Assembly (NCBI GenBank): GCA_000421065.1
Contig: ATWD01000001.1
Coordinates: forward strand, 1,542,001 to 1,606,000
Source of the DNA: Acidobacteriaceae bacterium TAA 166
GTDB taxonomy: Bacteria; Acidobacteriota; Terriglobia; Terriglobales; Acidobacteriaceae
DNA length: 64,000 nt
Reading direction: 5' to 3'
The notes under the pieces were generated by a model. The model saw only the letters and a program-made list of their open reading frames with translations, did no database searches and was not told the origin of the DNA. The translations under genes were made by a program, and so were the position numbers. Positions within the stretch are counted from its first letter, which is position 1, and each line of letters starts with the position of its first letter. This document shows positions 1 through 64,000 of the stretch, piece by piece.

Positions 1-66
1 AGAACCGGGCGTCACGAGAACCGCCCGGTACTCTTGCGATACGGGATTCATTTCGTCGAAAGGCAT
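1..66 (-). CDS. N-terminus of an unidentified protein, cut by the window edge
   Basis: Only the first 22 codons are present, reading leftward off the window and beginning MPFDEMNPVSQEYRAVLV. The ATG lies 10 bp after the stop of the PqqD-like gene, so the two are almost certainly cotranscribed. In RiPP or PQQ operons the gene after a PqqD-type protein is often a maturation enzyme such as a radical SAM protein, a transglutaminase-like leader peptidase or an Asn-synthetase-like cyclase. The visible residues do not match the usual N-terminus of any of these, so no function is assigned. Confidence 0.5.
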   Translation of the reverse strand, partial: MPFDEMNPVSQEYRAVLVTPGS

Positions 67-76
67 CGCAGTTCCA

Positions 77-331
77 TTAATCCTGAATTAGGCCTTCTAC
101 TCGGAGTTGCTCCACAAATCCGCGAACGTCGGGATCAATAATGGAGATTGCTTCACCAGTCTCTTCAGCTAGGGTCGCAATGATCTCATCGATCGGTGTT
201 CCCCGACAGAGCCCACTCCACACGCGGGCTCCGGTTGAGTTCAAAGCGGAGATTAGCCCGGTGTCGGCATCGAGAATCGCCGCGCCGTCCCCATCAACCG
301 CTGAATCCAGGCCCGCCTTCGCTCTCAACAT
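77..331 (-). CDS. PqqD-family peptide chaperone (RiPP recognition element type)
   Basis: 84 aa, the normal size of a free-standing PqqD or lasso B1 protein. It has the family pattern: a short beta segment with DGDGAAILDADTG, then LNSTGARVWSGL, then a winged-helix-like half containing IDEIIATLAEE and VRGFVEQLRVEGLI. PqqD-like proteins bind the leader of a ribosomally made peptide and present it to the modifying enzyme. The start is supported by a GAGG motif 4-5 nt upstream. The next gene on the same strand begins 10 bp downstream. I cannot find a convincing precursor peptide upstream, so whether this serves a lasso peptide, PQQ-like cofactor or other RiPP is open. Confidence 0.75.
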   Translation of the reverse strand: MLRAKAGLDSAVDGDGAAILDADTGLISALNSTGARVWSGLCRGTPIDEIIATLAEETGEAISIIDPDVRGFVEQLRVEGLIQD

Positions 332-592
332 GTGGCCTCGCTAGCTTCTCGCACTTGTGCGTTGAAGGCCGGAAGCGGTGAAGAGATACTTAGCCGGCCA
401 ACTGTGCAGAAACCATACGATCTCTTTCGGCAAGTGCCTAGCTGCTTGAACATTTTTTTGATAGAAGGGTGACCTTGTCTTGGATCGAGAAACCGACTTC
501 AGGGCAATCGATTCAAAACAAAACATCTTTGTCGTCCCTCTCGCTCGTGATGCCATGGCTCTGCTTCGTAAAAGAAGCCTTCTCTTAGAGCG

Positions 593-610
593 TGATGCGT
601 ATACGCATCA
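593..610. promoter_or_regulatory. Perfect 18-bp palindrome, candidate operator
   Basis: TGATGCGTATACGCATCA is an uninterrupted perfect inverted repeat. It sits in the divergent control region between the PqqD-like gene (leftward) and the XRE-type regulator gene (rightward), just upstream of a sigma70-like promoter at 627-654. Placement and symmetry suggest a binding site for a dimeric regulator, perhaps the XRE protein itself. That link is inference. Confidence 0.55.
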
Positions 611-626
611 TGGCGAAAACAGTTCT

Positions 627-654
627 TTGCGATTTCTCACAGAGGAAACATAAT
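627..654 (+). promoter_or_regulatory. Possible sigma70-type promoter for the XRE regulator
   Basis: TTGCGA (627-632) and CATAAT (649-654) are separated by 16 bp, matching TTGACA/TATAAT at 4 and 5 of 6 positions. It lies about 95 bp ahead of the favoured GTG start at 751 and 17 bp after the 593-610 palindrome. The rest of 332-750 contains no gene I can support. Confidence 0.35.
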
Positions 655-750
655 TTTTGTGAGCAGACGTCGGATTGTCAGGTCGTCTGTATTTAGCGCA
701 GGTTCTTGAAGCAGTTTTCAGCCCCCAGGCAGGTGCAGAGGAGTTGGCCT

Positions 751-1512
751 GTGGAGAGTCTCGGCAACCAGTTACGAATAGTGAGGGAGCGTCTCGGTCT
801 GAGTCAGCGGACGGTGGCTCGAAAGTCTGTTGCGTTCGCCACGGAGCGAGGGACTAATCTCTATAAGCTCACACCCGGATGGTTGGCGCGTGTCGAAAAG
901 GATTCCAGACGTCAACATGATATCGGTGCTCACCGGCTAATCGCCCTTCTCTCCATCTACGGCCTCACTCTCGAAGAGTTGTTGGCAGTCAACAGTCCTC
1001 GCGACCATCCAGAAGACACATCGGATATTCCAACAAACGTGCCGGAGACCGCCGTACTTATCGGTCCCGCTGCAGATACAGCGGCTCGTATTCTCCTGCC
1101 GGATGATTCTGACTCTGTAGCCATCCCGGAGAACACTGTAATCCTGCGGCCCGCGATGCCCAAGAACACCGGACGCTTTCTTCGCGTCGTCATTGGTCAT
1201 CAGAACAACTATCTGTACCCAATTGTTCCGGCAGGGACGGTGGCCCTCGTCGACAGGTACAGGCGCTCACTTCGGCAGGAGCCTCTCAGTGTCGAGATTG
1301 AGATCCAGCGCCCCATGTTCTTACTGGAGTTTCGAGACGGCAAGCATGTCTGTTGCTGGTGTGAACTAGTGGACGAAGATGAAAAGCGCGCGGTCATTCT
1401 TCCTCACCCGACGAATCGCTGGCGCGCTTTCCAAGTCACAGTGGATCGAGATGTATCCATCATTGGTCAGATTACGGCGGTTCGTGTTCCTACCGTGCCA
1501 AAAGCACAATGA
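751..1512 (+). CDS. XRE-family transcriptional regulator with S24-like C-terminal domain
   Basis: The N-terminus is a helix-turn-helix of the Cro/CI type (LGNQLRIVRERLGLSQRTVA; then a helix ending LLSIYGLTLEELLAV). The C-terminal half has the beta-rich fold of LexA/CI S24 peptidases, with YPIVPAGTVALVD aligning to the usual SMxPxxxxGDxVLVD. The nucleophilic serine is replaced there, so autocleavage is unlikely and the domain is probably a dimerisation or sensor unit. The start is placed at GTG 751 because AGAGGAG (737-743) is correctly spaced; an upstream in-frame ATG at 706 would add 15 poorly structured residues. The gene is 69 bp ahead of the TPR-CHAT gene and may regulate it or the divergent PqqD operon. 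Confidence 0.75.
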   Translation: MESLGNQLRIVRERLGLSQRTVARKSVAFATERGTNLYKLTPGWLARVEKDSRRQHDIGAHRLIALLSIYGLTLEELLAVNSPRDHPEDTSDIPTNVPETAVLIGPAADTAARILLPDDSDSVAIPENTVILRPAMPKNTGRFLRVVIGHQNNYLYPIVPAGTVALVDRYRRSLRQEPLSVEIEIQRPMFLLEFRDGKHVCCWCELVDEDEKRAVILPHPTNRWRAFQVTVDRDVSIIGQITAVRVPTVPKAQ

Positions 1513-1580
1513 GATAGCCAGCTATGGATATAGGTAAGAAGTAAAGATACGGTTCAGGCGCTCTCTAATCACTGCGGCTA

Positions 1581-2615
1581 ATGTCACTACGAATGAAGAC
1601 TCGGTTTCCATCTAAAAAGGCCATCGGCGTAGCGGCCATCGTTATTTCGCTGTTTCTGGTAACGACTGGCGCTCTTCTGCTCCATATAAGGAATGTGCGC
1701 CTTCGTTTGAAGACGCCGCATTCCGGCGAACTCCGGGCTGCTGATGAACTCGCCTGGAACAATCGCTGGATAGAGGCGAGTTCTCTTTACGAGGAAATTG
1801 AGGAACGGTCTCGTAAAGAAGGCAACCAAGCTGTTGAACTCTATGCTCATGTAAGCCGCTTCGTTATGCGCGCCGAGTTTGAACCGATACAACCTCTTCT
1901 CAATGAGCTCGAGACCGATCAGCATCTTCCAATCGCCTCCACACCGCAACTTCGTCTGAGATTGCGCGTGATTGAAGGGATGTTAGCTACGAACTATGAT
2001 GCCTCCGTCGCCAGACGGGTATGGTCTCGAGTTGAAGAAGAGGCCTCGAGTCAGCAGGAATATCGACTGCTGATGCGCGCCGAAGGCGAGGCGGGCATTG
2101 CTGACTTTTTCCTTGGAGATGTGCGATCTGCCAAGAAGGAAGTTACACGTGCCTGGATTGCAGCCAAGTACCTCCGCGATCCAGCTGCGCGAGTCAGGTA
2201 CGCTAGTATCTATGGCGCGGGCCTCGTTGAGTTGCATCGATTCGACGAAGCCCTCCATGTGCTTGATTCGGCCATTGCGGTCGCAGGTTCTCACCCTGAG
2301 ATCGCCTATCCAAGCATTGCCTACAACGCGAAGATCGACGCACTAAGAGGCCTTCACCGAGATCAGGAAGCTCTGAGACTAGCGAGTGTCTACATGGAGC
2401 GATTGCGTTCTGATCATCTCGATTCTCATCTCTTTCAACTACGTCTGAGCAGGGGGCAGATATTTGAAGACCTCGGCGAGAATAGATCTTCCGAATCAGA
2501 CTACAGCGAGGCACTGAGCTACGCGCATAGGGTCGGCTTCTGGAGAGGTATAGTCCAAGCAGGATACTTAATGGCAATGCGCAGTTTCGTTCTGGAGAGC
2601 TCAGAACGGCCCTAG
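1581..2615 (+). CDS. N-terminal part of a frameshifted TPR-CHAT protein (membrane anchor and TPR repeats)
   Basis: As it stands this encodes 344 aa: a basic N-terminus, one transmembrane helix (about residues 13-35) and then helical TPR-like repeats such as AADELAWNNRWIEASSLYEEI and YGAGLVELHRFDEALHVLDSAI. The frame ends at 2615 just after a sudden loss of TPR character. The neighbouring frame (-1) carries the sequence on as QFRSGELRTALVNIDDAIAA from about 2582 and runs into the CHAT domain. A single missing base around 2577-2582 would explain this. The intact protein would be about 874 aa, a normal TPR-CHAT length. It is either a true pseudogene, a sequencing error, or (without a slippery site, less likely) recoding. 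Confidence 0.75.
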   Translation: MSLRMKTRFPSKKAIGVAAIVISLFLVTTGALLLHIRNVRLRLKTPHSGELRAADELAWNNRWIEASSLYEEIEERSRKEGNQAVELYAHVSRFVMRAEFEPIQPLLNELETDQHLPIASTPQLRLRLRVIEGMLATNYDASVARRVWSRVEEEASSQQEYRLLMRAEGEAGIADFFLGDVRSAKKEVTRAWIAAKYLRDPAARVRYASIYGAGLVELHRFDEALHVLDSAIAVAGSHPEIAYPSIAYNAKIDALRGLHRDQEALRLASVYMERLRSDHLDSHLFQLRLSRGQIFEDLGENRSSESDYSEALSYAHRVGFWRGIVQAGYLMAMRSFVLESSERP

Positions 2616-2713
2616 TCAACATCGATGATGCCATCGCAGCGAATGAGAAACTGCCCCAGGAGCTGTACTACCTTCCGAAGAACCTTGCACTCAAAGCAGC
2701 CATTCTGAGTCGG

Positions 2714-4204
2714 ATGGACCAGCGTGAAGACGCAGATCGGCTCTATGCCAGAAGTCTTCGTATCGCCAACATGTTACTGGCCAGCGCGCCGACCCCAAAT
2801 ACAACCCGCTTTCTGATAGAGAGCCTGCAGAACATTTATACGCAGTACTTTGAGTTCCTTGTGGGCGAAGCAAAGATCGACGCAGCTTTCCGAGTGATCG
2901 AATCGGTAAGAGGCAGAGTGGAAGCTGAGGCTTTGGAGAGTCATTCAAGAAATGCGCTGTTGCCGGATGAAACGGCGATGAAGATTGTCGCGCTGAACAC
3001 GTCATTGTCCCAGACGGGTGTTCCCAAGGAACGTGATAGGCTCGATTCCCAACTCGCCGATCTAGAGCTTGAACTCAGCCCTCCTGCACCACCTTTAGAT
3101 CTCAGACACTCCCCACTGTCTCTCGACGCAATCCAGAAATCGCTCAATAAGAATGAATTACTCCTCGAATACGTTCTCGACGATCCCTACTCTTATGTAA
3201 TCTCCATCACATATTCGCACGCTCGAGTTTATCGGCTTACAGGGCGACAGCAACTACGGAATCAGATACTCCGATATCGACAGATCATCTCGTCCAAGCA
3301 GGTGAGCCGCGAAAGTGCTTCAGAGCTATTTCGTGACCTGCTTAAGCCTGTGACCGAGTATTCGATGCATTCGCACGTTGTCGTGGTACCGGATCAAGAA
3401 CTCCACCTTCTACCGTTTGCCTCCCTCATGGACTCCGATCGATATCTGGTCGAAACACACCAGATCAGCGTTTCCCCGTCGGCAACCGTTTTACACCTTC
3501 TGAAGAAGCGTTCCCGTGCACAGCGGCCCAGGTTTCGCTTTTTAGGGGTCGCACCATGGACCGAGGATGATGAATGGACTCTTCCTCCATCACGCATGGG
3601 AATGGCGCCACCAACACCTCTTGCAGTGCTGCCTGCTTCAAAGAGTGAGGTGGAGAACGCTGCATCCAGCTTTGGTACTCCAGCTACTTTGCTCTTTGGG
3701 CCTTCTGCCACTGAGACTCAATTTAGACACCTGCCGCTCGACCAATATGACGTTCTGCATCTTGCCCTGCATGGCTATGCAGATAAAGAGTACCCGGATC
3801 GTTCGTCGCTACTCTTTGCACCGGAGCGGAATGGTCCAGATGATGGACAATTGACAGTTCGCGAGGTTCGTTCGCTGGTATTGAACGCAGGTCTTGTGAC
3901 GCTCTCGGCATGCGACACAGGAGATGGCCCGTTTGGAGAGGCCGATGTCGCGAACATGGCGAACGCATTTTTAGAGGCTGGAAGCCATGCGGTCATCGCT
4001 TCTCTATGGAAGATTGACGATAGTGCGACTGCAATGCTGATGAACTCCCTTTATGAGGATCTGCATCGAGGAAACTCTGCTGCTGACGCGTTAAGGGACA
4101 GTCAGGTACGTCTGATCGACAAAAGGCTCCCTCCGTATTACTGGGCAGCCTTTGAATTATCAGGTGACGGATCGTCAGGATGGGAAAGGGAGGGACAACA
4201 CTGA
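2714..4204 (+). CDS. C-terminal part of the frameshifted TPR-CHAT protein (caspase-like CHAT protease domain)
   Basis: Counting from ATG 2714 it has 496 aa, but the coding frame is clearly open and TPR-like back to about 2582, so 2714 is probably an internal Met. The last ~300 residues are a CHAT domain of the caspase/separase clan. They include VPDQELHLLPFASL, the catalytic His in LALHGYAD (about residue 353) and the catalytic Cys in LSACDTGDG (about residue 400), followed by ANAFLEAGSHAVIASLWKIDD. Both catalytic residues are intact, which argues against long-standing decay. The stop overlaps the next gene by 1 nt (TGATG), implying translational coupling with the S41 protease. TPR-CHAT proteases cut partner proteins in signalling and defence; the target here is unknown. 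Confidence 0.85.
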   Translation: MDQREDADRLYARSLRIANMLLASAPTPNTTRFLIESLQNIYTQYFEFLVGEAKIDAAFRVIESVRGRVEAEALESHSRNALLPDETAMKIVALNTSLSQTGVPKERDRLDSQLADLELELSPPAPPLDLRHSPLSLDAIQKSLNKNELLLEYVLDDPYSYVISITYSHARVYRLTGRQQLRNQILRYRQIISSKQVSRESASELFRDLLKPVTEYSMHSHVVVVPDQELHLLPFASLMDSDRYLVETHQISVSPSATVLHLLKKRSRAQRPRFRFLGVAPWTEDDEWTLPPSRMGMAPPTPLAVLPASKSEVENAASSFGTPATLLFGPSATETQFRHLPLDQYDVLHLALHGYADKEYPDRSSLLFAPERNGPDDGQLTVREVRSLVLNAGLVTLSACDTGDGPFGEADVANMANAFLEAGSHAVIASLWKIDDSATAMLMNSLYEDLHRGNSAADALRDSQVRLIDKRLPPYYWAAFELSGDGSSGWEREGQH

Positions 4205-5499
4205 TGGCTATGGAACTGAGCCACTCTGCAAAGGAGGAGGTGCTCAAAGTGTTGGTACAGCGAGTCGACGCTTGTCTGCGCAGCCTGGACATGACTACTG
4301 ACGAATGGCACGCAAGTTTCAGTGACGCTCAATCAGGACTGCTGGCGCTACCCAGTCGGCATGAATTCGAAGGTCGCGTCAATCAGCTGCTGCAGACGCT
4401 GAGACTATCGCATGTAGGATTCGAACACGTTGCGTTAGACAGATGTTCTATAGGCAGGGCACTCTCTTCTACCTACTGCCCTTTTGAGCTGGATGGTGCC
4501 CCGTATTGGGTCTTTCAGGATGTACACGCGAACGGCCCCGCGGACCGCGTGGGAATCCGCTCGGGAGACGTTCTTCTCGAGGTGAATCAAGTTCCGTTTA
4601 GACCACCGAAGCATCCTGTCTTTCGAATGCCCTCGACGTCAAGTGTCCTGATACGAGATTCACACGGCCGGGGGATACTTAAGAGCGTGGAGATCCCCGG
4701 TCCCCGTCCGAACTTGCTGACACGCAAGAAAGATACTCCACCCGCATTTGCTCAGCCGCAGAGTGTCGTTGCGCGTCAAGTGGAAGAGGACATAGGCTAT
4801 CTCAAGCTGGCCTCGTTTCCTGGCGCCATTGGCATTGACGTTGCCAACGAAATCGACGACGCTCTAGTACATCTACGGACATCAAACGGCTTGATCATTG
4901 ACGTCCGCGGAAACGGAGGTGGCGGAGTCGGATTCATGCGTTTGTTGAATTGCTTGTCTCCTCGCAGCTATCCTGTCGGAACATTCGTAGGCTCCCCTCG
5001 ATCCTTCAAACTGTCGATGCAAGAAATCGACGTTTTTGTGCTTAATCAAGTTCCTCGCTTCAAATTTCAGCTTCCGCTGTTGGCGGCTCACTTCTTCTGG
5101 AAGACAGCGTTCTGCAAGATCAGGCACAAACATCTCCATATTCGGTTAGAAACGAAGGGGGAGGGGAAGCTCTATCCATTTCATGGGCGGGTTGTAATTC
5201 TGACGAATCAACATACGGCCAGTGCGGCAGAAATGTTGGTGGCGGCGGCAAAAGAGAATGAGCTTGCGACGGTCGTTGGGCTGCCCACTGCAGGCAGAGT
5301 GCGGAGTGGAGCCCGGGCAAAGCTACCGCATGGATTCTGGCTGACGCTTCCTCAAGGAGCATACTCTAGTGCAAAGGGCAAGAATCTTGACGGGGCACCG
5401 ATCGCTCCGCACGTACTCGTTCCATTTGATCCCACTGAGGCGCGAATGGGGCGCGATACGCAGTTGGATCGCGCCCTCGAGATCGTGAGATCCATTTGA
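4204..5499 (+). CDS. S41-family protease with PDZ domain, catalytic Lys replaced by Arg
   Basis: About 431 aa from ATG 4204, preceded by a GGGAGGGA ribosome site and overlapping the CHAT stop as TGATG; an in-frame ATG at 4180 is less likely. A PDZ-like segment (ANGPADRVGIRSGDVLLEVN) precedes the S41 core: GYLKLASFPG, LIIDVRGNGGGG, LTNQHTASAAEM and VGLPTAGRV. The nucleophile Ser is at about residue 340. Exactly 25 residues later, where CtpA/Tsp carry the general-base Lys, this protein has Arg (TAGRV). No signal peptide is visible, so it probably acts in the cytoplasm. Coupling to CHAT suggests a two-protease unit; activity is uncertain because of the Lys-to-Arg change. Confidence 0.8.
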   Translation: MAMELSHSAKEEVLKVLVQRVDACLRSLDMTTDEWHASFSDAQSGLLALPSRHEFEGRVNQLLQTLRLSHVGFEHVALDRCSIGRALSSTYCPFELDGAPYWVFQDVHANGPADRVGIRSGDVLLEVNQVPFRPPKHPVFRMPSTSSVLIRDSHGRGILKSVEIPGPRPNLLTRKKDTPPAFAQPQSVVARQVEEDIGYLKLASFPGAIGIDVANEIDDALVHLRTSNGLIIDVRGNGGGGVGFMRLLNCLSPRSYPVGTFVGSPRSFKLSMQEIDVFVLNQVPRFKFQLPLLAAHFFWKTAFCKIRHKHLHIRLETKGEGKLYPFHGRVVILTNQHTASAAEMLVAAAKENELATVVGLPTAGRVRSGARAKLPHGFWLTLPQGAYSSAKGKNLDGAPIAPHVLVPFDPTEARMGRDTQLDRALEIVRSI

Positions 5500-5677
5500 G
5501 TTCGTGTTGGGAGAGCTACATGATGCTGGGAAGGAGCCAACGCATAGTCCGTCGAATCATTGCAGAATGTAACGGGTCGAATGACAGCTATTCGTCCGGC
5601 GACAAGTTAGAGAGCCCATTATCAGCGCGAGGAGGGCGTCCTCTTAACGTCAATCGGCGAGATATTTCTTTCAGTGC

Positions 5678-6391
5678 TTAGTGGCTGCCCTCAACAAATA
5701 CATAGGTATACCAGGCCTTATCGTTGGATGTGCTCTGAACTCCAATCCAATACCCTCCCTCCTGAACACTTCTGAGGTCCAGGTCCGCGGCAATCCGTGG
5801 TCTCATGCCAGCATCTTGACATTCGCGCTGAAGTCGAAATATTGGATCTTCCATGCTTCGATGCCTGGAAAACACGATGTCATATGAGCCCGAAGGGGCG
5901 GCATGAGGTAACTCCAGTTTGAGCGTGACCTTTCCTCGAGGGACAACAATTCCAGCTTCCGAACCCCGTTCGACCTCTTCCTCACCAAGAACCAAGCTCG
6001 CGGTCGACTCGGAATTGCTACGAACACTGTGCCGATGGATTAAATACGAAGCGGGTAACGTCACGCCGATAACAAAAGCTGCCGCGATCGCCAGCCATCG
6101 CCAGGCGAAATGGCTTTGCTGTTGCGCGGTCTGCCGTGCAATACGCGCATCGCGTTCTACACGAAAATGTCTTAGGTCCAGCGTGCACTCCGCACATTGG
6201 AACACATGCAAGTCATTTAGGTCAGCCACGGTCATGCCACGGGGGGATTCTACGAACCTCCTGAGAACATCCCGAGAGGGACACCCCCTGCGTGATGGAT
6301 TCGGGTAGTGCAAAATAGCGTTCGCTTCCAACCTCTCAAGCGCGAAACGATCGTCATCATGCACGTCGACGGGTTTATCTATGTTTTTCAA
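5678..6391 (-). CDS. Zinc-finger (ZAS-type) transmembrane anti-sigma factor
   Basis: 237 aa. The N-terminal cytoplasmic part carries H-x3-C-x2-C (HVFQCAEC, about residues 62-69), the zinc-binding anti-sigma signature. One transmembrane helix follows (about 96-118, WLAIAAAFVIGVTLPASYLI) and then a beta-rich outer domain with LKLELPHAAPSGSYDIVF and GGYWIGVQS. It starts 5 bp after the ECF sigma gene on the same strand, the classic sigma/anti-sigma arrangement. The protein would hold the sigma factor at the membrane until released. It converges on the CHAT/S41 gene pair, whose proteases are the obvious candidates for a releasing activity; that link is inference. Confidence 0.8.
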   Translation of the reverse strand: MKNIDKPVDVHDDDRFALERLEANAILHYPNPSRRGCPSRDVLRRFVESPRGMTVADLNDLHVFQCAECTLDLRHFRVERDARIARQTAQQQSHFAWRWLAIAAAFVIGVTLPASYLIHRHSVRSNSESTASLVLGEEEVERGSEAGIVVPRGKVTLKLELPHAAPSGSYDIVFSRHRSMEDPIFRLQRECQDAGMRPRIAADLDLRSVQEGGYWIGVQSTSNDKAWYTYVFVEGSH

Positions 6392-6396
6392 CCCGC

Positions 6397-6996
6397 TTAT
6401 CTCCTGTTATTTGATTGTGGATCACGCGGAGGTTGTTTTGCAGAGGGACGGTAGTGATCCATCAAACGTTTCAGCTCTCTTTTGCAACGCATCCGGATAC
6501 CGTCTTTGGTACCGTGCGTCTCACCTGCAATCTCCTCCCAGCTGTATCGAGCGCCATATCGCAATAGCAATGCGTGCTTGACGTTCTCGGGGGTGTCTCT
6601 TAAGAGTTTTGCGACATCCAGTCTTGCTTCAACCTGACCAGTATCACTCGAAACTGGCGCGGATATACGATCCAGATTTCCAGATGAACCCCAGAGACTT
6701 ATTCTTGCCTGCCGGCGCCGCGCTGTGCGCACCGCATTCTTATAACAACGCATCAAGACCCGGCGGACATCGCCTATCGAGGCTTCCCTCTGGTCAACAA
6801 GAATCTTCTGGGCTTGGGCAATGGCGTATTCCATCAATTCACGGGCGCTTGGATCGTCGCCTAGCTGCGACTCCGCCATCCTGACTGCATCGGACCATTC
6901 CGAGTGGACAGCTTCTCGTAGCAAGGGAATCAACCAGCTGCCCTGATCAGGAAATCCTGTTACCCAAAGGAGATCCGAAGGCTTGGGAAGAGCCAT
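6397..6996 (-). CDS. ECF-type sigma-70 family RNA polymerase sigma factor
   Basis: 199 aa, the normal ECF length. Region 2 is represented by helices around ASIGDVRRVLMRCYKNAV. Region 4, the -35 binding helix-turn-helix, is clear in LLLRYGARYSWEEIAGETHG followed by KDGIRMRCKRELKRLM. AGGAA about 8 nt upstream supports the start at 6996. It is the first gene of a two-gene operon with its anti-sigma factor and is divergent from the SANT-like gene at 7148. Its promoter targets cannot be assigned from the sequence. Confidence 0.85.
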   Translation of the reverse strand: MALPKPSDLLWVTGFPDQGSWLIPLLREAVHSEWSDAVRMAESQLGDDPSARELMEYAIAQAQKILVDQREASIGDVRRVLMRCYKNAVRTARRRQARISLWGSSGNLDRISAPVSSDTGQVEARLDVAKLLRDTPENVKHALLLRYGARYSWEEIAGETHGTKDGIRMRCKRELKRLMDHYRPSAKQPPRDPQSNNRR

Positions 6997-7023
6997 GAGG
7001 GTTCCTCAGCCGGGTGACGAGAC

Positions 7024-7073
7024 CAAGCTCGCCCCGACGGGGCTTGAATCAGCGGGACGTTTTTTTTGATTCA
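7024..7073. promoter_or_regulatory. Nested inverted repeats in the ECF sigma / SANT-like divergent promoter region
   Basis: GCCCC-GAC-GGGGC (7031-7043) forms a tight GC hairpin. It is followed by TGAATCA (7045-7051) and its exact complement TGATTCA (7067-7073), separated by 15 nt including a T-run. This lies between the two divergent genes starting at 6996 and 7148, where regulators of either would bind. It could also act as a leader hairpin of the sigma mRNA. Confidence 0.4.
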
Positions 7074-7147
7074 TTTTGTTCATTTTTCGTTATCTCGCTG
7101 TCGTAAAGGGTGAAGGAAATTAATCGCTACGAGAAGAGAAAACGTCT

Positions 7148-7837
7148 ATGCCCCCACAATCAAAACGCGCCGCCCTCAACGCAAGATGGAACGACGAAGC
7201 AAAACGGCTGGCATCACAGGCCCGGGTTCTCTCAGGAGAAAAGCTCATCGAGTTGATCTCTCGCTTGCAACGGATCACTGGAAACTCAAAGGATGCGTGC
7301 TGGCGCTTTATTCGCCAACACGCTCTTCGCAGCAAGCACGACTACCGGAGGTGGACTCCCGAGGAGTTCGAGCAACTGCGGGAAGATCTGGCGTCTCATC
7401 CGCTGCAGACTGTAGCAAAGAAGCTTGGAAGAACCGAAGAGTCGATTCGGAGTATCCTTGCGCGCAACGGTCTCTCGGTGCGCTCGATTCGCTGCGACAT
7501 GTTCTCCGTCGAAAGCGTGGCGAGCGCGCTGAAAGTAGGGCGGCGTGAGGTGTTGCATTGGATCGAACGGGGCTGGCTGGAGACGAGCGTCGAACAGCGC
7601 GGCATCAGATCATTCCATACCATTTCGCCAGAGGCTTTGGCTCGGCTCTACCGCAATCATCTTCATCAATTGATCGAGCGGGGATTGCCCAATCGAGGAC
7701 TGTTCGAGGCATACCTGCAGTACTGCTATGTGCCTAAACATACGACCGGCAGCCAACTGCTTGAAGTCAGACGAGACAAGCGCGAGAGGGAAGCATTCTG
7801 CACACCCACTGCAGCTACTGAGAATGCTGAGGTGTAA
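7148..7837 (+). CDS. SANT/Myb-like helix-turn-helix DNA-binding protein
   Basis: 229 aa. The middle (about residues 68-110) has a SANT-like motif: RRWTPEEFEQLREDL, then LQTVAKKLGRTEESIRSIL, a second helix-turn-helix-like unit typical of DNA recognition. The following part (SVESVASALKVGRREVLHWIERGW) resembles a MerR/excisionase-type helix-turn-helix, so the protein has two potential DNA-binding modules. The N-terminus is basic and helical. It is divergent from the ECF sigma operon. Function is unknown; similar proteins seem common in Acidobacteria, but I cannot name a role. Confidence 0.6.
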   Translation: MPPQSKRAALNARWNDEAKRLASQARVLSGEKLIELISRLQRITGNSKDACWRFIRQHALRSKHDYRRWTPEEFEQLREDLASHPLQTVAKKLGRTEESIRSILARNGLSVRSIRCDMFSVESVASALKVGRREVLHWIERGWLETSVEQRGIRSFHTISPEALARLYRNHLHQLIERGLPNRGLFEAYLQYCYVPKHTTGSQLLEVRRDKREREAFCTPTAATENAEV

Positions 7838-8203
7838 CTGTTGAGGTGTTAGGGATCTATTCTTTCGAGTCGGACGAACTGGTCTCTTCTCTTCGGTTTC
7901 CATTATCACCATCTACGAGACGGTAAGATCCTCCACTTGAGCCCGAAATATCCCGCTGCTTATGGTGAATTGCGACAAGGTACCTGCTTCTTATAAGCAT
8001 CACCCTCTAACCTAATGGCGAGTGTGGCCTGCTCCAGAAGCAGCTTATAGTTTTGGCTTTTGGCGCGCCGCATGCTTTGAGGTACAGAGATAAGTCGAGC
8101 ATTATGAATAGGTAAACGAACGGAGTGCCTGGGTCGAAAACCAGCGGAGCTATTTGACGTTCTGCGCGAGTGACATTGTGGCAGACGAGTGCGGAATAGA
8201 AGG
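7838..8203. other. Intergenic stretch without a supported gene
   Basis: No reading frame in this stretch on either strand has a ribosome site, domain pattern or codon usage that I would trust. A leftward frame of about 93 codons crosses 7960-8241 but has none of these. It separates the SANT-like gene from the NRPS cluster and probably marks the cluster border. Confidence 0.5.
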
Positions 8204-8232
8204 TTGACAAATTTAAGCTGCCACCAAAGAAT
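8204..8232 (+). promoter_or_regulatory. Probable sigma70-type promoter of the NRPS cluster
   Basis: A perfect -35 box TTGACA (8204-8209) is followed after 17 bp by AAGAAT (8227-8232, 4 of 6 matches to TATAAT). This puts the transcript start near 8239 and gives a leader of roughly 200 nt ahead of the NusG-like gene at 8445. It is the best promoter match I see before the cluster. Confidence 0.4.
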
Positions 8233-8444
8233 CGTGCTCACACATAGGTCGGAAAGGTCCGTGCCGAGCCAAACTCCTCTGTCCTGGGAGGTCGGTGCCT
8301 AGACAAACTGCCCAAGACATAGAGGGCGATTCCCCGCCCATTTGAACCATCGTGCTGATGCACGGTTATGACGGCAGTCTGTGCAATTTTCAGCTATCCC
8401 AGTTCTATTCGCTTGAAATGCCTGTTCTGAGGGAGCTGATACAC

Positions 8445-8996
8445 ATGTCGATGGATGGCCACAAGTGGTACGCACTTCACGTGCGTCCAAACTACGAGCT
8501 TCACGTCGCGTCGCGACTAAAAGGCTTGGGGGTAAAGGAATACCTTCCGATTCAGCGCGAGCGGAGAAACACTCGGCGTAACAAGTTCAACGAAGGGTTC
8601 CCTCTTTTCCCTGGATATATCTTCACCTTCTTGAATCTAAGTGCTGGGCCAAGGCTCTACTCCATACCTGGAGTACTTCGCATTGTCGGTCAAGGCGGCC
8701 ACGCCACTCCGATCGAAGATGATGAAATAGCCGCCGTGCGAGCAGTTGCTGACTCCTCCTTACGGGTTGAAGCATCTTCCTATTTTCAACCTGGTGAAAA
8801 GGTTCACCTGATCGCGGGACCGTTGAAAGGTGTTTCCGGAACATTCCTTCGTACCTGTAGAGGCGACCAATTCGTCGTCTCCCTTCCTCTTCTGAAGCGC
8901 TCGTTGGCAGTGAGCGTCCTGCCAGGCTGGGTGGCGTCCGAGAGTACTCCGGAAGGTCGTGAGAACTCGAGCGTTGCGTCAGGAGTGAATCACTGA
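8445..8996 (+). CDS. NusG paralogue of the RfaH/LoaP/UpxY kind, processive antiterminator of the NRPS operon
   Basis: 183 aa. The N-terminal NGN domain begins at once with KWYALHVRPNYELHVASRLKG and continues through LPIQRERRN and FPLFPGYIF to VLRIVGQGG. The C-terminal KOW-type domain contains FQPGEKVHLIAGPLKGVSGTFL. The start at 8445 is set by GAGGGAG (8429-8435), 9 nt upstream; frames further upstream add unrelated sequence. Specialised NusG paralogues suppress pausing and termination in very long operons. LoaP does this for Bacillus polyketide operons, RfaH and UpxY for surface polysaccharides, and TaA belongs to the myxovirescin cluster. As first gene before about 40 kb of NRPS sequence, this protein very probably does the same. 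It is not the housekeeping nusG, which normally sits next to ribosomal protein genes. Confidence 0.85.
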   Translation: MSMDGHKWYALHVRPNYELHVASRLKGLGVKEYLPIQRERRNTRRNKFNEGFPLFPGYIFTFLNLSAGPRLYSIPGVLRIVGQGGHATPIEDDEIAAVRAVADSSLRVEASSYFQPGEKVHLIAGPLKGVSGTFLRTCRGDQFVVSLPLLKRSLAVSVLPGWVASESTPEGRENSSVASGVNH

Positions 8997-9142
8997 TCAC
9001 CGCCGCAAGCCCGATAGGCATTCGTCGCATCAGATTAGAGTTCAATGTGCGCTGGGCACGCAAGCGGGAAGGCGAGGGCATCATCCGCCCCAGGATGGGA
9101 GACTTCGGAGCGGCGCGTTCCCAGAACTTTGTGATCACTATT

Positions 9143-9168
9143 GGACATGATGTCCGATTCCGGACATC
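9143..9168. promoter_or_regulatory. Overlapping inverted repeats (8-bp stem, 4-nt loop) between the NusG-like gene and the operon
   Basis: GATGTCCG-ATTC-CGGACATC (9149-9168) is a perfect 8-bp inverted repeat with a tetranucleotide spacer. It overlaps a second palindrome, GGACAT-G-ATGTCC (9143-9155), so the same ATGTCC half can pair left or right. It lies in the 286-bp gap after the NusG-like gene and 115 bp before the permease start. It is either an operator with three GGACA half-sites or an RNA hairpin for recruiting the antiterminator; LoaP is known to recognise a leader RNA hairpin. Confidence 0.5.
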
Positions 9169-9282
9169 GGCCGTACCGGGGATACTATCAACAGACTCTT
9201 TCTGCCACTTTAAATTCAACACGTTGCAAGAACCTAGCATTGGCACGGGGATTGCTCAGAAGGGATCTAGGAGAATGACTCT

Positions 9283-11763
9283 ATGTCGTTGTTCGATATG
9301 AAATTCGTCGCAAGGAGACTCCTAAGAGCTCCGGGGTTTGCAGTCACTGCGATTTTAGTTCTGGCTTTAGGGGTGGGGGCAACCACAGCAATTTTCTCGG
9401 TGGTGGACGGGATTCTTCTCCAGCCCCTTCCATTTCCCAAATCAGATCAAATTGTCGTCCTTACAGATCGCCTTACTGGAGTGGGGACCGGAAGCGACGA
9501 GGCGGGTGTGACAGCCGCAGACATCCCGGTGTACGCATCTCAGGTTAATTCATTCGAAAGCCTTGGAGCATACCGACAAACTCCATCCGAACTCTCCGAG
9601 GCAGGAACGCCCTCGCAAATCTACATCGCGCGGCTAAATGCAGGTGTCTTTGCCACCCTAGGAGTTAGTCCGGTGATCGGCCGGACGTTTACGAAGTCGG
9701 AGGAAGAGCAGAAACAACAGGTCGCTGTCCTAAGCTACCGAACATGGCAGAATCGGTTTCACGGTGATACCCGGATCTTGGGCAGCAAAGTTTCTCTAGA
9801 TCGAAAGCCATATTTGGTCATCGGCGTGATGCCAAGCCAATTCGACTTTCCTTTGCTGGCGGGTCGTCTGAAACGAACCGAATTATGGGTTCCCCTGAGC
9901 CTAACTCCAGACCAGATCGCGCAAGGTGCTTCATCCTGGGACTACCAAATGGTAGGTCGCCTAAAACCAGGTGTTACCGTCGCTCAGGCGCAAGCAGACG
10001 CGGAGCGGGCTGCGCAGCAAATCATGCGTGGATATCCGCCATTTATGGCCAGTCTCCACATCAATGCGGTAGTTCGGACTCTCTATGAAGAAACAATAAA
10101 TCGTGCTCGGCCTTTGGTGAGAACTCTCTTCCTTGCAGTAGCGGTCGTCTTGCTTATTGCTTGCGCGAACCTCGCAGGTCTCCTGCTCGTTCGGGCAATT
10201 CGCAATCGGAGCGAGGCCGCTGTCCGACAAGCACTGGGGGCATCTCCTGCAGTGTTGATCCGGCAACAGTTGATGGAAAGCATGGTTCTCAGCCTAATCG
10301 GCGGAGGAGTTGGTATCCTGATTGCGCTCTGGGCAGTTCGGGTCGGAGCTAATTTCTTACCTGATAGTCTTCCCAGGTTGGAGAACGTAAGCTTAAATTG
10401 GACAGTCACGCTGTTCGCCATCGCACTCTCTGTAATCACAGGCGTATTGTGTGGCATCGCTCCAGCTTTTGCCATTTCGAAGACAAACTTGAACGAGACT
10501 TTGAAGGAGGGAGGAAGGTCTGGTTCTGCAGGGGCCGCTCACGCACGCCTGAGATCGGCGTTGGTTGTCGCAGAGATCGCGATTGCGATGATGCTGCTAA
10601 CCGCGTCCGGACTACTACTCCGGAGTTTTCAGAAGATGAGCTCTGTCGACTTGGGATTTCGACCCGAGTTCGTGACAGCCGCGTCCTACTCCCTTCCCAA
10701 ATTGCAATATAGTAGTCAGCTCTCGATTGATTCATTTTCAGAAGAGTTACTTCGCCGAACCCGGCAGATCCCAGGCGTCGAGACTGCCGGACTCGCCAGT
10801 CTTTTGCCAAGTTCTGACGACGCGGCAAGCAATGCATTCGTCCCCGAGGGTTACAACGCCCCAAAGGGGGCGGGAATGAACCTCTCTACGAGTTCAATCG
10901 TCGATGGGGACTATTTCAACTCTATGCAGATCCCCTTGATTAAGGGGCGCTATTTCACGAGTAGCGATGGGAGGGATTCGCAGTTGGTCGCCATCGTCAA
11001 TCGCCGATTGGCGGAGCACTATTGGCCAAACCAGGACCCGATTGGGAAACGGATCCGACTAGGCACGGAGCAAACGCCAACGCCGTGGATGACCGTCGTC
11101 GGCGAAATCGGCGATGTGAAGCTAGGCTCACCCGATTCCGAGACGAAGGAGCAGATCTACCAACTTCGCGAACAGTTCAGTAGATCTCTTGGTTCATTGA
11201 CATCACCCGGTGATCGGTTCGGGGACTCCGCTTTCATTGTGATTCGAAGCTCTCTCCCCCCAGAGCAGATTGAAAACTCCCTACGCAAAGCAGTCCACGC
11301 TATTGATCCCCTCCTCCCTCTGACGCAAGTTCAGTCCATGGTCGAGGCTATGTCACATACTGAGGCGCCGCGTCGCTTCAACACCACCTTGATATCCAGC
11401 TTTGCTCTTGCGGCTCTAGTCTTGGCGGTGCTCGGTATGTATAGCGTGCTCGCATTTTCGGTCGCAGCACGCGATCAGGAGATTGCGATTCGCATGGCAC
11501 TTGGCTCCAAGCGCCATGAAATCGTGCGTATGGTGCTTGTCTCAGGTCTGAAACTCGCACTTGTGGGTTGCTGTCTTGGGCTTGCTGGCTCTGTTGTTTC
11601 GTCTAGACTCCTTAGCTCTCTGCTTTTCAACGTAACCCCATTTGATCCCATGGTTCTGGCCACGTCCGTATTATTGGTCGTTGGGCTCGCTCTTGGGGCC
11701 GCTCTGCTACCAGCAATACGTGCATCCACCATCAATCCTGTTAGGGCCTTGCGAGCGCAGTAA
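9283..11763 (+). CDS. Orphan MacB/FtsX-type ABC permease (acidobacterial duplicated permease family)
   Basis: 826 aa. The protein has an N-terminal transmembrane helix (FAVTAILVLALGVGATTAIF), a MacB-type periplasmic domain, and a three-helix FtsX unit around 270-400 (LFLAVAVVLLIACANLAGLLLVR, AAVRQALGAS). A second periplasmic domain (FVPEGYNAP, YFNSMQIPLIKGRYF) is followed by a second FtsX unit near the C-terminus (EIAIRMALGSKRHEIVRMVL; ASTINPVRALRAQ). AGGAGA at 9269-9274 fixes the start. This duplicated architecture without its own ATPase is typical of the orphan permeases that are very numerous in Acidobacteria. In this cluster it probably contributes to export or envelope response; the partner ATPase is not obvious. 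Confidence 0.85.
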   Translation: MSLFDMKFVARRLLRAPGFAVTAILVLALGVGATTAIFSVVDGILLQPLPFPKSDQIVVLTDRLTGVGTGSDEAGVTAADIPVYASQVNSFESLGAYRQTPSELSEAGTPSQIYIARLNAGVFATLGVSPVIGRTFTKSEEEQKQQVAVLSYRTWQNRFHGDTRILGSKVSLDRKPYLVIGVMPSQFDFPLLAGRLKRTELWVPLSLTPDQIAQGASSWDYQMVGRLKPGVTVAQAQADAERAAQQIMRGYPPFMASLHINAVVRTLYEETINRARPLVRTLFLAVAVVLLIACANLAGLLLVRAIRNRSEAAVRQALGASPAVLIRQQLMESMVLSLIGGGVGILIALWAVRVGANFLPDSLPRLENVSLNWTVTLFAIALSVITGVLCGIAPAFAISKTNLNETLKEGGRSGSAGAAHARLRSALVVAEIAIAMMLLTASGLLLRSFQKMSSVDLGFRPEFVTAASYSLPKLQYSSQLSIDSFSEELLRRTRQIPGVETAGLASLLPSSDDAASNAFVPEGYNAPKGAGMNLSTSSIVDGDYFNSMQIPLIKGRYFTSSDGRDSQLVAIVNRRLAEHYWPNQDPIGKRIRLGTEQTPTPWMTVVGEIGDVKLGSPDSETKEQIYQLREQFSRSLGSLTSPGDRFGDSAFIVIRSSLPPEQIENSLRKAVHAIDPLLPLTQVQSMVEAMSHTEAPRRFNTTLISSFALAALVLAVLGMYSVLAFSVAARDQEIAIRMALGSKRHEIVRMVLVSGLKLALVGCCLGLAGSVVSSRLLSSLLFNVTPFDPMVLATSVLLVVGLALGAALLPAIRASTINPVRALRAQ

Positions 11764-12146
11764 CCAGAGAACTCGATGACCTCCATCCAATCGTCCAGGA
11801 TTGTAAATAGGACTGATCGGTTCTCGCTCGCACCGAAACATTCGAAGCCAGAATTCTCAATTGAGACCGAGCACACTATCTCACCGTTGCGCTCGGTCTC
11901 AATGTCTCACTCAACGAACTGTCCCTCCCTTATCGCCTAGGCGATCATTTTCGCCTCCGCCCTTAGTTGCGTGATCTGCCCTCAAAGCATTGCACACCGA
12001 TACGGTGTTCCCTGACACCCTCAAGCGTCAGATAGCAGTGTCTGTACTGTCCATATTGGCTCTGCGAAAACCAATGATGTCCCTTTCTTAGTGATTTCTC
12101 AAAGACGCAGCCACGGCCTCTAATCGACACAACCTCAGATTTCGAT
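11764..12146. other. Intergenic region between the orphan permease and the ABC-2 exporter
   Basis: No supported gene. The region contains the strong hairpin at 11860-11903, described separately, and a weaker inverted repeat ATTGG/CCAAT (12055-12075). Its length is unusual in an otherwise compact operon and suggests regulatory content. Confidence 0.5.
11860..11903 (+). terminator. 13-bp perfect-stem hairpin without U-tract, possible conditional terminator or recruitment element
   Basis: ATTGAGACCGAGC (11860-11872) is exactly complementary to GCTCGGTCTCAAT (11891-11903), with an 18-nt loop. There is no T-run after it, so it is not a textbook intrinsic terminator. In a transcript read by a specialised NusG complex it could be a pause or termination point that needs antitermination, or a structured recognition site. 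It begins 97 bp after the permease gene. Confidence 0.45.
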
Positions 12147-12257
12147 ATGCCCAGCGATACTGCTGCCCCTGAACAGGCTCTGATCCTTCTCCGTCGAGCG
12201 GGTCAAGACGCGAGAGTTTTAGTGGATAGCTACTTAACTAAGGAGTATTTCTCGTGA
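12147..12257 (+). CDS. Possible small protein (36 aa) overlapping the ABC ATPase start
   Basis: An ATG frame encodes a 36-residue peptide beginning MPSDTAAPEQALILLRRAG. It ends in TGA that overlaps the GTG start of the ATPase gene as GTGA, the usual sign of translational coupling. The middle could form an amphipathic helix. I see no good ribosome site ahead of the ATG and know no homologue. It may be a leader peptide setting translation of the exporter, or chance. Confidence 0.25.
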   Translation: MPSDTAAPEQALILLRRAGQDARVLVDSYLTKEYFS

Positions 12258-13213
12258 TCGAGGTCAAAGACCTTCGCCGGTCGTATGGAGCATATGAGGC
12301 CGTGCGCGGCGTAAGCTTCAGTATTCCGCCGGGCAGCATCTGGGGGCTACTTGGTCCCAACGGGGCGGGCAAAACAACGATCATTGAGATGATTTTGGGA
12401 CTCCGCAGACCGACTTCCGGACTCATTCGGGTTTCTGGCCTGGACCCCACTCGAGACACGGCACAATTGCGCCGAATCATGGGTGCTCAACTCCAATCCA
12501 TCTCGATCCCGGACAAGATCCGCGTTTTGGAAGCTATCGAACTCTTCGCGTCTTTCTATGATGTTGCCCTGCCCTCAGAGGAACTTCTGGACCTCGTTGG
12601 TCTCCAGCACCGGCGATCCATAAGCTTCGAGCACCTTTCCGGTGGAGAAAAACAGCGAGTGGCGCTCGCACTTGCACTTGTAGGTAATCCCAAAGTCCTG
12701 TTGCTTGACGAGCCGACTACCGGACTCGACGCTGATAGCAGGAGAGCGCTACACGACCTCATTCTTCGGCTCAGAGATCAAGGGCGGACCGTCGTCCTAA
12801 CGACTCACTATCTTGAAGAAGCGGAACGCCTTTGCGATCAGGTCGGTATCATCGACCACGGCGAGTTGCTCACGATAGGCTCCCCTCACGACTTGATCAA
12901 CACATTAGGCCGAGGTGAATTACTCGAGATCGTACTACGCAGGCGCGTGCCCAATGAAGAACTCGAACTCTGGGTTGGCCCCGGTGTTTCGGTTACCTCG
13001 GATACACACAAGTACATCTTGAGAGGTGACAGCGCGGGTCGGCTGTTAGCAATCATTGCAGTCCAAGCGGACAAGCATTTCAACGAAATCGTCGAAGCCC
13101 GGGTCCGTCACGTGAATCTCGAGGATGTCTATCTTCAGCTGATCGGAGAAACAGGAGATGAAAGCCGTCGCGCGTTTAGTAATCCTCAATCTACGCCTCT
13201 CTTATCGCGTTAA
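12254..13213 (+). CDS. ABC-2 type exporter, ATP-binding protein
   Basis: 319 aa with a complete nucleotide-binding domain: Walker A GPNGAGKTT (about residues 35-43), signature LSGGEKQRVA, Walker B VLLLDEPTTGLD and the H-loop VLTTHYLEEAERLCDQ. The C-terminal ~80 residues form the extra domain common in drug-exporting ATPases of the CcmA/DrrA type. The start is GTG 12254, within a TAAGGAGTATTTCTC context that gives an AAGGAG ribosome site. It overlaps the permease gene by 56 bp, so the two are translated together. Likely role: powering export of the NRPS product or self-resistance. Confidence 0.9.
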   Translation: MIEVKDLRRSYGAYEAVRGVSFSIPPGSIWGLLGPNGAGKTTIIEMILGLRRPTSGLIRVSGLDPTRDTAQLRRIMGAQLQSISIPDKIRVLEAIELFASFYDVALPSEELLDLVGLQHRRSISFEHLSGGEKQRVALALALVGNPKVLLLDEPTTGLDADSRRALHDLILRLRDQGRTVVLTTHYLEEAERLCDQVGIIDHGELLTIGSPHDLINTLGRGELLEIVLRRRVPNEELELWVGPGVSVTSDTHKYILRGDSAGRLLAIIAVQADKHFNEIVEARVRHVNLEDVYLQLIGETGDESRRAFSNPQSTPLLSR

Positions 13214-14042
13214 GATTGCCTTCTTCTTTCACTTCATATTTCCACTTCTTATGACGTTTGCTTACTTCGGAATCTTCGCACACGGGAATCCGTTGGAGGT
13301 CGCGGGCATGATGGGCCCCCTAATCAGCCTCACCGTAATGACAGACGCGCTGCTGATGGCGGGCATGAGATCTGCGGAAATGCGCGAACGGGATATGTTT
13401 CGGCAATTTCATCTCACGCCAATCAGAGCGTCCCAGCTTGTACTCAGCGATATCATTCTCGGCTATCTGACGTTCGCTCCCGTCGTTGTCCTGGAATTCG
13501 CGATCGCAGTATCCATCTACCGCATGCCATTAGCCGGTTCCTACCTCGCAATAGTGGTGATCTCGACACTAGGCTTTCTGGCATTGGCTTCCCTCGGCAT
13601 CTTGTTATCAAGCGTGGTTAACACTGGCCAGGAGGCATCAGTCATCACCCAGCTTCTATTTCTGTTGCTCATTCTGCTATCGGGAACGACGATGCCGCTC
13701 GCTAAGCTGCCTCACATAGTGCAGTATCTTGCTGTGTTCACTCCACCCGCTCTAATGATTGTTCCGACTGATGGCATCATTCTCCATGGAGATCACCTCA
13801 GTCAGCACCTTCCCGAAATCCTTACGCTTCTTGTCTCGTTCCTAACTGCCTTCGCGGTGGCGATTCTAGTTTTCCGGTGGGAGAAGGACGAGAAGGTCAC
13901 TCCTGCGGCCCGCTTAAAAGCTCTCGCCGCTCTTCTTCCGCTTGTCATTCTGGGGATTGCCTTCAGCGTGATTCCGAAGGCACATCGATGGTTTCCTTTC
14001 CCTTCGCAACAAACCCCGCGATCTGCCCCCGCAAATCAGTAG
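13158..14042 (+). CDS. ABC-2 type exporter, permease subunit
   Basis: 294 aa with about six membrane segments (IAFFFHFIFPLLMTFAYFGIF, LGYLTFAPVVVLEFAIAVSIY, YLAIVVISTLGFLALASLGI, VITQLLFLLLILLSG, ILTLLVSFLTAFAVAILVF, ALAALLPLVILGIAFSVI). It carries the ABC-2 membrane pattern including REMRERDMFRQFHLTPI-like and LSGTTMPLAKLP motifs. The ribosome site CGGAGAA lies inside the ATPase gene. It pairs with the preceding ATPase and ends 27 bp before the first NRPS gene, placing the exporter firmly in the biosynthetic operon. Confidence 0.88.
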   Translation: MKAVARLVILNLRLSYRVKIAFFFHFIFPLLMTFAYFGIFAHGNPLEVAGMMGPLISLTVMTDALLMAGMRSAEMRERDMFRQFHLTPIRASQLVLSDIILGYLTFAPVVVLEFAIAVSIYRMPLAGSYLAIVVISTLGFLALASLGILLSSVVNTGQEASVITQLLFLLLILLSGTTMPLAKLPHIVQYLAVFTPPALMIVPTDGIILHGDHLSQHLPEILTLLVSFLTAFAVAILVFRWEKDEKVTPAARLKALAALLPLVILGIAFSVIPKAHRWFPFPSQQTPRSAPANQ

Positions 14043-14069
14043 CGGACGCTAAATAGTGCTAGGTGCGAT

Positions 14070-17000
14070 ATGAAGACAGTCCAAGCAGCGGCATCGAAGT
14101 TTTTCCGCGACACCAGAAATGAGCAAGCCATTCATGCCTTTGGCTCCGCCGCATGCGCAGTCGCAGCTCTTGACATAGCCGGTCCCCTAAGCCTCACGGC
14201 GCTGCAACGTAGTGTCTCCGGTTTATTGGCGGATTGCGATGGCCGTTGCACAGACGTTTCCAGCAACATGGCGGAAGGCCAAAACATGAACGCTCCGTAT
14301 GGGGTTCAGCACATTGACCTCAGTTCGGATGTCGATCCGGAGAAGACGCTGGAACGTCTCTTGGAAGAGTGGCCTCTGACAGGGTCGCAGCCCATTAGTG
14401 GACTCCCCCATATCTCGGTGCTCAAACTGGACATCAACAGGCATATTCTCGTTTTGACGTCGACCGCGCACACTTCATCGCACGGAGCACCTAAGTGGCT
14501 GATACGCGAAGTAGGAACGCGTTATAGGGAACTCACTGGTCAGATTCCCGCTGATACTTTCGATTGCCAGAGCGACTCGTACGAGAATTCCGGATCGAGA
14601 ATGACGTCTCATGCTGAGCGCTCAACGGCTGTCTGGTCCTGGAACGATCAGTTCAATGGGCTTGAATATTTGACTCTGCCGGTCACAAGTCTGAAAGAGG
14701 CCTTTGTCACAACCGCTATCGGTAGGCATGTGCAGAGTCTAACGTCTGAGATGTCGGACCAAGTAAGCCGGCTAGCGAGTGAGGAGCACGTTGAGGCTGC
14801 AACGGTCTATCTCTGTGCTTTAGTCATGCTCCTTGCACGCTATAGCAGAGAGAACGATATTGCGGTTAGAACACGCCTCGATGGGATTCAAGAGGTGACA
14901 AGGGGAACGGCGATCACGCCTATTGCTGACGAGACCCTTATCATCCGGGTCGACCTTAGTGCCTATTCACACGTACGTCCCCTGATGAAAGAGATACAGG
15001 CGCAAATCGATGCGGCCGGTGCATACGTGAAGAGATGGCCACACGATTTGGACAGTCTCCGTGGGGCACCTCAACTCTCCTCTTCGTCCAAACTAGCTCC
15101 AGTACTCTTCTGCTATTCGGCCCCGCACACCGAAGTTTGGGGTGCCGAAGGGTTACATACAACGTTTCGCGTTGTCGAATCCAGTTCATCTCAAGCGCGT
15201 TCTAGTGAAGTGGAGTGGATACTATCCCTTCATTCAGACCCCAACGGCGTTGCATGCTCCTTGGAGTACGACCAGAACATCTACGTTGCAGAGAGCATTG
15301 ATGATTTTACCTCCCATTTGATGATGACTTTGACGCGGATTGTCCAGGACCCCAATCAGTTATGGAAAACCGCAAGCGAGCTTCCCATTGACCTGCGGCA
15401 ACGGATCCTTGAGAAGTGGAACGCCACTGAACGCAACTACCCAATCGACGATCTGGTTCATAACTTATTCGAGAAGCAAGTAAAAAGGACACCTGCGGCC
15501 TGCGCACTGATTTGCGGGCGAGATCAACTCACGTACGAGGAACTGAACCAACGCTCTAACCGGTTGGCACATTACCTCCGGGAAATAGGGGTGGTTTGTG
15601 AATCCAGGGTTGCGATTTGTGTCGAACGAAGTCTGGAGATGGTGGTTTCACTACTGGCAATTCTGAAGGCTGGGGCGGCCTACATACCACTCGATCCAAC
15701 CTATCCGGCAGACAGATTGGAGTTCATGCTTCAGGACAGTTCTCCAGTGGCGCTATTAACGCAATCTCATCTCGCCTCAAAATTCCAGAATGATAGCGTG
15801 ACAATGATCGCGCTCGATTCCGAGGAGTACATCGACCGGAGCAATGGCAATTCCTGCGAGAACCTATTCGTTAACGATTTAACGTGCCGAAGCCTAATGT
15901 ACGTGATGTATACGTCCGGCTCAACTGGATCGCCCAAAGGAGTCATGACCGAGCATCGTGCTGTGGTCAACAGAATGTTATGGATGTTGGAGCGCCATCC
16001 CCTCGATAGCACTGACACCATCCTTCAAAAGACACCTTACGGCTTTGATGTGTCCGTCTGGGAGTTTTTTTGGCCGCTGCTCTGTGGGGCGCGATTGTTG
16101 CTTGCCAAGCCGGAAGGGCACAAAGATCCAGATTACCTGGCGGACATGATAGGCGAATATGGGGTCAGTGCCGCTCATTTTGTTCCGTCCATGCTTCGCG
16201 TCTTCTTGGACAGCGCAAGCGGACAAGACTGTCCGGCACTCAAGACTGTGTTTTCTGGTGGTGAAGCCCTTACCCCGCTACTGGTCCAGCGCTTCCAGAG
16301 CCGATTTCCGGAAACGCAACTTTACAACTTATATGGTCCTACCGAGGCGGCGGTCGATGTCACAGCCTGGCCCTGCCCTCCTTACGACGATGACCGATGC
16401 ATCCCTATCGGATTTCCAGTTCCTAACACCCGCATATACATCCTTGACGACGAATTGTCGCCATTGCCCCCTGGGGTCGCTGGTGAACTCCATATCGGCG
16501 GAGTACAAGTGGCTCGCGGTTATTGGAATCGCGACAGCCTCACGGCCGAGAGGTTTATCGTTGACCCGTTTTGGGGTGGCGGCAAGAACAGGATGTATCG
16601 AACCGGAGACCTCGCACGATGGTTGCAAAATGGAGCCATCGAGTTCCTCGGGCGCAATGACTTTCAGGTCAAGATTCATGGTCAGCGGATTGAGTTGGGA
16701 GAGATCGAGAAAACGCTATCACGCCATGAAGCCGTCAAGGACGTAGTTGTCCTCGCACAGGAGAATGCTGCCGGCGTTCAACGACTAATGGCCTACTGGA
16801 CTCCGGCATCAGACTATGGACAAAGTGGCAAGGCCTACCATGTGGACGATCTGCGAGAGTATCTCCAGCGCAGCCTCCCTGATTACATGATCCCGGCAGA
16901 GTATGTTCGACTGAATAATTGGCCTGTAACCACCAACGGAAAGCTCGATCGACATGCGTTGAGCGGAATGCGATCACCAGATCCTTACTCGCCAGGGGAC

Positions 17001-20000
17001 GCTCCTCAAGGAGAGCTCGAAAGCGCACTCGCAAGGTTATGGGAGGAGGTCCTGCAGGTATCGGGGGTGGGCCGAAATTCAGATTTTGTTTCTCTCGGCG
17101 GTCATTCACTCTCGGCGATGATCATTATTTCGCGACTGAGAGTTCAGCTTGGAATGGATGCAACCGTACGCGACTTTTTTGCGTGGCCCACTGTTGCTTC
17201 GCTCTCCGAGCGGCTCACTCGATATCCAGGTAGAAAACGCCCCGGAATCGATCAAACTCGATCCTCAGGAGGGATTCTCTCCTTCGCGCAGGAAAGTCTG
17301 TGGTCTCTGTCCAGGACTCAGGACGCGAGCCGGGCTTACCATATTTCATTCGGATTAAGTCTCCAGGGCCACCTAGATAAGTCCGCACTCCGCACCGCGC
17401 TAAATGAATTGCTCCTTCGGCACGATGTCCTTCGTGCAACGTTTGTCGATCGAGATGGCGAACCTCTTGTGGAATATCTTCCCGATGAACTGTGTGAATT
17501 CCAACTCTCCGAGTGCGACCTCAGCAGTAGCGTCGTCGAGCTACCTCGAATCCTGGCTCACGAATCGGCCACCGGGTTTGATTTAAATACGGGACCACTC
17601 ATTCGTGGCCTGCTTGCTAAACGAGCCGAGGATGATCACGTCCTCATAGTCACTATGCACCACATCGTTTCTGATGGGTGGTCCGTTGGAGTCCTGGTCG
17701 ACGAGTTCCGAGTGCTATACGAACGCGGCATGCGAGGCAACCAGATCACACTGCCCCGCATGCTCCACCAGTTTCGAGACTATGCACGCTGGCAGCGTGA
17801 GCAGTTCGAGGATGGAGCTTATGAGGAGTCGCTAAGGTACTGGGCCGATCATTTGAAAGCGCTCCCCGAACAGCATGATCTTCCGACTGATCGAACCCGG
17901 CCCAGTGTCCCTAGTTATGTCGGGGATGTTGTTCGCCGACAACTTCCGGTTTCATTGTCTGCCAGCTTAGACATATTGAGTCGCGGTGAAGGAGTGAGTC
18001 TGTTCATGACTCTCCTTACTGCATTTCAGATCCTCCTAGCGCGTTGGAGTGGCCAAGACGACGTCGTGGTTGGCACTCCTGTAGCTGACAGGAGCTTCCC
18101 GGGAGCGGACAGCCTCGTCGGATTGTTCGTCAATATGGTGGCACTTCGTACGAAGATTCCGCACCACGAGTCATTCCGCTCTCTGTTAAAACATGTTTCG
18201 GAAATCTGCCTCTCGGCGTACAGGCACCAAGATGTACCGTTTGAACTTGTCCTGCAACGGCTCAACCCAACCAGAGACATGAGCCGGCACCCTCTGTTCC
18301 AAATCGCTTTGAACATGTTGAACTATCCACGGTCTCCAGTCGCCATGAGTGACCTTGACGTCAATTATCTAGAGATGCCCAAGGATCTGACGTCAAAGTT
18401 TGACTTGACTCTGTACGTCAGACAGGGTGAGTCGTTGAGGTTGGATCTGGCCTACAGTACAGACCTCTTTGACAACGGGCGTATGGTTGAGTTTCTAGAC
18501 CAGTTTCAAGAGCTCTTGACTCAGGTTGCGCAGTCACCTGATGCTCCAATCTCAGGCTTCTCTCTCGTGACTGCGAACGCGATGTCGAGACTTCCCGATC
18601 CGAAACAAGCCATCGCTTCAGGAAAGTACCCCTCAATCCTCACCCGGTTTGCGGAGCAAGTAGCGCTCAAGCGTGAAGCGCCAGCAATATTCTTCTCTGG
18701 GCGAACAATCACATACGCAGCATTGGATAGCTCCAGCTCTAATCTCGCTAACGAGCTCATGGAACGAGGACTCACTGGAAAGCTGATTGCGATATACGCC
18801 GCCAGAACGCCCGACTTGGTGGAATGCATGCTGGCCGTGTGGAAAGCAAAAGCGCATTTCGTCCTGCTTGACCGAACTCATCCTGAACCGTTACTGCGTG
18901 ACTACATAGCGCTCCTTGATCCGGCAGCAATTCTCGGCGGGGCCCTGGATCACACAACGCCTGACAAAACGTTAGAGGTGAGGGCGTCCAGCGATGATTT
19001 GGGTATGTCGTTTGACTCTGCAAGCCCCGTGGCGCCAAGTATTCTCAAAATTGAAAAAGCGCAGATGGCTTATATTGCGCTCACCTCCGGATCTACGGGC
19101 ATCCCTAAGATCATCGTAGGAACCCATGGCCCACTCGAGCACTTCGCGGACTGGTATCAGACGACCTACAACATATCGGCATCAGATAGGTTCTCCATGT
19201 TGTCGGGGTTGGGACATGACCCTCTGCTGCGAGACATCTTTGTCCCCCTGACAATCGGTGCATCAATTTCAATTCCAAACGACCTTCCATTAGGGGAGGA
19301 TCTAGCTCGATGGCTATCAGCCACTGACACAACAGTTGCGCATATGACTCCATCCTTAGCCCGAACGCTGCAAGGTAGTCAGGAACGACTAGCGACGTTG
19401 CGCCTAGTAGCCTGTGGGGGAGAGACTTTAACTTACGGTGATGTGCAACTTCTTCGAACCATCGCACCGAAAGCAGAATTGGTCAATTTCTACGGCACGA
19501 CAGAAACACCTCAAGCAGCATGTTTTTACGATTGCGGTCCAGACCGGTCTCCAGATAGAAAAGTGCCAATTGGTAGTGGCATCTCTGAGGTTCAGGCGCT
19601 GGTCGTAGGAGATGGCAATCGACTATGCGGCATCGGTGAGTGCGGCGAAATCTTGATCAGAACTACGCACCTCACGGATGGCTATAGAAATGACATCCAG
19701 GAGACGGCGCGTCGATACATCTCGAACCCGTTTCGAGCAGATCTGCCGGATCGGATTTACCGAACCGGCGACCTAGGCCGATACAACCTCGACGGGGCGG
19801 TTGAATACGTTGGCAGATCGGATTCTCAGGTAAAGATCAGAGGATTTCGCGTCGAGTTGAGAGCTGTGGAAGCAACCTTAGAGCAGATCTCCTCTGTCAC
19901 GCGGGCGGCCGTTGTGGTGAGGGAAGACAACCAAGGTCTTCAGCAACTAGTCGGTTATGTCATTCCAAATGTATTAGCAGAGTTCAACGCTGATGCTATT

Positions 20001-23000
20001 CGGCATGGTCTGGCATCAAGACTACCGGCATATATGGTCCCAGTCTTCATTATCCCAGTGGATGAGCTTCCGCTAACTCCAAATGGTAAGCTCGACTACC
20101 AGGCTCTCCCGGTCCCTAGCTTCAACACAGCGCATCGACGCGATCCACGTACGTTACACGAAGAACTACTGGCAAACATCTTTGCTGAAGTCCTTCATCT
20201 GGGTAGTGTCGACGTTCACCGTAGTTTCTTCGACCTTGGTGGACACTCATTGAGTGCCACACGCGCCGTGAGTCGAATACGTCGCTTGCTCGGTATAGAG
20301 TTATCGATCCGCACACTATTCGAAAACTCATCAGTCGTAGCCCTAGCTAGGCGTTTGGATTCCTCATTAACGAGAAGAGAGCCGGTCGTCCCCTGTCCAA
20401 AGAGGAACGCGGAGGCTGTGTCCTATGGACAGCGGCGACTCTTGTTCCTCCAGAAACTAGATACTGCAAATACAGCCTACAATCTCACCCTAGCGTTCAA
20501 GATTCGTGGAAGCCTGAATACTGAAGCTTTGGGCCAATCCATTCTCGACCTCGTGACCCGTCACGAGCCTCTCCGTACAGTGTTTCTTGAATCAGAGGAT
20601 GGTTACGTTCAAGCCGTTTTGCCTGTTCATGATGTTCGACTGCAGCTCGCCCACACAGATGTCTCAGTAGAGCTATTGAGCGATGCCCTTTCGGCCGAAG
20701 CGAATCGGCCTTTCGAACTAACTCGTCAGATACCCATTCGCACACGTCTGTTTGACATTGGCCCACATGAATATGCCCTCGAACTGGTAATCCATCACGT
20801 TGCATGCGACGGTTGGTCGATGGCCCCTCTCATCAGAGATTTGGAGGTTGCATATTCGCACCGATGCCGCAACGAAGTTCCAACGTGGTCTCCATTGCCT
20901 GTCCAATATCTGGATTTTGCACTCTGGCAGCAGAAGCTGCTGGGCAAAGAGGGAAATCCTGACAGTCCTGTCGCTCAGCAGCTCTCGTATTGGGAGGCGA
21001 CATTAACCGGCCTCAGTGAGGAGATCGACCTTCCTTACGACAAACCGCGTCCGCCTGCGCCAACCTATAGTGGCAGAGTGGTGGAGTTTGATGTTCCCAA
21101 ACGACTGCATTCGGAACTAGCTGCCATAGCCCGAAAATATGATGTCACACTTTTCATGGTGTTGCACGCGGCTTGCGCTCTAATGGTGAGCCGGGTTGCC
21201 AACTGTGACGATATCGTTTTCGGAACTCCGACAGCGGGCCGCACGGACGATAGTCTCGAGGATTTGGTGGGGTTCTTTGTGAACACGCTCGTCCTGCGAG
21301 TTAGCACTTCGGGTAATCCTACGATCGTCGAGTTGCTCGCACGTACTCGTGAGGTGGATATCGCGGCGTATGCAAATCAAGATGTGCCGTTCGATCGCTT
21401 GGTTGAAAAGATAAACCCTTCGCGTGTTCTGGGGCGCCATCCGCTCTTCCAGATCATGTTTGTGATGCAGAACACGGAGCGCGCAGCTCTTACTCTCCCT
21501 GGACTTACCGTCGAGTCCATCCCCGTTGAGACGGGCACCGCCCAGTTCGATCTGTCAATAAGCATGCGGGAGCAAAAGGACGAAGCAGGTGACCTTTTGG
21601 GAATTCATGGTAGATTGACTTACGCGACCGACCTATTCGAATCCAGCACTATAGAACGTCTGGCGCGGCGTTTCCTTCTCATACTAGATGAGATAGTGAA
21701 AGACCCATCGCAACGGATCCAACAGGTTGACATCCTATCTTCAGACGAGCGCGATCTCCTGCTTCATCAGTGGAATGGGATAACGACACGCCCTTCGACG
21801 CTCACACTCCCGGAATTGTTCGAGCAGCAAGCGCTCACAATGCCGCGATCAACAGCTGTGGTGACAGAGAGCGAAGTAGCCACCTACGCAGATCTGAATA
21901 TTCGCGCAAATCAACTGGCTTATCTCCTGATCGCTGGTGGTGTGGGACCTGAGTCTTTGGTTGCTGTATCTCTGCACCGGTCCGTGGAGTTGGTAGTCGC
22001 CCTCCTAGCAGTCTTGAAAGCTGGTGCGGCATATGTGCCCCTCGATCCTTCATACCCAACCGAGCGGTTAGAGTTCATGCTCGACGACTGCTCCCCCAGA
22101 GCACTAATAACGCACTCCGACGTCTCCAATATATGTTCAACGCGTACCAACAATTTGTGGGCTATTGATCTATCCGATCCTTCGCTGGATCTATGCAACC
22201 AGCCCACATCTGATCCGAAGCACACCAACCTTTCACCACGCTCTCTCGCCTATGTCATGTATACGTCCGGTTCCACTGGGAAACCTAAGGGCGTGATGAT
22301 TGAGCAAGGCAGTATATGCAATCGGCTGACCTGGGGACAGGCGGCATATCCACTGACTGATTCCGACTGCGTAATGCAGAAGACACCATTCAGCTTTGAC
22401 ATTTCGGTATGGGAACTCTTCTGGCCTCTATTGTACGGCGCAAAGCTCATGATGGCCGAACCCAATCGTCACCGCGACCCGGCCTACCTTGTACGAACGA
22501 TACGAAAACATAACATCACTGTCATCCACTTTGTCCCTTCAATGTTGACAGCTTTCCTCGACGCGGTCGATTGTCAAGGGCTCCCGACACTACGACGAGT
22601 CATTTGCAGCGGAGAGGCTCTTTCTCCTTCTCTCGCGAAGCGATTCAATGCTCTGCTCCCAGAGACAGCGTTGGAAAATCTTTACGGACCGACAGAGGCG
22701 GCGGTCGAGGTAACCGCATGGTCCTATACGCCTACCTATTCGGGTACAACTCTGCCCATCGGACGTCCCATCGCGAACACAATGATCTATATCCTTGATG
22801 GGGAGATGCGTCCAGTACCGGTTGGGACTGTTGGCGAACTCCATATCGGTGGCATTCAGGTTGCAAGAGGATATTGGCAGAGGCCACAACTAACAATTCA
22901 AAAGTTCGTTCCGAATCCTTTTTCCGCTAAACCAGACGATCGGCTCTACCGAACGGGGGACCAGGCCCGTTGGTTAGCGGATGGCAATATCGACTTCAAG

Positions 23001-23633
23001 GGGCGCAGCGACACGCAGGTTAAGCTACGAGGTTTCCGAATCGAACTAGAAGAGATCGAGGCGACACTGACAAGGCATCAAGGTGTACGAGAGGCGGTCG
23101 TCTCTCCACTTTTTCGCGACGGCGAGATTATCGGCTTGGTGGCTTACTTTACTTGCTTGGCCAATTCTGAAGCGCAGTGCACTCCAGAAAGTTTAAGGAA
23201 TCATCTTCGCCGCGATCTTCCCGATTTTATGATTCCTGCCGCATACGTTCGACTCGAGTCATTGCCTCTCTCAGTAACCGGCAAACTTGATCGAAAAGCT
23301 CTTCCGAAACCGGATGGTACAGCTTATGTCGCCAAACCGTACGATCCGCCCAAGGGACTAGTCGAGGAAGCACTGGCACAGATTTGGGCCGGGGTGCTAG
23401 GCAGCCAATCGATTGGAAGAAATGACAACTTCTTTGAGCTAGGTGGGCATTCACTGATCGCCACAAGAGTCTTGTTTCAAGTCCAACGACATTTCGAGAT
23501 CCGGGTCGAACTGCGAGATACATTTGAGTGTCCCACCTTGTCAGGCTTCGCGGCTCTAATTCGAGATCGACAGTTGGCCCAGTTTGATGCCGGTGAGTTG
23601 GCGCAACTGGCACGAACCATCCCGAATTCTTAG
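14070..23633 (+). CDS. Nonribosomal peptide synthetase 1, modules 1-3 (C*-A-T-C-A-T-C-A-T)
   Basis: 3187 aa. Order: degenerate condensation domain (about 20-440), A1 (455-960), T1 (Ser about 1013 in LGGHSL), C2 (HHIVSDG about 1197), A2 (1515-1990), T2 (about 2057), C3 (HHVACDG about 2241), A3 (2560-3055), T3 (about 3125). The first C domain has AHTSSHG where HHxxxDG is expected. Pocket residues read from the A4-A5 region (plus the A10 Lys) are DVWHFGLVDK for A1 (serine type), DPRHAGFQAK for A2 (no confident call) and DIWHISLVEK for A3 (serine-like). C2 and C3 look like L-to-L condensers; no epimerase is present. It is the first line of the assembly, probably starting without a lipid tail because the C* motif is broken. 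The C-terminal tail should dock to NRPS 2. Confidence 0.95.
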   Translation: MKTVQAAASKFFRDTRNEQAIHAFGSAACAVAALDIAGPLSLTALQRSVSGLLADCDGRCTDVSSNMAEGQNMNAPYGVQHIDLSSDVDPEKTLERLLEEWPLTGSQPISGLPHISVLKLDINRHILVLTSTAHTSSHGAPKWLIREVGTRYRELTGQIPADTFDCQSDSYENSGSRMTSHAERSTAVWSWNDQFNGLEYLTLPVTSLKEAFVTTAIGRHVQSLTSEMSDQVSRLASEEHVEAATVYLCALVMLLARYSRENDIAVRTRLDGIQEVTRGTAITPIADETLIIRVDLSAYSHVRPLMKEIQAQIDAAGAYVKRWPHDLDSLRGAPQLSSSSKLAPVLFCYSAPHTEVWGAEGLHTTFRVVESSSSQARSSEVEWILSLHSDPNGVACSLEYDQNIYVAESIDDFTSHLMMTLTRIVQDPNQLWKTASELPIDLRQRILEKWNATERNYPIDDLVHNLFEKQVKRTPAACALICGRDQLTYEELNQRSNRLAHYLREIGVVCESRVAICVERSLEMVVSLLAILKAGAAYIPLDPTYPADRLEFMLQDSSPVALLTQSHLASKFQNDSVTMIALDSEEYIDRSNGNSCENLFVNDLTCRSLMYVMYTSGSTGSPKGVMTEHRAVVNRMLWMLERHPLDSTDTILQKTPYGFDVSVWEFFWPLLCGARLLLAKPEGHKDPDYLADMIGEYGVSAAHFVPSMLRVFLDSASGQDCPALKTVFSGGEALTPLLVQRFQSRFPETQLYNLYGPTEAAVDVTAWPCPPYDDDRCIPIGFPVPNTRIYILDDELSPLPPGVAGELHIGGVQVARGYWNRDSLTAERFIVDPFWGGGKNRMYRTGDLARWLQNGAIEFLGRNDFQVKIHGQRIELGEIEKTLSRHEAVKDVVVLAQENAAGVQRLMAYWTPASDYGQSGKAYHVDDLREYLQRSLPDYMIPAEYVRLNNWPVTTNGKLDRHALSGMRSPDPYSPGDAPQGELESALARLWEEVLQVSGVGRNSDFVSLGGHSLSAMIIISRLRVQLGMDATVRDFFAWPTVASLSERLTRYPGRKRPGIDQTRSSGGILSFAQESLWSLSRTQDASRAYHISFGLSLQGHLDKSALRTALNELLLRHDVLRATFVDRDGEPLVEYLPDELCEFQLSECDLSSSVVELPRILAHESATGFDLNTGPLIRGLLAKRAEDDHVLIVTMHHIVSDGWSVGVLVDEFRVLYERGMRGNQITLPRMLHQFRDYARWQREQFEDGAYEESLRYWADHLKALPEQHDLPTDRTRPSVPSYVGDVVRRQLPVSLSASLDILSRGEGVSLFMTLLTAFQILLARWSGQDDVVVGTPVADRSFPGADSLVGLFVNMVALRTKIPHHESFRSLLKHVSEICLSAYRHQDVPFELVLQRLNPTRDMSRHPLFQIALNMLNYPRSPVAMSDLDVNYLEMPKDLTSKFDLTLYVRQGESLRLDLAYSTDLFDNGRMVEFLDQFQELLTQVAQSPDAPISGFSLVTANAMSRLPDPKQAIASGKYPSILTRFAEQVALKREAPAIFFSGRTITYAALDSSSSNLANELMERGLTGKLIAIYAARTPDLVECMLAVWKAKAHFVLLDRTHPEPLLRDYIALLDPAAILGGALDHTTPDKTLEVRASSDDLGMSFDSASPVAPSILKIEKAQMAYIALTSGSTGIPKIIVGTHGPLEHFADWYQTTYNISASDRFSMLSGLGHDPLLRDIFVPLTIGASISIPNDLPLGEDLARWLSATDTTVAHMTPSLARTLQGSQERLATLRLVACGGETLTYGDVQLLRTIAPKAELVNFYGTTETPQAACFYDCGPDRSPDRKVPIGSGISEVQALVVGDGNRLCGIGECGEILIRTTHLTDGYRNDIQETARRYISNPFRADLPDRIYRTGDLGRYNLDGAVEYVGRSDSQVKIRGFRVELRAVEATLEQISSVTRAAVVVREDNQGLQQLVGYVIPNVLAEFNADAIRHGLASRLPAYMVPVFIIPVDELPLTPNGKLDYQALPVPSFNTAHRRDPRTLHEELLANIFAEVLHLGSVDVHRSFFDLGGHSLSATRAVSRIRRLLGIELSIRTLFENSSVVALARRLDSSLTRREPVVPCPKRNAEAVSYGQRRLLFLQKLDTANTAYNLTLAFKIRGSLNTEALGQSILDLVTRHEPLRTVFLESEDGYVQAVLPVHDVRLQLAHTDVSVELLSDALSAEANRPFELTRQIPIRTRLFDIGPHEYALELVIHHVACDGWSMAPLIRDLEVAYSHRCRNEVPTWSPLPVQYLDFALWQQKLLGKEGNPDSPVAQQLSYWEATLTGLSEEIDLPYDKPRPPAPTYSGRVVEFDVPKRLHSELAAIARKYDVTLFMVLHAACALMVSRVANCDDIVFGTPTAGRTDDSLEDLVGFFVNTLVLRVSTSGNPTIVELLARTREVDIAAYANQDVPFDRLVEKINPSRVLGRHPLFQIMFVMQNTERAALTLPGLTVESIPVETGTAQFDLSISMREQKDEAGDLLGIHGRLTYATDLFESSTIERLARRFLLILDEIVKDPSQRIQQVDILSSDERDLLLHQWNGITTRPSTLTLPELFEQQALTMPRSTAVVTESEVATYADLNIRANQLAYLLIAGGVGPESLVAVSLHRSVELVVALLAVLKAGAAYVPLDPSYPTERLEFMLDDCSPRALITHSDVSNICSTRTNNLWAIDLSDPSLDLCNQPTSDPKHTNLSPRSLAYVMYTSGSTGKPKGVMIEQGSICNRLTWGQAAYPLTDSDCVMQKTPFSFDISVWELFWPLLYGAKLMMAEPNRHRDPAYLVRTIRKHNITVIHFVPSMLTAFLDAVDCQGLPTLRRVICSGEALSPSLAKRFNALLPETALENLYGPTEAAVEVTAWSYTPTYSGTTLPIGRPIANTMIYILDGEMRPVPVGTVGELHIGGIQVARGYWQRPQLTIQKFVPNPFSAKPDDRLYRTGDQARWLADGNIDFKGRSDTQVKLRGFRIELEEIEATLTRHQGVREAVVSPLFRDGEIIGLVAYFTCLANSEAQCTPESLRNHLRRDLPDFMIPAAYVRLESLPLSVTGKLDRKALPKPDGTAYVAKPYDPPKGLVEEALAQIWAGVLGSQSIGRNDNFFELGGHSLIATRVLFQVQRHFEIRVELRDTFECPTLSGFAALIRDRQLAQFDAGELAQLARTIPNS

Positions 23634-23858
23634 AAAACCAAATGCCGACTGCGGCGGTATGCACCTGCCTGTATTGCGGTTGAGCTAGATTGCTGCGGAA
23701 CGCGTGACACTGATTTAGCCACACCTGCAACCCAACACCATCGATCAGCACCGACTCACTGGCCGCGACTGCATGGGCTATGAGGGTGTGTCACCGACAT
23801 GGGCGACCTCACCATAGTCGGTTCGGCGGTATCAGTCAGATAAACCCGGAGACGACCC
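23634..23858. other. 225-bp gap between NRPS 1 and NRPS 2
   Basis: No gene is recognisable. An imperfectly placed inverted repeat ACCGAC (23793-23798) / GTCGGT (23817-23822) with an 18-nt loop precedes the next start. The gap is long for consecutive collinear NRPS genes, one of which (NRPS 3) overlaps its neighbour by 4 bp, so a deleted or decayed piece or a regulatory leader is possible. Confidence 0.35.
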
Positions 23859-26800
23859 ATGAGCGATGAACTGATAAAGAACCTTGATCCAGAGTCATTG
23901 GATGAACTCCTGGCAGTTGCGCGTGCTAGGGGGCTCGCCCGTAGGTCCGACCCTTCATTTCATATTCCTCGGGTAGATAGAAGTGAGAAACATCCCCTAT
24001 CTCTCACCCAACAGCGGATTTGGTTTTTGACGCAGATGGAGGGAGTCAGCGAAACCTATCACATTAGCATCGCCCTGGAAATGAACGGTCACCTGAATCG
24101 CAGTGCGCTTATACATGCGATGGAGGCTTTGGTAGAGAGGCATGAATCCCTACGAACAGCGTTTCCGCTTCTAGATGGCGAGCCAGTACAACATGTATAC
24201 CCGGCCGGGCAGTGTGGCTTCACCATTTCCGAACCTGACGTCCGTAACCATTCCAAAGAGCAGGTGGACGAACTGATTCGGACGTTCGTTCGCAGTTCCT
24301 TCGACATTCAGCGTGGGCCACTTATACGAGCCCTCGTAGCGGAGCTGGAGTTTGGTAGGCACCTTGCCGTTATTGTGGTGCATCACCTTGTCTCTGATGG
24401 ATGGTCTCTCCGCATACTTGTTAAAGAGCTAGCAGAACTCTACAACGCTTCGGTCCTAAACCGGCCACACACGCTGCCCCTCCTCGAGGCCCAGTACCTC
24501 GATTTTTCTCAATGGCACAGAACCATGATTGGAAAAGTTGGAGCAGGGCAACTCGGCTATTGGAGATCTGAGCTTGAAGGGATTCCCCAGTTGCTGGAAA
24601 TCCCCAAGGATTATCGAAGGCCGGATTCACAAGACCATCAGGGTAATGCTGTCTCGTTCGAGCTTGACATAGCCCTCGTTGAAAAAATGAAAGAACTCGG
24701 AAGAAGGCACGATTCCACAATCTTCATGATTCTGCTCGCAGGCTGGGCCAGTCTCCTTGCACGTCTGACGGGGCAGCAGGACATCATCGTGGGCGTGCCG
24801 GATGCAAATCGCAGTCTCCCACAGGTTGAGAACATGATTGGATGTTTCGTCAACTCGCTGGCGATAAGAATCGACGCGTCCGGCAAACCGACAGTATCTG
24901 AATTGCTCAGTCGCGTACGCCGTCAGACGCTAGCGGCACAACGGCATAAGGATGTGCCATTCGAGCAAGTTGTCGAAGCCGTCCGGCCGATCAGGAGCCT
25001 GGCTCACAGCCCCATTTTTCAAGTAATGCTCAGCTGGGAGGCTGACATCTATCATCAGCCAGAGTTCCTTGGTGTGGACGCGAAAGAACTCAATTTGGAG
25101 GTTATTGATACCGCGAAGTTTGACCTGACCTTGGCTCTGCGCGAAGAGGGAGGGAGGATTCTTGGTGACCTACGGTACGCAACGGCTCTCTTCAGAGGCG
25201 AGTCAATACAACGATTCATCTCGTATTTCCACAGGTTGCTTGATGGTATGTCCGAAGGGGATGACCGGCTGGTGGAGAGCATTTCAATAATCTCGCCGGC
25301 CGAGAGATCGGCCTTATTAGAGGGCCGAAACAGCACGGGCCGCGATCAACCAAAAGACAAAACCGTCCATGAGATATTCCAAGTCTTGGCTTCATCTTCA
25401 CCGGACCGATTGGCTGCGCGAAGTAGGCTAGGCGAAGTCACATATGGTCGCCTTGATCAAGAGGCGAACCGCCTAGCCCACTACCTTCGCGAACTTGGTG
25501 TTCTTGTTGAGACGCCCGTTGCCATCTGCATAGATCGCAGTATCGAAATGCTTGTTGGTCTTCTCGCCATTCTGAAAGCGGGCGGCTTCTATGTCCCTCT
25601 AGATCCCGACTCTCCGACTTCGCGACTAGACGCAATCTTTCAAGATTGTGACCCGCAGGTGATTCTCACATCGGACATCCTTTGCCAAACGATGAGGGAC
25701 CTACGCCCTTCAACTCCAGTGCTCGACCTGTGCTCGGAAATCGAATGGAAGGACTTCCCCTTTGAAAATCCTCCAGACGTGAACGTCCGCGCAGATCAAC
25801 TGGCCTACCTAATCTACACCTCGGGATCAACCGGTACGCCGAAAGGCGTGATGGTAGAGCATCGGTCAATCCCGAGACTTGTGCTCAACAATGGCTACGC
25901 CGACTTTACATCCAATGACTGCTTCGCCTTCGCAGCCAACCCGGCGTTCGATGCAGCAACTCTTGAGATTTGGGGGCCACTTCTCAATGGAGGTTCCGTA
26001 TCCGTTGTCGATCGTCTTACGGTGCTTCAACCCCATCTCTTTGCCCAACAACTTCGCATTCATAAAGTGACGATTCTTTGGCTAACCGCTGGCCTGTTCC
26101 ACGCCTACGCCGAGCATCTCTCGAATGTCTTCGCCTCTTTGCGGTATTTGATAGTGGGAGGCGATGTCGTATCACCTGAAGTTGCAACGAGGGTTCTCAG
26201 AGAGAATCCGCCCGACCATCTGCTGAATGGATATGGTCCGACTGAAACTACAACGTTCGCCTCGACCTTCGAGATTTCGCTTCCAAGCCCTAGTCCGATC
26301 CCTATCGGCAAGCCGATCGGAAACTGCAAGATATACATCCTTGATCCTTATCTAGAGCCAGTTCCTGACGGTGTAATTGGAGAACTCTTTATCGGCGGCC
26401 TCGGAGTCGCGAGGGGCTATTGGAAGCTGCCCGATCTCACGGCAGCCCATTTCGTGGAAGACCCCTTCGATCCCGAGGGTGCAACAAGACTATATCGTTC
26501 TGGGGATCTTGGACGGTGGCGCTCCGACGGCAACATAGAGTTTATAGGCCGGAATGACAGTCAAGTGAAAATCCGAGGATTTCGCATTGAGCTAGGTGAA
26601 ATCGAAGCAGAACTTAAGGCCCATGAAAGGATTCGCGAGGTCGCTGTCATCTTAGACCGCCGTACCCACGAGTCCGGCGCGCTGGTGGCATACTATGCCT
26701 TGGTGGAAGGCGCTGACGACTTGCTCACGCCCGACGCCGCCCGGACTTTCCTTTCGCACAAACTTCCAGAGCATATGCTTCCAGCAGCATATGTAAGAGT

Positions 26801-29800
26801 CCAGCAACTACCCCTTACTACAAACGGCAAGCTAGATCGAAATGCCTTACCGGAGCCAAGCCAGGATGCATATCCAGCGAAAGCTTACGAAGCACCAGTA
26901 GAAGGGGCCGAACAAGTTCTTGCCGATATATGGTCAACGCTTCTCGGCATGCCACGGGTTGGAAGAAACGACAATTTCTTTGAACTTGGCGGACACTCGC
27001 TCCTCGCAGTTCGAATGATGGAACTCCTGCGTCGACAAGGCCTAGAGATTGACCTGCGTACATTATTCTCCGCTCCAACCTTGTCACAACTGGCTGAGAC
27101 AGCGCGACCGATAGTCAATGATATCGAGGTACCTCCGAATACAATCTCGGCGCATTGCCAGCTAATTACGCCGGATATGCTGCCATTGGTTGAACTTTCA
27201 CAACTAGAAATCGACGCTATCAGCGAGCGTGTCAAGGGTGGGTTTCCGAACATTCAAGACATCTACCCTCTCGCCCCCCTGCAGGAAGGCATTCTCTTTC
27301 ACCATCTCCTCGAGACTGAAGGGGATCCATACCTATTAGGTGAATTGATACGCTTCGATACGCGATCCCGCCTTGATGCATACCTCGATGCCTTCCAACG
27401 TGTCATCGATCGTCACGATATCCTCCGCACGGCAATTCTCTGGGAACAACTCCTCAATCCCGTACAGGTCGTGTGGCGCAACGCAGAGCTCTCTCTGGAA
27501 GAGGTCAACCTTGAGGGAAACGGCGATGCAGAGGAGGAGCTGGCCACGCGCTGCAGTCCTAGAACATTCCGAATGGATATCTCGCAAGCTCCGATGCTGC
27601 GATTTTACGCCGCGTTTGACTCAGTGAAAAAGAGATGGATCGTGATGGTATTCATGCATCATTTGATTGCGGATCACAGCACAATGGATGTCCTCCACGA
27701 GGAGATTGAAGCATACCTCTCTGGGACTCAAGAGGTGCTTCCGTTTCCTGCTCCTTTCCGCAATCTGGTGGCTCGAGCACGATTGCAAATGAGTGCTCAA
27801 GAGCATGAGGAATACTTCACCAGCATGCTCCGAGACGTAACGGAACCGTCAATCCCGTATGGGCTGATCAATGTTCGGGAGGATGGAACCTCTATCAAGG
27901 AACATCGTTATGCCATTGATCCGTCTCTCGCGAAACGCCTGAGACTCTGCTCACGGTCGCTGGGAGTTAGCGCAGCAAGCATTTTTCATCTTGCCTGGGG
28001 GACAGTTATAAGCCGCCTGTCGGCTACAGATGACGTCGTATTCGGGACCGTCCTCTTTGGGAGAATGCGTGCGGGAGAGGCATCCGATCGCATCATGGGA
28101 GTATTTATCAACACGCTCCCAGTTCGAATAACACTAAATGATGCGCGTGTCTCGACAGCGATCAGAACGGTCCATGTTCAGCTCGCTGATCTCTTGAAAC
28201 ACGAGCATGCATCACTGGCATTGGCACAACGATGCAGTGGAGTGTCTGCATCGGTACCTCTGTTCACTTCTCTGTTGAACTACCGATACACCGCCAGCAC
28301 CAAATCGAACACTTCGTCCGAAGCATGGAGAGGGATTGAACGCGTTCGCTCGGAAGAGCGGACCAACTATCCCTTGTGTCTTGACGTTGATGACTTGTCG
28401 GACGGTTTTCGCCTCAAGATTCAGACAGATCCGGTGATTTCCCCTGAACGAATCTGCGCATACATGACCACCGCCCTGGATGCGATCTCTCGGGCGATTG
28501 AGTTGAACTCAAATCTCGGCGTCAGAGATATTCCCATTCTGCCCGACTCTGAGCGCGCTTTACTGTTACGTGAATGGAACGACACTAGCCGCCAGTTTCC
28601 GACAGCCATGCTCCTTCATGAGCTCTTCGAGGAACAAGCTCGAAGAACACCAGATGCCATCGCTTTGAGCGCAGCCGGCAGCAGTCTAACCTACGCGGAA
28701 CTCAGCCACCGGTCTTCAAGAGTCGCCAACCATCTCCAGCAGTTAGGAGTGATATCTGGAGACATCGTTGGCGTTTGCCTGAAAAGAGACATTGCAGCGG
28801 TGGTAGGCATCTTGGGGATTCTTAAAAGCGGCGCGGCATATTGCCCGCTTGATCCGACATACCCGTCAGAACATTTGCGTCGAATCATTAAGGAAAGTCA
28901 GCCGGTCGTAATTCTTACCGAAAGCACCATCACAGAGGTTACTGCAGGGCTTGGCGACGAAGCACGCTTCATTGATCTCTCTTCTCTTTGGAACACATCC
29001 TCTGAGATTCACGACTCCGATTTCGATTCAGCTGATCATTCTCGGGAAGGTCGCCTGGCATACGTCATCTTTACATCTGGGTCAACCGGGGTTCCTAAGG
29101 GAGCAATGATCACCAATGAGGGAATGATCAACCACCTCTATGCGAAGATCCAAGACCTTAATCTACAGGCAGATTCCGTCGTAGCCTTCACGGCATCTCT
29201 GTGTTTCGATATCTCGGTTTGGCAGATGTTCGCGGCGCTGCTGGTTGGCGGTCGCGTTTTGATCGTCGAAGAAGGAGCCGCTCACGATCCATCTGAGATG
29301 GCCTTAGTACTCACACAGTCTCGGGTCACTGTCTTCGAGACTGTACCGAGCATGTTGGATGCACTAATCGACGAGGTCGTGGGGCAAAATAGGACGTTTC
29401 CAGATCTCAGGTGGCTGCTTGTCACAGGTGAAGCCTTTCCACAAGCGCTGGGCCGCCGGAGTCTACAACAGTTCCCGCTCGCGAAGATCATGAACGCTTA
29501 TGGTCCGACAGAGTGCTCAGACGATGTGACGCACTACGTATTGCTTGATCGCGACAAGGAGACGGCCAGCGGTTATGTCCCAATTGGGCGCCCGATTGCC
29601 AACACATCAATCTACATATGCGATCGAGCAGGCGAATTGCTTCCTGTGGGCGTCGCGGGCGAGATATGCGTTGGCGGGGTAGGAGTAGGACTGGGTTATC
29701 TTAATCGTCCGGGACTGACCCATGAACGATTCGTGATAGACCCTTACAGCGCGAAGCCAAACGCAAAGATGTACAAGACCGGCGATTTGGGGCGCTGGGC

Positions 29801-32800
29801 CCCCTCTGGCTACCTTGAATTTCTCGGGCGCAGTGACTCGCAGATCAAGGTTAGAGGCTATCGAATTGAGTTGGGCGAAATAGAAGCAAAAGCAGCCGAA
29901 TACCCGGGCGTCCATCAAGCCGTAGCGACCATCAGCAGAACTAATGATCGGGACAATCGCCTCATCCTTTATTACACACCGGCAGGGGGTGAAGAGGTGC
30001 CTTCTGCACTATTGCGTCAACACCTTTCAAGTTTGATGCCCGAATTCATGGTGCCTTCCGCTTACATCCAAATTGCCACCTTTCCCCTCAATAGCAACGG
30101 AAAGATCGACAAGCAGGCTCTTCCCCCTCCAGGGATCGATTCCTACCTGGCATCGTCATATGAGGAGCCAACGCCAGGTGTGGAAGAGCAATTAGCAGAA
30201 CTATGGCGCGATCTTCTCCAATTGGAACGGGTGGGCCGTCACGATGATTTCTTTGAACTCGGTGGCCATTCCTTGGTGGCAGTCCGCCTAATCTCCAGGA
30301 TTCGTCAGCAGATGGGCGTGGAACTTCCAATATCAGAAGTATTCGCACATCCGCGGCTGAGCGACCTGGCGTCGTGCCTGTCGCAGTGCGCCAAGTCTAG
30401 GACTCCAAAGATAATTCAGGCTGCGCGCGGAACTGCACTGCCACTCTCGTTCGCACAACAACGTCTCTGGTTTCTCGATCAAATGAAGGACGAGGTAGTT
30501 GCCCAGAACGTCCCACTGCAGATCGAGCTTCTAGGTCACGTAGAACTCGAGGCGCTACGCAAAGCCTTCAGCAGGCTGATTGATCGCCACGAGATACTGA
30601 GGACCCGTTTCGACGTAAGGGATGGCATTCCATATCAAGAAATTCTTTCGTCGGATTCAGATCGTTTTCACCTACGAGAGCAAGATCTCCGGGATGTGCC
30701 TGACGTTCACGCACGTGTCAATTCCCTAATCCAGGAGGAGGTGACATTCTCGTTCGATATACGCAATGACTCCCTAATCCGCGCACTTCTCATTAGGGAA
30801 ACTAACAGCAGCTTTCGTCTAGTCATCACCGTCCACCACATAGTCTCAGATGGATGGTCGACAGCGATCCTAAAACGAGAACTTGGCTACTTTTATAGTC
30901 AGGCTGTCGGTGAGGACCGCCTCCCAATCCCTCCCCTATCGATCCAGTATGGCGATTATGCCATTTGGCAACGCCGGTGGATGTCCCGGGACGCTCTAAA
31001 TGAACAGGCTGAATACTGGCGCCTAGAGCTAGCGGGAGCCCCGCTGGTACTTGAACTACCCTGGGATCATCCACGTCCTCCGCGTCAGAACTACCACGGT
31101 CGCATAGGCAAAATCGAACTCGATGAAGAACTGACTTCGAAGCTGAAATCGTTAGCACGCCATCATGAAGCAACTTTATTCATGATTCTGTTAGCGGGTT
31201 GGAGTGCTTTGCTGTCGCGACTATCAGGGCAGCGTGACATTCTAATTGGAGTTCCAGTTGCTGGTAGATCGCGTACCGAGCTTGAAGACCTTATCGGTTT
31301 CTTTGTCAACACTCAAGTCTTGAGGGCGAGCATCTCCGAGTCCTCGACCGTGTCGGAGCTGCTTGCCCAAGTAAAAGCAAAGAGCATCGGCGCGCAGCGG
31401 CACCAAGATATCCCCTTCGAACAAGTTGTGGAGCTGATCAATCCACCGAGGAGCACTGCCCACAGTCCTATATTCCAAGTAATGTTTGCTTGGCAGAATG
31501 CACCGCGAGAGACACTCGACTTTAGCGGCTTGAAAGGAGGGTTTGTCGACCTCAATGGGCCGCGAAGAGCGCAGTTTGACTTGACTCTCGCACTTTGGGA
31601 AGAGGGTGGACGGATAACAGGTGAGATCGAGTATGCGACTGCTCTTTTTGAACCCGACACCATAGACAGATACTCACGTGGTCTCCAGACACTCCTGCAA
31701 GGGATGGTCGTAGACGACAGCACAATTGTCGACAGGATACCGCTACTGTCTCCGACTGAACAGAACAAACTTGTGAATGAATGGAATGCCACCGCCCGGC
31801 CCAGTCCTAAGCAGAAATGTGTGCATCGGTTATTTGAAGAGCAAGTGATTCGCTCGCCGGATGCTCCAGCCGTCGTGATGGGAAATCGTGAACTGACATA
31901 TGAGGAACTTAATAGGCGTGCAAACCGCACTTGCAGATATTTGCGTCTGCTCGGTATTGGACCTGGCGCCCACGCGGCCGTCTGTACTGAGAAGAACTTC
32001 GCAATGGTCGAGGTACTGTTGGGCGTGCTCAAGTCCGGAGCTGCGTGCGTGCCTATCGATCCAGACTATCCGGCAGAAAGACTAGCGTTCATCCTCCAAG
32101 ATAGCTGTCCACAAGTCATCATCACCGAAGGAAAACTGCGCAGTCGGATTACAGGTCTGGCTGTCGATGTTCCAATTATCGAAATCGATGATGTCGATGC
32201 TCCGTGGCTAGACTTCCCGGATACAAATGTTGAAGACTGGGATCCGCTGTCTCGTACCACAAACGCTGCCTATCTGATCTATACCTCAGGCTCAACCGGT
32301 CAACCTAAAGGCGTTGTCGTCGAACACCGAAGCTGGGCAAACCTTCTCGCACAACACATTCTCGACTTCCAGCTTGATGTTGGAACTCGTGTCCTCCAGT
32401 TCGCTCCGATGACGTTCGACGTTGGGGGCGCGGAAGTAATGATGTCTCTCTGCAGCGGTTCGACACTATGTTTATTCGATCATGGTTCACAGCAAACGCT
32501 GGATGTTCTTCCTAACTTCGTTGAATCACAGCGCATCAATGTCGTAATGCTTCCATCTGCAGTGGTTGCGGGGTTGCTGCCGACAACGCAATGGCGCTCT
32601 GTACACACCATGATCTCCGGCGGCGACAGACTTGATCGCAGCTCCGCTCAGCGGTGGGGACAGGGCCGACGCCTCTTCAATGCGTATGGTCCTTCCGAAG
32701 CGACTGTTTGCACTACGTTGTTCTTTTACAACGGCGATGAAGGCACGGATCCTCCCATAGGCCGGCCGATCGGAAATGCAAGAGTCTACATCTTGGATCC

Positions 32801-33653
32801 TTACTGTGTGCCAGTGCCAATTGGTGTTTGTGGCGAAATTTATATAGGTGGTGCCGGAGTAGCAAGAGGCTATTGGCGACGTCCTGATTTGACGTTAGAT
32901 AGGTTCCTACCTGATCCGTTCTCTGGCGATCCTGAAGGGCGCATGTATAAGACCGGCGACCTCGCCCGCTGGCGCAGTGATGGAAATATCGAGTTTCTTG
33001 GTCGATCAGATCAGCAGGTTAAGGTGCGCGGCTTTAGGGTCGAACTTGGAGAGATTGAAGCCCAACTGGCTAAGCTCTCTGCCGTACAAGAGGTCGCGGT
33101 AGTAACAAGAGATGATTCGACCGGAAACAGACAGCTTGTAGCCTACTATGTGCCGCGTAAAGAATTTCCAGCTGGAGCCGAGCAGCTTCGAGAGCACCTC
33201 TCGTCCACGCTGCCGTCTTACATGATCCCCTCCATCTTTGTGCCTTTGCAGCAGCTCCCACTGACACATAACAAGAAACTCGATCGAGAGGCACTCCCAG
33301 CCCCCGATCCTGCAGCCTATTCCCGGGCCCCTTACGAAGGTCCGCGCGGACAAATCGAAGAAACCCTCGCGGCCATCTGGACCGAGTTGCTTTCTGTTGT
33401 ACGTGTTGGCCGTCATGACGACTTCTTTGAGCTTGGTGGTCATTCCCTTCTTGCAGTTCGAATGATGGCTGAGTTTCGGAAACGATTGAATAAGGAATTC
33501 AGTATTCGAACGTTATTTGATGCGCCCACTATCAGCGGCCTCGCGTTAAGAGCGGTCACTCCACGATCAACGTCGCCTCACGTATCGACTAATGGGACTC
33601 TGGACGCCGCGGAAGGCGCATCCCGCTCAACAGAAATCGAGATAACAATATGA
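23859..33653 (+). CDS. Nonribosomal peptide synthetase 2, modules 4-6 (C-A-T-E/C-A-T-C-A-T)
   Basis: 3264 aa. A short helical N-terminus (about 1-40, DPESLDELLAVARARGL) is probably a docking element. Order: C4 (HHLVSDG about 174), A4 (motif TSGSTG about 654), T4 (about 1046), dual E/C5 (IYPLAPLQEG about 1135, HHLLETEGD about 1148, second HH motif about 1266), A5 (about 1738), T5 (about 2136), C6 (HHIVSDG about 2325), A6 (about 2809), T6 (about 3195). Pocket codes: A4 DALWIGGTFK (valine type), A5 DIWELTADDK (three acidic pocket residues beyond the usual Asp, suggesting a cationic substrate such as Dap), A6 DVAMIGAVCK (hydrophobic or aromatic). The E/C domain predicts D configuration for residue 4. 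The gene ends in ATGA shared with NRPS 3. Confidence 0.95.
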   Translation: MSDELIKNLDPESLDELLAVARARGLARRSDPSFHIPRVDRSEKHPLSLTQQRIWFLTQMEGVSETYHISIALEMNGHLNRSALIHAMEALVERHESLRTAFPLLDGEPVQHVYPAGQCGFTISEPDVRNHSKEQVDELIRTFVRSSFDIQRGPLIRALVAELEFGRHLAVIVVHHLVSDGWSLRILVKELAELYNASVLNRPHTLPLLEAQYLDFSQWHRTMIGKVGAGQLGYWRSELEGIPQLLEIPKDYRRPDSQDHQGNAVSFELDIALVEKMKELGRRHDSTIFMILLAGWASLLARLTGQQDIIVGVPDANRSLPQVENMIGCFVNSLAIRIDASGKPTVSELLSRVRRQTLAAQRHKDVPFEQVVEAVRPIRSLAHSPIFQVMLSWEADIYHQPEFLGVDAKELNLEVIDTAKFDLTLALREEGGRILGDLRYATALFRGESIQRFISYFHRLLDGMSEGDDRLVESISIISPAERSALLEGRNSTGRDQPKDKTVHEIFQVLASSSPDRLAARSRLGEVTYGRLDQEANRLAHYLRELGVLVETPVAICIDRSIEMLVGLLAILKAGGFYVPLDPDSPTSRLDAIFQDCDPQVILTSDILCQTMRDLRPSTPVLDLCSEIEWKDFPFENPPDVNVRADQLAYLIYTSGSTGTPKGVMVEHRSIPRLVLNNGYADFTSNDCFAFAANPAFDAATLEIWGPLLNGGSVSVVDRLTVLQPHLFAQQLRIHKVTILWLTAGLFHAYAEHLSNVFASLRYLIVGGDVVSPEVATRVLRENPPDHLLNGYGPTETTTFASTFEISLPSPSPIPIGKPIGNCKIYILDPYLEPVPDGVIGELFIGGLGVARGYWKLPDLTAAHFVEDPFDPEGATRLYRSGDLGRWRSDGNIEFIGRNDSQVKIRGFRIELGEIEAELKAHERIREVAVILDRRTHESGALVAYYALVEGADDLLTPDAARTFLSHKLPEHMLPAAYVRVQQLPLTTNGKLDRNALPEPSQDAYPAKAYEAPVEGAEQVLADIWSTLLGMPRVGRNDNFFELGGHSLLAVRMMELLRRQGLEIDLRTLFSAPTLSQLAETARPIVNDIEVPPNTISAHCQLITPDMLPLVELSQLEIDAISERVKGGFPNIQDIYPLAPLQEGILFHHLLETEGDPYLLGELIRFDTRSRLDAYLDAFQRVIDRHDILRTAILWEQLLNPVQVVWRNAELSLEEVNLEGNGDAEEELATRCSPRTFRMDISQAPMLRFYAAFDSVKKRWIVMVFMHHLIADHSTMDVLHEEIEAYLSGTQEVLPFPAPFRNLVARARLQMSAQEHEEYFTSMLRDVTEPSIPYGLINVREDGTSIKEHRYAIDPSLAKRLRLCSRSLGVSAASIFHLAWGTVISRLSATDDVVFGTVLFGRMRAGEASDRIMGVFINTLPVRITLNDARVSTAIRTVHVQLADLLKHEHASLALAQRCSGVSASVPLFTSLLNYRYTASTKSNTSSEAWRGIERVRSEERTNYPLCLDVDDLSDGFRLKIQTDPVISPERICAYMTTALDAISRAIELNSNLGVRDIPILPDSERALLLREWNDTSRQFPTAMLLHELFEEQARRTPDAIALSAAGSSLTYAELSHRSSRVANHLQQLGVISGDIVGVCLKRDIAAVVGILGILKSGAAYCPLDPTYPSEHLRRIIKESQPVVILTESTITEVTAGLGDEARFIDLSSLWNTSSEIHDSDFDSADHSREGRLAYVIFTSGSTGVPKGAMITNEGMINHLYAKIQDLNLQADSVVAFTASLCFDISVWQMFAALLVGGRVLIVEEGAAHDPSEMALVLTQSRVTVFETVPSMLDALIDEVVGQNRTFPDLRWLLVTGEAFPQALGRRSLQQFPLAKIMNAYGPTECSDDVTHYVLLDRDKETASGYVPIGRPIANTSIYICDRAGELLPVGVAGEICVGGVGVGLGYLNRPGLTHERFVIDPYSAKPNAKMYKTGDLGRWAPSGYLEFLGRSDSQIKVRGYRIELGEIEAKAAEYPGVHQAVATISRTNDRDNRLILYYTPAGGEEVPSALLRQHLSSLMPEFMVPSAYIQIATFPLNSNGKIDKQALPPPGIDSYLASSYEEPTPGVEEQLAELWRDLLQLERVGRHDDFFELGGHSLVAVRLISRIRQQMGVELPISEVFAHPRLSDLASCLSQCAKSRTPKIIQAARGTALPLSFAQQRLWFLDQMKDEVVAQNVPLQIELLGHVELEALRKAFSRLIDRHEILRTRFDVRDGIPYQEILSSDSDRFHLREQDLRDVPDVHARVNSLIQEEVTFSFDIRNDSLIRALLIRETNSSFRLVITVHHIVSDGWSTAILKRELGYFYSQAVGEDRLPIPPLSIQYGDYAIWQRRWMSRDALNEQAEYWRLELAGAPLVLELPWDHPRPPRQNYHGRIGKIELDEELTSKLKSLARHHEATLFMILLAGWSALLSRLSGQRDILIGVPVAGRSRTELEDLIGFFVNTQVLRASISESSTVSELLAQVKAKSIGAQRHQDIPFEQVVELINPPRSTAHSPIFQVMFAWQNAPRETLDFSGLKGGFVDLNGPRRAQFDLTLALWEEGGRITGEIEYATALFEPDTIDRYSRGLQTLLQGMVVDDSTIVDRIPLLSPTEQNKLVNEWNATARPSPKQKCVHRLFEEQVIRSPDAPAVVMGNRELTYEELNRRANRTCRYLRLLGIGPGAHAAVCTEKNFAMVEVLLGVLKSGAACVPIDPDYPAERLAFILQDSCPQVIITEGKLRSRITGLAVDVPIIEIDDVDAPWLDFPDTNVEDWDPLSRTTNAAYLIYTSGSTGQPKGVVVEHRSWANLLAQHILDFQLDVGTRVLQFAPMTFDVGGAEVMMSLCSGSTLCLFDHGSQQTLDVLPNFVESQRINVVMLPSAVVAGLLPTTQWRSVHTMISGGDRLDRSSAQRWGQGRRLFNAYGPSEATVCTTLFFYNGDEGTDPPIGRPIGNARVYILDPYCVPVPIGVCGEIYIGGAGVARGYWRRPDLTLDRFLPDPFSGDPEGRMYKTGDLARWRSDGNIEFLGRSDQQVKVRGFRVELGEIEAQLAKLSAVQEVAVVTRDDSTGNRQLVAYYVPRKEFPAGAEQLREHLSSTLPSYMIPSIFVPLQQLPLTHNKKLDREALPAPDPAAYSRAPYEGPRGQIEETLAAIWTELLSVVRVGRHDDFFELGGHSLLAVRMMAEFRKRLNKEFSIRTLFDAPTISGLALRAVTPRSTSPHVSTNGTLDAAEGASRSTEIEITI

Positions 33654-36600
33654 CCGTCGATCTTTTGATACTGGAACTCGAGGCAAAGAACATTCGAATT
33701 CGCGCTGACGGCGACCAATTGACCTTAGTCGGCGCGGAGGAGGAGCTCGAGCCTGCACTGCTGGATCAGATTCGCAAGCACAAGGGTGCGATTCTCGAAA
33801 TCATGAAGGATAAACGGCTGTCGTTTAACGGTAGGAGTCCACATCTGACCCCTACTATGTTTCCTCTTGTGACTCTGACACAGAGCGAACTCGATCGAAT
33901 AGTAGATAGAGTGCCCGGAGGAGCGACAAACATTCAGGACATCTACCCGCTCGCTCCCTTGCAGGAGGGGATATTATTCCACCATCTGTTGGGGAATAAG
34001 GGAGATCCCTATTTGCTCGCCCAACTGCTGCGATTCGATTCACGGGAACGGTTGGATAAGTACTTAGAGGCTCTCCAATGGGTGGTGGACCGCCACGACG
34101 TCCTTCGATCTGGCATCGCCTGGGAAGGCTTGAGCGAGCCAGTCCAGATTGTTTGGAGAACGACCGTATTACCAGTTCAGGAAATCACCCTCGGCACAAG
34201 TACAGACCACGCGGAAGACTTGTATCGACGCTTTGACCCGAGGCACTATCGGATAGACCTCTTCAATCCGCCCTTGATGCAGATACATTTTGCGGAGGAC
34301 AAGGCAACTCACAGCTGGCTCGCCGTCCTGTTGTTGCATCACCTTACCGGCGATCACAATACCCTGGAAGCAATCCAGGACGAAATTAGGGCTTTCCACA
34401 ATGGCCAAGCGCGAGAGCTTCCCTCCTCAGACGCTTTCCGGTCGCTCGCCCTACATGCGAAGTCGGCGTCCGCCATCAAGGAGCACAAGGACTACTTCAC
34501 GCGATTACTCCAGGACCTGCGGGAGCCGACGGCCCCTTTCGGAATCGCAGGTGCGTTCGAAGACGGCACCTCTTCACGAGAAGCGCTAATAAATCTCGAG
34601 GACGATCTATCGCGTAGGCTCCGCAATCAGGCGCGCAGAATACGCGTAAGTTCAGCTACTATCTGCCATGTTGCATGGGCATGTGTTGTTGCCCGCACAT
34701 CACGCAGAGATGAAGCGGTATTCGGCACCGTCCTGCTGGGTCGAATGCAGGGTGGCTCTGGATCTGAGAGTGCATTGGGCATGTTCATCAATACGCTTCC
34801 ATTCAGAATTCCAGTTGAAAGCCAGAGTGTGGAGGAGGCGGTCCGGGTTGCGCAGAGAATACTTGCAGATTTGCTCGAGCACGAGCACGCTTCCCTCGCT
34901 CTTGCCCAAGGTTGCAGTGGTATTCCCGCACCCACACCTTTGTTCACCTCGCTGTTTAATTACCGCCATGCTCGTCGATCGCGTGACCGAAAGATCCAGG
35001 CTTTGGAAGGAGTCGTACTACTAAAGAGCGAAGAGAGGACAAACTATCCGATCACGCTTTCCGTAAATGACTTCGGGGATACATTTAGTCTTGCAGCTCA
35101 AACAACTGACACCATCGATCCATCGAGAGTCTGCCGGTTCATGCAGACTGCAATTGAAGTCCTAGTCGATGCATTGGAAAAGACACCCCAGAAGCAAATC
35201 GGTGCTCTCGACGTCCTCCCGCTTGACGAAAGAACCACGCTCCTTAGCGAATGGAATCATAATCGAAAACTTCCTCGCGCTGAACAGTACGTACATCGAC
35301 TGTTTGAAGACCAAGTCCTACGAACCCCAGATGCCGTTGCTCTGTCGCAAGGAAGCAGGAATATTACCTTTGCGGAGTTGAATCGCCGCGCAAACCAACT
35401 GGCACGTCACCTCCAAGAACTAGGGGTGGGAAGGCATACTCGTGTCGCAATCTGCCTGGAACGTTCGTTTGAACTGGTCGAATCGCTCATTGGTGTCCTG
35501 AAGGCGGGTGCAGCCTACGTCCCTCTTGACCCCATCCTCCCAGAAGAACGGCTACGGTTTATGCTCCGCGATGCAAAACCGACCGTTCTGCTCGGATCGA
35601 GCAACCAAGAGCAACGAAAGGGATTCTTCGACGAAGGTATGGTACTCGTGGACGCGCTTGACCGACGAGCGTGGAGTCATCTCCCGGACAGCAATCTTGA
35701 TGCAGTTTCGGACCCGGTCAACGCTGCGGATCCCGCCTACGTGATCTATACCTCTGGCTCCACCGGCTCACCCAAAGGAAGCGAGATCCCGCACCGAAGC
35801 ATTCCCGGGTTCATCTTCGGGGTTGACTACGCTCGCTTTGACGAGACGACTGTGTTCCTTCAACATTCATCTCTGAGCTGGGATGCTTTGACGCTGGAAC
35901 TGTGGCCAACGCTGCTCCGTGGTGGAAGATGTGTGCTCGCACAACACAGAGTACTCACTCCTTCCGACCTCACGGGGCACGTGGCTAGCGGGGTCAACAC
36001 CATATGGTTGACCGCAGCGCTCCTCCATTCAATTGTAGATACGGACGTCGCGTGCTTGGAAGGAATCCGTCAACTTCTAACGGGCGGCGAGCAGGTCTCC
36101 GTAAAACATGTTCACCGGTTGATCGAAAGACACCCTCAAATTCGAGTGGTTAACGGCTATGGCCCATCTGAGTGCACCGTGTTCTGCACGTGCTTTGTTG
36201 TACCCCCCAATTTATCTAAGGACCTCGCGACGCTTCCTATCGGGATGCCGATTGGTGATCGGACGGTCTACGTACTTGATTCTCACCAGCGATTGGCGCC
36301 GGTCGACGTTGTCGGCGAACTGTACGTTGCCGGTGACAGCCTGGCACTTGGCTATCTCAATCAACCCGAGTTGACTGATGAACGATTTGTCGGAAGTCCG
36401 CTGGAAGACAGACGGGGAGAACGACTTTATCGCACCGGAGATCTTGTTCGCTGGAAGGGGGATGGAAATTTAGAGTTTGTGGGGCGGACCGACCAGCAAG
36501 TAAAGGTACGCGGGTTCAGGATTGAACTTGGCGATATCGAAGCACACCTTAAGACTTTTCAGTTTCTTCGTGATGCAGTAGTTATTGCGGCACAACATCC

Positions 36601-39600
36601 GTCAGGGGAGAAGCAACTTGTCGCCTACTACACAACCGACGACGGAGAACTAGCCAATGGCCAGACAATCAGAGCCTATCTTCTCGCAAGAGTGCCGGAG
36701 TATATGGTACCGGCTGCATACGTACGAGTGGATCAGATACCTCTGACATCGACTGGAAAGCTTGACCGCAAAGCGCTTCCCGCTCCATCGGCTAACGCTT
36801 ATGACAGGGAAGGCTATCAAGCTCCAATCGGCGAAGTCGAGGAAATCCTGGCGTCTATATGGGCAGACCTTCTCGGAATTGAGCAGATCGGTCGAAATGA
36901 CAATTTCTTTGCGCTCGGCGGCCACTCTTTGTTGGCTGTGAGAATGATCGGCCTCCTGAAGCAGATGAACTTCTCTGTCGACCTCAGAGCCCTATTCTCC
37001 CAGCCAACGGTGGCCGGGTTAGCAGCTACCGTCCGCTCTTCCCACACCTTGACGGCTGTTCCGGCTAACCTGATTCCGGCTACCTGCGATGCAATTGTCC
37101 CTTCCATGATTCCTCTTCTGTCTCTTACACAGCAGGAGATAGATCTGATTGCGGATCGGGTTCCCGGAGGCGTTTCGAATATCCAGGACATTTACCCGCT
37201 TGCCCCGTTGCAGGAAGGAATTCTATTTCATCATTTGATGGCGGGTGATGGAGATCCCTACTTGCTCGCCGAACTCATGCGATTCGACACACGTCAACGT
37301 ATGGATAGGTATCTAGAAGCGCTCCAATGGGTCATCAATCGGCATGACGTCCTTCGGACCGGCATCGTTTGGGAGGGGCTGACAGAGCCGGTCCAGGTCG
37401 TTTGGAGAATCGCCACCCTGCCTATTGTGCACGCCAGCCTTCCGAGCGGTTTCGATCCAGCGGAAGCACTGTATCAAGCCTACAACCCACGAAGCTTTCG
37501 AATCGGTGTAAGTGACGCACCCCTGTTGAGGGCATATGTGGCCCGCGACAAAGACGATGGGAAGTGGCTCCTAATGTTGCTGTTACATCACTTAGTCGGC
37601 GATCACAGCGCTATGGAGGTATTGCAAGACGAAATCGCCGCTTACCTTCAGGGACGCGGAAACGCCCTAGCAGCTCCAGAGCCATTTCGAAATCTTGTTG
37701 CCCATGCCAGGGCAGGAAGGAGTCGGGACGAGCACGAGGTGTTTTTTCGTAAGGAACTGCAGGATGTTATCGAGCCAACCGCTCCGTTCGGGATCATTGA
37801 TGCGAACGGCGATGGAACGGTGGTGACGGAAGCCGTGCTTAAGACCGACCCACGGCTAACAATCAAACTTAGAGAACTTGCCCGAACGTTTCGGGTAACC
37901 ACGGCGACGCTTTGCCACCTAGCATGGGCTTGTGTCGTAGCGCGCACATCCGGTAGAGATGAAGCTATATTCGGCACCGTTCTATTTGGCAGGTCCCAGG
38001 GCGGCACTCGGTCAGACCGCACCATCGGCATGTTCATCAATACATTACCTCTCAGGGTGAGGATTGGGGACGAGACCGTTGAAGCTACCATTGAGTCTTT
38101 GCAAGAGTCTCTTGCAAATCTAATACTTTACGAGCATGCATCCCTTGCTCTCGTTCAACGATGCAGTGGCATACCTTCTCCCATGCCTCTGTTTACGTCT
38201 TTATTCAACTATCGTCATATACGCCGGGTATCCCAGAGCACAGAGGAGACGGTCAAACTGTGGGACGGAATTGACTGGCTGAAGGCCGAAGAAAGAACGA
38301 ACTATCCTCTTACCTTCTCCGTAAACGACTTTGGTGAAGAGATCAGTCTGACCGCCCAGACGGTTAGTCCCATCGACCCCATGAGGGTCTGCCGCTATAT
38401 GGAAAAGGCCATCGAGTCCCTGCTGCACGTGCTTGAAACTGCTCCAGGTTCTCCGATAAGCGATATCGATGTGGTTCCGGCCGAGGAGCGCAGCCTGCTT
38501 CTTTATACGTGGAATAGCTCGACTAACATTCGGATCGACGATAGATGCATTCACGAGTTGTTCGAAGAGCAGGTATTACGAACACCCAACGCCGTAGCTT
38601 TGTCACAGGCAGGACAAGAGGTAACGTACTCCGAGCTCAATAGTCGCGCAAACAGGCTGGCTCGTTCTTTGCGCGCACAGGGTGTTGGGGCCGATATTCC
38701 CGTGGGAGTCTATCTACCTCGCTCGTTCGATATGGTAACTGCGATTCTCGGCATCCTGAAAGCCGGGGGAGCCTACGTTCCCTTAGATCTGAGGCATCCC
38801 CCAAACAGACTTGCATATATGCTGACAGACGCCGGCGTGGATGTTCTCATCACAGCAACTCGGGAATGCGATTTGGCGTTCGCTTATTCTGGAGCGCTTG
38901 TATATCTCGATTGCGACCGCGGCGCGGACGATGGGATTGGCTCTGAGAATCTGTCAGTGCCAATCTCACCGGACAATCTAGCATGTATCATCTACACCTC
39001 AGGCTCTACCGGGCACCCAAAGGGTAGCGAAATTCCGCATCGCAGTATCCCCGGATTTATTTTTGGCGCTGAGTATGCCCGCTTCGATCAATCCACCGTG
39101 TTCCTTCAGCATTCGTCCGTGAGCTGGGACGCTCTGTCGCTAGAGCTTTGGCCAGCTCTGTTCAAGGGCGGGAGGTGTGAGCTCGCGGAAAACACAATCC
39201 TCACTCCGATGGACCTGAGAAACTCTATACGTCGCGGTGTAAATACTGTCTGGTTGACCTCCGCACTATTTCAGTCGCTAGTCGATAGCGATATTGACAG
39301 CATGGAAGGGATCGAGACGCTATTAACGGGTGGCGAGCGAGTATCAGTCGCTCACGTTCGCCGTACACGAGATCGGTTTCCAGGGATGAAGATTGTCAAC
39401 GGTTATGGCCCTTCAGAATGCACTGTCTTCTCCAGTTGCTATTGTGTCCCTCCGGATCTCAGTGCTCCGATCCACTCTCTGCCAATCGGAAAGCCGATCG
39501 GGGATCGAAGAATTTATGTACTAGATGCCCACGGGAGAGTCGCTCCAGTGGGGGTCCGAGGCGAGTTGTACATCGGAGGTCCAGCGGTCGCACGGGGCTA

Positions 39601-42600
39601 TCGGAATCAGCAGGAGCTTACTAAATCAAAGTTCGTAAAAGACCCCTTCTCTTCGGGGGATGAACCTATGTATCGCACCGGTGACCTGGGTCGATGGCGA
39701 GCAGATGGGAATCTGGAGTTCGAGGGACGCGAAGACCATCAAGTGAAGATACGAGGCTTCCGAATCGAACCCAGCGAGATTGATGCGCAGCTAGCGAGCC
39801 ATCCCGCCATCCGTGAGGCGGTGACGATCTCCGGTGCACTCAACTCTGGTGATCGCCAACTTATCGCTTATTACACTCTAGCTGACAGCATTCGCGCCAC
39901 GGGGGACGAGCTAAAGACGTATCTCTCTTCGTTCCTACCGGATTACATGATCCCTGCATGCTTCGTCCCCCTAGAGCGTCTCCCTCTACTGCCTAATGGA
40001 AAAGTTGATCGTAATGCTCTTCCTCTTCCTGACATGGCGCAAAGTCGCCGCGGTGATCATGAGAGCCCGCTCGGCCCCGTGGAGCGCCTCCTTGCGGAGA
40101 TATGGGAAGAGCTTCTTGGCGTTAGGAATGTAGGGAGACACGATAACTTCTTCGCGCTGGGCGGACACTCATTGCTCGCTGTGAGAATGATCGGCTCCGT
40201 CAACAAACATGGTCTTGGAATTGACATGAGAGCATTGTATGACCGTCCTACGCTAGCGGGCCTCGCTAGCGTAGTATCCTCGTCTCCCTCGGACACCGCA
40301 GTACACGACAGAATTGGTATTCCGGCGAATTGCGCGAAGATTACGCCCGAAATGATAACCTTGGCGTCTCTTACTCAGGAAGAAATTGATTCAATAGTAT
40401 CCTCCGTGCCGGGGGGCAGTCCGAACATCCAAGACATCTATCCCCTAACGGCCCTGCAGGAAGGAATGCTCTTTCACCACCTAATTGGGCCAGGCGCCGA
40501 CCCATACTTATTGCGGAGCCTAGGACAATGCGAAGACCGAGACTCCCTTGATCGGTATCTTGCGGCACTCCAGCGAGTCATCGAGCGTCACGATATCCTT
40601 CGCACTGCCGTCGTATGGCAAGGGATTAGAGAACCGGTCCAAGTCGTTTGGAGAAAAGCAACCCTCCCAATAGAAGAAGTCGATCTGGGACAAACCGAAG
40701 ACGCGGTCAATCGGTTATATGATCGCTTCCAATCTGACAACTATCGGATGGATCTCTCACGTGCACCGCTTCTCCGTGTCTGTATCGCCCAGACCTTGCC
40801 AGGAGGGAAATGGATATTCGTGCTGCTCTTGCATCACTTGGTTGGTGATCACAGTACCATGGAGGTCCTCCAGGACGAAGTGGCCGCATATCTCAGGGGA
40901 GACGGAAACGAGTTGTCAACACCAGAGCCATTCCGGAACCTCGTCGTCCAGTCCCGACGTGGCATAAGTAACGATGACCATGAGACATATTTCCGCACGC
41001 AGCTTGGGGATGTAACAGAGCCCACCGCACCGTTTGGAGTGCTCGACGTACACGGGGATGGCACGGTTATCACAGAGACTACTCTCTCAATTCCAGCGGA
41101 GTTGACGGCGAAACTCCGAGACCACGCCCGTAGGCTACGGGTAAGCTCTGCCACTCTGTGTCATCTTGCGTGGGCCTGCGTTGTAGCCAAGACTTCCGGA
41201 AGGGATGAAGCGATCTTTGGAACGGTCCTATTCGGCAGAATGAAAGGTGGGCCTGGATTCGACAGGATGATGGGAGTTTTTATTAATACCCTGCCGGTCC
41301 GAATACGGCTCGATAACTCAACCGTGGATGAGGCAACACGGTCTGTTCACAAGCTTCTAGCAGACCTCGTGCGACACGAGCATGCCCCACTCGCGCTGGT
41401 CCAACGGTACAGCAGTATTCCAGCTCCGATACCCGTTTTTACCTCATTGTTCAACTACCGCCACATCCGCCCATTGATTCAGAGGGAAGAGGCATCATTG
41501 CAATCCTCAGACGGAGTCGAATGGCTAAAGGGCGACGAGCGAACGAACTATCCACTAACGCTATCTGTCAATGATTTTGGCGACAAGATAAGCCTCACTT
41601 GCCAGGCGGTAACCTCAATCGATCCTGATAGGATATGCCGCTTCATGGAGACTGCACTCGAATCGCTAACGGACGCTCTTGAGAATACTCCGGATGCTAT
41701 ACCTATCGATTTAGCAGTGATACCGCCAGAAGAGAGTACCCAACTTCTCCACGAGTGGAACCATACCTATCGGAACTATTCTCGAGACAAGTGCATCCAT
41801 GAATTGATAGAAGAACAAGTCATGCGGACACCGGATTCGGTGGCCTTGTCTGACGGAAATCGTGAAATTACATACATCGAACTGAACCGTCGCGCGAATC
41901 AGTTGGCCCTGCATCTGCGGAGCGTCGGTGTGGGGCCCGATCAGCTCGTTGGAATATATTTAGCCCGTTCCGCGGACATGCTGATAGCGATGCTTGCAAT
42001 CCTAAAAGCAGGTGGCGCTTACGTCCCGCTTGATCCCGACTATCCAGTCGAGCGCTTGCGCTTCATCGTTCGAGACGCCCAACTTGCCATTGTCATATCA
42101 CATACTGTGTCAAAAGAGCAGGTGCACCATCTTGATCCCGCGTTGACCGTTCTCGGCGTCGAACAACATGGTGCCGATGAGTCGGCAAGGTCCCATGACA
42201 TATGGCGAAGCTCTATAGGACTCACGCCTTCGCACCTCGCATATGTCATTTACACATCCGGTTCAACTGGAACTCCAAAAGGCGTAATGGTGGAGCATGC
42301 CAACACGGTAAATTTCATCTATTGGGCGCGGGAAACGTTTGCGGATGCTCTACAGCGCACGCTGTTCTCCACCTCGTTGAACTTTGATCTTGCCGTCTTT
42401 GAGTGCTTTGTTCCACTAAGCGTCGGCGCCACGGTCGTTATCGTCGAGTCCGTTCTGGATATGGTTGACATGACCGTCGATGTGACACTTGTCAACACAG
42501 TACCGTCGGCAATTGCGACCCTTCTGGAAAAACAAGGTGTTCAGTCGTCGGTCCGGGTCGTAAATCTAGCGGGGGAAGCCCTGCGGACTCCACTAGTTAC

Positions 42601-45265
42601 AAAGATCTTCGACACCACGGCGGTGGAGACGGTCTGCAACCTGTATGGTCCCTCGGAAACTACTACCTATTCGACCTACGCTTCGTTCGCCGTCAACGGA
42701 TCGCATAATCCTATTCATATCGGTAAACCGATCTCCAACACGGCAGCCTACGTCCTTGATCGTCATCAACATCTCGCCCCCATCGGAGTAAGCGGAGAGC
42801 TATACATTGGTGGTGCGGGAGTCGTCCGTGGGTATTTGAACAGGCCCGATTTGACGTCGGAGCGGTTTCTTGCCAATCCTTTCTCAAGCACGTACGCACC
42901 AAGGCTATATCGAACGGGAGATATTGTTCGCTGGCGGACCGACGGCAATCTAGACTTCATTGGAAGAGCGGATTACCAAGTCAAGCTACGTGGCTTCAGA
43001 ATAGAGTTGGGTGAGATTGAACAGCTTATAACAGAGCAAGATTCTGTCCAAGAGGCAGTAGTGTCGCTTGTCGAAACCCCTCGACTCGGCCAACAGTTGG
43101 TGGCGTACTACACAGTGTTAGACGGGGCGCATGTCGAGGTTGAGGAACTGAAGACATCCCTCGAGTCTAGACTACCCCGTCATATGATCCCTGCTGCATA
43201 CGTCTTACTAGACGAGATGCCTCGCACTTCCAATGGCAAACTTGCACGGAACATGCTCCCTGCACCTGACGGAAGTTCCTTTGCTCGGCCCGTATATGAA
43301 GAACCGATTGGGGAGGTGGAAACCCGTCTAGCACTCATATGGGAAGAGCTCTTGGATATCGAAAGGGTTGGACGTTCCGACAACTTTTTTGACCTCGGAG
43401 GCCATTCGCTCCTAGCCGTACGCTTGATGGAACGAATGAGACGAGTCGGCTTTCACGCCCTGCTCCATGAGATCTTTTCCTCCCGAACTCTGGAATCTCT
43501 CGCGGCACTCGTTCGGGAGTCACACCCTGTGGCCGATATGCCGATCGAGCTTCGAGCAGGCTCCCCGAAAACACCGCTGTTCTTCACGCATGAAGGCGCG
43601 AACGAAGTGTCATATGCCTGGGCACTCTCCCCGTATGTCACTACTGACATTCCACTCTATGCGCTTCCTGCCCAACCAGCAGGTCAGGAGCGCCTTCGCA
43701 CCATTGAAGGGGCCGCGCAAAGGATGGTTGATCTACTTCGCACTATTCAGCCATACGGGCCCTATCGGCTTTGCGGATATTCATTCGGTGCCATATTGGC
43801 TTATGAGGTCGCGGCTCAACTCCTTGGTGCCGACGAAGAAGTTGAAATGCTCGCATTGCTTGATCTGCACCTATTTGGCACTGAGGATATGCAGCCTCTA
43901 TTGAGGCCAAAGGCATGCCCCGAAACTATCGAGCAATTCGTCTCAGTTTTGCGAGGTCATTTTTCGCGAATGGGTATAGAACACGATCAGCGTTTGCATC
44001 TACTTCGGAGAGCTGAAGCTCTCGAAGATATCAACGTTGACCCGGAGGGCTTCGATAACTTCATAGAAGACTGCCGTCAGGAGTCACTACTTCCAGAGAC
44101 TTGGCTGCATGCGACTGGCCGCCAGATTACGAACATGCTCGCTCATCAGATAGATCAGTTGCATGCCCCTTACTTCTATGCGACCCTCCCCTTAGAGGTG
44201 GATCTTTTCATCGCTCAAGATGATCCACTTGCGGGCGATTCTGCTGATCGATTCCGTCGACATCTACCAAAGATACAGTTGCACGAGACCTATGTGCCAG
44301 GTACCCACTGGTCAATGCTGCAAGAGCCCCATATCCGGTCGCTGGGGGACAAGTTAAGTACCGGACTCTCACGTAGTCATAACCGACGGGACTACGTACC
44401 CGCTTTTGCAGCGGTGGTTCCGCTGTCAGTGTCTCGCCTGTTGACCACCCGCGACATTCCGTTGTTTTGCGTTCCCGGGGCCGCACAGGACGCTGAGTCT
44501 GTTCGTGGACTGGCATCTTGCCCGGACTACCAATCCGTGATCTACGGCTTTCGCCCGCGCGGCCTAGACGCGGGAACGCTTCCACATTCGACAATCGAAT
44601 CTGCTGCTGCATTCTATGTGAAGGAACTTGAGCAGGTGTATCCGACTGGCCCTTTATCCTTGCTCGGCCATCTCGAAGGAGCGTGGGTCGCTTTCGAGAT
44701 GGCCTTGATCCTTGAATCTCTGGGACGAGAGGTGTGCCTCGTCACGGTCCTAAGTGCTGAGGCACCACAGGCTGATGAGTTTGCCCGGCGAGAGTACACG
44801 CAGAATGACGTGGTCCAGTACTGCTCAGAAATGGCTGCACTCAAGACGGGAAAGAGGGATGTTTCGATCAGGGATTTAGAAACTTTATCCCCCTCTGAAC
44901 AAAGGCAAGCACTACAGAGTTTGCTCAAATCGGCCGGGTACCTGCGACATGATTCGGATGGCCTTGCCCTGCCGCGATTACTGAGGACTCTCGGAGCCCG
45001 CCTAAGAGCTGTCTACAAGCCAAGACGGCGTTATGCCGGGAAACTCCTATGCGTCACGTCGGTTAACAAGTCGAACCGATATGACCCGAATATGGACTCA
45101 CTGCCCGCGGACGTAAGTGGATGGAGCATGTGGGCTGATCGCGTTGTTTGCCACTACTGTCCTGGGACGCCAGTCACTATGTTGCACCCACCACATGTCG
45201 AGCACCTTTTGGCGCTCTTGCAATCCACAATTCATCCGTCAATCGACCCTCAGTTGACGAAGTAG
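33650..45265 (+). CDS. Nonribosomal peptide synthetase 3, modules 7-9 with tandem thioesterases (dock-E/C-A-T-E/C-A-T-E/C-A-T-TE-TE*)
   Basis: 3871 aa. A TubC-like docking domain (1-50, LILELEAKNIRIRADGDQL) precedes three dual E/C modules: E/C7 (about 97), A7 (about 700), T7 (about 1091), E/C8 (about 1180), A8 (about 1782), T8 (about 2172), E/C9 (about 2261), A9 (about 2868), T9 (about 3251). TE1 has GYSFGA (about 3376) and its His in GTHWSM. TE2 has GHLEGA (about 3673), Leu replacing the nucleophile. Codes: A7 and A8 both DALWLGGVFK (valine-like family, unusual Val at position 330), A9 DLFNNALTYK (alanine). E/C domains predict D-residues at 6, 7 and 8, but E/C9 has HHLIGPGAD instead of HHxxxxxGD, so residue 8 is uncertain. 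The start overlaps NRPS 2 by 4 bp. Confidence 0.95.
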   Translation: MTVDLLILELEAKNIRIRADGDQLTLVGAEEELEPALLDQIRKHKGAILEIMKDKRLSFNGRSPHLTPTMFPLVTLTQSELDRIVDRVPGGATNIQDIYPLAPLQEGILFHHLLGNKGDPYLLAQLLRFDSRERLDKYLEALQWVVDRHDVLRSGIAWEGLSEPVQIVWRTTVLPVQEITLGTSTDHAEDLYRRFDPRHYRIDLFNPPLMQIHFAEDKATHSWLAVLLLHHLTGDHNTLEAIQDEIRAFHNGQARELPSSDAFRSLALHAKSASAIKEHKDYFTRLLQDLREPTAPFGIAGAFEDGTSSREALINLEDDLSRRLRNQARRIRVSSATICHVAWACVVARTSRRDEAVFGTVLLGRMQGGSGSESALGMFINTLPFRIPVESQSVEEAVRVAQRILADLLEHEHASLALAQGCSGIPAPTPLFTSLFNYRHARRSRDRKIQALEGVVLLKSEERTNYPITLSVNDFGDTFSLAAQTTDTIDPSRVCRFMQTAIEVLVDALEKTPQKQIGALDVLPLDERTTLLSEWNHNRKLPRAEQYVHRLFEDQVLRTPDAVALSQGSRNITFAELNRRANQLARHLQELGVGRHTRVAICLERSFELVESLIGVLKAGAAYVPLDPILPEERLRFMLRDAKPTVLLGSSNQEQRKGFFDEGMVLVDALDRRAWSHLPDSNLDAVSDPVNAADPAYVIYTSGSTGSPKGSEIPHRSIPGFIFGVDYARFDETTVFLQHSSLSWDALTLELWPTLLRGGRCVLAQHRVLTPSDLTGHVASGVNTIWLTAALLHSIVDTDVACLEGIRQLLTGGEQVSVKHVHRLIERHPQIRVVNGYGPSECTVFCTCFVVPPNLSKDLATLPIGMPIGDRTVYVLDSHQRLAPVDVVGELYVAGDSLALGYLNQPELTDERFVGSPLEDRRGERLYRTGDLVRWKGDGNLEFVGRTDQQVKVRGFRIELGDIEAHLKTFQFLRDAVVIAAQHPSGEKQLVAYYTTDDGELANGQTIRAYLLARVPEYMVPAAYVRVDQIPLTSTGKLDRKALPAPSANAYDREGYQAPIGEVEEILASIWADLLGIEQIGRNDNFFALGGHSLLAVRMIGLLKQMNFSVDLRALFSQPTVAGLAATVRSSHTLTAVPANLIPATCDAIVPSMIPLLSLTQQEIDLIADRVPGGVSNIQDIYPLAPLQEGILFHHLMAGDGDPYLLAELMRFDTRQRMDRYLEALQWVINRHDVLRTGIVWEGLTEPVQVVWRIATLPIVHASLPSGFDPAEALYQAYNPRSFRIGVSDAPLLRAYVARDKDDGKWLLMLLLHHLVGDHSAMEVLQDEIAAYLQGRGNALAAPEPFRNLVAHARAGRSRDEHEVFFRKELQDVIEPTAPFGIIDANGDGTVVTEAVLKTDPRLTIKLRELARTFRVTTATLCHLAWACVVARTSGRDEAIFGTVLFGRSQGGTRSDRTIGMFINTLPLRVRIGDETVEATIESLQESLANLILYEHASLALVQRCSGIPSPMPLFTSLFNYRHIRRVSQSTEETVKLWDGIDWLKAEERTNYPLTFSVNDFGEEISLTAQTVSPIDPMRVCRYMEKAIESLLHVLETAPGSPISDIDVVPAEERSLLLYTWNSSTNIRIDDRCIHELFEEQVLRTPNAVALSQAGQEVTYSELNSRANRLARSLRAQGVGADIPVGVYLPRSFDMVTAILGILKAGGAYVPLDLRHPPNRLAYMLTDAGVDVLITATRECDLAFAYSGALVYLDCDRGADDGIGSENLSVPISPDNLACIIYTSGSTGHPKGSEIPHRSIPGFIFGAEYARFDQSTVFLQHSSVSWDALSLELWPALFKGGRCELAENTILTPMDLRNSIRRGVNTVWLTSALFQSLVDSDIDSMEGIETLLTGGERVSVAHVRRTRDRFPGMKIVNGYGPSECTVFSSCYCVPPDLSAPIHSLPIGKPIGDRRIYVLDAHGRVAPVGVRGELYIGGPAVARGYRNQQELTKSKFVKDPFSSGDEPMYRTGDLGRWRADGNLEFEGREDHQVKIRGFRIEPSEIDAQLASHPAIREAVTISGALNSGDRQLIAYYTLADSIRATGDELKTYLSSFLPDYMIPACFVPLERLPLLPNGKVDRNALPLPDMAQSRRGDHESPLGPVERLLAEIWEELLGVRNVGRHDNFFALGGHSLLAVRMIGSVNKHGLGIDMRALYDRPTLAGLASVVSSSPSDTAVHDRIGIPANCAKITPEMITLASLTQEEIDSIVSSVPGGSPNIQDIYPLTALQEGMLFHHLIGPGADPYLLRSLGQCEDRDSLDRYLAALQRVIERHDILRTAVVWQGIREPVQVVWRKATLPIEEVDLGQTEDAVNRLYDRFQSDNYRMDLSRAPLLRVCIAQTLPGGKWIFVLLLHHLVGDHSTMEVLQDEVAAYLRGDGNELSTPEPFRNLVVQSRRGISNDDHETYFRTQLGDVTEPTAPFGVLDVHGDGTVITETTLSIPAELTAKLRDHARRLRVSSATLCHLAWACVVAKTSGRDEAIFGTVLFGRMKGGPGFDRMMGVFINTLPVRIRLDNSTVDEATRSVHKLLADLVRHEHAPLALVQRYSSIPAPIPVFTSLFNYRHIRPLIQREEASLQSSDGVEWLKGDERTNYPLTLSVNDFGDKISLTCQAVTSIDPDRICRFMETALESLTDALENTPDAIPIDLAVIPPEESTQLLHEWNHTYRNYSRDKCIHELIEEQVMRTPDSVALSDGNREITYIELNRRANQLALHLRSVGVGPDQLVGIYLARSADMLIAMLAILKAGGAYVPLDPDYPVERLRFIVRDAQLAIVISHTVSKEQVHHLDPALTVLGVEQHGADESARSHDIWRSSIGLTPSHLAYVIYTSGSTGTPKGVMVEHANTVNFIYWARETFADALQRTLFSTSLNFDLAVFECFVPLSVGATVVIVESVLDMVDMTVDVTLVNTVPSAIATLLEKQGVQSSVRVVNLAGEALRTPLVTKIFDTTAVETVCNLYGPSETTTYSTYASFAVNGSHNPIHIGKPISNTAAYVLDRHQHLAPIGVSGELYIGGAGVVRGYLNRPDLTSERFLANPFSSTYAPRLYRTGDIVRWRTDGNLDFIGRADYQVKLRGFRIELGEIEQLITEQDSVQEAVVSLVETPRLGQQLVAYYTVLDGAHVEVEELKTSLESRLPRHMIPAAYVLLDEMPRTSNGKLARNMLPAPDGSSFARPVYEEPIGEVETRLALIWEELLDIERVGRSDNFFDLGGHSLLAVRLMERMRRVGFHALLHEIFSSRTLESLAALVRESHPVADMPIELRAGSPKTPLFFTHEGANEVSYAWALSPYVTTDIPLYALPAQPAGQERLRTIEGAAQRMVDLLRTIQPYGPYRLCGYSFGAILAYEVAAQLLGADEEVEMLALLDLHLFGTEDMQPLLRPKACPETIEQFVSVLRGHFSRMGIEHDQRLHLLRRAEALEDINVDPEGFDNFIEDCRQESLLPETWLHATGRQITNMLAHQIDQLHAPYFYATLPLEVDLFIAQDDPLAGDSADRFRRHLPKIQLHETYVPGTHWSMLQEPHIRSLGDKLSTGLSRSHNRRDYVPAFAAVVPLSVSRLLTTRDIPLFCVPGAAQDAESVRGLASCPDYQSVIYGFRPRGLDAGTLPHSTIESAAAFYVKELEQVYPTGPLSLLGHLEGAWVAFEMALILESLGREVCLVTVLSAEAPQADEFARREYTQNDVVQYCSEMAALKTGKRDVSIRDLETLSPSEQRQALQSLLKSAGYLRHDSDGLALPRLLRTLGARLRAVYKPRRRYAGKLLCVTSVNKSNRYDPNMDSLPADVSGWSMWADRVVCHYCPGTPVTMLHPPHVEHLLALLQSTIHPSIDPQLTK

Positions 45266-45456
45266 CTATCGCCCTTAGCGAATGCTGAAGTTGTAGTCGT
45301 TGCGAGGCTCGGTACACGCCGAAACCGATCTATCCGTATGACTGTCAGCAGCCTCATGCCTAAGGGGCTGGGTAATAGTCGATTGGAAGCTCAGCTCCGT
45401 TCAAAGCCAGTACCATGTCGCACGATCCTCACCAAATAGATGGAGGAATTTGCCTT

Positions 45457-46956
45457 ATGACCGCACCCGCGATCGACGCCGCAGTGACTTCGACAGCCCG
45501 CCTTTCTGAGCGCCTCGAAAGGCTAGCACAAGCCTCAAGAGTATTTCTGAGTATGCCTCTAATCGAGGGTATAACGCCCCGATATCTTGTCGCCAACGGG
45601 CACAGGGAAGACTGCGACCCACAATCGGGCCTAACTCGGTGCTCCGGAACTTTTCTGCTCTCAGAGGTGGGCCTTCCAGTCTTCGACCACGGTCTGCTTT
45701 ATGGCGACGCTGTATTCGAGGGTGTCACAATCAATGAAGGGAGAATCTTCCAGTGGAGAGAGCATATTGCTCGACTATTCTCCTCTGCTGCTGCAGTCCG
45801 AATTGCGATTCCTTACACCCCGGAAAGATTAACGAGCCATATTCTCGAAGCTGCAAGGACGGTTCATTTCAACACCAACAGCGCAACATACTTACGACTG
45901 ATTGTTACTCGGGGTATAGGCGACCTCGCAATTGCTCCCACAACCTGCGTGGGGAGCAGCATCTGCTGTATTGCGTCACAGGTACAGCTGTACCCTCAAC
46001 ATGTCTATGACCACGGACTTCGCCTCAGAATAGCCAGACACATACGCCGACAGGGCCGCCAAACGCTTGATCCGCGGATCAAATCTTGTAACTATCTGAA
46101 CAACATATTTGGGTTGCTTGAGACAAGTGACGAAGACACTCACGAAGCACTAATGCTCACGCAAGAAGGGTGGATTGCTGAGGCTACAGCAGACAATGTG
46201 TTCTCCGTGCGGAGAGATGATGGGTGGCGCCACGACCCATCGAAGGTAGTGATCATCACCCCCTCAAGGGAATATTGCTTGAATGGGATAACTCGTGACC
46301 TGGTGATTCGATACGCAAGAGAGCGCGGTTATCGTATCCAAGAGAACTCACAAATGCTGCCGTCCGATCTGTTCGGCGAGCATAAGGAATTGTTCCTCAC
46401 AGGCACGGCCGCCGGGATTGCCCCAGTGACAGAGATTGACGGTAGTCCGATTGCCAATGGAGAACCGGGACCGATTACCAGACAGCTCCGTGACATGCTC
46501 AAAGTGGATATGGTTCGCGATGAGATGGGATTGCCTCTGAGGGCCACCAGTGCCGACGTTGAACATTATTTTTCGGTTCGGAGTTCCCAGTGGGCGCAGC
46601 ATCACCAAACTGCGCACGATCTGATCGCCACAATGTTCGAGGTCATCGACCTGCAAAGCTGGACAGATCTAGAAACATTTTTCCATGAGGATGTAGTGTA
46701 CGAGCGGCCCGGCTACGAACCAATACGAGGCATTCAGAATCTCATGCATTTCTATAAAGAGAGAAGAGTAATCGCCAGCGGAACGCACGAACTTGAAGGG
46801 ATCACTGCAGATCGCGAGTACGCTGCGTGTTGGGGCCGGTTTATTGGAACGCATAAGGACGGATCCTCCCTCGACGAGCGTTTTTCGGACGTATACACAG
46901 TAAAAAATGGACAGATTGCGACACGCCGGTCATTCTTTTTTAGGCCCGCGGTTTAG
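45457..46956 (+). CDS. Class IV aminotransferase fused to a SnoaL/NTF2-like domain
   Basis: About 499 aa. Residues 20-360 are a fold-type IV PLP aminotransferase of the branched-chain/D-amino-acid family: VFDHGLLYGDAVFEG, YLRLIVTRG, the PLP lysine in DPRIKSCNYLNN (about residue 209), EATADNVFSV and LTGTAAGIAPVTEIDG. Residues about 385-499 are a SnoaL-like cone fold (TMFEVIDLQSWTDLETFFHEDVVYE, MHFYKERRV, SDVYTVKNGQIATRR). GGAGG at 45442-45446 favours ATG 45457 over the upstream ATG at 45415. Located directly after the NRPS genes, it probably makes or tailors an amino-acid building block; the SnoaL part may bind or isomerise a keto intermediate. The reaction is unknown. Confidence 0.85.
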   Translation: MTAPAIDAAVTSTARLSERLERLAQASRVFLSMPLIEGITPRYLVANGHREDCDPQSGLTRCSGTFLLSEVGLPVFDHGLLYGDAVFEGVTINEGRIFQWREHIARLFSSAAAVRIAIPYTPERLTSHILEAARTVHFNTNSATYLRLIVTRGIGDLAIAPTTCVGSSICCIASQVQLYPQHVYDHGLRLRIARHIRRQGRQTLDPRIKSCNYLNNIFGLLETSDEDTHEALMLTQEGWIAEATADNVFSVRRDDGWRHDPSKVVIITPSREYCLNGITRDLVIRYARERGYRIQENSQMLPSDLFGEHKELFLTGTAAGIAPVTEIDGSPIANGEPGPITRQLRDMLKVDMVRDEMGLPLRATSADVEHYFSVRSSQWAQHHQTAHDLIATMFEVIDLQSWTDLETFFHEDVVYERPGYEPIRGIQNLMHFYKERRVIASGTHELEGITADREYAACWGRFIGTHKDGSSLDERFSDVYTVKNGQIATRRSFFFRPAV

Positions 46957-47205
46957 ACACTCGCAGGGGCTCTTCTTCATGAGATGTGTCGTGCCATCGC
47001 GGCTGTCCATTCATCTCCCGTCGTAACGCCGCGGTCTTCGCTCGAATCCCACAACCAGCGAATATTCTCTAGTGTTCATGCAGGATCAGCCGGCCCTAGC
47101 CGCGCTCTTCCACCTTCATTTCCGCGTCACTTCTTTCTCGGGCGGACAAATCCGCTCGTCAGCAGTGGCGAGCAGACAGATGTCAGAAAATTGGCCGGAG
47201 GACAG

Positions 47206-48216
47206 ATGCCAAGAGCTGCCCGGAACATCCTTGAGACCGTAGGCAACACTCCATTGCTACAACTTGAACGCGCTTTTAGCGACTGGCCCTTCACCGTATT
47301 TGCGAAGGTCGAGGCTTTCAATCCTGGGGGTAGTATCAAAGATCGACCCGCGAGAGCTATCCTGCTCGACGCTATGAACTCCGGGCATATCGATCACGAC
47401 ACGATTGTTGTCGAGTCGAGTTCAGGAAATATGGGTATCGGACTCGCTCAAGCCTGCAAATATCTCGGGCTTCGATTTGTGTGTGTGATTGATGCTAAGA
47501 CGACTAGCCAAAATCAAAACCTATTGCGCACGTACGGTGCCACGCTCAGCATTATTGACAAGCCGGATCCAGAATCCGGAGAGTACCTGACTGCGAGGCT
47601 AAGGCGGGTGAAGGAGCTGCTTGACTCATATCCAAAGACTTTTTGGCCGAATCAGTATGCGAATCCACGGAATGCAGCGGCGCACCACGACACCATGGCC
47701 GAGATCATGAACTGCCTGGACGGCAATCTCGATTTCCTGTTCTGCTCCACAAGCACTTGCGGGACGCTCCGCGGTTGTTCCGAATACCTCAAACAACAGG
47801 GGTTCCCAACCCGCGTTATTGCTGTAGACGCCATTGGCAGCGTGATCTTCGGTGGCAAAGTCACTAAGAGAGTCATACCAGGGCACGGCGCAGCGAGATG
47901 TCCCGAACTCTTCCGAACCGACTTGGCTGAGCGCTGCATTCACATGTCTGACTGGGACTGCGTCGTCGGGTGTAGGCGACTGTTAGAAAAAGAAGCGCTT
48001 TTAGTTGGTGGGTCTTCGGGAGCCTCGCTAATGGCTATAGAAAAGATGGCTCACGAGATCCCTAGCGGGGCACGTTGCGCTGTCATATTCCCTGACGGTG
48101 GCCAGAGATACCTCGACACGATATTCTCGGACACTTGGGTTTTGAATCAATTTGGAGAACTTCCGGTTGTAAACGATGAAGAGGGGATTACATGTCATTC
48201 GACGATATTCAGTTAA
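47206..48216 (+). CDS. sbnA: SbnA-like N-(2-amino-2-carboxyethyl)-L-glutamate synthase (Dap pathway, step 1)
   Basis: 336 aa from ATG 47206, preceded by GGAGGA; a longer in-frame start at 46984 would add 74 residues without family similarity. It is a cysteine-synthase-fold PLP enzyme: NILETVGNTPLLQL, GGSIKDRPA (PLP lysine about residue 44), VVESSSGNMGIGLA, STCGTLRGCSEYL and VGGSSGASLMA. On its own it could be a cysteine synthase, but the adjoining ornithine-cyclodeaminase-like gene overlaps it by 25 bp. That pairing is diagnostic of SbnA/SbnB of staphyloferrin B and of ZmaU/ZmaV of zwittermicin. The family joins O-phospho-L-serine and L-glutamate to give ACEGA. It should feed L-Dap to the NRPS. 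Confidence 0.85.
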   Translation: MPRAARNILETVGNTPLLQLERAFSDWPFTVFAKVEAFNPGGSIKDRPARAILLDAMNSGHIDHDTIVVESSSGNMGIGLAQACKYLGLRFVCVIDAKTTSQNQNLLRTYGATLSIIDKPDPESGEYLTARLRRVKELLDSYPKTFWPNQYANPRNAAAHHDTMAEIMNCLDGNLDFLFCSTSTCGTLRGCSEYLKQQGFPTRVIAVDAIGSVIFGGKVTKRVIPGHGAARCPELFRTDLAERCIHMSDWDCVVGCRRLLEKEALLVGGSSGASLMAIEKMAHEIPSGARCAVIFPDGGQRYLDTIFSDTWVLNQFGELPVVNDEEGITCHSTIFS

Positions 48217-49217
48217 TTAAAGGCCCACAGATTGCAACACTCCTTGAAGGCAGAGAAACAGACATAATTGATGTGATCGGTGAAGCATACCGGTTGCACG
48301 CGAAGGGCCTGAGTAACCTTCCTCATTCCGCCTTTCTTCAGTTTCCAGATGATGAAGTGAATCGCATCATCGCGCTACCAGCCTATCTAGGTGGCTCCAA
48401 TCCTGTGGCGGGAATTAAATGGATATCCTCCTTTCCGGGAAATCACCTGCAGAGCTTCGCACGGGCTTCTGCGGTAATAATCCTCAACTCGATGATTACA
48501 GGGCGGCCAAAGACCATTCTCGAAGGGTCAATCATTAGCGCAAAGCGAACTGCCGCCAGTGGTGCGCTCGCAGCGCGTCTTGTACTTCCTTCCCACAAAG
48601 GTAGTACTGTGGGAGTAATCGGTTGTGGGGTGATCAACCTAGAGACTGTCCGATTCCTAAGTGCTGATCGCCCGTCGATTCAAGAAGTAATGCTATACGA
48701 TCTCAATGAGCAGCAGCAGCGCAGCTTTGCCCAGAAACTTAGTGTACTGCCCTCTTCGACTCGTATCTCTTTCGCCGCAAGTGCCGCAGATATATTTGAG
48801 TGCTGCGACTTGGTAACAGTGGCCACAACCGAGATCAAACCTCACCTGAATACAGCTATCCGGATACGACCCGGTTCGATGATATTGCACATCTCGTTAC
48901 GAGATTTCGAACCAGACGTAATCCTTTCGTGCGACAACATCGTAGATGACATCGAGCACGTATGCCGACATAGAACGTCCGTGCAACTTGCGGCGGAACT
49001 TCAAGGAAGCCGAAACTTCATAAAAGCAACCATTGGATCGCTATTGAACGCAGAGAATAGTTTCCATTGGCAACCAGAGAAATCCGTAATCTTTAGTCCA
49101 TTTGGGCTAGGCATTCTGGATTTGGCATTGGCCACGTTCGTCGGAGATTTGGCAGAACATAAGGGAGTGGGACTTGATGTTGCCGGCTTTTTCCCACCAG
49201 CGTCTGTTAGCGGATGA
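48192..49217 (+). CDS. sbnB: SbnB-like ACEGA dehydrogenase of the ornithine cyclodeaminase/mu-crystallin family (Dap pathway, step 2)
   Basis: 341 aa, full length for the family. Visible features are GIKWISSFPGN in the substrate region, AKRTAASGALAARLV, the Rossmann nucleotide motif VGVIGCGVINLETVRF (about 137-152) and the late SPFGLGILDLALA helix. GAGGGG ahead of the ATG is a good ribosome site, and the start lies inside the SbnA gene. SbnB uses NAD+ to cleave ACEGA oxidatively into L-2,3-diaminopropionate and 2-oxoglutarate. The specific SbnB assignment rests on the overlapping SbnA partner; alone it could be ornithine cyclodeaminase. Confidence 0.85.
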   Translation: MSFDDIQLIKGPQIATLLEGRETDIIDVIGEAYRLHAKGLSNLPHSAFLQFPDDEVNRIIALPAYLGGSNPVAGIKWISSFPGNHLQSFARASAVIILNSMITGRPKTILEGSIISAKRTAASGALAARLVLPSHKGSTVGVIGCGVINLETVRFLSADRPSIQEVMLYDLNEQQQRSFAQKLSVLPSSTRISFAASAADIFECCDLVTVATTEIKPHLNTAIRIRPGSMILHISLRDFEPDVILSCDNIVDDIEHVCRHRTSVQLAAELQGSRNFIKATIGSLLNAENSFHWQPEKSVIFSPFGLGILDLALATFVGDLAEHKGVGLDVAGFFPPASVSG

Positions 49218-49258
49218 TGAGAACGTCTGTTGGGAGTGCAACCAGCCTGGGGATTTAC

Positions 49259-49924
49259 CTATTTGTCGCCAGGAGCAGCAGGGGAGGCATTTCCTGCTGC
49301 TTTGACCGATGAAGAGGGCACTGCCGTGGCTTTCAAGTGGATACTCCCCGTTCCCACATGTGCTAGAAGACGGTATCCGGATGGGGACGGGGGCGTGACA
49401 AATCTACGAAGGAAGCCCTCCATTTTTACCCCAAGCGCGGGTGCGTTGATATCGCCAACTCGAACCGATGTATCAATCACGCCGTAGGATTTTTGATTAA
49501 CGGGCAGGATTACGATATCGCCCGAACCCAACCGAACATCCTTGTTGCCAATCACGTTGCTAATTTCGATCTGGCCCCCACGCTCATGCACAATCAGGTT
49601 CGTCTCTCGAGGAACTTCTACGCGGATTTTTTGATTGTTGCGTGGGCCTCCTCGAATCTGGAGCTTTGAAACGGCTGAACTACTCGCCATGCTCAACCTT
49701 ATTTTTTCACCGTCATTCTGATTTCGTAGAAGACACGATACGCCCAATGTGGATTGGTCTGTGCCGACGATTTCCATCTCCACCGTGCGCGCGTCTATTT
49801 CCAGCGAACTGTTTGGGGGAAGGGCCGCGGAGAACGCAGTCTTGCAAGTCGAGACCGTCGACTTAGTCTGAGCCCCTGCTAGCGGGATTGTCGGAAGAAC
49901 AGCCAAGAGGAATATCAGCTTCAT
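49259..49924 (-). CDS. Exported DUF4097-like beta-strand protein, antisense within the cluster
   Basis: 221 aa with a signal peptide (MKLIFLLAVLPTIPLAGAQ, cleavage after AGA). The mature part is rich in short beta strands of the DUF4097/adhesin type (SLEIDARTVEMEIVG, KIRVEVPRETNLIVHERGGQIEISNV, DVRLGSGDIVI). Such proteins form a right-handed beta-helix-like fold at the cell surface or in the periplasm; their role is poorly known. It lies convergent to sbnB and divergent from the unknown gene at 50255, so it has its own promoter and may not belong to the biosynthetic pathway. Confidence 0.7.
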   Translation of the reverse strand: MKLIFLLAVLPTIPLAGAQTKSTVSTCKTAFSAALPPNSSLEIDARTVEMEIVGTDQSTLGVSCLLRNQNDGEKIRLSMASSSAVSKLQIRGGPRNNQKIRVEVPRETNLIVHERGGQIEISNVIGNKDVRLGSGDIVILPVNQKSYGVIDTSVRVGDINAPALGVKMEGFLRRFVTPPSPSGYRLLAHVGTGSIHLKATAVPSSSVKAAGNASPAAPGDK

Positions 49925-50254
49925 GCCCCATTGTACGTGCTGGCAGACCTAGAAGTTCCTTTATAAGTCCACAACTCATCCTAATGATCGCTGCAAGAGT
50001 CGGAAGAACGGCGCCGACCATGCGCCCAAATGGAGGTGGGCTTTCTCGCAGTCAACGAACGAGACGCGATCAGGGACAGACTGCCCTACCGGAGGCTAGA
50101 TCGTTGGGAGTTTGGAGCCTGTAGCGGAGACGGCGGAGTTGTGCAGCGAGCATGAGATTCTCTTCGAGCGTCCCCCGCGCCAGGCACCGAGGCTTAAGGC
50201 CGGTAATCCAAGAGAAGCATTCGAAACCCATTCTGACACCAAGAGGTTAGTTAT
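49925..50254. other. Divergent intergenic region of 330 bp
   Basis: It separates the leftward DUF4097-like gene from the rightward unknown gene and must hold their promoters. I see no strong -35/-10 pair, hairpin or small gene. Because the main operon is interrupted here by an antisense gene, 50255 and the PPTase may need a separate promoter. Confidence 0.4.
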
Positions 50255-51307
50255 ATGAGTGACGAAGCCATCGACCGCGATATCAGTCGCATTATGCGAA
50301 AAGTTGCAGCGGATCCTAATGATGAAGCCATGTGTGAACCTCTTGTCGATCTGATAATCGAGGGCGGTGTGCACAAGCTCCATTCAACGGCCAATTGCCT
50401 TCAGGCAGCCGAAATATTAAGCAACCGTCATCCGCTTCCGGCCATTCGTCACGTGCTCCTCAGAGTTTCGATAGCGGGGGAACAACCGCCATATGACATC
50501 TACACTGGCGTGAAGCTTTTCCGACGCTTTCTATCAGGCCATCCGCGTGAGGTATACAGAAACACGGCGTATCTGATGAGACTGCTATCTGAAGACCTAA
50601 TCGAACGTGCCCATGCACAACATTTCGTTCCTTGCGATTCCGAGCGCTTTGCGTTGGCGGCGAAGGATTTCTGGCGCCGCTGCGCGGAAGCAAGTTGTTC
50701 GGCTGCCCCACACGTTCTTCTGCGGTCAAATTTCGAACTCAAGGCTATTCTTCTGCCAGAAAGTTCCATTCGCGGTGAGATAGTCTTCATGCGTGTGTTG
50801 CAAATGCAGGACGTAACCTTTGCCGCAGCGCTGGGAATGGCAAAGGCCGCGAATCGTTGGATACGATTCTCCGAGGCTAGCTCGGCCCTCACATATATCG
50901 ATTTCTTAGAACGAACATCATCTCATTTTGCTGCGCCCCTCAGGCTTCTTCTGAGAGGGCTAGGCACAGGAGACTGGCGCGCTTTACGCGACTTCATTGA
51001 GTATCCATCGGCCATCCAGAGTCCCCACCCCGGAGAGCTATCAATGTCTCTCAAGCAGATCGAACGCTACCTTACTCATAAGCGCTGGCAGTCGAGGGAT
51101 TCCGCTACTGTCGAACTATGCAAGCAGAAGCTGGAGAGAGCTGCGAAAAATTTGGAGGCGTGGACAAAAGCTCACACTGCTATCGCTCTCCATTTTAATG
51201 GCAGGGGTCTCCCGGGAACCGACTGGATGGAGGAGCAGACCTTAGCAGGAACTGCTCTCTTCCAGAGACAAGATGCAGAACTAGATCACTATAGCGATAC
51301 ACAATGA
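50255..51307 (+). CDS. Unknown alpha-helical protein in the NRPS cluster
   Basis: 350 aa, not recognised. It looks soluble, without signal peptide or membrane helix. Prediction by eye is mostly alpha-helical with amphipathic repeats in the first 130 residues (EPLVDLIIEGGVHKL, LPAIRHVLLRVSIAG, AYLMRLLSEDLIERAH), compatible with a HEAT/TPR-like scaffold. The C-terminal part is basic and helical (KQIERYLTHKRW, CKQKLERAAKNLEAWTKAH). AGAGG precedes the ATG. It ends 31 bp before the PPTase gene and probably shares its transcript. It could be a tailoring, chaperone or resistance protein; nothing in the sequence decides. Confidence 0.65.
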   Translation: MSDEAIDRDISRIMRKVAADPNDEAMCEPLVDLIIEGGVHKLHSTANCLQAAEILSNRHPLPAIRHVLLRVSIAGEQPPYDIYTGVKLFRRFLSGHPREVYRNTAYLMRLLSEDLIERAHAQHFVPCDSERFALAAKDFWRRCAEASCSAAPHVLLRSNFELKAILLPESSIRGEIVFMRVLQMQDVTFAAALGMAKAANRWIRFSEASSALTYIDFLERTSSHFAAPLRLLLRGLGTGDWRALRDFIEYPSAIQSPHPGELSMSLKQIERYLTHKRWQSRDSATVELCKQKLERAAKNLEAWTKAHTAIALHFNGRGLPGTDWMEEQTLAGTALFQRQDAELDHYSDTQ

Positions 51308-51338
51308 ATTGTCCAGCCCCGAGACCGGAAGGCGTTGA

Positions 51339-52067
51339 ATGGAATCATTTAGATCTGACCTGTCGTCATCGGAGATATTCGTTTGGATGATTGACTTATC
51401 TGAAATCAGTTGCGCCAAACTGGCTAGGTTCTACAACATTCTTTCCCAAGACGAACAACAAAGGGCAGACAGTTACAGGACCTCTCAGCTCAGAAACAAC
51501 TATGTAGCGGCTCGCGGGCACCTAAGAAGCCTTCTTGCTTCGTTTACTGGCATCCGACCAAATGAGATAGAGCTTACTTATGGGCCTTACGGCAAACCTA
51601 GATCGAAAGATCAAGGAAGCCCTTATTTCAACGTATCTCACGCCGGAGATCGCGCTCTCTTTGCGTTTTCGCGCGAGACTGAAGTTGGAATCGATATAGA
51701 GGTTAGCAGCCACTCGGGGGACTTTCTCGCGCTTGAATCGCTTTGCCTCACCGAGGCCGAGCGGAAGCGCGTCGGGGGATTTGGCAGCGACCGTCGGGGA
51801 CGTGAGTTCCTTCGTACATGGACGCGAAAAGAAGCCTATGTAAAGGCGATCGGACACGGTCTGTCTTGCCCATTTGAAAAGGTCGAAATAATCCCGACAA
51901 CTGAGAAATGTTGGTATTCGCGAGATCTGCGCCGCGTTCAGGACGCCATTGATGAGAGATGGCATGGCACAGATTTGGATGTCTGCTCTTCCTATATCGC
52001 TGCAGTCGCGTATCAACCTCCGGCTAGCCGAATACGTCTCACGCTCGAGAGCACATCGGTTCGCTAG
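51339..52067 (+). CDS. 4'-phosphopantetheinyl transferase, Sfp type
   Basis: 242 aa, the usual Sfp-type length. Diagnostic motifs are present: RGHLRSLLASFTG, GKPRSKDQGSPYFNVSHAG, VGIDIEV (magnesium-binding, about residues 116-121) and RTWTRKEAYVKAIGHGL (about 160-175). The enzyme moves phosphopantetheine from CoA to the conserved serine of each of the nine T domains, which is required for NRPS activity. It closes the biosynthetic cluster. Confidence 0.9.
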   Translation: MESFRSDLSSSEIFVWMIDLSEISCAKLARFYNILSQDEQQRADSYRTSQLRNNYVAARGHLRSLLASFTGIRPNEIELTYGPYGKPRSKDQGSPYFNVSHAGDRALFAFSRETEVGIDIEVSSHSGDFLALESLCLTEAERKRVGGFGSDRRGREFLRTWTRKEAYVKAIGHGLSCPFEKVEIIPTTEKCWYSRDLRRVQDAIDERWHGTDLDVCSSYIAAVAYQPPASRIRLTLESTSVR

Positions 52068-52469
52068 ATGATAGGTTCAATAGAAGCTTTGCGAACTGCA
52101 CCAGGATGTCACGAATCCTGACAGAGCCCCCTTTCCAGAAAAGACTCCAGTTTGACCTTCTTGGGGATCACGTCCGCCTTCGTTGCGCCGGCGGGCCTCT
52201 GTAGCCGTCTCTGGCAAGGACGGCAACACCAGAATTCAAGGCTTAGCAATTCCGCTTCGTTTAGAAGCTGCATCGTGCTACGATTCCGGCGTAATTCCTC
52301 CCAGCCAGTTCAATGTCCCAAATCGCAGCGGTTTTGCGCCTACATAGTTGAAGAACGGGGTGACTCGGAATCCCCATCCAGCCAACGAAAGCGGTTGGGC
52401 TTTTCGGATCACCAAGGGCGTGAAAGGTCATCAAGGACCCCGTTTCCTCAGCTCGTTGAAGGAGAGACT
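52068..52469. other. Intergenic region after the NRPS cluster
   Basis: No gene supported; the frame of the next protein stays open leftward to 52152 but gives a Cys/Arg-rich, non-protein-like sequence. A weak hairpin CAGGAT/ATCCTG (52102-52120, 7-nt loop) lies 35 bp after the PPTase stop but has no U-tract. Confidence 0.45.
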
Positions 52470-55427
52470 ATGTTTCCTGCCAGATTGCAATTTGCCTTGG
52501 GCTTCGCGGCGACATTAACAACGGTACTTTGCGCCGCTCAGGCGCCTCTGCCGCAGCCCATAATGCCCCAGGTGTTCTGCCAATCCGGTGGCAAAGACCC
52601 AAGCTGCAATGGCATTAGCGCAGGAATGCCTAAGATCTTCGACAACCGGAGTCTTACCCTGCAACTCGAAAGCCTGCAAAAGGTTTTGAAACAGCAGCAG
52701 ACTGCAAATCCAACGATTGACCTCAAGTCGGTTCTCTCTGCCCTGGCAAATACACAAGGGCTTTCTCAGTCAGAATTGTCGACGGTTTTGTCCATCCTTG
52801 CGAATCCTACTCCGGCAACGAAAGTCTCAACCGACGTAAAAGGGGGCAATGTTGACAGCAATGGCAAACCGCTTCCGGATACAACGGACACCCAAACCTC
52901 AAAGGATGTGGCGAGTGTTACGCCTGCAGTGCCTACCTTCGATAGTTTCGCGGCTCTTCCCGCCGGCTACTCTCCGACCTACGGCCCATCCGCTTCCGAT
53001 CTACTCAATGATCAGGTCAACCTCAGCTACCAGATCATCAACCTCCAGATGATTCTGGAGAGGGCGCTCTCCGATCGGCTATACGCTAATTGCGCTAGCC
53101 CAACGGAGAAAAACTGCACGCGGCTCCAAGCAGTTGTCGGTTTCAACCTCAGCATTGATCCATCCCGAGTCGCGAACGATGCGGTGGCTGTCGTTGAGAT
53201 CACCCTGACGAGGGAGGGGCAGATCGTTTCGACCACTCCCGACAACGGGGATCATGAGTTGTCACTTGTCGCCATGATGCCGCAAGAGAAGACATACAAC
53301 TCAGCTGCTCTCAATAGCAGCTCCCACGCGTATTCGGGCGCTGCGGTCGTGAACGCCTTTCAGCTCAGCGGAGGATATCGAAAACGAAACCAAACCTTCT
53401 ATGTGTACCGTGATACCGACACGCTGGCATACGAGCGAATGACCAAGGGCGGCGAGCTTGTCTTCGGGTGGATGTTCCGCCCCGTGCTGGGGCGTAGGTC
53501 GGTGTCACCGGGCTTCCGGCAACTCTTTGCCGTCATCTCGCTCCCGCAGAGGGATTGCGACCATGACGAAACTCACAAAGAGCCCAAGGGCGATTGCAGT
53601 ATCCAGCTCAAGCCGGTCATCCGGACTTACTGGAAAAAGTACGATAGGGCCACTCAGACTTCCTTCGAAGCCCATGATGCAAATCGAGCAAGGAACTTCT
53701 GGTATGGCTTGTCCGCAACATTGGCGAAGCCCCAGATTTTTGGCCGCGATTCCTACCTGAATGTTGCTACCTACAATGACCTCAAAGTGCGATCCAGCGC
53801 CTTTTACGAAGAAGCTCTTCGTCCACAGGTGCAAGAGGTGAGTTGGCACGCGACGGGTGAGAAGAGCGTCCTGGTATCGGTCACCGGTCGCAATTTCTTC
53901 ACCAGTACCCAGGTCAAGTTGGGCGATACGACCTATTCGGAGGATGCCAGCAATCTCGTAATCAAGTCGGATCAATCTTTCGACTTGTTGACCACGATCG
54001 ATCAGCTTACCGCCGGACCGGGTTCGATCCTGGGGCGCTATGGTCTATCTGTCCCGATCATTCAGGACTCGTCTCCCGTTATTGGGGGAGCCATCACCGA
54101 TGGCTTCCAGATTGAGGATCCAAAGATAGGCCCATCTATTGACGGTTACAGAACTCTCGATCTCTCTTTGGTGAAACGCGTTGGGCAAACAGATCAGTAC
54201 CGCGCAACCCTTAGTGAGACCTTGGAAGCTCAAAGGACGGCACGAGAGTTGGTGGAGACATACCAAGCCAAGGTGGACGCTTTGAACCAGAAGAAAAGTT
54301 TCTTGGGCTCTCTAAAACCAAGCTCGAAGGTTGCTCCTCAAGCCAAGCAGCTTCAGTCTGACGTCACGACGTTATCTGCGGAGCTTCCCATTGCGAAACA
54401 GGAGGCCTCGCAGGCGGAGCAAGCAGCGAATGATAAGCAGTCTGATTTCCAGAGGGCTTATGGATTGGATCGTTCCGCGCTCCCTCATGCCTCCTATCAA
54501 GGTTCGAATACACAAGCGGGTACCACCCTGCAGTCCCCGATTGTATCGGTTAACGGGAATGCCGTTAGAATGCCGTACGTTATAGCTGATATCCCTGCGC
54601 AGGGAGCCACTCCGGCCCACGTCGCTATTCATGCGAGCTTTCCGGACAGCGCCATCGACAGTGGGGCGGCCTGGGTTAAGGTGAGCTGGCCTTTCTACAA
54701 CCCCGACCGCTGGACATATGCCAAGCTGTATACCGATCCCGATGACCAGTTCAAAGTCGATCGTGTCAGCGCAAAAACGATACTCATTCGTAGGGAGGGC
54801 AGTTCTACACCTGCTCCGGGATTTGACTCCGTCAACGGAAAGTCCTGTTGGACATTCGTTGCTGGCGATACTGCGGCGAAACTCTTTACTGCAAACTGCC
54901 CTTATCAGGTTCCCAAGTTGCCGCCCCACGTCAAAGGAAAGCCTGCGCCGAAACCAGACCCCGGCCCGGTTATCCAAAATGCCCGCTATGTTGCATCAGT
55001 CACTGTCGGGGAAAAAGACACTCTTCCAAGTCATGCCGTCCTTCTGGATCCGGATCAGGGCGTCTATCACCTCACCATTCCGGAGTTCACTGACAAAAGG
55101 GCCGACACGGCTGCTAAACCGATTGCAATGAAACAGAATGATTCCGCATGGATCAAATTCGCCCTGCCCACAGGGAAAACTGCAAAGAGCGTGGAGGCAA
55201 ACGGTACTCAACTAGTGTGGAGAGAAATCAAAGCGGAGAAAAAAGCTTCAGGAAAGCAAGCTAAAACTCCACCTCAGACCATCGAAGTCGAAATCACGCG
55301 TGCGCTCACGGCTAAGGGTGGCTCGGTCGATGTATCTGTCCTAGACTCGACCGGGCAAAGCGTTTCAAGGCAAACGATCCAGATCGCGTGTAGTCAGTGC
55401 TCCGAGAAGAAGGGGGATCAACAGTGA
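52470..55427 (+). CDS. Large exported protein with TIG-like domain and coiled coil, function unknown
   Basis: 985 aa from ATG 52470, supported by GAAGGAGAGA just upstream and by an immediate signal peptide (MFPARLQFALGFAATLTTVLCAAQA). The protein has a low-complexity, Gln/Ser/Thr-rich N-terminal third and a helical stretch near LLNDQVNLSYQIINLQMILERAL. An IPT/TIG-like beta domain lies at about 450-545 (QVQEVSWHATGEKSVLVSVTG, FTSTQVKLGD), a coiled coil at about 577-665, a Pro/Lys linker near 820, and a beta-rich C-terminus with CSQCSEKK. It looks like a structural or surface protein. Its stop overlaps the next gene start as GTGA, so the small Cys-containing proteins downstream are cotranslated. 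Confidence 0.7.
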   Translation: MFPARLQFALGFAATLTTVLCAAQAPLPQPIMPQVFCQSGGKDPSCNGISAGMPKIFDNRSLTLQLESLQKVLKQQQTANPTIDLKSVLSALANTQGLSQSELSTVLSILANPTPATKVSTDVKGGNVDSNGKPLPDTTDTQTSKDVASVTPAVPTFDSFAALPAGYSPTYGPSASDLLNDQVNLSYQIINLQMILERALSDRLYANCASPTEKNCTRLQAVVGFNLSIDPSRVANDAVAVVEITLTREGQIVSTTPDNGDHELSLVAMMPQEKTYNSAALNSSSHAYSGAAVVNAFQLSGGYRKRNQTFYVYRDTDTLAYERMTKGGELVFGWMFRPVLGRRSVSPGFRQLFAVISLPQRDCDHDETHKEPKGDCSIQLKPVIRTYWKKYDRATQTSFEAHDANRARNFWYGLSATLAKPQIFGRDSYLNVATYNDLKVRSSAFYEEALRPQVQEVSWHATGEKSVLVSVTGRNFFTSTQVKLGDTTYSEDASNLVIKSDQSFDLLTTIDQLTAGPGSILGRYGLSVPIIQDSSPVIGGAITDGFQIEDPKIGPSIDGYRTLDLSLVKRVGQTDQYRATLSETLEAQRTARELVETYQAKVDALNQKKSFLGSLKPSSKVAPQAKQLQSDVTTLSAELPIAKQEASQAEQAANDKQSDFQRAYGLDRSALPHASYQGSNTQAGTTLQSPIVSVNGNAVRMPYVIADIPAQGATPAHVAIHASFPDSAIDSGAAWVKVSWPFYNPDRWTYAKLYTDPDDQFKVDRVSAKTILIRREGSSTPAPGFDSVNGKSCWTFVAGDTAAKLFTANCPYQVPKLPPHVKGKPAPKPDPGPVIQNARYVASVTVGEKDTLPSHAVLLDPDQGVYHLTIPEFTDKRADTAAKPIAMKQNDSAWIKFALPTGKTAKSVEANGTQLVWREIKAEKKASGKQAKTPPQTIEVEITRALTAKGGSVDVSVLDSTGQSVSRQTIQIACSQCSEKKGDQQ

Positions 55428-55702
55428 AGAAGACATTGAAGAAGAAAACGATCAAACCCAAGTCGACTCCAGCCACCTCACCCACGCTCACACCGGAGTT
55501 CGTCGCGGATCTTAAGCAAGTCTTCGAAAAGCACAGTTGGCCTGGACATCCTGTGGGCTTCGTCGCTCACGAGAGCACAGCAGGAGGGATTGCAACTCCG
55601 TGTGATCCAGGACCAGACACTTGTCCAGGTGGGGTGGCTCCATTGCAAGAGTGGGCCCGGTGTCCCGATGGGACACTCATCCTCAGGAACTATTGTCCAT
55701 GA
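55424..55702 (+). CDS. Small basic/Cys-containing protein (92 aa), unknown
   Basis: GTG start overlapping the previous stop (GTGA) with an AGAAGGGGGAT ribosome site. The N-terminus is strongly basic (MKKTLKKKTIKPK). A helix TPEFVADLKQVFEKHSW follows, then a Gly/Pro/Cys-rich tail with four Cys (CDPGPDTCPGG, ARCPDG, RNYC at the C-terminus). The leader-plus-Cys-tail layout superficially resembles a ribosomal peptide precursor, but no modifying enzyme is adjacent. It could equally be a partner of the large exported protein. Confidence 0.6.
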   Translation: MKKTLKKKTIKPKSTPATSPTLTPEFVADLKQVFEKHSWPGHPVGFVAHESTAGGIATPCDPGPDTCPGGVAPLQEWARCPDGTLILRNYCP

Positions 55703-55836
55703 ACGAATTTGAGTCTTACGCATCGTGCCCTGATCAAGGCTACGTGCGGACGCAGCACACAGTCACCTCGAGCAAGGGGAGTGGGTCGCCATTCTCGGGC
55801 ATTGTGGAGTGGACCAAGGCGTATCCTGCGGATTGA
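55699..55836 (+). CDS. Very small protein (45 aa), unknown
   Basis: It begins MNEFESYASCPDQGYVRTQH and ends AYPAD. The ATG overlaps the previous stop as ATGA, making this the third gene in a translationally coupled chain that starts at 52470. It has a single Cys and no membrane segment. The tight overlap is the main evidence that it is real. Confidence 0.5.
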   Translation: MNEFESYASCPDQGYVRTQHTVTSSKGSGSPFSGIVEWTKAYPAD

Positions 55837-55875
55837 ATCGGTAGTTCCCTCCGATATTTCAACCGACTCAACAGG

Positions 55876-56109
55876 TCAGCGGATCAGACCATACTCAATC
55901 GCGGCGGCCTCTGGAATCTCAAAGGGCACGGCCTCACCTCCAACGCCTGGGTAACCGTCCCAGAAAGTCTTGAAATATTCGGCATCGCGGCTCTTTTGTA
56001 CGCAATTGCGGATGGCATTCGTAGCGACTAGTCGCGTCTTTCCATCCTCAAGCAGAATCTCCGATTGGCCATGATTGATCTGTTTCGCGGACAAGCTGAT
56101 CATAGCCAC
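55876..56109 (-). CDS. Small hypothetical protein (77 aa)
   Basis: It reads leftward, convergent with the 52470-55836 operon and 39 bp from it. Its composition is protein-like (SEILLEDGKTRLVATNAIRN, DAEYFKTFWDGYPGVGGEAVPF) with no signal peptide or membrane segment. I do not recognise a family. MAMISLSAKQ offers two close Met starts. Confidence 0.45.
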   Translation of the reverse strand: MAMISLSAKQINHGQSEILLEDGKTRLVATNAIRNCVQKSRDAEYFKTFWDGYPGVGGEAVPFEIPEAAAIEYGLIR

Positions 56110-56461
56110 AGTGTACCGTCCACTTCTAACGGCGGTTTAGTTCAAGGTCCTTTGCTGCATCAGAGCTGGCGACGTGCTGCGAGTTTGAGCAAAGGACATG
56201 ACGTCCCGAGGAGCTCCCACATCACGCTCATGAGCCCTACAGATCCGTAAGTTGTAGAAATAGAATGAGATGAATTTCAGGTGAGATTGGAGCAGTGATT
56301 TTCACCCTCGTCACCCAAATGAAAGAGCCTGCTCAAAGCAGGCCCTTAATGTTTTTTTGGAGGGTGAAATCCCGGCGGCTGAGGCCAAAAGGCTTAGCGT
56401 TGGGGAGACACCCTCCGTCAAGAACTCGGGTCGAAACCCTAGACATACAATAGAACGAAAG
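56110..56461. other. Intergenic region before the HEPN-like gene
   Basis: The stretch holds a clear intrinsic terminator at 56325-56358 but no gene that this terminator would obviously end: the previous rightward gene stops at 55836. A short untranslated RNA ending at the terminator is conceivable; I see no known RNA family. Confidence 0.35.
56325..56358 (+). terminator. Intrinsic (Rho-independent) terminator
   Basis: GCCTGC (56327-56332), loop TCAAA, GCAGGC (56338-56343), then after eight bases a run of seven T (56352-56358). It faces rightward. It may end the 52470-55836 operon or a small RNA, and insulates the HEPN-like gene. Confidence 0.7.
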
Positions 56462-58066
56462 ATGCTGATCGTCAACCCTTTCGAATCCTTAGTTGCGGCA
56501 CGCCTGCAGGAGTTCTTTGACGTCCGAGCTCCATGGCATCGTCGGCTCTGGGCGACTGGCCTGATCCTTACCTTGCGGGAGGTTCTGGAGGCTAGCGAAA
56601 TGGTTGCGGCCAAAGTCCTCTTCCAAAACTCGGTTCGAACCCTGGCAGACACCGGAATCGTACTCGCCGGGACTGATCCCGGCGTGGTTTCCGGCGATCC
56701 TGGAGTCGGAACTCCGGCGTACAAGAGAAAGCTGCACAGGCTTCTTCAGAGCGATCTCTTAGCGGGTTCGATCGAATACCTTGAGCTGAGTCAGATCGCC
56801 ACGGACCTCGAATCGAGATACCTGCAGAACTGGAGCACCGCCATTGCCGAACACGCTGCAGGGACGAGAGCGTTGAAAGCAGAACGGACTGCCCGAGCGA
56901 TCGCCTCCCATCTCCTCGATATCGGCCTTTCCTCCGAGTTCTTGTACGGGTGGTTTCGCTACGCATTCAAGACGAATCCGACCCCTCAAACCCTTGCGGA
57001 GATTGTTACTGAAGCCCATATCTTGGCCCAACAAGCTCCCAAAGAATACGAAGTACTGATCCTCTTCAGAGAGTTTCCCGCAAACGCCGCAGGAATGCCG
57101 GAGGGTTGGATTGCAGCACCCGAGGTGATTTCTTTCCTCAACGAAGAGGGATATCCAACCGAGGGAATACGCCAGATGGGCGGGATCTGGATCAAGGTTA
57201 ATGCACGCGACCCTCGCAGTGCCGTCCAGGCCGTTGCAGAAATCCTTGACCGTTTTTCCTCGCGGGTACAACTCGCAACCAGCGGTCAACTGATGCCGTT
57301 GCCCGACGTTTACCTGAAGGGATCGCGAAAATCTTACCCATTGCACCAGAAGCGACGGAGAGTTGAAGTTGAGGCTCTCTTTCGCGAAAGCCAGCTATAT
57401 TCCATCGGGCAAGGAGTGAGCCGGGTCGACTCTGCCATCGAACTGCTCAGCCCTCTCGACTCCAGCTCACCTAGTACTGCGGTCGCTGGTGGATGGGCTG
57501 CAATTGAGGCTATTCTCACCGCCCCAGGGGATGAAGATCGCCTTCAGGCCGGATACAGGATGGCTAATCTGGTGACCGCCTCTTTTGCACGCGCCGAACT
57601 CACCGCGCTCTCTTACAGAATCCAGAGGTTAGGAGGGCCATTGGCTACAACTTTAGCTGCCTGCCCTACAAACCGTGACCGAGCCCTAGAGGTTCTGAGG
57701 CAGCTCCGTGCAGGAACTCCTCTCGCCTTAACAGATCCAGCCGATCTCGCTGCCGTGGAGCGGATGCGCGAATTGTTGGTCGAGCCCCAAAAGCGCCTGA
57801 ACGATATTAGTGTTCACCTATCAACGGTCTTTCGAGGGCTTTATCGTAATCGGAATATCGTTCTTCACGGAGGCAAAACCAACGCTGTTGGACTCCGCTC
57901 AAGTCTCCGCAACGCCGCACCATTAGTGGGGGCAGGAATGGATAGAATCGCCCACGCGTGGTTCGTTGAGGGATTGCAACCGGTTCAAATTGCGGCGCGC
58001 GCAAATGTACGATTGGCAACCGTTGGCGCGCCTGATGCAGCTGACATCGTTGATCTTCTGATGTAG
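56462..58066 (+). CDS. Large unknown protein with a HEPN/Apea-like C-terminal domain
   Basis: 534 aa from ATG 56462; the frame is open further upstream to a TTG at 56357 inside the terminator, so the ATG is preferred. It is mostly helical. The C-terminal ~60 residues carry LNDISVHLSTVFRGLYRNRNIVLHGG, with the R-x4-H arrangement (RNIVLH) that marks HEPN domains of the Apea type. Earlier helices (AGGWAAIEAILTAPGDEDRLQ) also resemble Apea-like proteins. HEPN domains are often RNases in phage defence, toxin-antitoxin or abortive infection systems, though some are only structural. It lies beside an integrated element, a common place for defence genes. Confidence 0.65.
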   Translation: MLIVNPFESLVAARLQEFFDVRAPWHRRLWATGLILTLREVLEASEMVAAKVLFQNSVRTLADTGIVLAGTDPGVVSGDPGVGTPAYKRKLHRLLQSDLLAGSIEYLELSQIATDLESRYLQNWSTAIAEHAAGTRALKAERTARAIASHLLDIGLSSEFLYGWFRYAFKTNPTPQTLAEIVTEAHILAQQAPKEYEVLILFREFPANAAGMPEGWIAAPEVISFLNEEGYPTEGIRQMGGIWIKVNARDPRSAVQAVAEILDRFSSRVQLATSGQLMPLPDVYLKGSRKSYPLHQKRRRVEVEALFRESQLYSIGQGVSRVDSAIELLSPLDSSSPSTAVAGGWAAIEAILTAPGDEDRLQAGYRMANLVTASFARAELTALSYRIQRLGGPLATTLAACPTNRDRALEVLRQLRAGTPLALTDPADLAAVERMRELLVEPQKRLNDISVHLSTVFRGLYRNRNIVLHGGKTNAVGLRSSLRNAAPLVGAGMDRIAHAWFVEGLQPVQIAARANVRLATVGAPDAADIVDLLM

Positions 58067-58131
58067 CTAAGAGTTGTCTCCCGACATCGGTCCACGCCGA
58101 GAACCACCCAGATCCCGCAGTGCGCGAGGTG

Positions 58132-58176
58132 GCAGAGCGGCTCCGTTGGCTCTGCGAAAAGGAAACAGCCCTTTTT
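58132..58176 (+). terminator. Probable terminator after the HEPN-like gene
   Basis: Two successive hairpins are seen: GCAGAGC/GCTCTGC (58132-58138 with 58149-58155) and AAAAGG/CCTTTT (58157-58162 with 58170-58175), the second ending in a T-run. Together they resemble a tandem intrinsic terminator 65-110 bp after the HEPN-like stop. Confidence 0.4.
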
Positions 58177-58600
58177 CTTGTGCTCAAACCACGAAATGCC
58201 TCGGGAAGGTAACAGTGCCGTCGCATTCTAGTCACAATGCCGATGCGGGCAACCGCGCGTTGACAGACGTCAGTTCTTGCCTTGAACGCCAGAGTTGCAC
58301 TTCCGATAACGATCACCGGAGATTTTCTTTCCGCATCCTAAACAACGAAACGCGTCGGGTCGCCGAAAAGCCTCTGGCGTGCGATTTTTGCTACAATTGT
58401 GTTGCGGAGCTTCCTCAACAGTTTCGTTTCGTGCGGTTCGCTTGAGGGGCAGGGTCTGGGCCGAATTTACTGTCCATATACTGTCCGAATTCCTCGGAAA
58501 TCGGTTATATCCGGTGGAAGAGAGCGAAACAGGCGAAAATATGGAAAGTCAGCTTGGCCAGAGGAATCAACGACTTAGGCTAAGTAGTTGAAAACGCATA
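58177..58600. other. Intergenic region before the tRNA-Val fragment
   Basis: No supported gene. Short rightward frames exist but have low-complexity, shadow-like translations. It is the last stretch left of the presumed integration site. Confidence 0.4.
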
Positions 58601-58640
58601 GGCGCGTAGCTCAGTTGGTTAGAGCGCTACCTTGACACGG
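58601..58640 (+). other. tRNA-Val(GAC) 5' fragment, probable attachment site of an integrative element
   Basis: The 40 nt match the 5' half of a bacterial tRNA-Val: acceptor strand GGCGCG, TA, D-arm GCTCAGTTGGTTAGAGC, anticodon stem-loop with GAC in CCTTGACACGG. Identity to a tRNA stops two bases into the 3' side of the anticodon stem, and the base before the fragment is A rather than the expected G. No T-arm or acceptor 3' strand follows, so it is not a working tRNA. It lies 119 bp before a tyrosine recombinase gene, the usual place for an att repeat. An intact tRNA-Val is expected at the other end of the element. Confidence 0.7.
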
Positions 58641-58759
58641 CCTTCCCAAGTTTTCAATCACTTCCCCACCTTACTGGATCACTTACTGGATGTTCCGACT
58701 CCAGATTTGATCGAATCTGCGTCTCGCGCTACTTGTCCTCCCCATGGAGGAAGTAAACA

Positions 58760-60043
58760 ATGGCTCGAGCGAGAACGTATGCAGATCGCGTCAACATCAT
58801 CAAAATGGTCAAGGTCGACGACAAGTGGCCCTTCGCACCGGTCGTCGAACGCAAAGGCAAGATAGTCCGGGACCACGTCCTGGTCAACGGCAAGGATGAA
58901 CACCACCCCGAGGGCCGGTACTACCTGGAGTGGTACGAGGGGGGAAAGAAGCGCCGGCAGCCCATCGCCATGTTCGAGGAAGCCGTTCCGGCGGCCAGAA
59001 CGAAATTCCTCGAGCTACAGGCACGAAAGGCCGGCATCCTCGTCGCCCTACCTGCCCAACCGGCGGCCGTCGCCGAAACGATCGGGGTTGAAATTCCCGC
59101 TCCGGACGAGGGGCGTCTGAAGGTCGCCGCTGCTGTCGACAGTTACATGGATTTTATTCAGAAGCAGCGGAGCCTCCGGACCTTCCGCACCTATCGCGTC
59201 GCGCTACGGAACTATTTCATCAACTGCTGTAAGCGAACCTATCTCGACGAGGTCACGCGGGAGGACCTTCTCAAGTTCTCCAACTTCCTCTTCGACCGGG
59301 GCCTTGAAGCGCGTTCCGTTAAGGACAAGCTGATTACAATCGCAACGTTTCTGAAGTGGCACGGCGGCAGGAAATTGCTTGAAAGAAACGACTGGCCCAG
59401 ATACACCGAGACCATTCGTCCGGTCTACGAAACGGAAGAGATTCAGGCCATGCTTCGGCATGCGACTCCCGTTGAAGCGATCCTGATCAAGTTCTTTCTC
59501 GCCTCCGGTTTCCGCAATCGCGAGGCAAGGTTCACGGTCTGGCACGACATCGACTTCCGCAACAGTTTGGCACGCGTCACCGCCAAGCCGCTCTGGAAGT
59601 TCAGTCCGAAGAACCATGAAGAACGTGCAATTCCTTTACCGGAATCGATGATGGAACTGCTGGTACAGCTCAAAGAAGAACGTAAAGCGGCGGCGGCGGA
59701 TCTGGTTTTTCCGAATACGTTGGGTAAGCCTGACACTCTCCACATCGAAATCATCAAGAAGGTGGCTTGGAGAGCCAAGCTTAATTGCGGCCAGTGCGTC
59801 TCCGAACGTGGTTTCAAGTGCGCCGAGGGTCCGTATTGCGAGCGCGTCTTCCTGCACAAGTTCCGCCATACTTTCGCCACTCAGCATCTGCGCGATGGGA
59901 TCGACATCGTGACCCTGAAGGACTGGCTGGGGCATCGCGACATTCAGTCCACCATGGTGTATCTGAAAGGAATCCGATCGAAGGATGCCTTGGCCAAGGT
60001 GAATGCAGGCGAGGTGGCTTCGCTCACTTCATTTGTCGCCTGA
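58760..60043 (+). CDS. Tyrosine recombinase / integrase of the element
   Basis: 427 aa. A SAM-like core-binding domain (about 125-210, VDSYMDFIQKQRSLRTFRTYRVAL) precedes the catalytic domain, with Arg in ASGFRNREA (about 249), HKFRHTFA (H and R, about 369-372), LGHRD (about 391) and the nucleophilic Tyr in MVYLK (about 400). A Cys cluster CGQC...CAEGPYC just before the HxxR box suggests an inserted zinc site. GGAGG precedes the ATG. The gene faces away from the tRNA-Val fragment, so the element most likely extends rightward. GC-rich codons look different from those of the NRPS genes, consistent with transfer. Confidence 0.9.
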   Translation: MARARTYADRVNIIKMVKVDDKWPFAPVVERKGKIVRDHVLVNGKDEHHPEGRYYLEWYEGGKKRRQPIAMFEEAVPAARTKFLELQARKAGILVALPAQPAAVAETIGVEIPAPDEGRLKVAAAVDSYMDFIQKQRSLRTFRTYRVALRNYFINCCKRTYLDEVTREDLLKFSNFLFDRGLEARSVKDKLITIATFLKWHGGRKLLERNDWPRYTETIRPVYETEEIQAMLRHATPVEAILIKFFLASGFRNREARFTVWHDIDFRNSLARVTAKPLWKFSPKNHEERAIPLPESMMELLVQLKEERKAAAADLVFPNTLGKPDTLHIEIIKKVAWRAKLNCGQCVSERGFKCAEGPYCERVFLHKFRHTFATQHLRDGIDIVTLKDWLGHRDIQSTMVYLKGIRSKDALAKVNAGEVASLTSFVA

Positions 60044-60223
60044 ACCCAATCTCATCCTTCAGCAACTGGAGAGCGTCGAGGAAGTTCCTTCGGCGCTCTT
60101 TTTTCTTAGCTGCACACAGTGCTTGAAGGATTTCTGGTCCAGCAATTTGACCGAGTTTCCAACTTGCACCATCATCAATCGACTTCCGGCAGCTGCGCAG
60201 CCGGGAAAGGAAAGGACTTGGTC

Positions 60224-60460
60224 ATGAAGCTAGTCGAACTGGTCGAGAGCAGGAACGAGCCGCTGTGCGTGCGGGATGTCGCACCCATTCTCGGAGTCTC
60301 TATTCAACAGGTTTACAAGATGGCAGCCAATGGTCAGATACCAGCCTTCAGGATTGCAAGCTCGATACGTTTTGACCCTAAGGATTTCGCGGAATGGCTT
60401 AAGGGACGATATCCGTTAGGGGGCGCTATACGCCTGACTCCGCCGACCCAACCTTCCTGA
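60224..60460 (+). CDS. Excisionase-like helix-turn-helix protein
   Basis: 78 aa from ATG 60224, with AAAGGAAAGGAC upstream. It contains the helix-turn-helix found in Xis/MerR-type small proteins: LCVRDVAPILGVSIQQVYKMAANGQIPAFRIASSIRFDPKDFAEWL. Its position directly after the integrase and its size fit a recombination directionality factor that bends DNA for excision; a small transcription factor of the element is the alternative. Confidence 0.8.
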   Translation: MKLVELVESRNEPLCVRDVAPILGVSIQQVYKMAANGQIPAFRIASSIRFDPKDFAEWLKGRYPLGGAIRLTPPTQPS

Positions 60461-60849
60461 GCAGGCTCTTCTCCGTCCGCTCCGCGATGGGACTGAATTG
60501 GGGGCGTGCGTAGGTCAGGACTTGGCTAATCATCTCCTCTATACCGGATCGTGTACCCGAGTGTTCGCAACCCGAGCGGAACCTGGAGCGCAGCACTCTG
60601 GCACAGGACTTTTCTTAAGGCACCTCATCCGCTCCTTTGTGCTGAGGTGATGGTATATCGCCTGTTTCCCGCCCGCACTGGTCTATAACGTACGCCGTTC
60701 TGCCAAATATGATCCATCGATCACTTCCGGAATTGGCCGTTGGGTATAGATGAGGGACAAAGTGAAAGAATTCGCAGCTACCTTCCTATAATGAGATAGA
60801 TGCAACGTGTTCGCCGTTCGGCGTGCAGGCTTGCGACGGGAGGTGAGCC
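60461..60849. other. Intergenic region within the element
   Basis: No gene supported. An inverted repeat CACCTCA (60621-60627) / TGAGGTG (60643-60649) with a 15-nt spacer could be an operator. A strong ribosome site closes the region at 60838-60846. Confidence 0.4.
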
Positions 60850-61443
60850 ATCGCGAAAGCGTACCCTTTGAATTGGCCGGCCGGGTGGCAGCGAACCTCT
60901 ATCCGGCGGCGTTCTCAATTCAGAAAATCTTACGATGCTGCACACCGGTCCCTCCTCTACGAGATCGGCAAGATGGGCGGAACAAAGATCGTTGTCTCCA
61001 CAAATCTTCCGTTATACCGAGACGGCTATCCGATGACGAGCGCTATGGAACCGAAGGACCCAGGCGTCGCTGTGTATTTCGTGCTCGACGGAAAACCCAT
61101 GGCCTTTGCCTGTGATCGTTTCCAGTACGTATACGAGAACATCGAAGCGATCGCCAAAACAATCCATGCGTTGCGGGGCATCCAGCGCTGGGGCGCTTCG
61201 GACATGATGGAACGCGCCTTTACCGGATTCAAGGCATTGGCAGACGGGCCATCAGAAGACTGGAGGATTGTGCTCGGATTCGATCTGTTTGAAATCGTGA
61301 CACGAAAAATGATCGAATCGCATTATCGCGAGTTGGTCAAACAGCATCATCCCGACAAGGGCGGCGATCGTGAGGACTTTGAACGGGTAATGCGAGCCCG
61401 TGAAGCAGCAATTGAAGAATTGACTTATGCCAGCGACAAATGA
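60850..61443 (+). CDS. J-domain protein of the element, apparently with an ATC start
   Basis: About 197 aa. The C-terminus is a J-domain-like end (MIESHYRELVKQHHPDKGGDREDFERVMRAREAAIEEL) with the HPDKGG signature. The middle (VVSTNLPLYRDGYPM, DPGVAVYFVLDGKPMAFACDRF) fits the phage/plasmid proteins that carry this domain. Coding clearly begins IAKAYPLNWPAGWQRT, but the codon 6 nt after a near-perfect Shine-Dalgarno (GGGAGGTGA, 60838-60846) is ATC (60850), with an in-frame TGA just upstream. The next usable start is TTG 60868, which has no ribosome site. Either ATC initiates, or an ATG has mutated and expression is low. A DnaJ-like partner role for Hsp70 is inferred. Confidence 0.75.
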   Translation: MAKAYPLNWPAGWQRTSIRRRSQFRKSYDAAHRSLLYEIGKMGGTKIVVSTNLPLYRDGYPMTSAMEPKDPGVAVYFVLDGKPMAFACDRFQYVYENIEAIAKTIHALRGIQRWGASDMMERAFTGFKALADGPSEDWRIVLGFDLFEIVTRKMIESHYRELVKQHHPDKGGDREDFERVMRAREAAIEELTYASDK

Positions 61444-61462
61444 ACCCCACGTGGGTTCATTT
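61438..61462 (+). terminator. Intrinsic terminator overlapping the J-domain gene stop
   Basis: AAATGAACCC (61438-61447) and GGGTTCATTT (61453-61462) form a perfect 10-bp stem with a 5-nt CACGT loop. The TGA stop codon (61441-61443) is inside the left arm. The symmetric A/T ends allow function on both strands. Confidence 0.65.
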
Positions 61463-61800
61463 CCAAGCTCCAATGCAGATGGGTTTTTCCCGAAATGCGC
61501 GAAGCGGAATCACCTATTGATCTATCCAAACTCAGATCCTCGGGAGGGTTTGTCCCGAACCGCGCACTTCGGTTTCGGATGATGGCGAGTTATCTCGTTT
61601 TTGTAGAGCCGCGACCACGATGGGCCGCTTAGATGTCGGTTAATGCACAGAAATCTGAGGTACGCTTTTCTCGCGAACAATTGCGGAAAGATGCTCTGCG
61701 ATTAGAGACAGTTCCTCACCCCGACATTGCCAGAGATTGCCGATGAGGATCCCTCGGATCGTCCGATCCTTGTCTGGGCCTAGTTTGTAGAAAGGACAAG
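61463..61800. other. Intergenic region within the element
   Basis: No gene, repeat or RNA signal that I can support. It presumably contains the promoter of the gene at 61801 and its partners. Confidence 0.4.
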
Positions 61801-62127
61801 ATGCCAGTAAGATCGGCCAACGTCATGACCAATACCAACGAATCCGACGACCAAAATAGCCAACGTATCGCTTTCACAAAGCTCATGGTAGAGAAACTTC
61901 AGGACGAGTTGCTTGAGCAGGTTGAGAGCTTTGCAGAGAACCATCCCGACTGCGACCCCACCGCCTTCCCGGTGGCTGTCGGCCAGGCTTTTGTCGCCCA
62001 GTGTCTCAAGACCTATGGAGAGGATGGCTTTAGCGCGGCGCGCCAACAGGGACTGGCAATCGCGAATGAGATGGAGCGTGCTTTCCGGCAGGAGCCTGAG
62101 AGTGGAGGACAACGCAGAACCCAATAG
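61801..62127 (+). CDS. Small acidic hypothetical protein (108 aa)
   Basis: Soluble and helical (KLMVEKLQDELLEQVESFAENHPD, VAVGQAFVAQCLKTYGEDGF). AAAGGACA before the ATG is an acceptable ribosome site; a second Met at residue 9 is possible. It is 14 bp ahead of the lipoprotein gene, so the two share an operon. I do not recognise the family; its place suggests an accessory gene of the element. Confidence 0.6.
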   Translation: MPVRSANVMTNTNESDDQNSQRIAFTKLMVEKLQDELLEQVESFAENHPDCDPTAFPVAVGQAFVAQCLKTYGEDGFSAARQQGLAIANEMERAFRQEPESGGQRRTQ

Positions 62128-62141
62128 GAGGAACGAGAGTT

Positions 62142-62594
62142 ATGAAGAGGGTTGCACAGTGTGCTTGCTATCTGTTCATCGCGCTTCTTACTGGCTGTAA
62201 ACCGCATCCGCCCCAAGTCGCCGGCAGATGGCACGGATCGAGCCACCTTAGCGCCAATTACAAGACTGCGCTTAGCAGTACACCGCGCAACGAAAGCGTA
62301 CCCGCTGAGTTTGTTCTGGTGCTTACCCAAACCGGACAAACTGTCCAGGGCGATGCGTCGGTAACCGCGGCCAGGAACAAACCCATTCATATTCCAATTG
62401 GTACGGGCGTCGTCCAGCCGGACGGGAAGCTCTCCCTGGAGGGGGATTCCAGTTTCGGCCTGGCTCGCGCCCACTTGAGCTTTGATGGGAAGGTTGAACC
62501 CGGCAAGATTATGGGCACGGTCAATGTTGCCCTCAATAATGTCAGTGGCACAGCAGAGAATAAGGGATCTCTTACCCTGACGCCCTCCAACTGA
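62142..62594 (+). CDS. Small lipoprotein, unknown
   Basis: 150 aa with a lipoprotein signal: basic start MKRVAQ, hydrophobic core, lipobox LLTGC (Cys about residue 19). The mature part has short beta strands with repeated hydrophilic turns (EFVLVLTQTGQTVQGDASV, GKLSLEGDSSFGLARAHLSFDGKV, GTVNVALNNVSGTAE), suggesting a small beta-barrel or sandwich. AGGAGGAA gives a strong ribosome site. It could act in surface exclusion or conjugation envelope functions, but no motif decides. Confidence 0.7.
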   Translation: MKRVAQCACYLFIALLTGCKPHPPQVAGRWHGSSHLSANYKTALSSTPRNESVPAEFVLVLTQTGQTVQGDASVTAARNKPIHIPIGTGVVQPDGKLSLEGDSSFGLARAHLSFDGKVEPGKIMGTVNVALNNVSGTAENKGSLTLTPSN

Positions 62595-62684
62595 TCTTTT
62601 TCCGAGCGATGGTCAGAAATTTGACCGAAGGTCGGTTCCACTCCATGCTTCCTTCCGCGCGGCAGGTTCCGCGCGGAGGTGGAA

Positions 62685-63641
62685 GTGTTCGAGTCACCGG
62701 AACAAGCCCTTCATGCTCTGGCAGCCGCAGGCTATCTCACCGATCGGGTAACGGCGACGACCGTCTATCTCGCCGCCCAGCTGCACAAGCCATTACTGCT
62801 CGAAGGCCCCGCAGGTGGCGGTAAAACCGAGCTTGCTTATGCGGTGACCCGGGCATGCAACTGTCCGATCGAGGCTTTGCCCTGCTTTGAAGGGATCACC
62901 GCGAAGGACGCCATTGGGGACTTTGATGAGGCGCTCCGCAAGCTGTACCTCGAAACGCTTCCGCGCACTCAACACCTTGACCCTAGAGCGTTGGCCCGCG
63001 AGGTAAATCGACTCGAATTCTTTCTTCCGGGACCGTTGCTCAAGTCCCTGCTCTCCAAAGAGCCCTGTGTCCTGCTCGTCGACGAGCTCGACAAGGTCGG
63101 CCGCGCCTTCGAGGCAGTACTGCTCGAAGTCTTGTCCCGCTGGCAGATCTCGGAGCCACGCCTTGGCACGATCGCTGCCGAATCTATCCCTTTCGCTGTG
63201 CTCACTTCCAACGCGGAGCGCCGGCTAGGCGACGCGATACGGCGTCGCTGCCTGTATCTGCGTATCGAATACCCCACTGCCCAGCTTGAGGGAGAGATCG
63301 TCGCTCGGCGCACACCAACGGCGTCGCCCTATACCCATCGCCTGATCGCCGGATTTGCCAAGGCCTCGCGCGCGTATCGGCTCGAAAAGCCACCTTCCAT
63401 CTCCGAGATGATCGATATGGCAATCGCGGTGGAGATACTCCATCTCGATGACGTCACGGATGAGCATCGAGATATTCTCCTACCCCTCTTCGCAAAGACG
63501 GAACGGGATCGCAAGAAGCTGGCCGATCTCAAGGACGCCTTTTCAACCATCCTGTATGCCGCGAAGCTCTATGCAAAGGAGAACGAAGGGCGCGATGCGA
63601 TCGAGCTCTTTGAGCAGGTAGCGGAGGAGCAGGTCGCATGA
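62685..63641 (+). CDS. MoxR-type AAA+ ATPase
   Basis: 318 aa from GTG 62685, which is properly spaced after GGAGGT (62675-62680); the GTG at 62679 lies inside that ribosome site. Walker A is LLEGPAGGGKTELA (about residue 42), Walker B VLLVDELDKVG, sensor 1 VLTSNAERRLGDA, and the arginine finger region DAIRRRCLYLRIEYP. MoxR ATPases act as chaperones in assembling or activating protein complexes and are usually paired with a VWA-domain protein. The next gene is a lytic transglycosylase overlapping by 4 bp, and any VWA partner must be outside the window. Confidence 0.85.
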   Translation: MFESPEQALHALAAAGYLTDRVTATTVYLAAQLHKPLLLEGPAGGGKTELAYAVTRACNCPIEALPCFEGITAKDAIGDFDEALRKLYLETLPRTQHLDPRALAREVNRLEFFLPGPLLKSLLSKEPCVLLVDELDKVGRAFEAVLLEVLSRWQISEPRLGTIAAESIPFAVLTSNAERRLGDAIRRRCLYLRIEYPTAQLEGEIVARRTPTASPYTHRLIAGFAKASRAYRLEKPPSISEMIDMAIAVEILHLDDVTDEHRDILLPLFAKTERDRKKLADLKDAFSTILYAAKLYAKENEGRDAIELFEQVAEEQVA

Positions 63642-64000
63642 ATCGAGCCCTCATGCTCTCTGTGGTTTTCGTGATTGCCTGCTCCGTGGCGCGAGCTCAG
63701 AGCGCCGACCAGGAATCGCTGTACTACGCAAACGCATATGCGGATCATTATGGCGTTCCGCGTGCTCTTGTACACGCGATTGTCGAGCAGGAGTCAGGGT
63801 GGAATCATTTGGCTGTATCGAACGTGGGCGCGCGAGGTCTGGGCCAGCTCATGCCGGGCACCGCTCAAACCTATCGCGTACACAACCTATTCTCAAAATC
63901 AGAGAACCTCAGTGGCTGCGTCCGTTATCTCCGCGATCTTCTGTGGAGATTTCACGGAGACATGCGACTTGCCGTTGCAGCCTACTACACCGGTGAACAC
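63638..64000 (+). CDS. Lytic transglycosylase, SLT/VirB1-like, cut by the window end
   Basis: The first 121 codons are visible. A signal peptide (MNRALMLSVVFVIACSVARAQ) is followed by an SLT domain: YGVPRALVHAIVEQESGWNH with the catalytic Glu in QESGW, then VSNVGARGLGQLMPGTAQTY and LRLAVAAYYTGE-type end. The ATG overlaps the MoxR stop as ATGA. These enzymes open the peptidoglycan for secretion or conjugation machinery. With an integrase nearby this suggests a type IV secretion region to the right, not visible here. Confidence 0.8.
   Translation, partial: MNRALMLSVVFVIACSVARAQSADQESLYYANAYADHYGVPRALVHAIVEQESGWNHLAVSNVGARGLGQLMPGTAQTYRVHNLFSKSENLSGCVRYLRDLLWRFHGDMRLAVAAYYTGEH

Follow-up and report, generated by a model that had tools for sequence, protein, structure and literature searches.

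A specialised NusG paralogue at the head of an acidobacterial NRPS gene run, and a leader element that may recruit it

UpxY, from the capsule operons of Bacteroides, is encoded by the first gene of the long operon on which it presumably acts. E. coli RfaH is encoded elsewhere. The accessible part of PMC5995543 gives the E. coli ops12 element as GGCGGTAGCGTG, and reports that RfaH contacts the ops loop at G4-A7, that the C3:G8 pair matters and that TG at positions 11-12 induces the pause. LoaP of Bacillus velezensis is a NusG paralogue of long antibiotic operons, and binds to a UNCG hairpin in the leader RNA of its PKS operons (PMC12691694, available text). NusG-like genes are also present in the PKS cluster for antibiotic TA of Myxococcus xanthus (TaA; PMC7819879) and in the NRPS/PKS cluster for paenilamicin of Paenibacillus larvae (pamM; PMC4234257); we compared both by description, as given in the accessible parts of these papers. 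The available text of PMC7593976 describes as unknown how NusG paralogues are recruited when they are encoded within their own operons; a leader element that recurs at many loci makes this question directly testable.

We analysed 64,000 nt of DNA from Acidobacteriaceae bacterium TAA 166 (the window; contig ATWD01000001.1, positions 1,542,001 to 1,606,000), in which a first-pass annotation had recognised a compact, RfaH/LoaP-like NusG paralogue. The gene runs from an ATG at 8445 to a stop at 8996 and encodes 183 residues. Its reading frame is already open from a GTG at 8352; the ATG, preceded by GAGGGAGC, is the likelier start. The product is a specialised NusG paralogue: it has an NGN domain (PF02357, the Pfam NusG/NGN family; 58.6 bits over residues 6-98, cut-off 22.2), is distinct from the housekeeping NusG of its own genome (the only other PF02357 match there, at C1:4224024), has lost the Rho-contact triplet and has F at the position of RfaH F56. 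Pfam scored no separate KOW domain in it. The UpxY and RfaH models both extend over residues 8-158, which indicates that the C-terminal part of this compact protein is present. Among curated family models the highest score was that of UpxY (NF033644, 87.4 bits, below its cut-off of 100), ahead of RfaH (TIGR01955, 61.0 bits, cut-off 144.5; a second RfaH model, 35.3 bits, also below its own cut-off), LoaP (NF033641, 56.0 bits, cut-off 125) and nusG (35.4 bits, cut-off 135.7). Its orthologues in two sister genomes, G102 and G191, scored 79.9 and 81.0 bits on the UpxY profile, and a relative from its group in genome G008 scored 119.6 bits, above the cut-off. Thus, the assignment as a specialised paralogue is borne out, but its nearest kin by profile is UpxY, with RfaH and LoaP lower and all three below their cut-offs. 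It also differs from UpxY in its cargo, which is NRPS and not capsule.

Comparison with RfaH (E. coli RfaH numbering) showed a mixture of conserved and changed positions. The paralogue shares F56 with RfaH (NusG has L), and has L-L-K at the site of the I-F-G triplet by which NusG contacts Rho (roles of these residues from the accessible part of PMC7593976). Of the RfaH side chains that read ops, as listed in the available text of PMC5995543, four are changed (K10 to R, H20 to R, R23 to G and R73 to P); R is also found at the first two positions in two Bacteroides UpxY proteins. E48 is replaced by F and R138 by Q, and the autoinhibition positions E48, I93 and F130 are F, I and F. Most of the RfaH residues that read ops or maintain autoinhibition are therefore changed, and here too the paralogue departs from the RfaH likeness first proposed. 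The residue pattern would favour an open factor working in cis over an autoinhibited one working in trans. Monomorphic RfaH homologues, described in a 2026 preprint (PMC13015549, accessible text), are likewise encoded inside long operons or beside them, and the lack of E48 and R138 in the window paralogue is a further likeness, but they are a subfamily of RfaH from virulence-associated operons.

In a quick tree of 124 rows, with no LoaP or TaA sequences among them, 10 NusG rows (8 from the order, E. coli and Shewanella) split from the other 114, including the paralogue, with an SH-aLRT of 96-98. This tree places the paralogue outside the housekeeping NusG clade, as had been supposed. Three Paenibacillus loci (L063-L065) were considered as LoaP candidates and excluded from the tree, as their ORFs, read whole, were not NusG proteins. 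Deeper branching was weak, and the fork that paired E. coli RfaH with the window's group had a support of 37. The 16 rows around the window have a basal SH-aLRT of 53 and are therefore treated as a working group, not a proven clade; within it, the paralogues of the window, G102 and G191 were joined with a support of 100. Relatives of the paralogue are widespread in the order (121 of 200 genomes at E 1e-8 or better) and in the genus (26 of 62 genomes at E 1e-6). Close orthologues, with 62-65% identity, were found in just 2 of the 61 other genus genomes (G102 and G191), the next match being 31-35% identical.

The paralogue heads a codirectional run that comprises genes for an ADOP permease, an ABC exporter, three NRPSs, an aminotransferase and SbnA-like and SbnB-like enzymes, and extends to 49217 (Table 1). 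We take the ADOP permease family (TIGR03434) to fit an acidobacterial host. An ADOP/MacB-type permease is found near the paralogue at four loci of the working group (the window, L145, L195 and L074), in L074 on the opposite strand. The three NRPSs together have nine Condensation and nine AMP-binding stretches, and the SbnA-like and SbnB-like genes at 46984-49217 suggest 2,3-diaminopropionate in the peptide product. The run includes intergenic gaps after 8996 (286 nt), 11763 (490 nt) and 23633 (225 nt). It is followed by a gap of 1037 nt containing an opposing 221-aa ORF (49259-49924, minus strand) with no Pfam match, and past this gap by a protein of unknown family that precedes the phosphopantetheinyl transferase. 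Given this gap and the opposing ORF, 50255-52067 may be part of another transcript, so the claim that the paralogue is the first gene of about 40 kb of codirectional biosynthetic genes stands as far as 49217. Putative terminator-like matches in the scanned region numbered 10 (mean of shuffles, 6.0), one of them within the paralogue gene (8860-8881). The further suggestion, that an acidobacterial NRPS case extends a known principle of control, is right in that the paralogue heads an NRPS run; yet pamM (PMC4234257, available text) is an NRPS precedent, and with TaA and pamM already known in PKS or NRPS/PKS clusters the principle itself is not new.

Table 1. Features of the paralogue locus, in window coordinates.
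Feature	Positions	Strand	Basis
Hinge gene, 229 aa, no Pfam match	7148..7837	+	Last gene common to this address in G102, G191 and G069
Putative promoter, TTGACA-17-AAGAAT	8204..8232	+	10/12 consensus; sole forward match in 7800-14200
Conserved leader element TGACGGCAGTCTG, ops-like; potential GAC-GGCA-GTC hairpin, then TG	8369..8381	+	Leader comparison
Specialised NusG paralogue, 183 aa	8445..8996	+	ORF, Pfam, curated profiles, residue alignment, tree
ADOP-family (MacB/FtsX-type) permease	9283..11763	+	TIGR03434 852 bits, cut-off 622; Pfam
ABC transporter ATPase, DrrA-like	12254..13213	+	Pfam; drrA model 238.6 bits, under cut-off 312
ABC-2 type permease	13158..14042	+	Pfam
NRPS, 3187 aa, three modules	14070..23633	+	Domain search
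NRPS, 3264 aa, three modules	23859..33653	+	Domain search
NRPS, 3871 aa, three modules and thioesterase	33650..45265	+	Domain search
Class IV aminotransferase fused to SnoaL-like domain	45415..46956	+	Pfam
SbnA-family enzyme (2,3-diaminopropionate synthesis)	46984..48216	+	TIGR03945 414.7 bits, cut-off 350
Ornithine cyclodeaminase family, probably SbnB-like	48192..49217	+	Domain match; SbnB-like role from SbnA neighbour
4'-phosphopantetheinyl transferase, perhaps on other transcript	51339..52067	+	Domain match

The leader of the paralogue gene contains a putative promoter, found in a weak scan that returned 3 matches in all, compared to a mean of 3.7 in shuffles (both strands). G102 has a similar TTGACA-17-AACAAT at a like distance from a 13-nt element, TGACGGCAGTCTG, that is common to the otherwise diverged leaders of the three orthologues. 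The distance from the putative -10 hexamer to this element is 137 nt in the window, 133 nt in G102 and 321 nt in G191. Each of the three genomes has a single copy of the element, which lies upstream of the paralogue and on the same strand. The exact 13-mer also occurs at 10 or more places in other genomes (10 of the 13 places listed), none of the 10 being next to a listed paralogue. At 8370-8381 it has the geometry of ops (C3:G8 pair, loop from G4 to A7, TG at 11-12), with an identity at background level: it agrees with ops12 at G1, C3, G4, G5, A7, G8, T11 and G12, and 8/12 is the usual best score both of leaders and of reverse strands. We also compared the potential of the DNA just 5' of the element to form a stable RNA hairpin, which ranked 5th of 18 local segments and was dropped.

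Variants of this tetraloop element were found in the leaders of related paralogues: GGCGGCAGCCTG in G069 and G354, GGCGATAGCCTG in G008, GGCGGTAGTGTA in G323, GGCGGTAGCACG in G334, and GGCGGCAGTCTG and GGCGAGAGCCTA on two contigs of G119 (C180 and C179, respectively). These variants keep C3, G4, A7 and G8 (ops numbering), and the second stem pair, A-T in the window, is G-C in G069. With ops12 as a fixed query, matches of at least 10/12 were found in 5 of the 16 working-group leaders compared to 2 of 92 others (Fisher p 0.0007), with 0 of 16 and 1 of 92 on the reverse strand. A fitted pattern, G.CG..AG..T(G/A), occurred in 10 of the 16 group leaders and 2 of the 92 others (reverse strand, 1 and 2), although it was partly defined on the same 16 rows, 6 of which do not fit it. 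The degenerate pattern TGRCGGCAGYCTGY was rejected as a specific marker, being present somewhere in 130 of 200 genomes; it is commoner than a reversed control pattern in most genomes that hold it. Nor does the element predict NRPS genes. In G169, TGGCGGCAGCCTGT lies just 5' of a paralogue on contig C43, where no Condensation domain was found, and the G354 leader (L255) has TGGCGGCAGCCTG with no Condensation domain found anywhere in that genome. Therefore, the element tracks the protein group and not NRPS cargo as such.

A second element, with a triloop, emerged from reading 85 paralogue loci, comprising all 32 genus matches and 53 others of the order, mostly the best-ranked relatives. In an unbiased count of leader words the highest-ranking 12-mer was GGGCGAAGCTAT; two words overlapping it had equal or near rank. 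In 60 of the 85 leaders GCGRAGC was present no further than 400 nt upstream, compared with 4 of 85 on the reverse strand and a mean of 7.4 (largest 17) in 200 leader shuffles; upstream of other ORFs in the same stretches it was found in 103 of 855 cases. When the proteins were clustered at 50% identity, 8 of 17 clusters had GCGRAGC in at least half of their members, and none did on the reverse strand. Start codons were chosen by script, and at several loci the ATG lies inside GCTATG of the element, so offsets at those loci are approximate. The bases flanking the triloop core pair (Watson-Crick or G-T) in 60 of 61 leaders, a count inflated by shared descent; 20,000 permutations averaged 48.8 and reached at most 57. 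G-T pairs dominate at this outer position (43/61). T is commonest two places 5' of the G/A that occupies the ops G12 position. The window leader has one GCGGAGC at about -300, as do 12% of control regions. Outside the order, GCGRAGC occurred in 2 of 23 leaders (excluding L271, which belongs to the window's family); the triloop element is thus a feature of the order and not of the phylum. Two Bacteroides UpxY leaders had no clear element of either kind. The sequence AATCGCAGATTGA, a potential C(GCA)G hairpin with a 4-bp stem, is present in the leaders of L074 (at -299) and G191a (at -133).

The cargo of these loci varied. A member of a sugar-transferase (Bac_transf) cluster was found within 18 kb downstream at 42 of the 85 loci, and a member of a glycosyltransferase cluster at 38, each cluster being identified by one representative; NRPS-like sequence was found downstream at 11. 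Within the working group, natural-product-type genes (NRPS, adenylation, ketosynthase or RiPP genes) lie near 9 of the 10 within-order loci: the window, G102, G191, G069, L145, L189, L186, L074 and L195; the tenth, L182, is ambiguous. At two of the nine the arrangement differs, with the next gene on the other strand in L074 and a short run in G191. Four further loci, not members of the group, also had NRPS-like matches (L205, L175, L207 and L171).

The orthologous paralogue looks to stand at one chromosomal address before differing clusters in the sister genomes. In the window, G102 and G191 it is preceded by the same module of genes, for an HTH protein, an unknown protein, a CHAT protein, an S41 peptidase, two opposing genes and the hinge protein. 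Left-flank DNA is colinear between the window genome (G000; 33-37 kb), which has additional stretches, and both G102 (12.6 kb) and G069 (16.6 kb); for G191 the address is indicated by the shared module together with one DNA match far to the left. The similarity to G102 and G069 stops near 7797, shortly before the end of the hinge gene, and with G102 it starts again within the paralogue gene. Behind the paralogue of G102 lies an NRPS-PKS system, accompanied by carbamoyltransferase, sugar and glycosyltransferase genes. In G191 the paralogue is followed by genes for an epimerase and a weakly matched glycosyltransferase, in a codirectional run of only about 3 kb, then small opposing ORFs, one of which contains a group II intron maturase fragment (L070:19400-19927). 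Beyond these ORFs are genes for an ECF sigma factor, a TonB-type receptor, YcaO, a split LanB and a ThcOx-like oxidase, and no Condensation domain was found anywhere in this genome. By its parts, the YcaO/LanB/ThcOx set with the ECF sigma factor (L070-L071) resembles a thiopeptide- or azole-type RiPP cluster. In G069 (hinge gene identity 91%) the address is occupied from its opposite side, and a different paralogue (34-35% identity) heads a run of about 46 kb that is codirectional save for two small opposing ORFs and contains a 5758-aa ORF overlapping NRPS matches.

What might the paralogue do? We lean towards the view that it is an operon-specific transcription processivity factor, recruited through a hairpin signal in its own leader. 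Transcription would start upstream of the paralogue gene, and RNA polymerase would pause at TGACGGCAGTCTG, about 137 nt beyond the putative -10 hexamer. The exposed non-template strand could then fold into a C(GGCA)G mini-hairpin, acting as DNA and not RNA, on which the paralogue, translated from its own transcript, would dock through its NGN domain. Once docked it would exclude NusG, stay on the polymerase and act in antitermination, allowing the ADOP, ABC and NRPS genes (about 40 kb) to be read through without losses to Rho or to pausing. As recruitment would rest on the leader alone, the cargo behind the leader could change. The sequence data that argue for this reading are the tree position, F56 with L-L-K in place of the Rho triplet, the first place in the run, the presence of TGACGGCAGTCTG in three leaders with promoter spacings of 137 and 133 nt in two, the ops12 enrichment, and the same neighbours with different cargo; G069, in which another paralogue with a variant element heads about 46 kb, is also consistent with it. 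Counting against it are the 8/12 match of the window element to ops, the changed DNA-reading residues of RfaH, the 6 of 16 leaders that do not fit, the promoter distance of 321 nt and run of about 3 kb in G191, the support of 53 at the base of the group and the copies of the exact 13-mer away from the listed paralogues.

In the main alternative, which we regard as unlikely, the function would be the same but recruitment would be by a nascent-RNA hairpin, as for LoaP, with the shared element forming part of an RNA structure. The tetraloop and triloop elements both read as hairpins on RNA too, and the many G-T outer pairs of the triloop form would be sound G-U pairs in RNA, but the stems are of 3 bp only and TG follows at the ops pause position. 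A UNCG hairpin with a stem of at least 4 bp was absent from the 450 nt before and the 300 nt after the paralogue gene, which sets the window apart from LoaP; such hairpins were found in 9 of the 85 leaders overall, with one weak example in G102. There was also no Rfam match in 7800-9400 at E 0.1.

We give less credence still to a paralogue whose action is confined to its own leader, where it would serve as autoregulator or attenuator, or which is a mere relic borne by the address, with the NRPS genes using promoters of their own and not needing it. Its persistence at the address while the cargo differs would fit this, as would the gaps of 286 and 490 nt ahead of the exporter genes and the short run in G191. 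Against this, the promoter scan, a weak test, gave no further forward match in 7800-14200, natural-product-type genes recur near nearly all within-order group loci, and the paralogues of G069 and G008 are followed by long, (nearly) uninterrupted runs. That the paralogue is a second, general NusG acting genome-wide was already disfavoured and is highly improbable: the NGN domain is kept, but a separate housekeeping NusG exists, the nusG score is far below its cut-off, the Rho-contact triplet is lost and close orthologues are confined to two other genomes of the genus.

A broader and more tentative proposal can also be made, which we think has somewhat less than an even chance of being correct. 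Throughout the order, NusG paralogues would dock on related mini-hairpins of the non-template DNA strand, whose C-GN(N)A-G loops keep one register relative to a pause step, the triloop GGCGRAGCTATG mostly at polysaccharide operons and the tetraloop GRCGRYAGYCTG mostly at natural-product operons. RfaH and ops would be one case of this wider code, in which the loop follows the protein clade. The antiterminator and its element would together be a constant docking head at a single chromosomal address, with whole biosynthetic clusters being swapped behind it. A leader-recruited antiterminator of the kind favoured here, if borne out, would be a natural counterpart of what was reported for RfaH with the lux operon, where the factor acts on whatever follows the leader element (PMC7593976, accessible text), and would provide a sequence tag with which to find, and perhaps switch on, long silent clusters. 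Our literature searches, with most subscription papers outside their scope, found no report joining Acidobacteria, NusG, antitermination and biosynthesis, or Acidobacteria, biosynthetic gene cluster, NRPS and NusG, and the accessible literature on LoaP, UpxY and ops-like elements yielded no ops-like element for UpxY-type leaders. Within the reach of these searches, both leader elements are new, and so is the exchange of cargo behind an antiterminator that stays in place.

The region ahead of the paralogue has features of its own. The hinge gene, within 706-7837, recurs three more times in its own genome, twice at about 52% identity and once at 32% (including G000:C3:183364 and G000:C1:226618). 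Parts of the CHAT/S41 module accompany some copies and perhaps form a repeated island. Behind nine other copies of the hinge gene there was no paralogue or NRPS within the 4-10 kb examined. A plasmid search returned one weak Nostoc match for the hinge gene and no match for contig 3. No tRNA genes were found in the whole window, and downstream of the cluster, at 58760-60043, it encodes a tyrosine recombinase of the phage integrase family.
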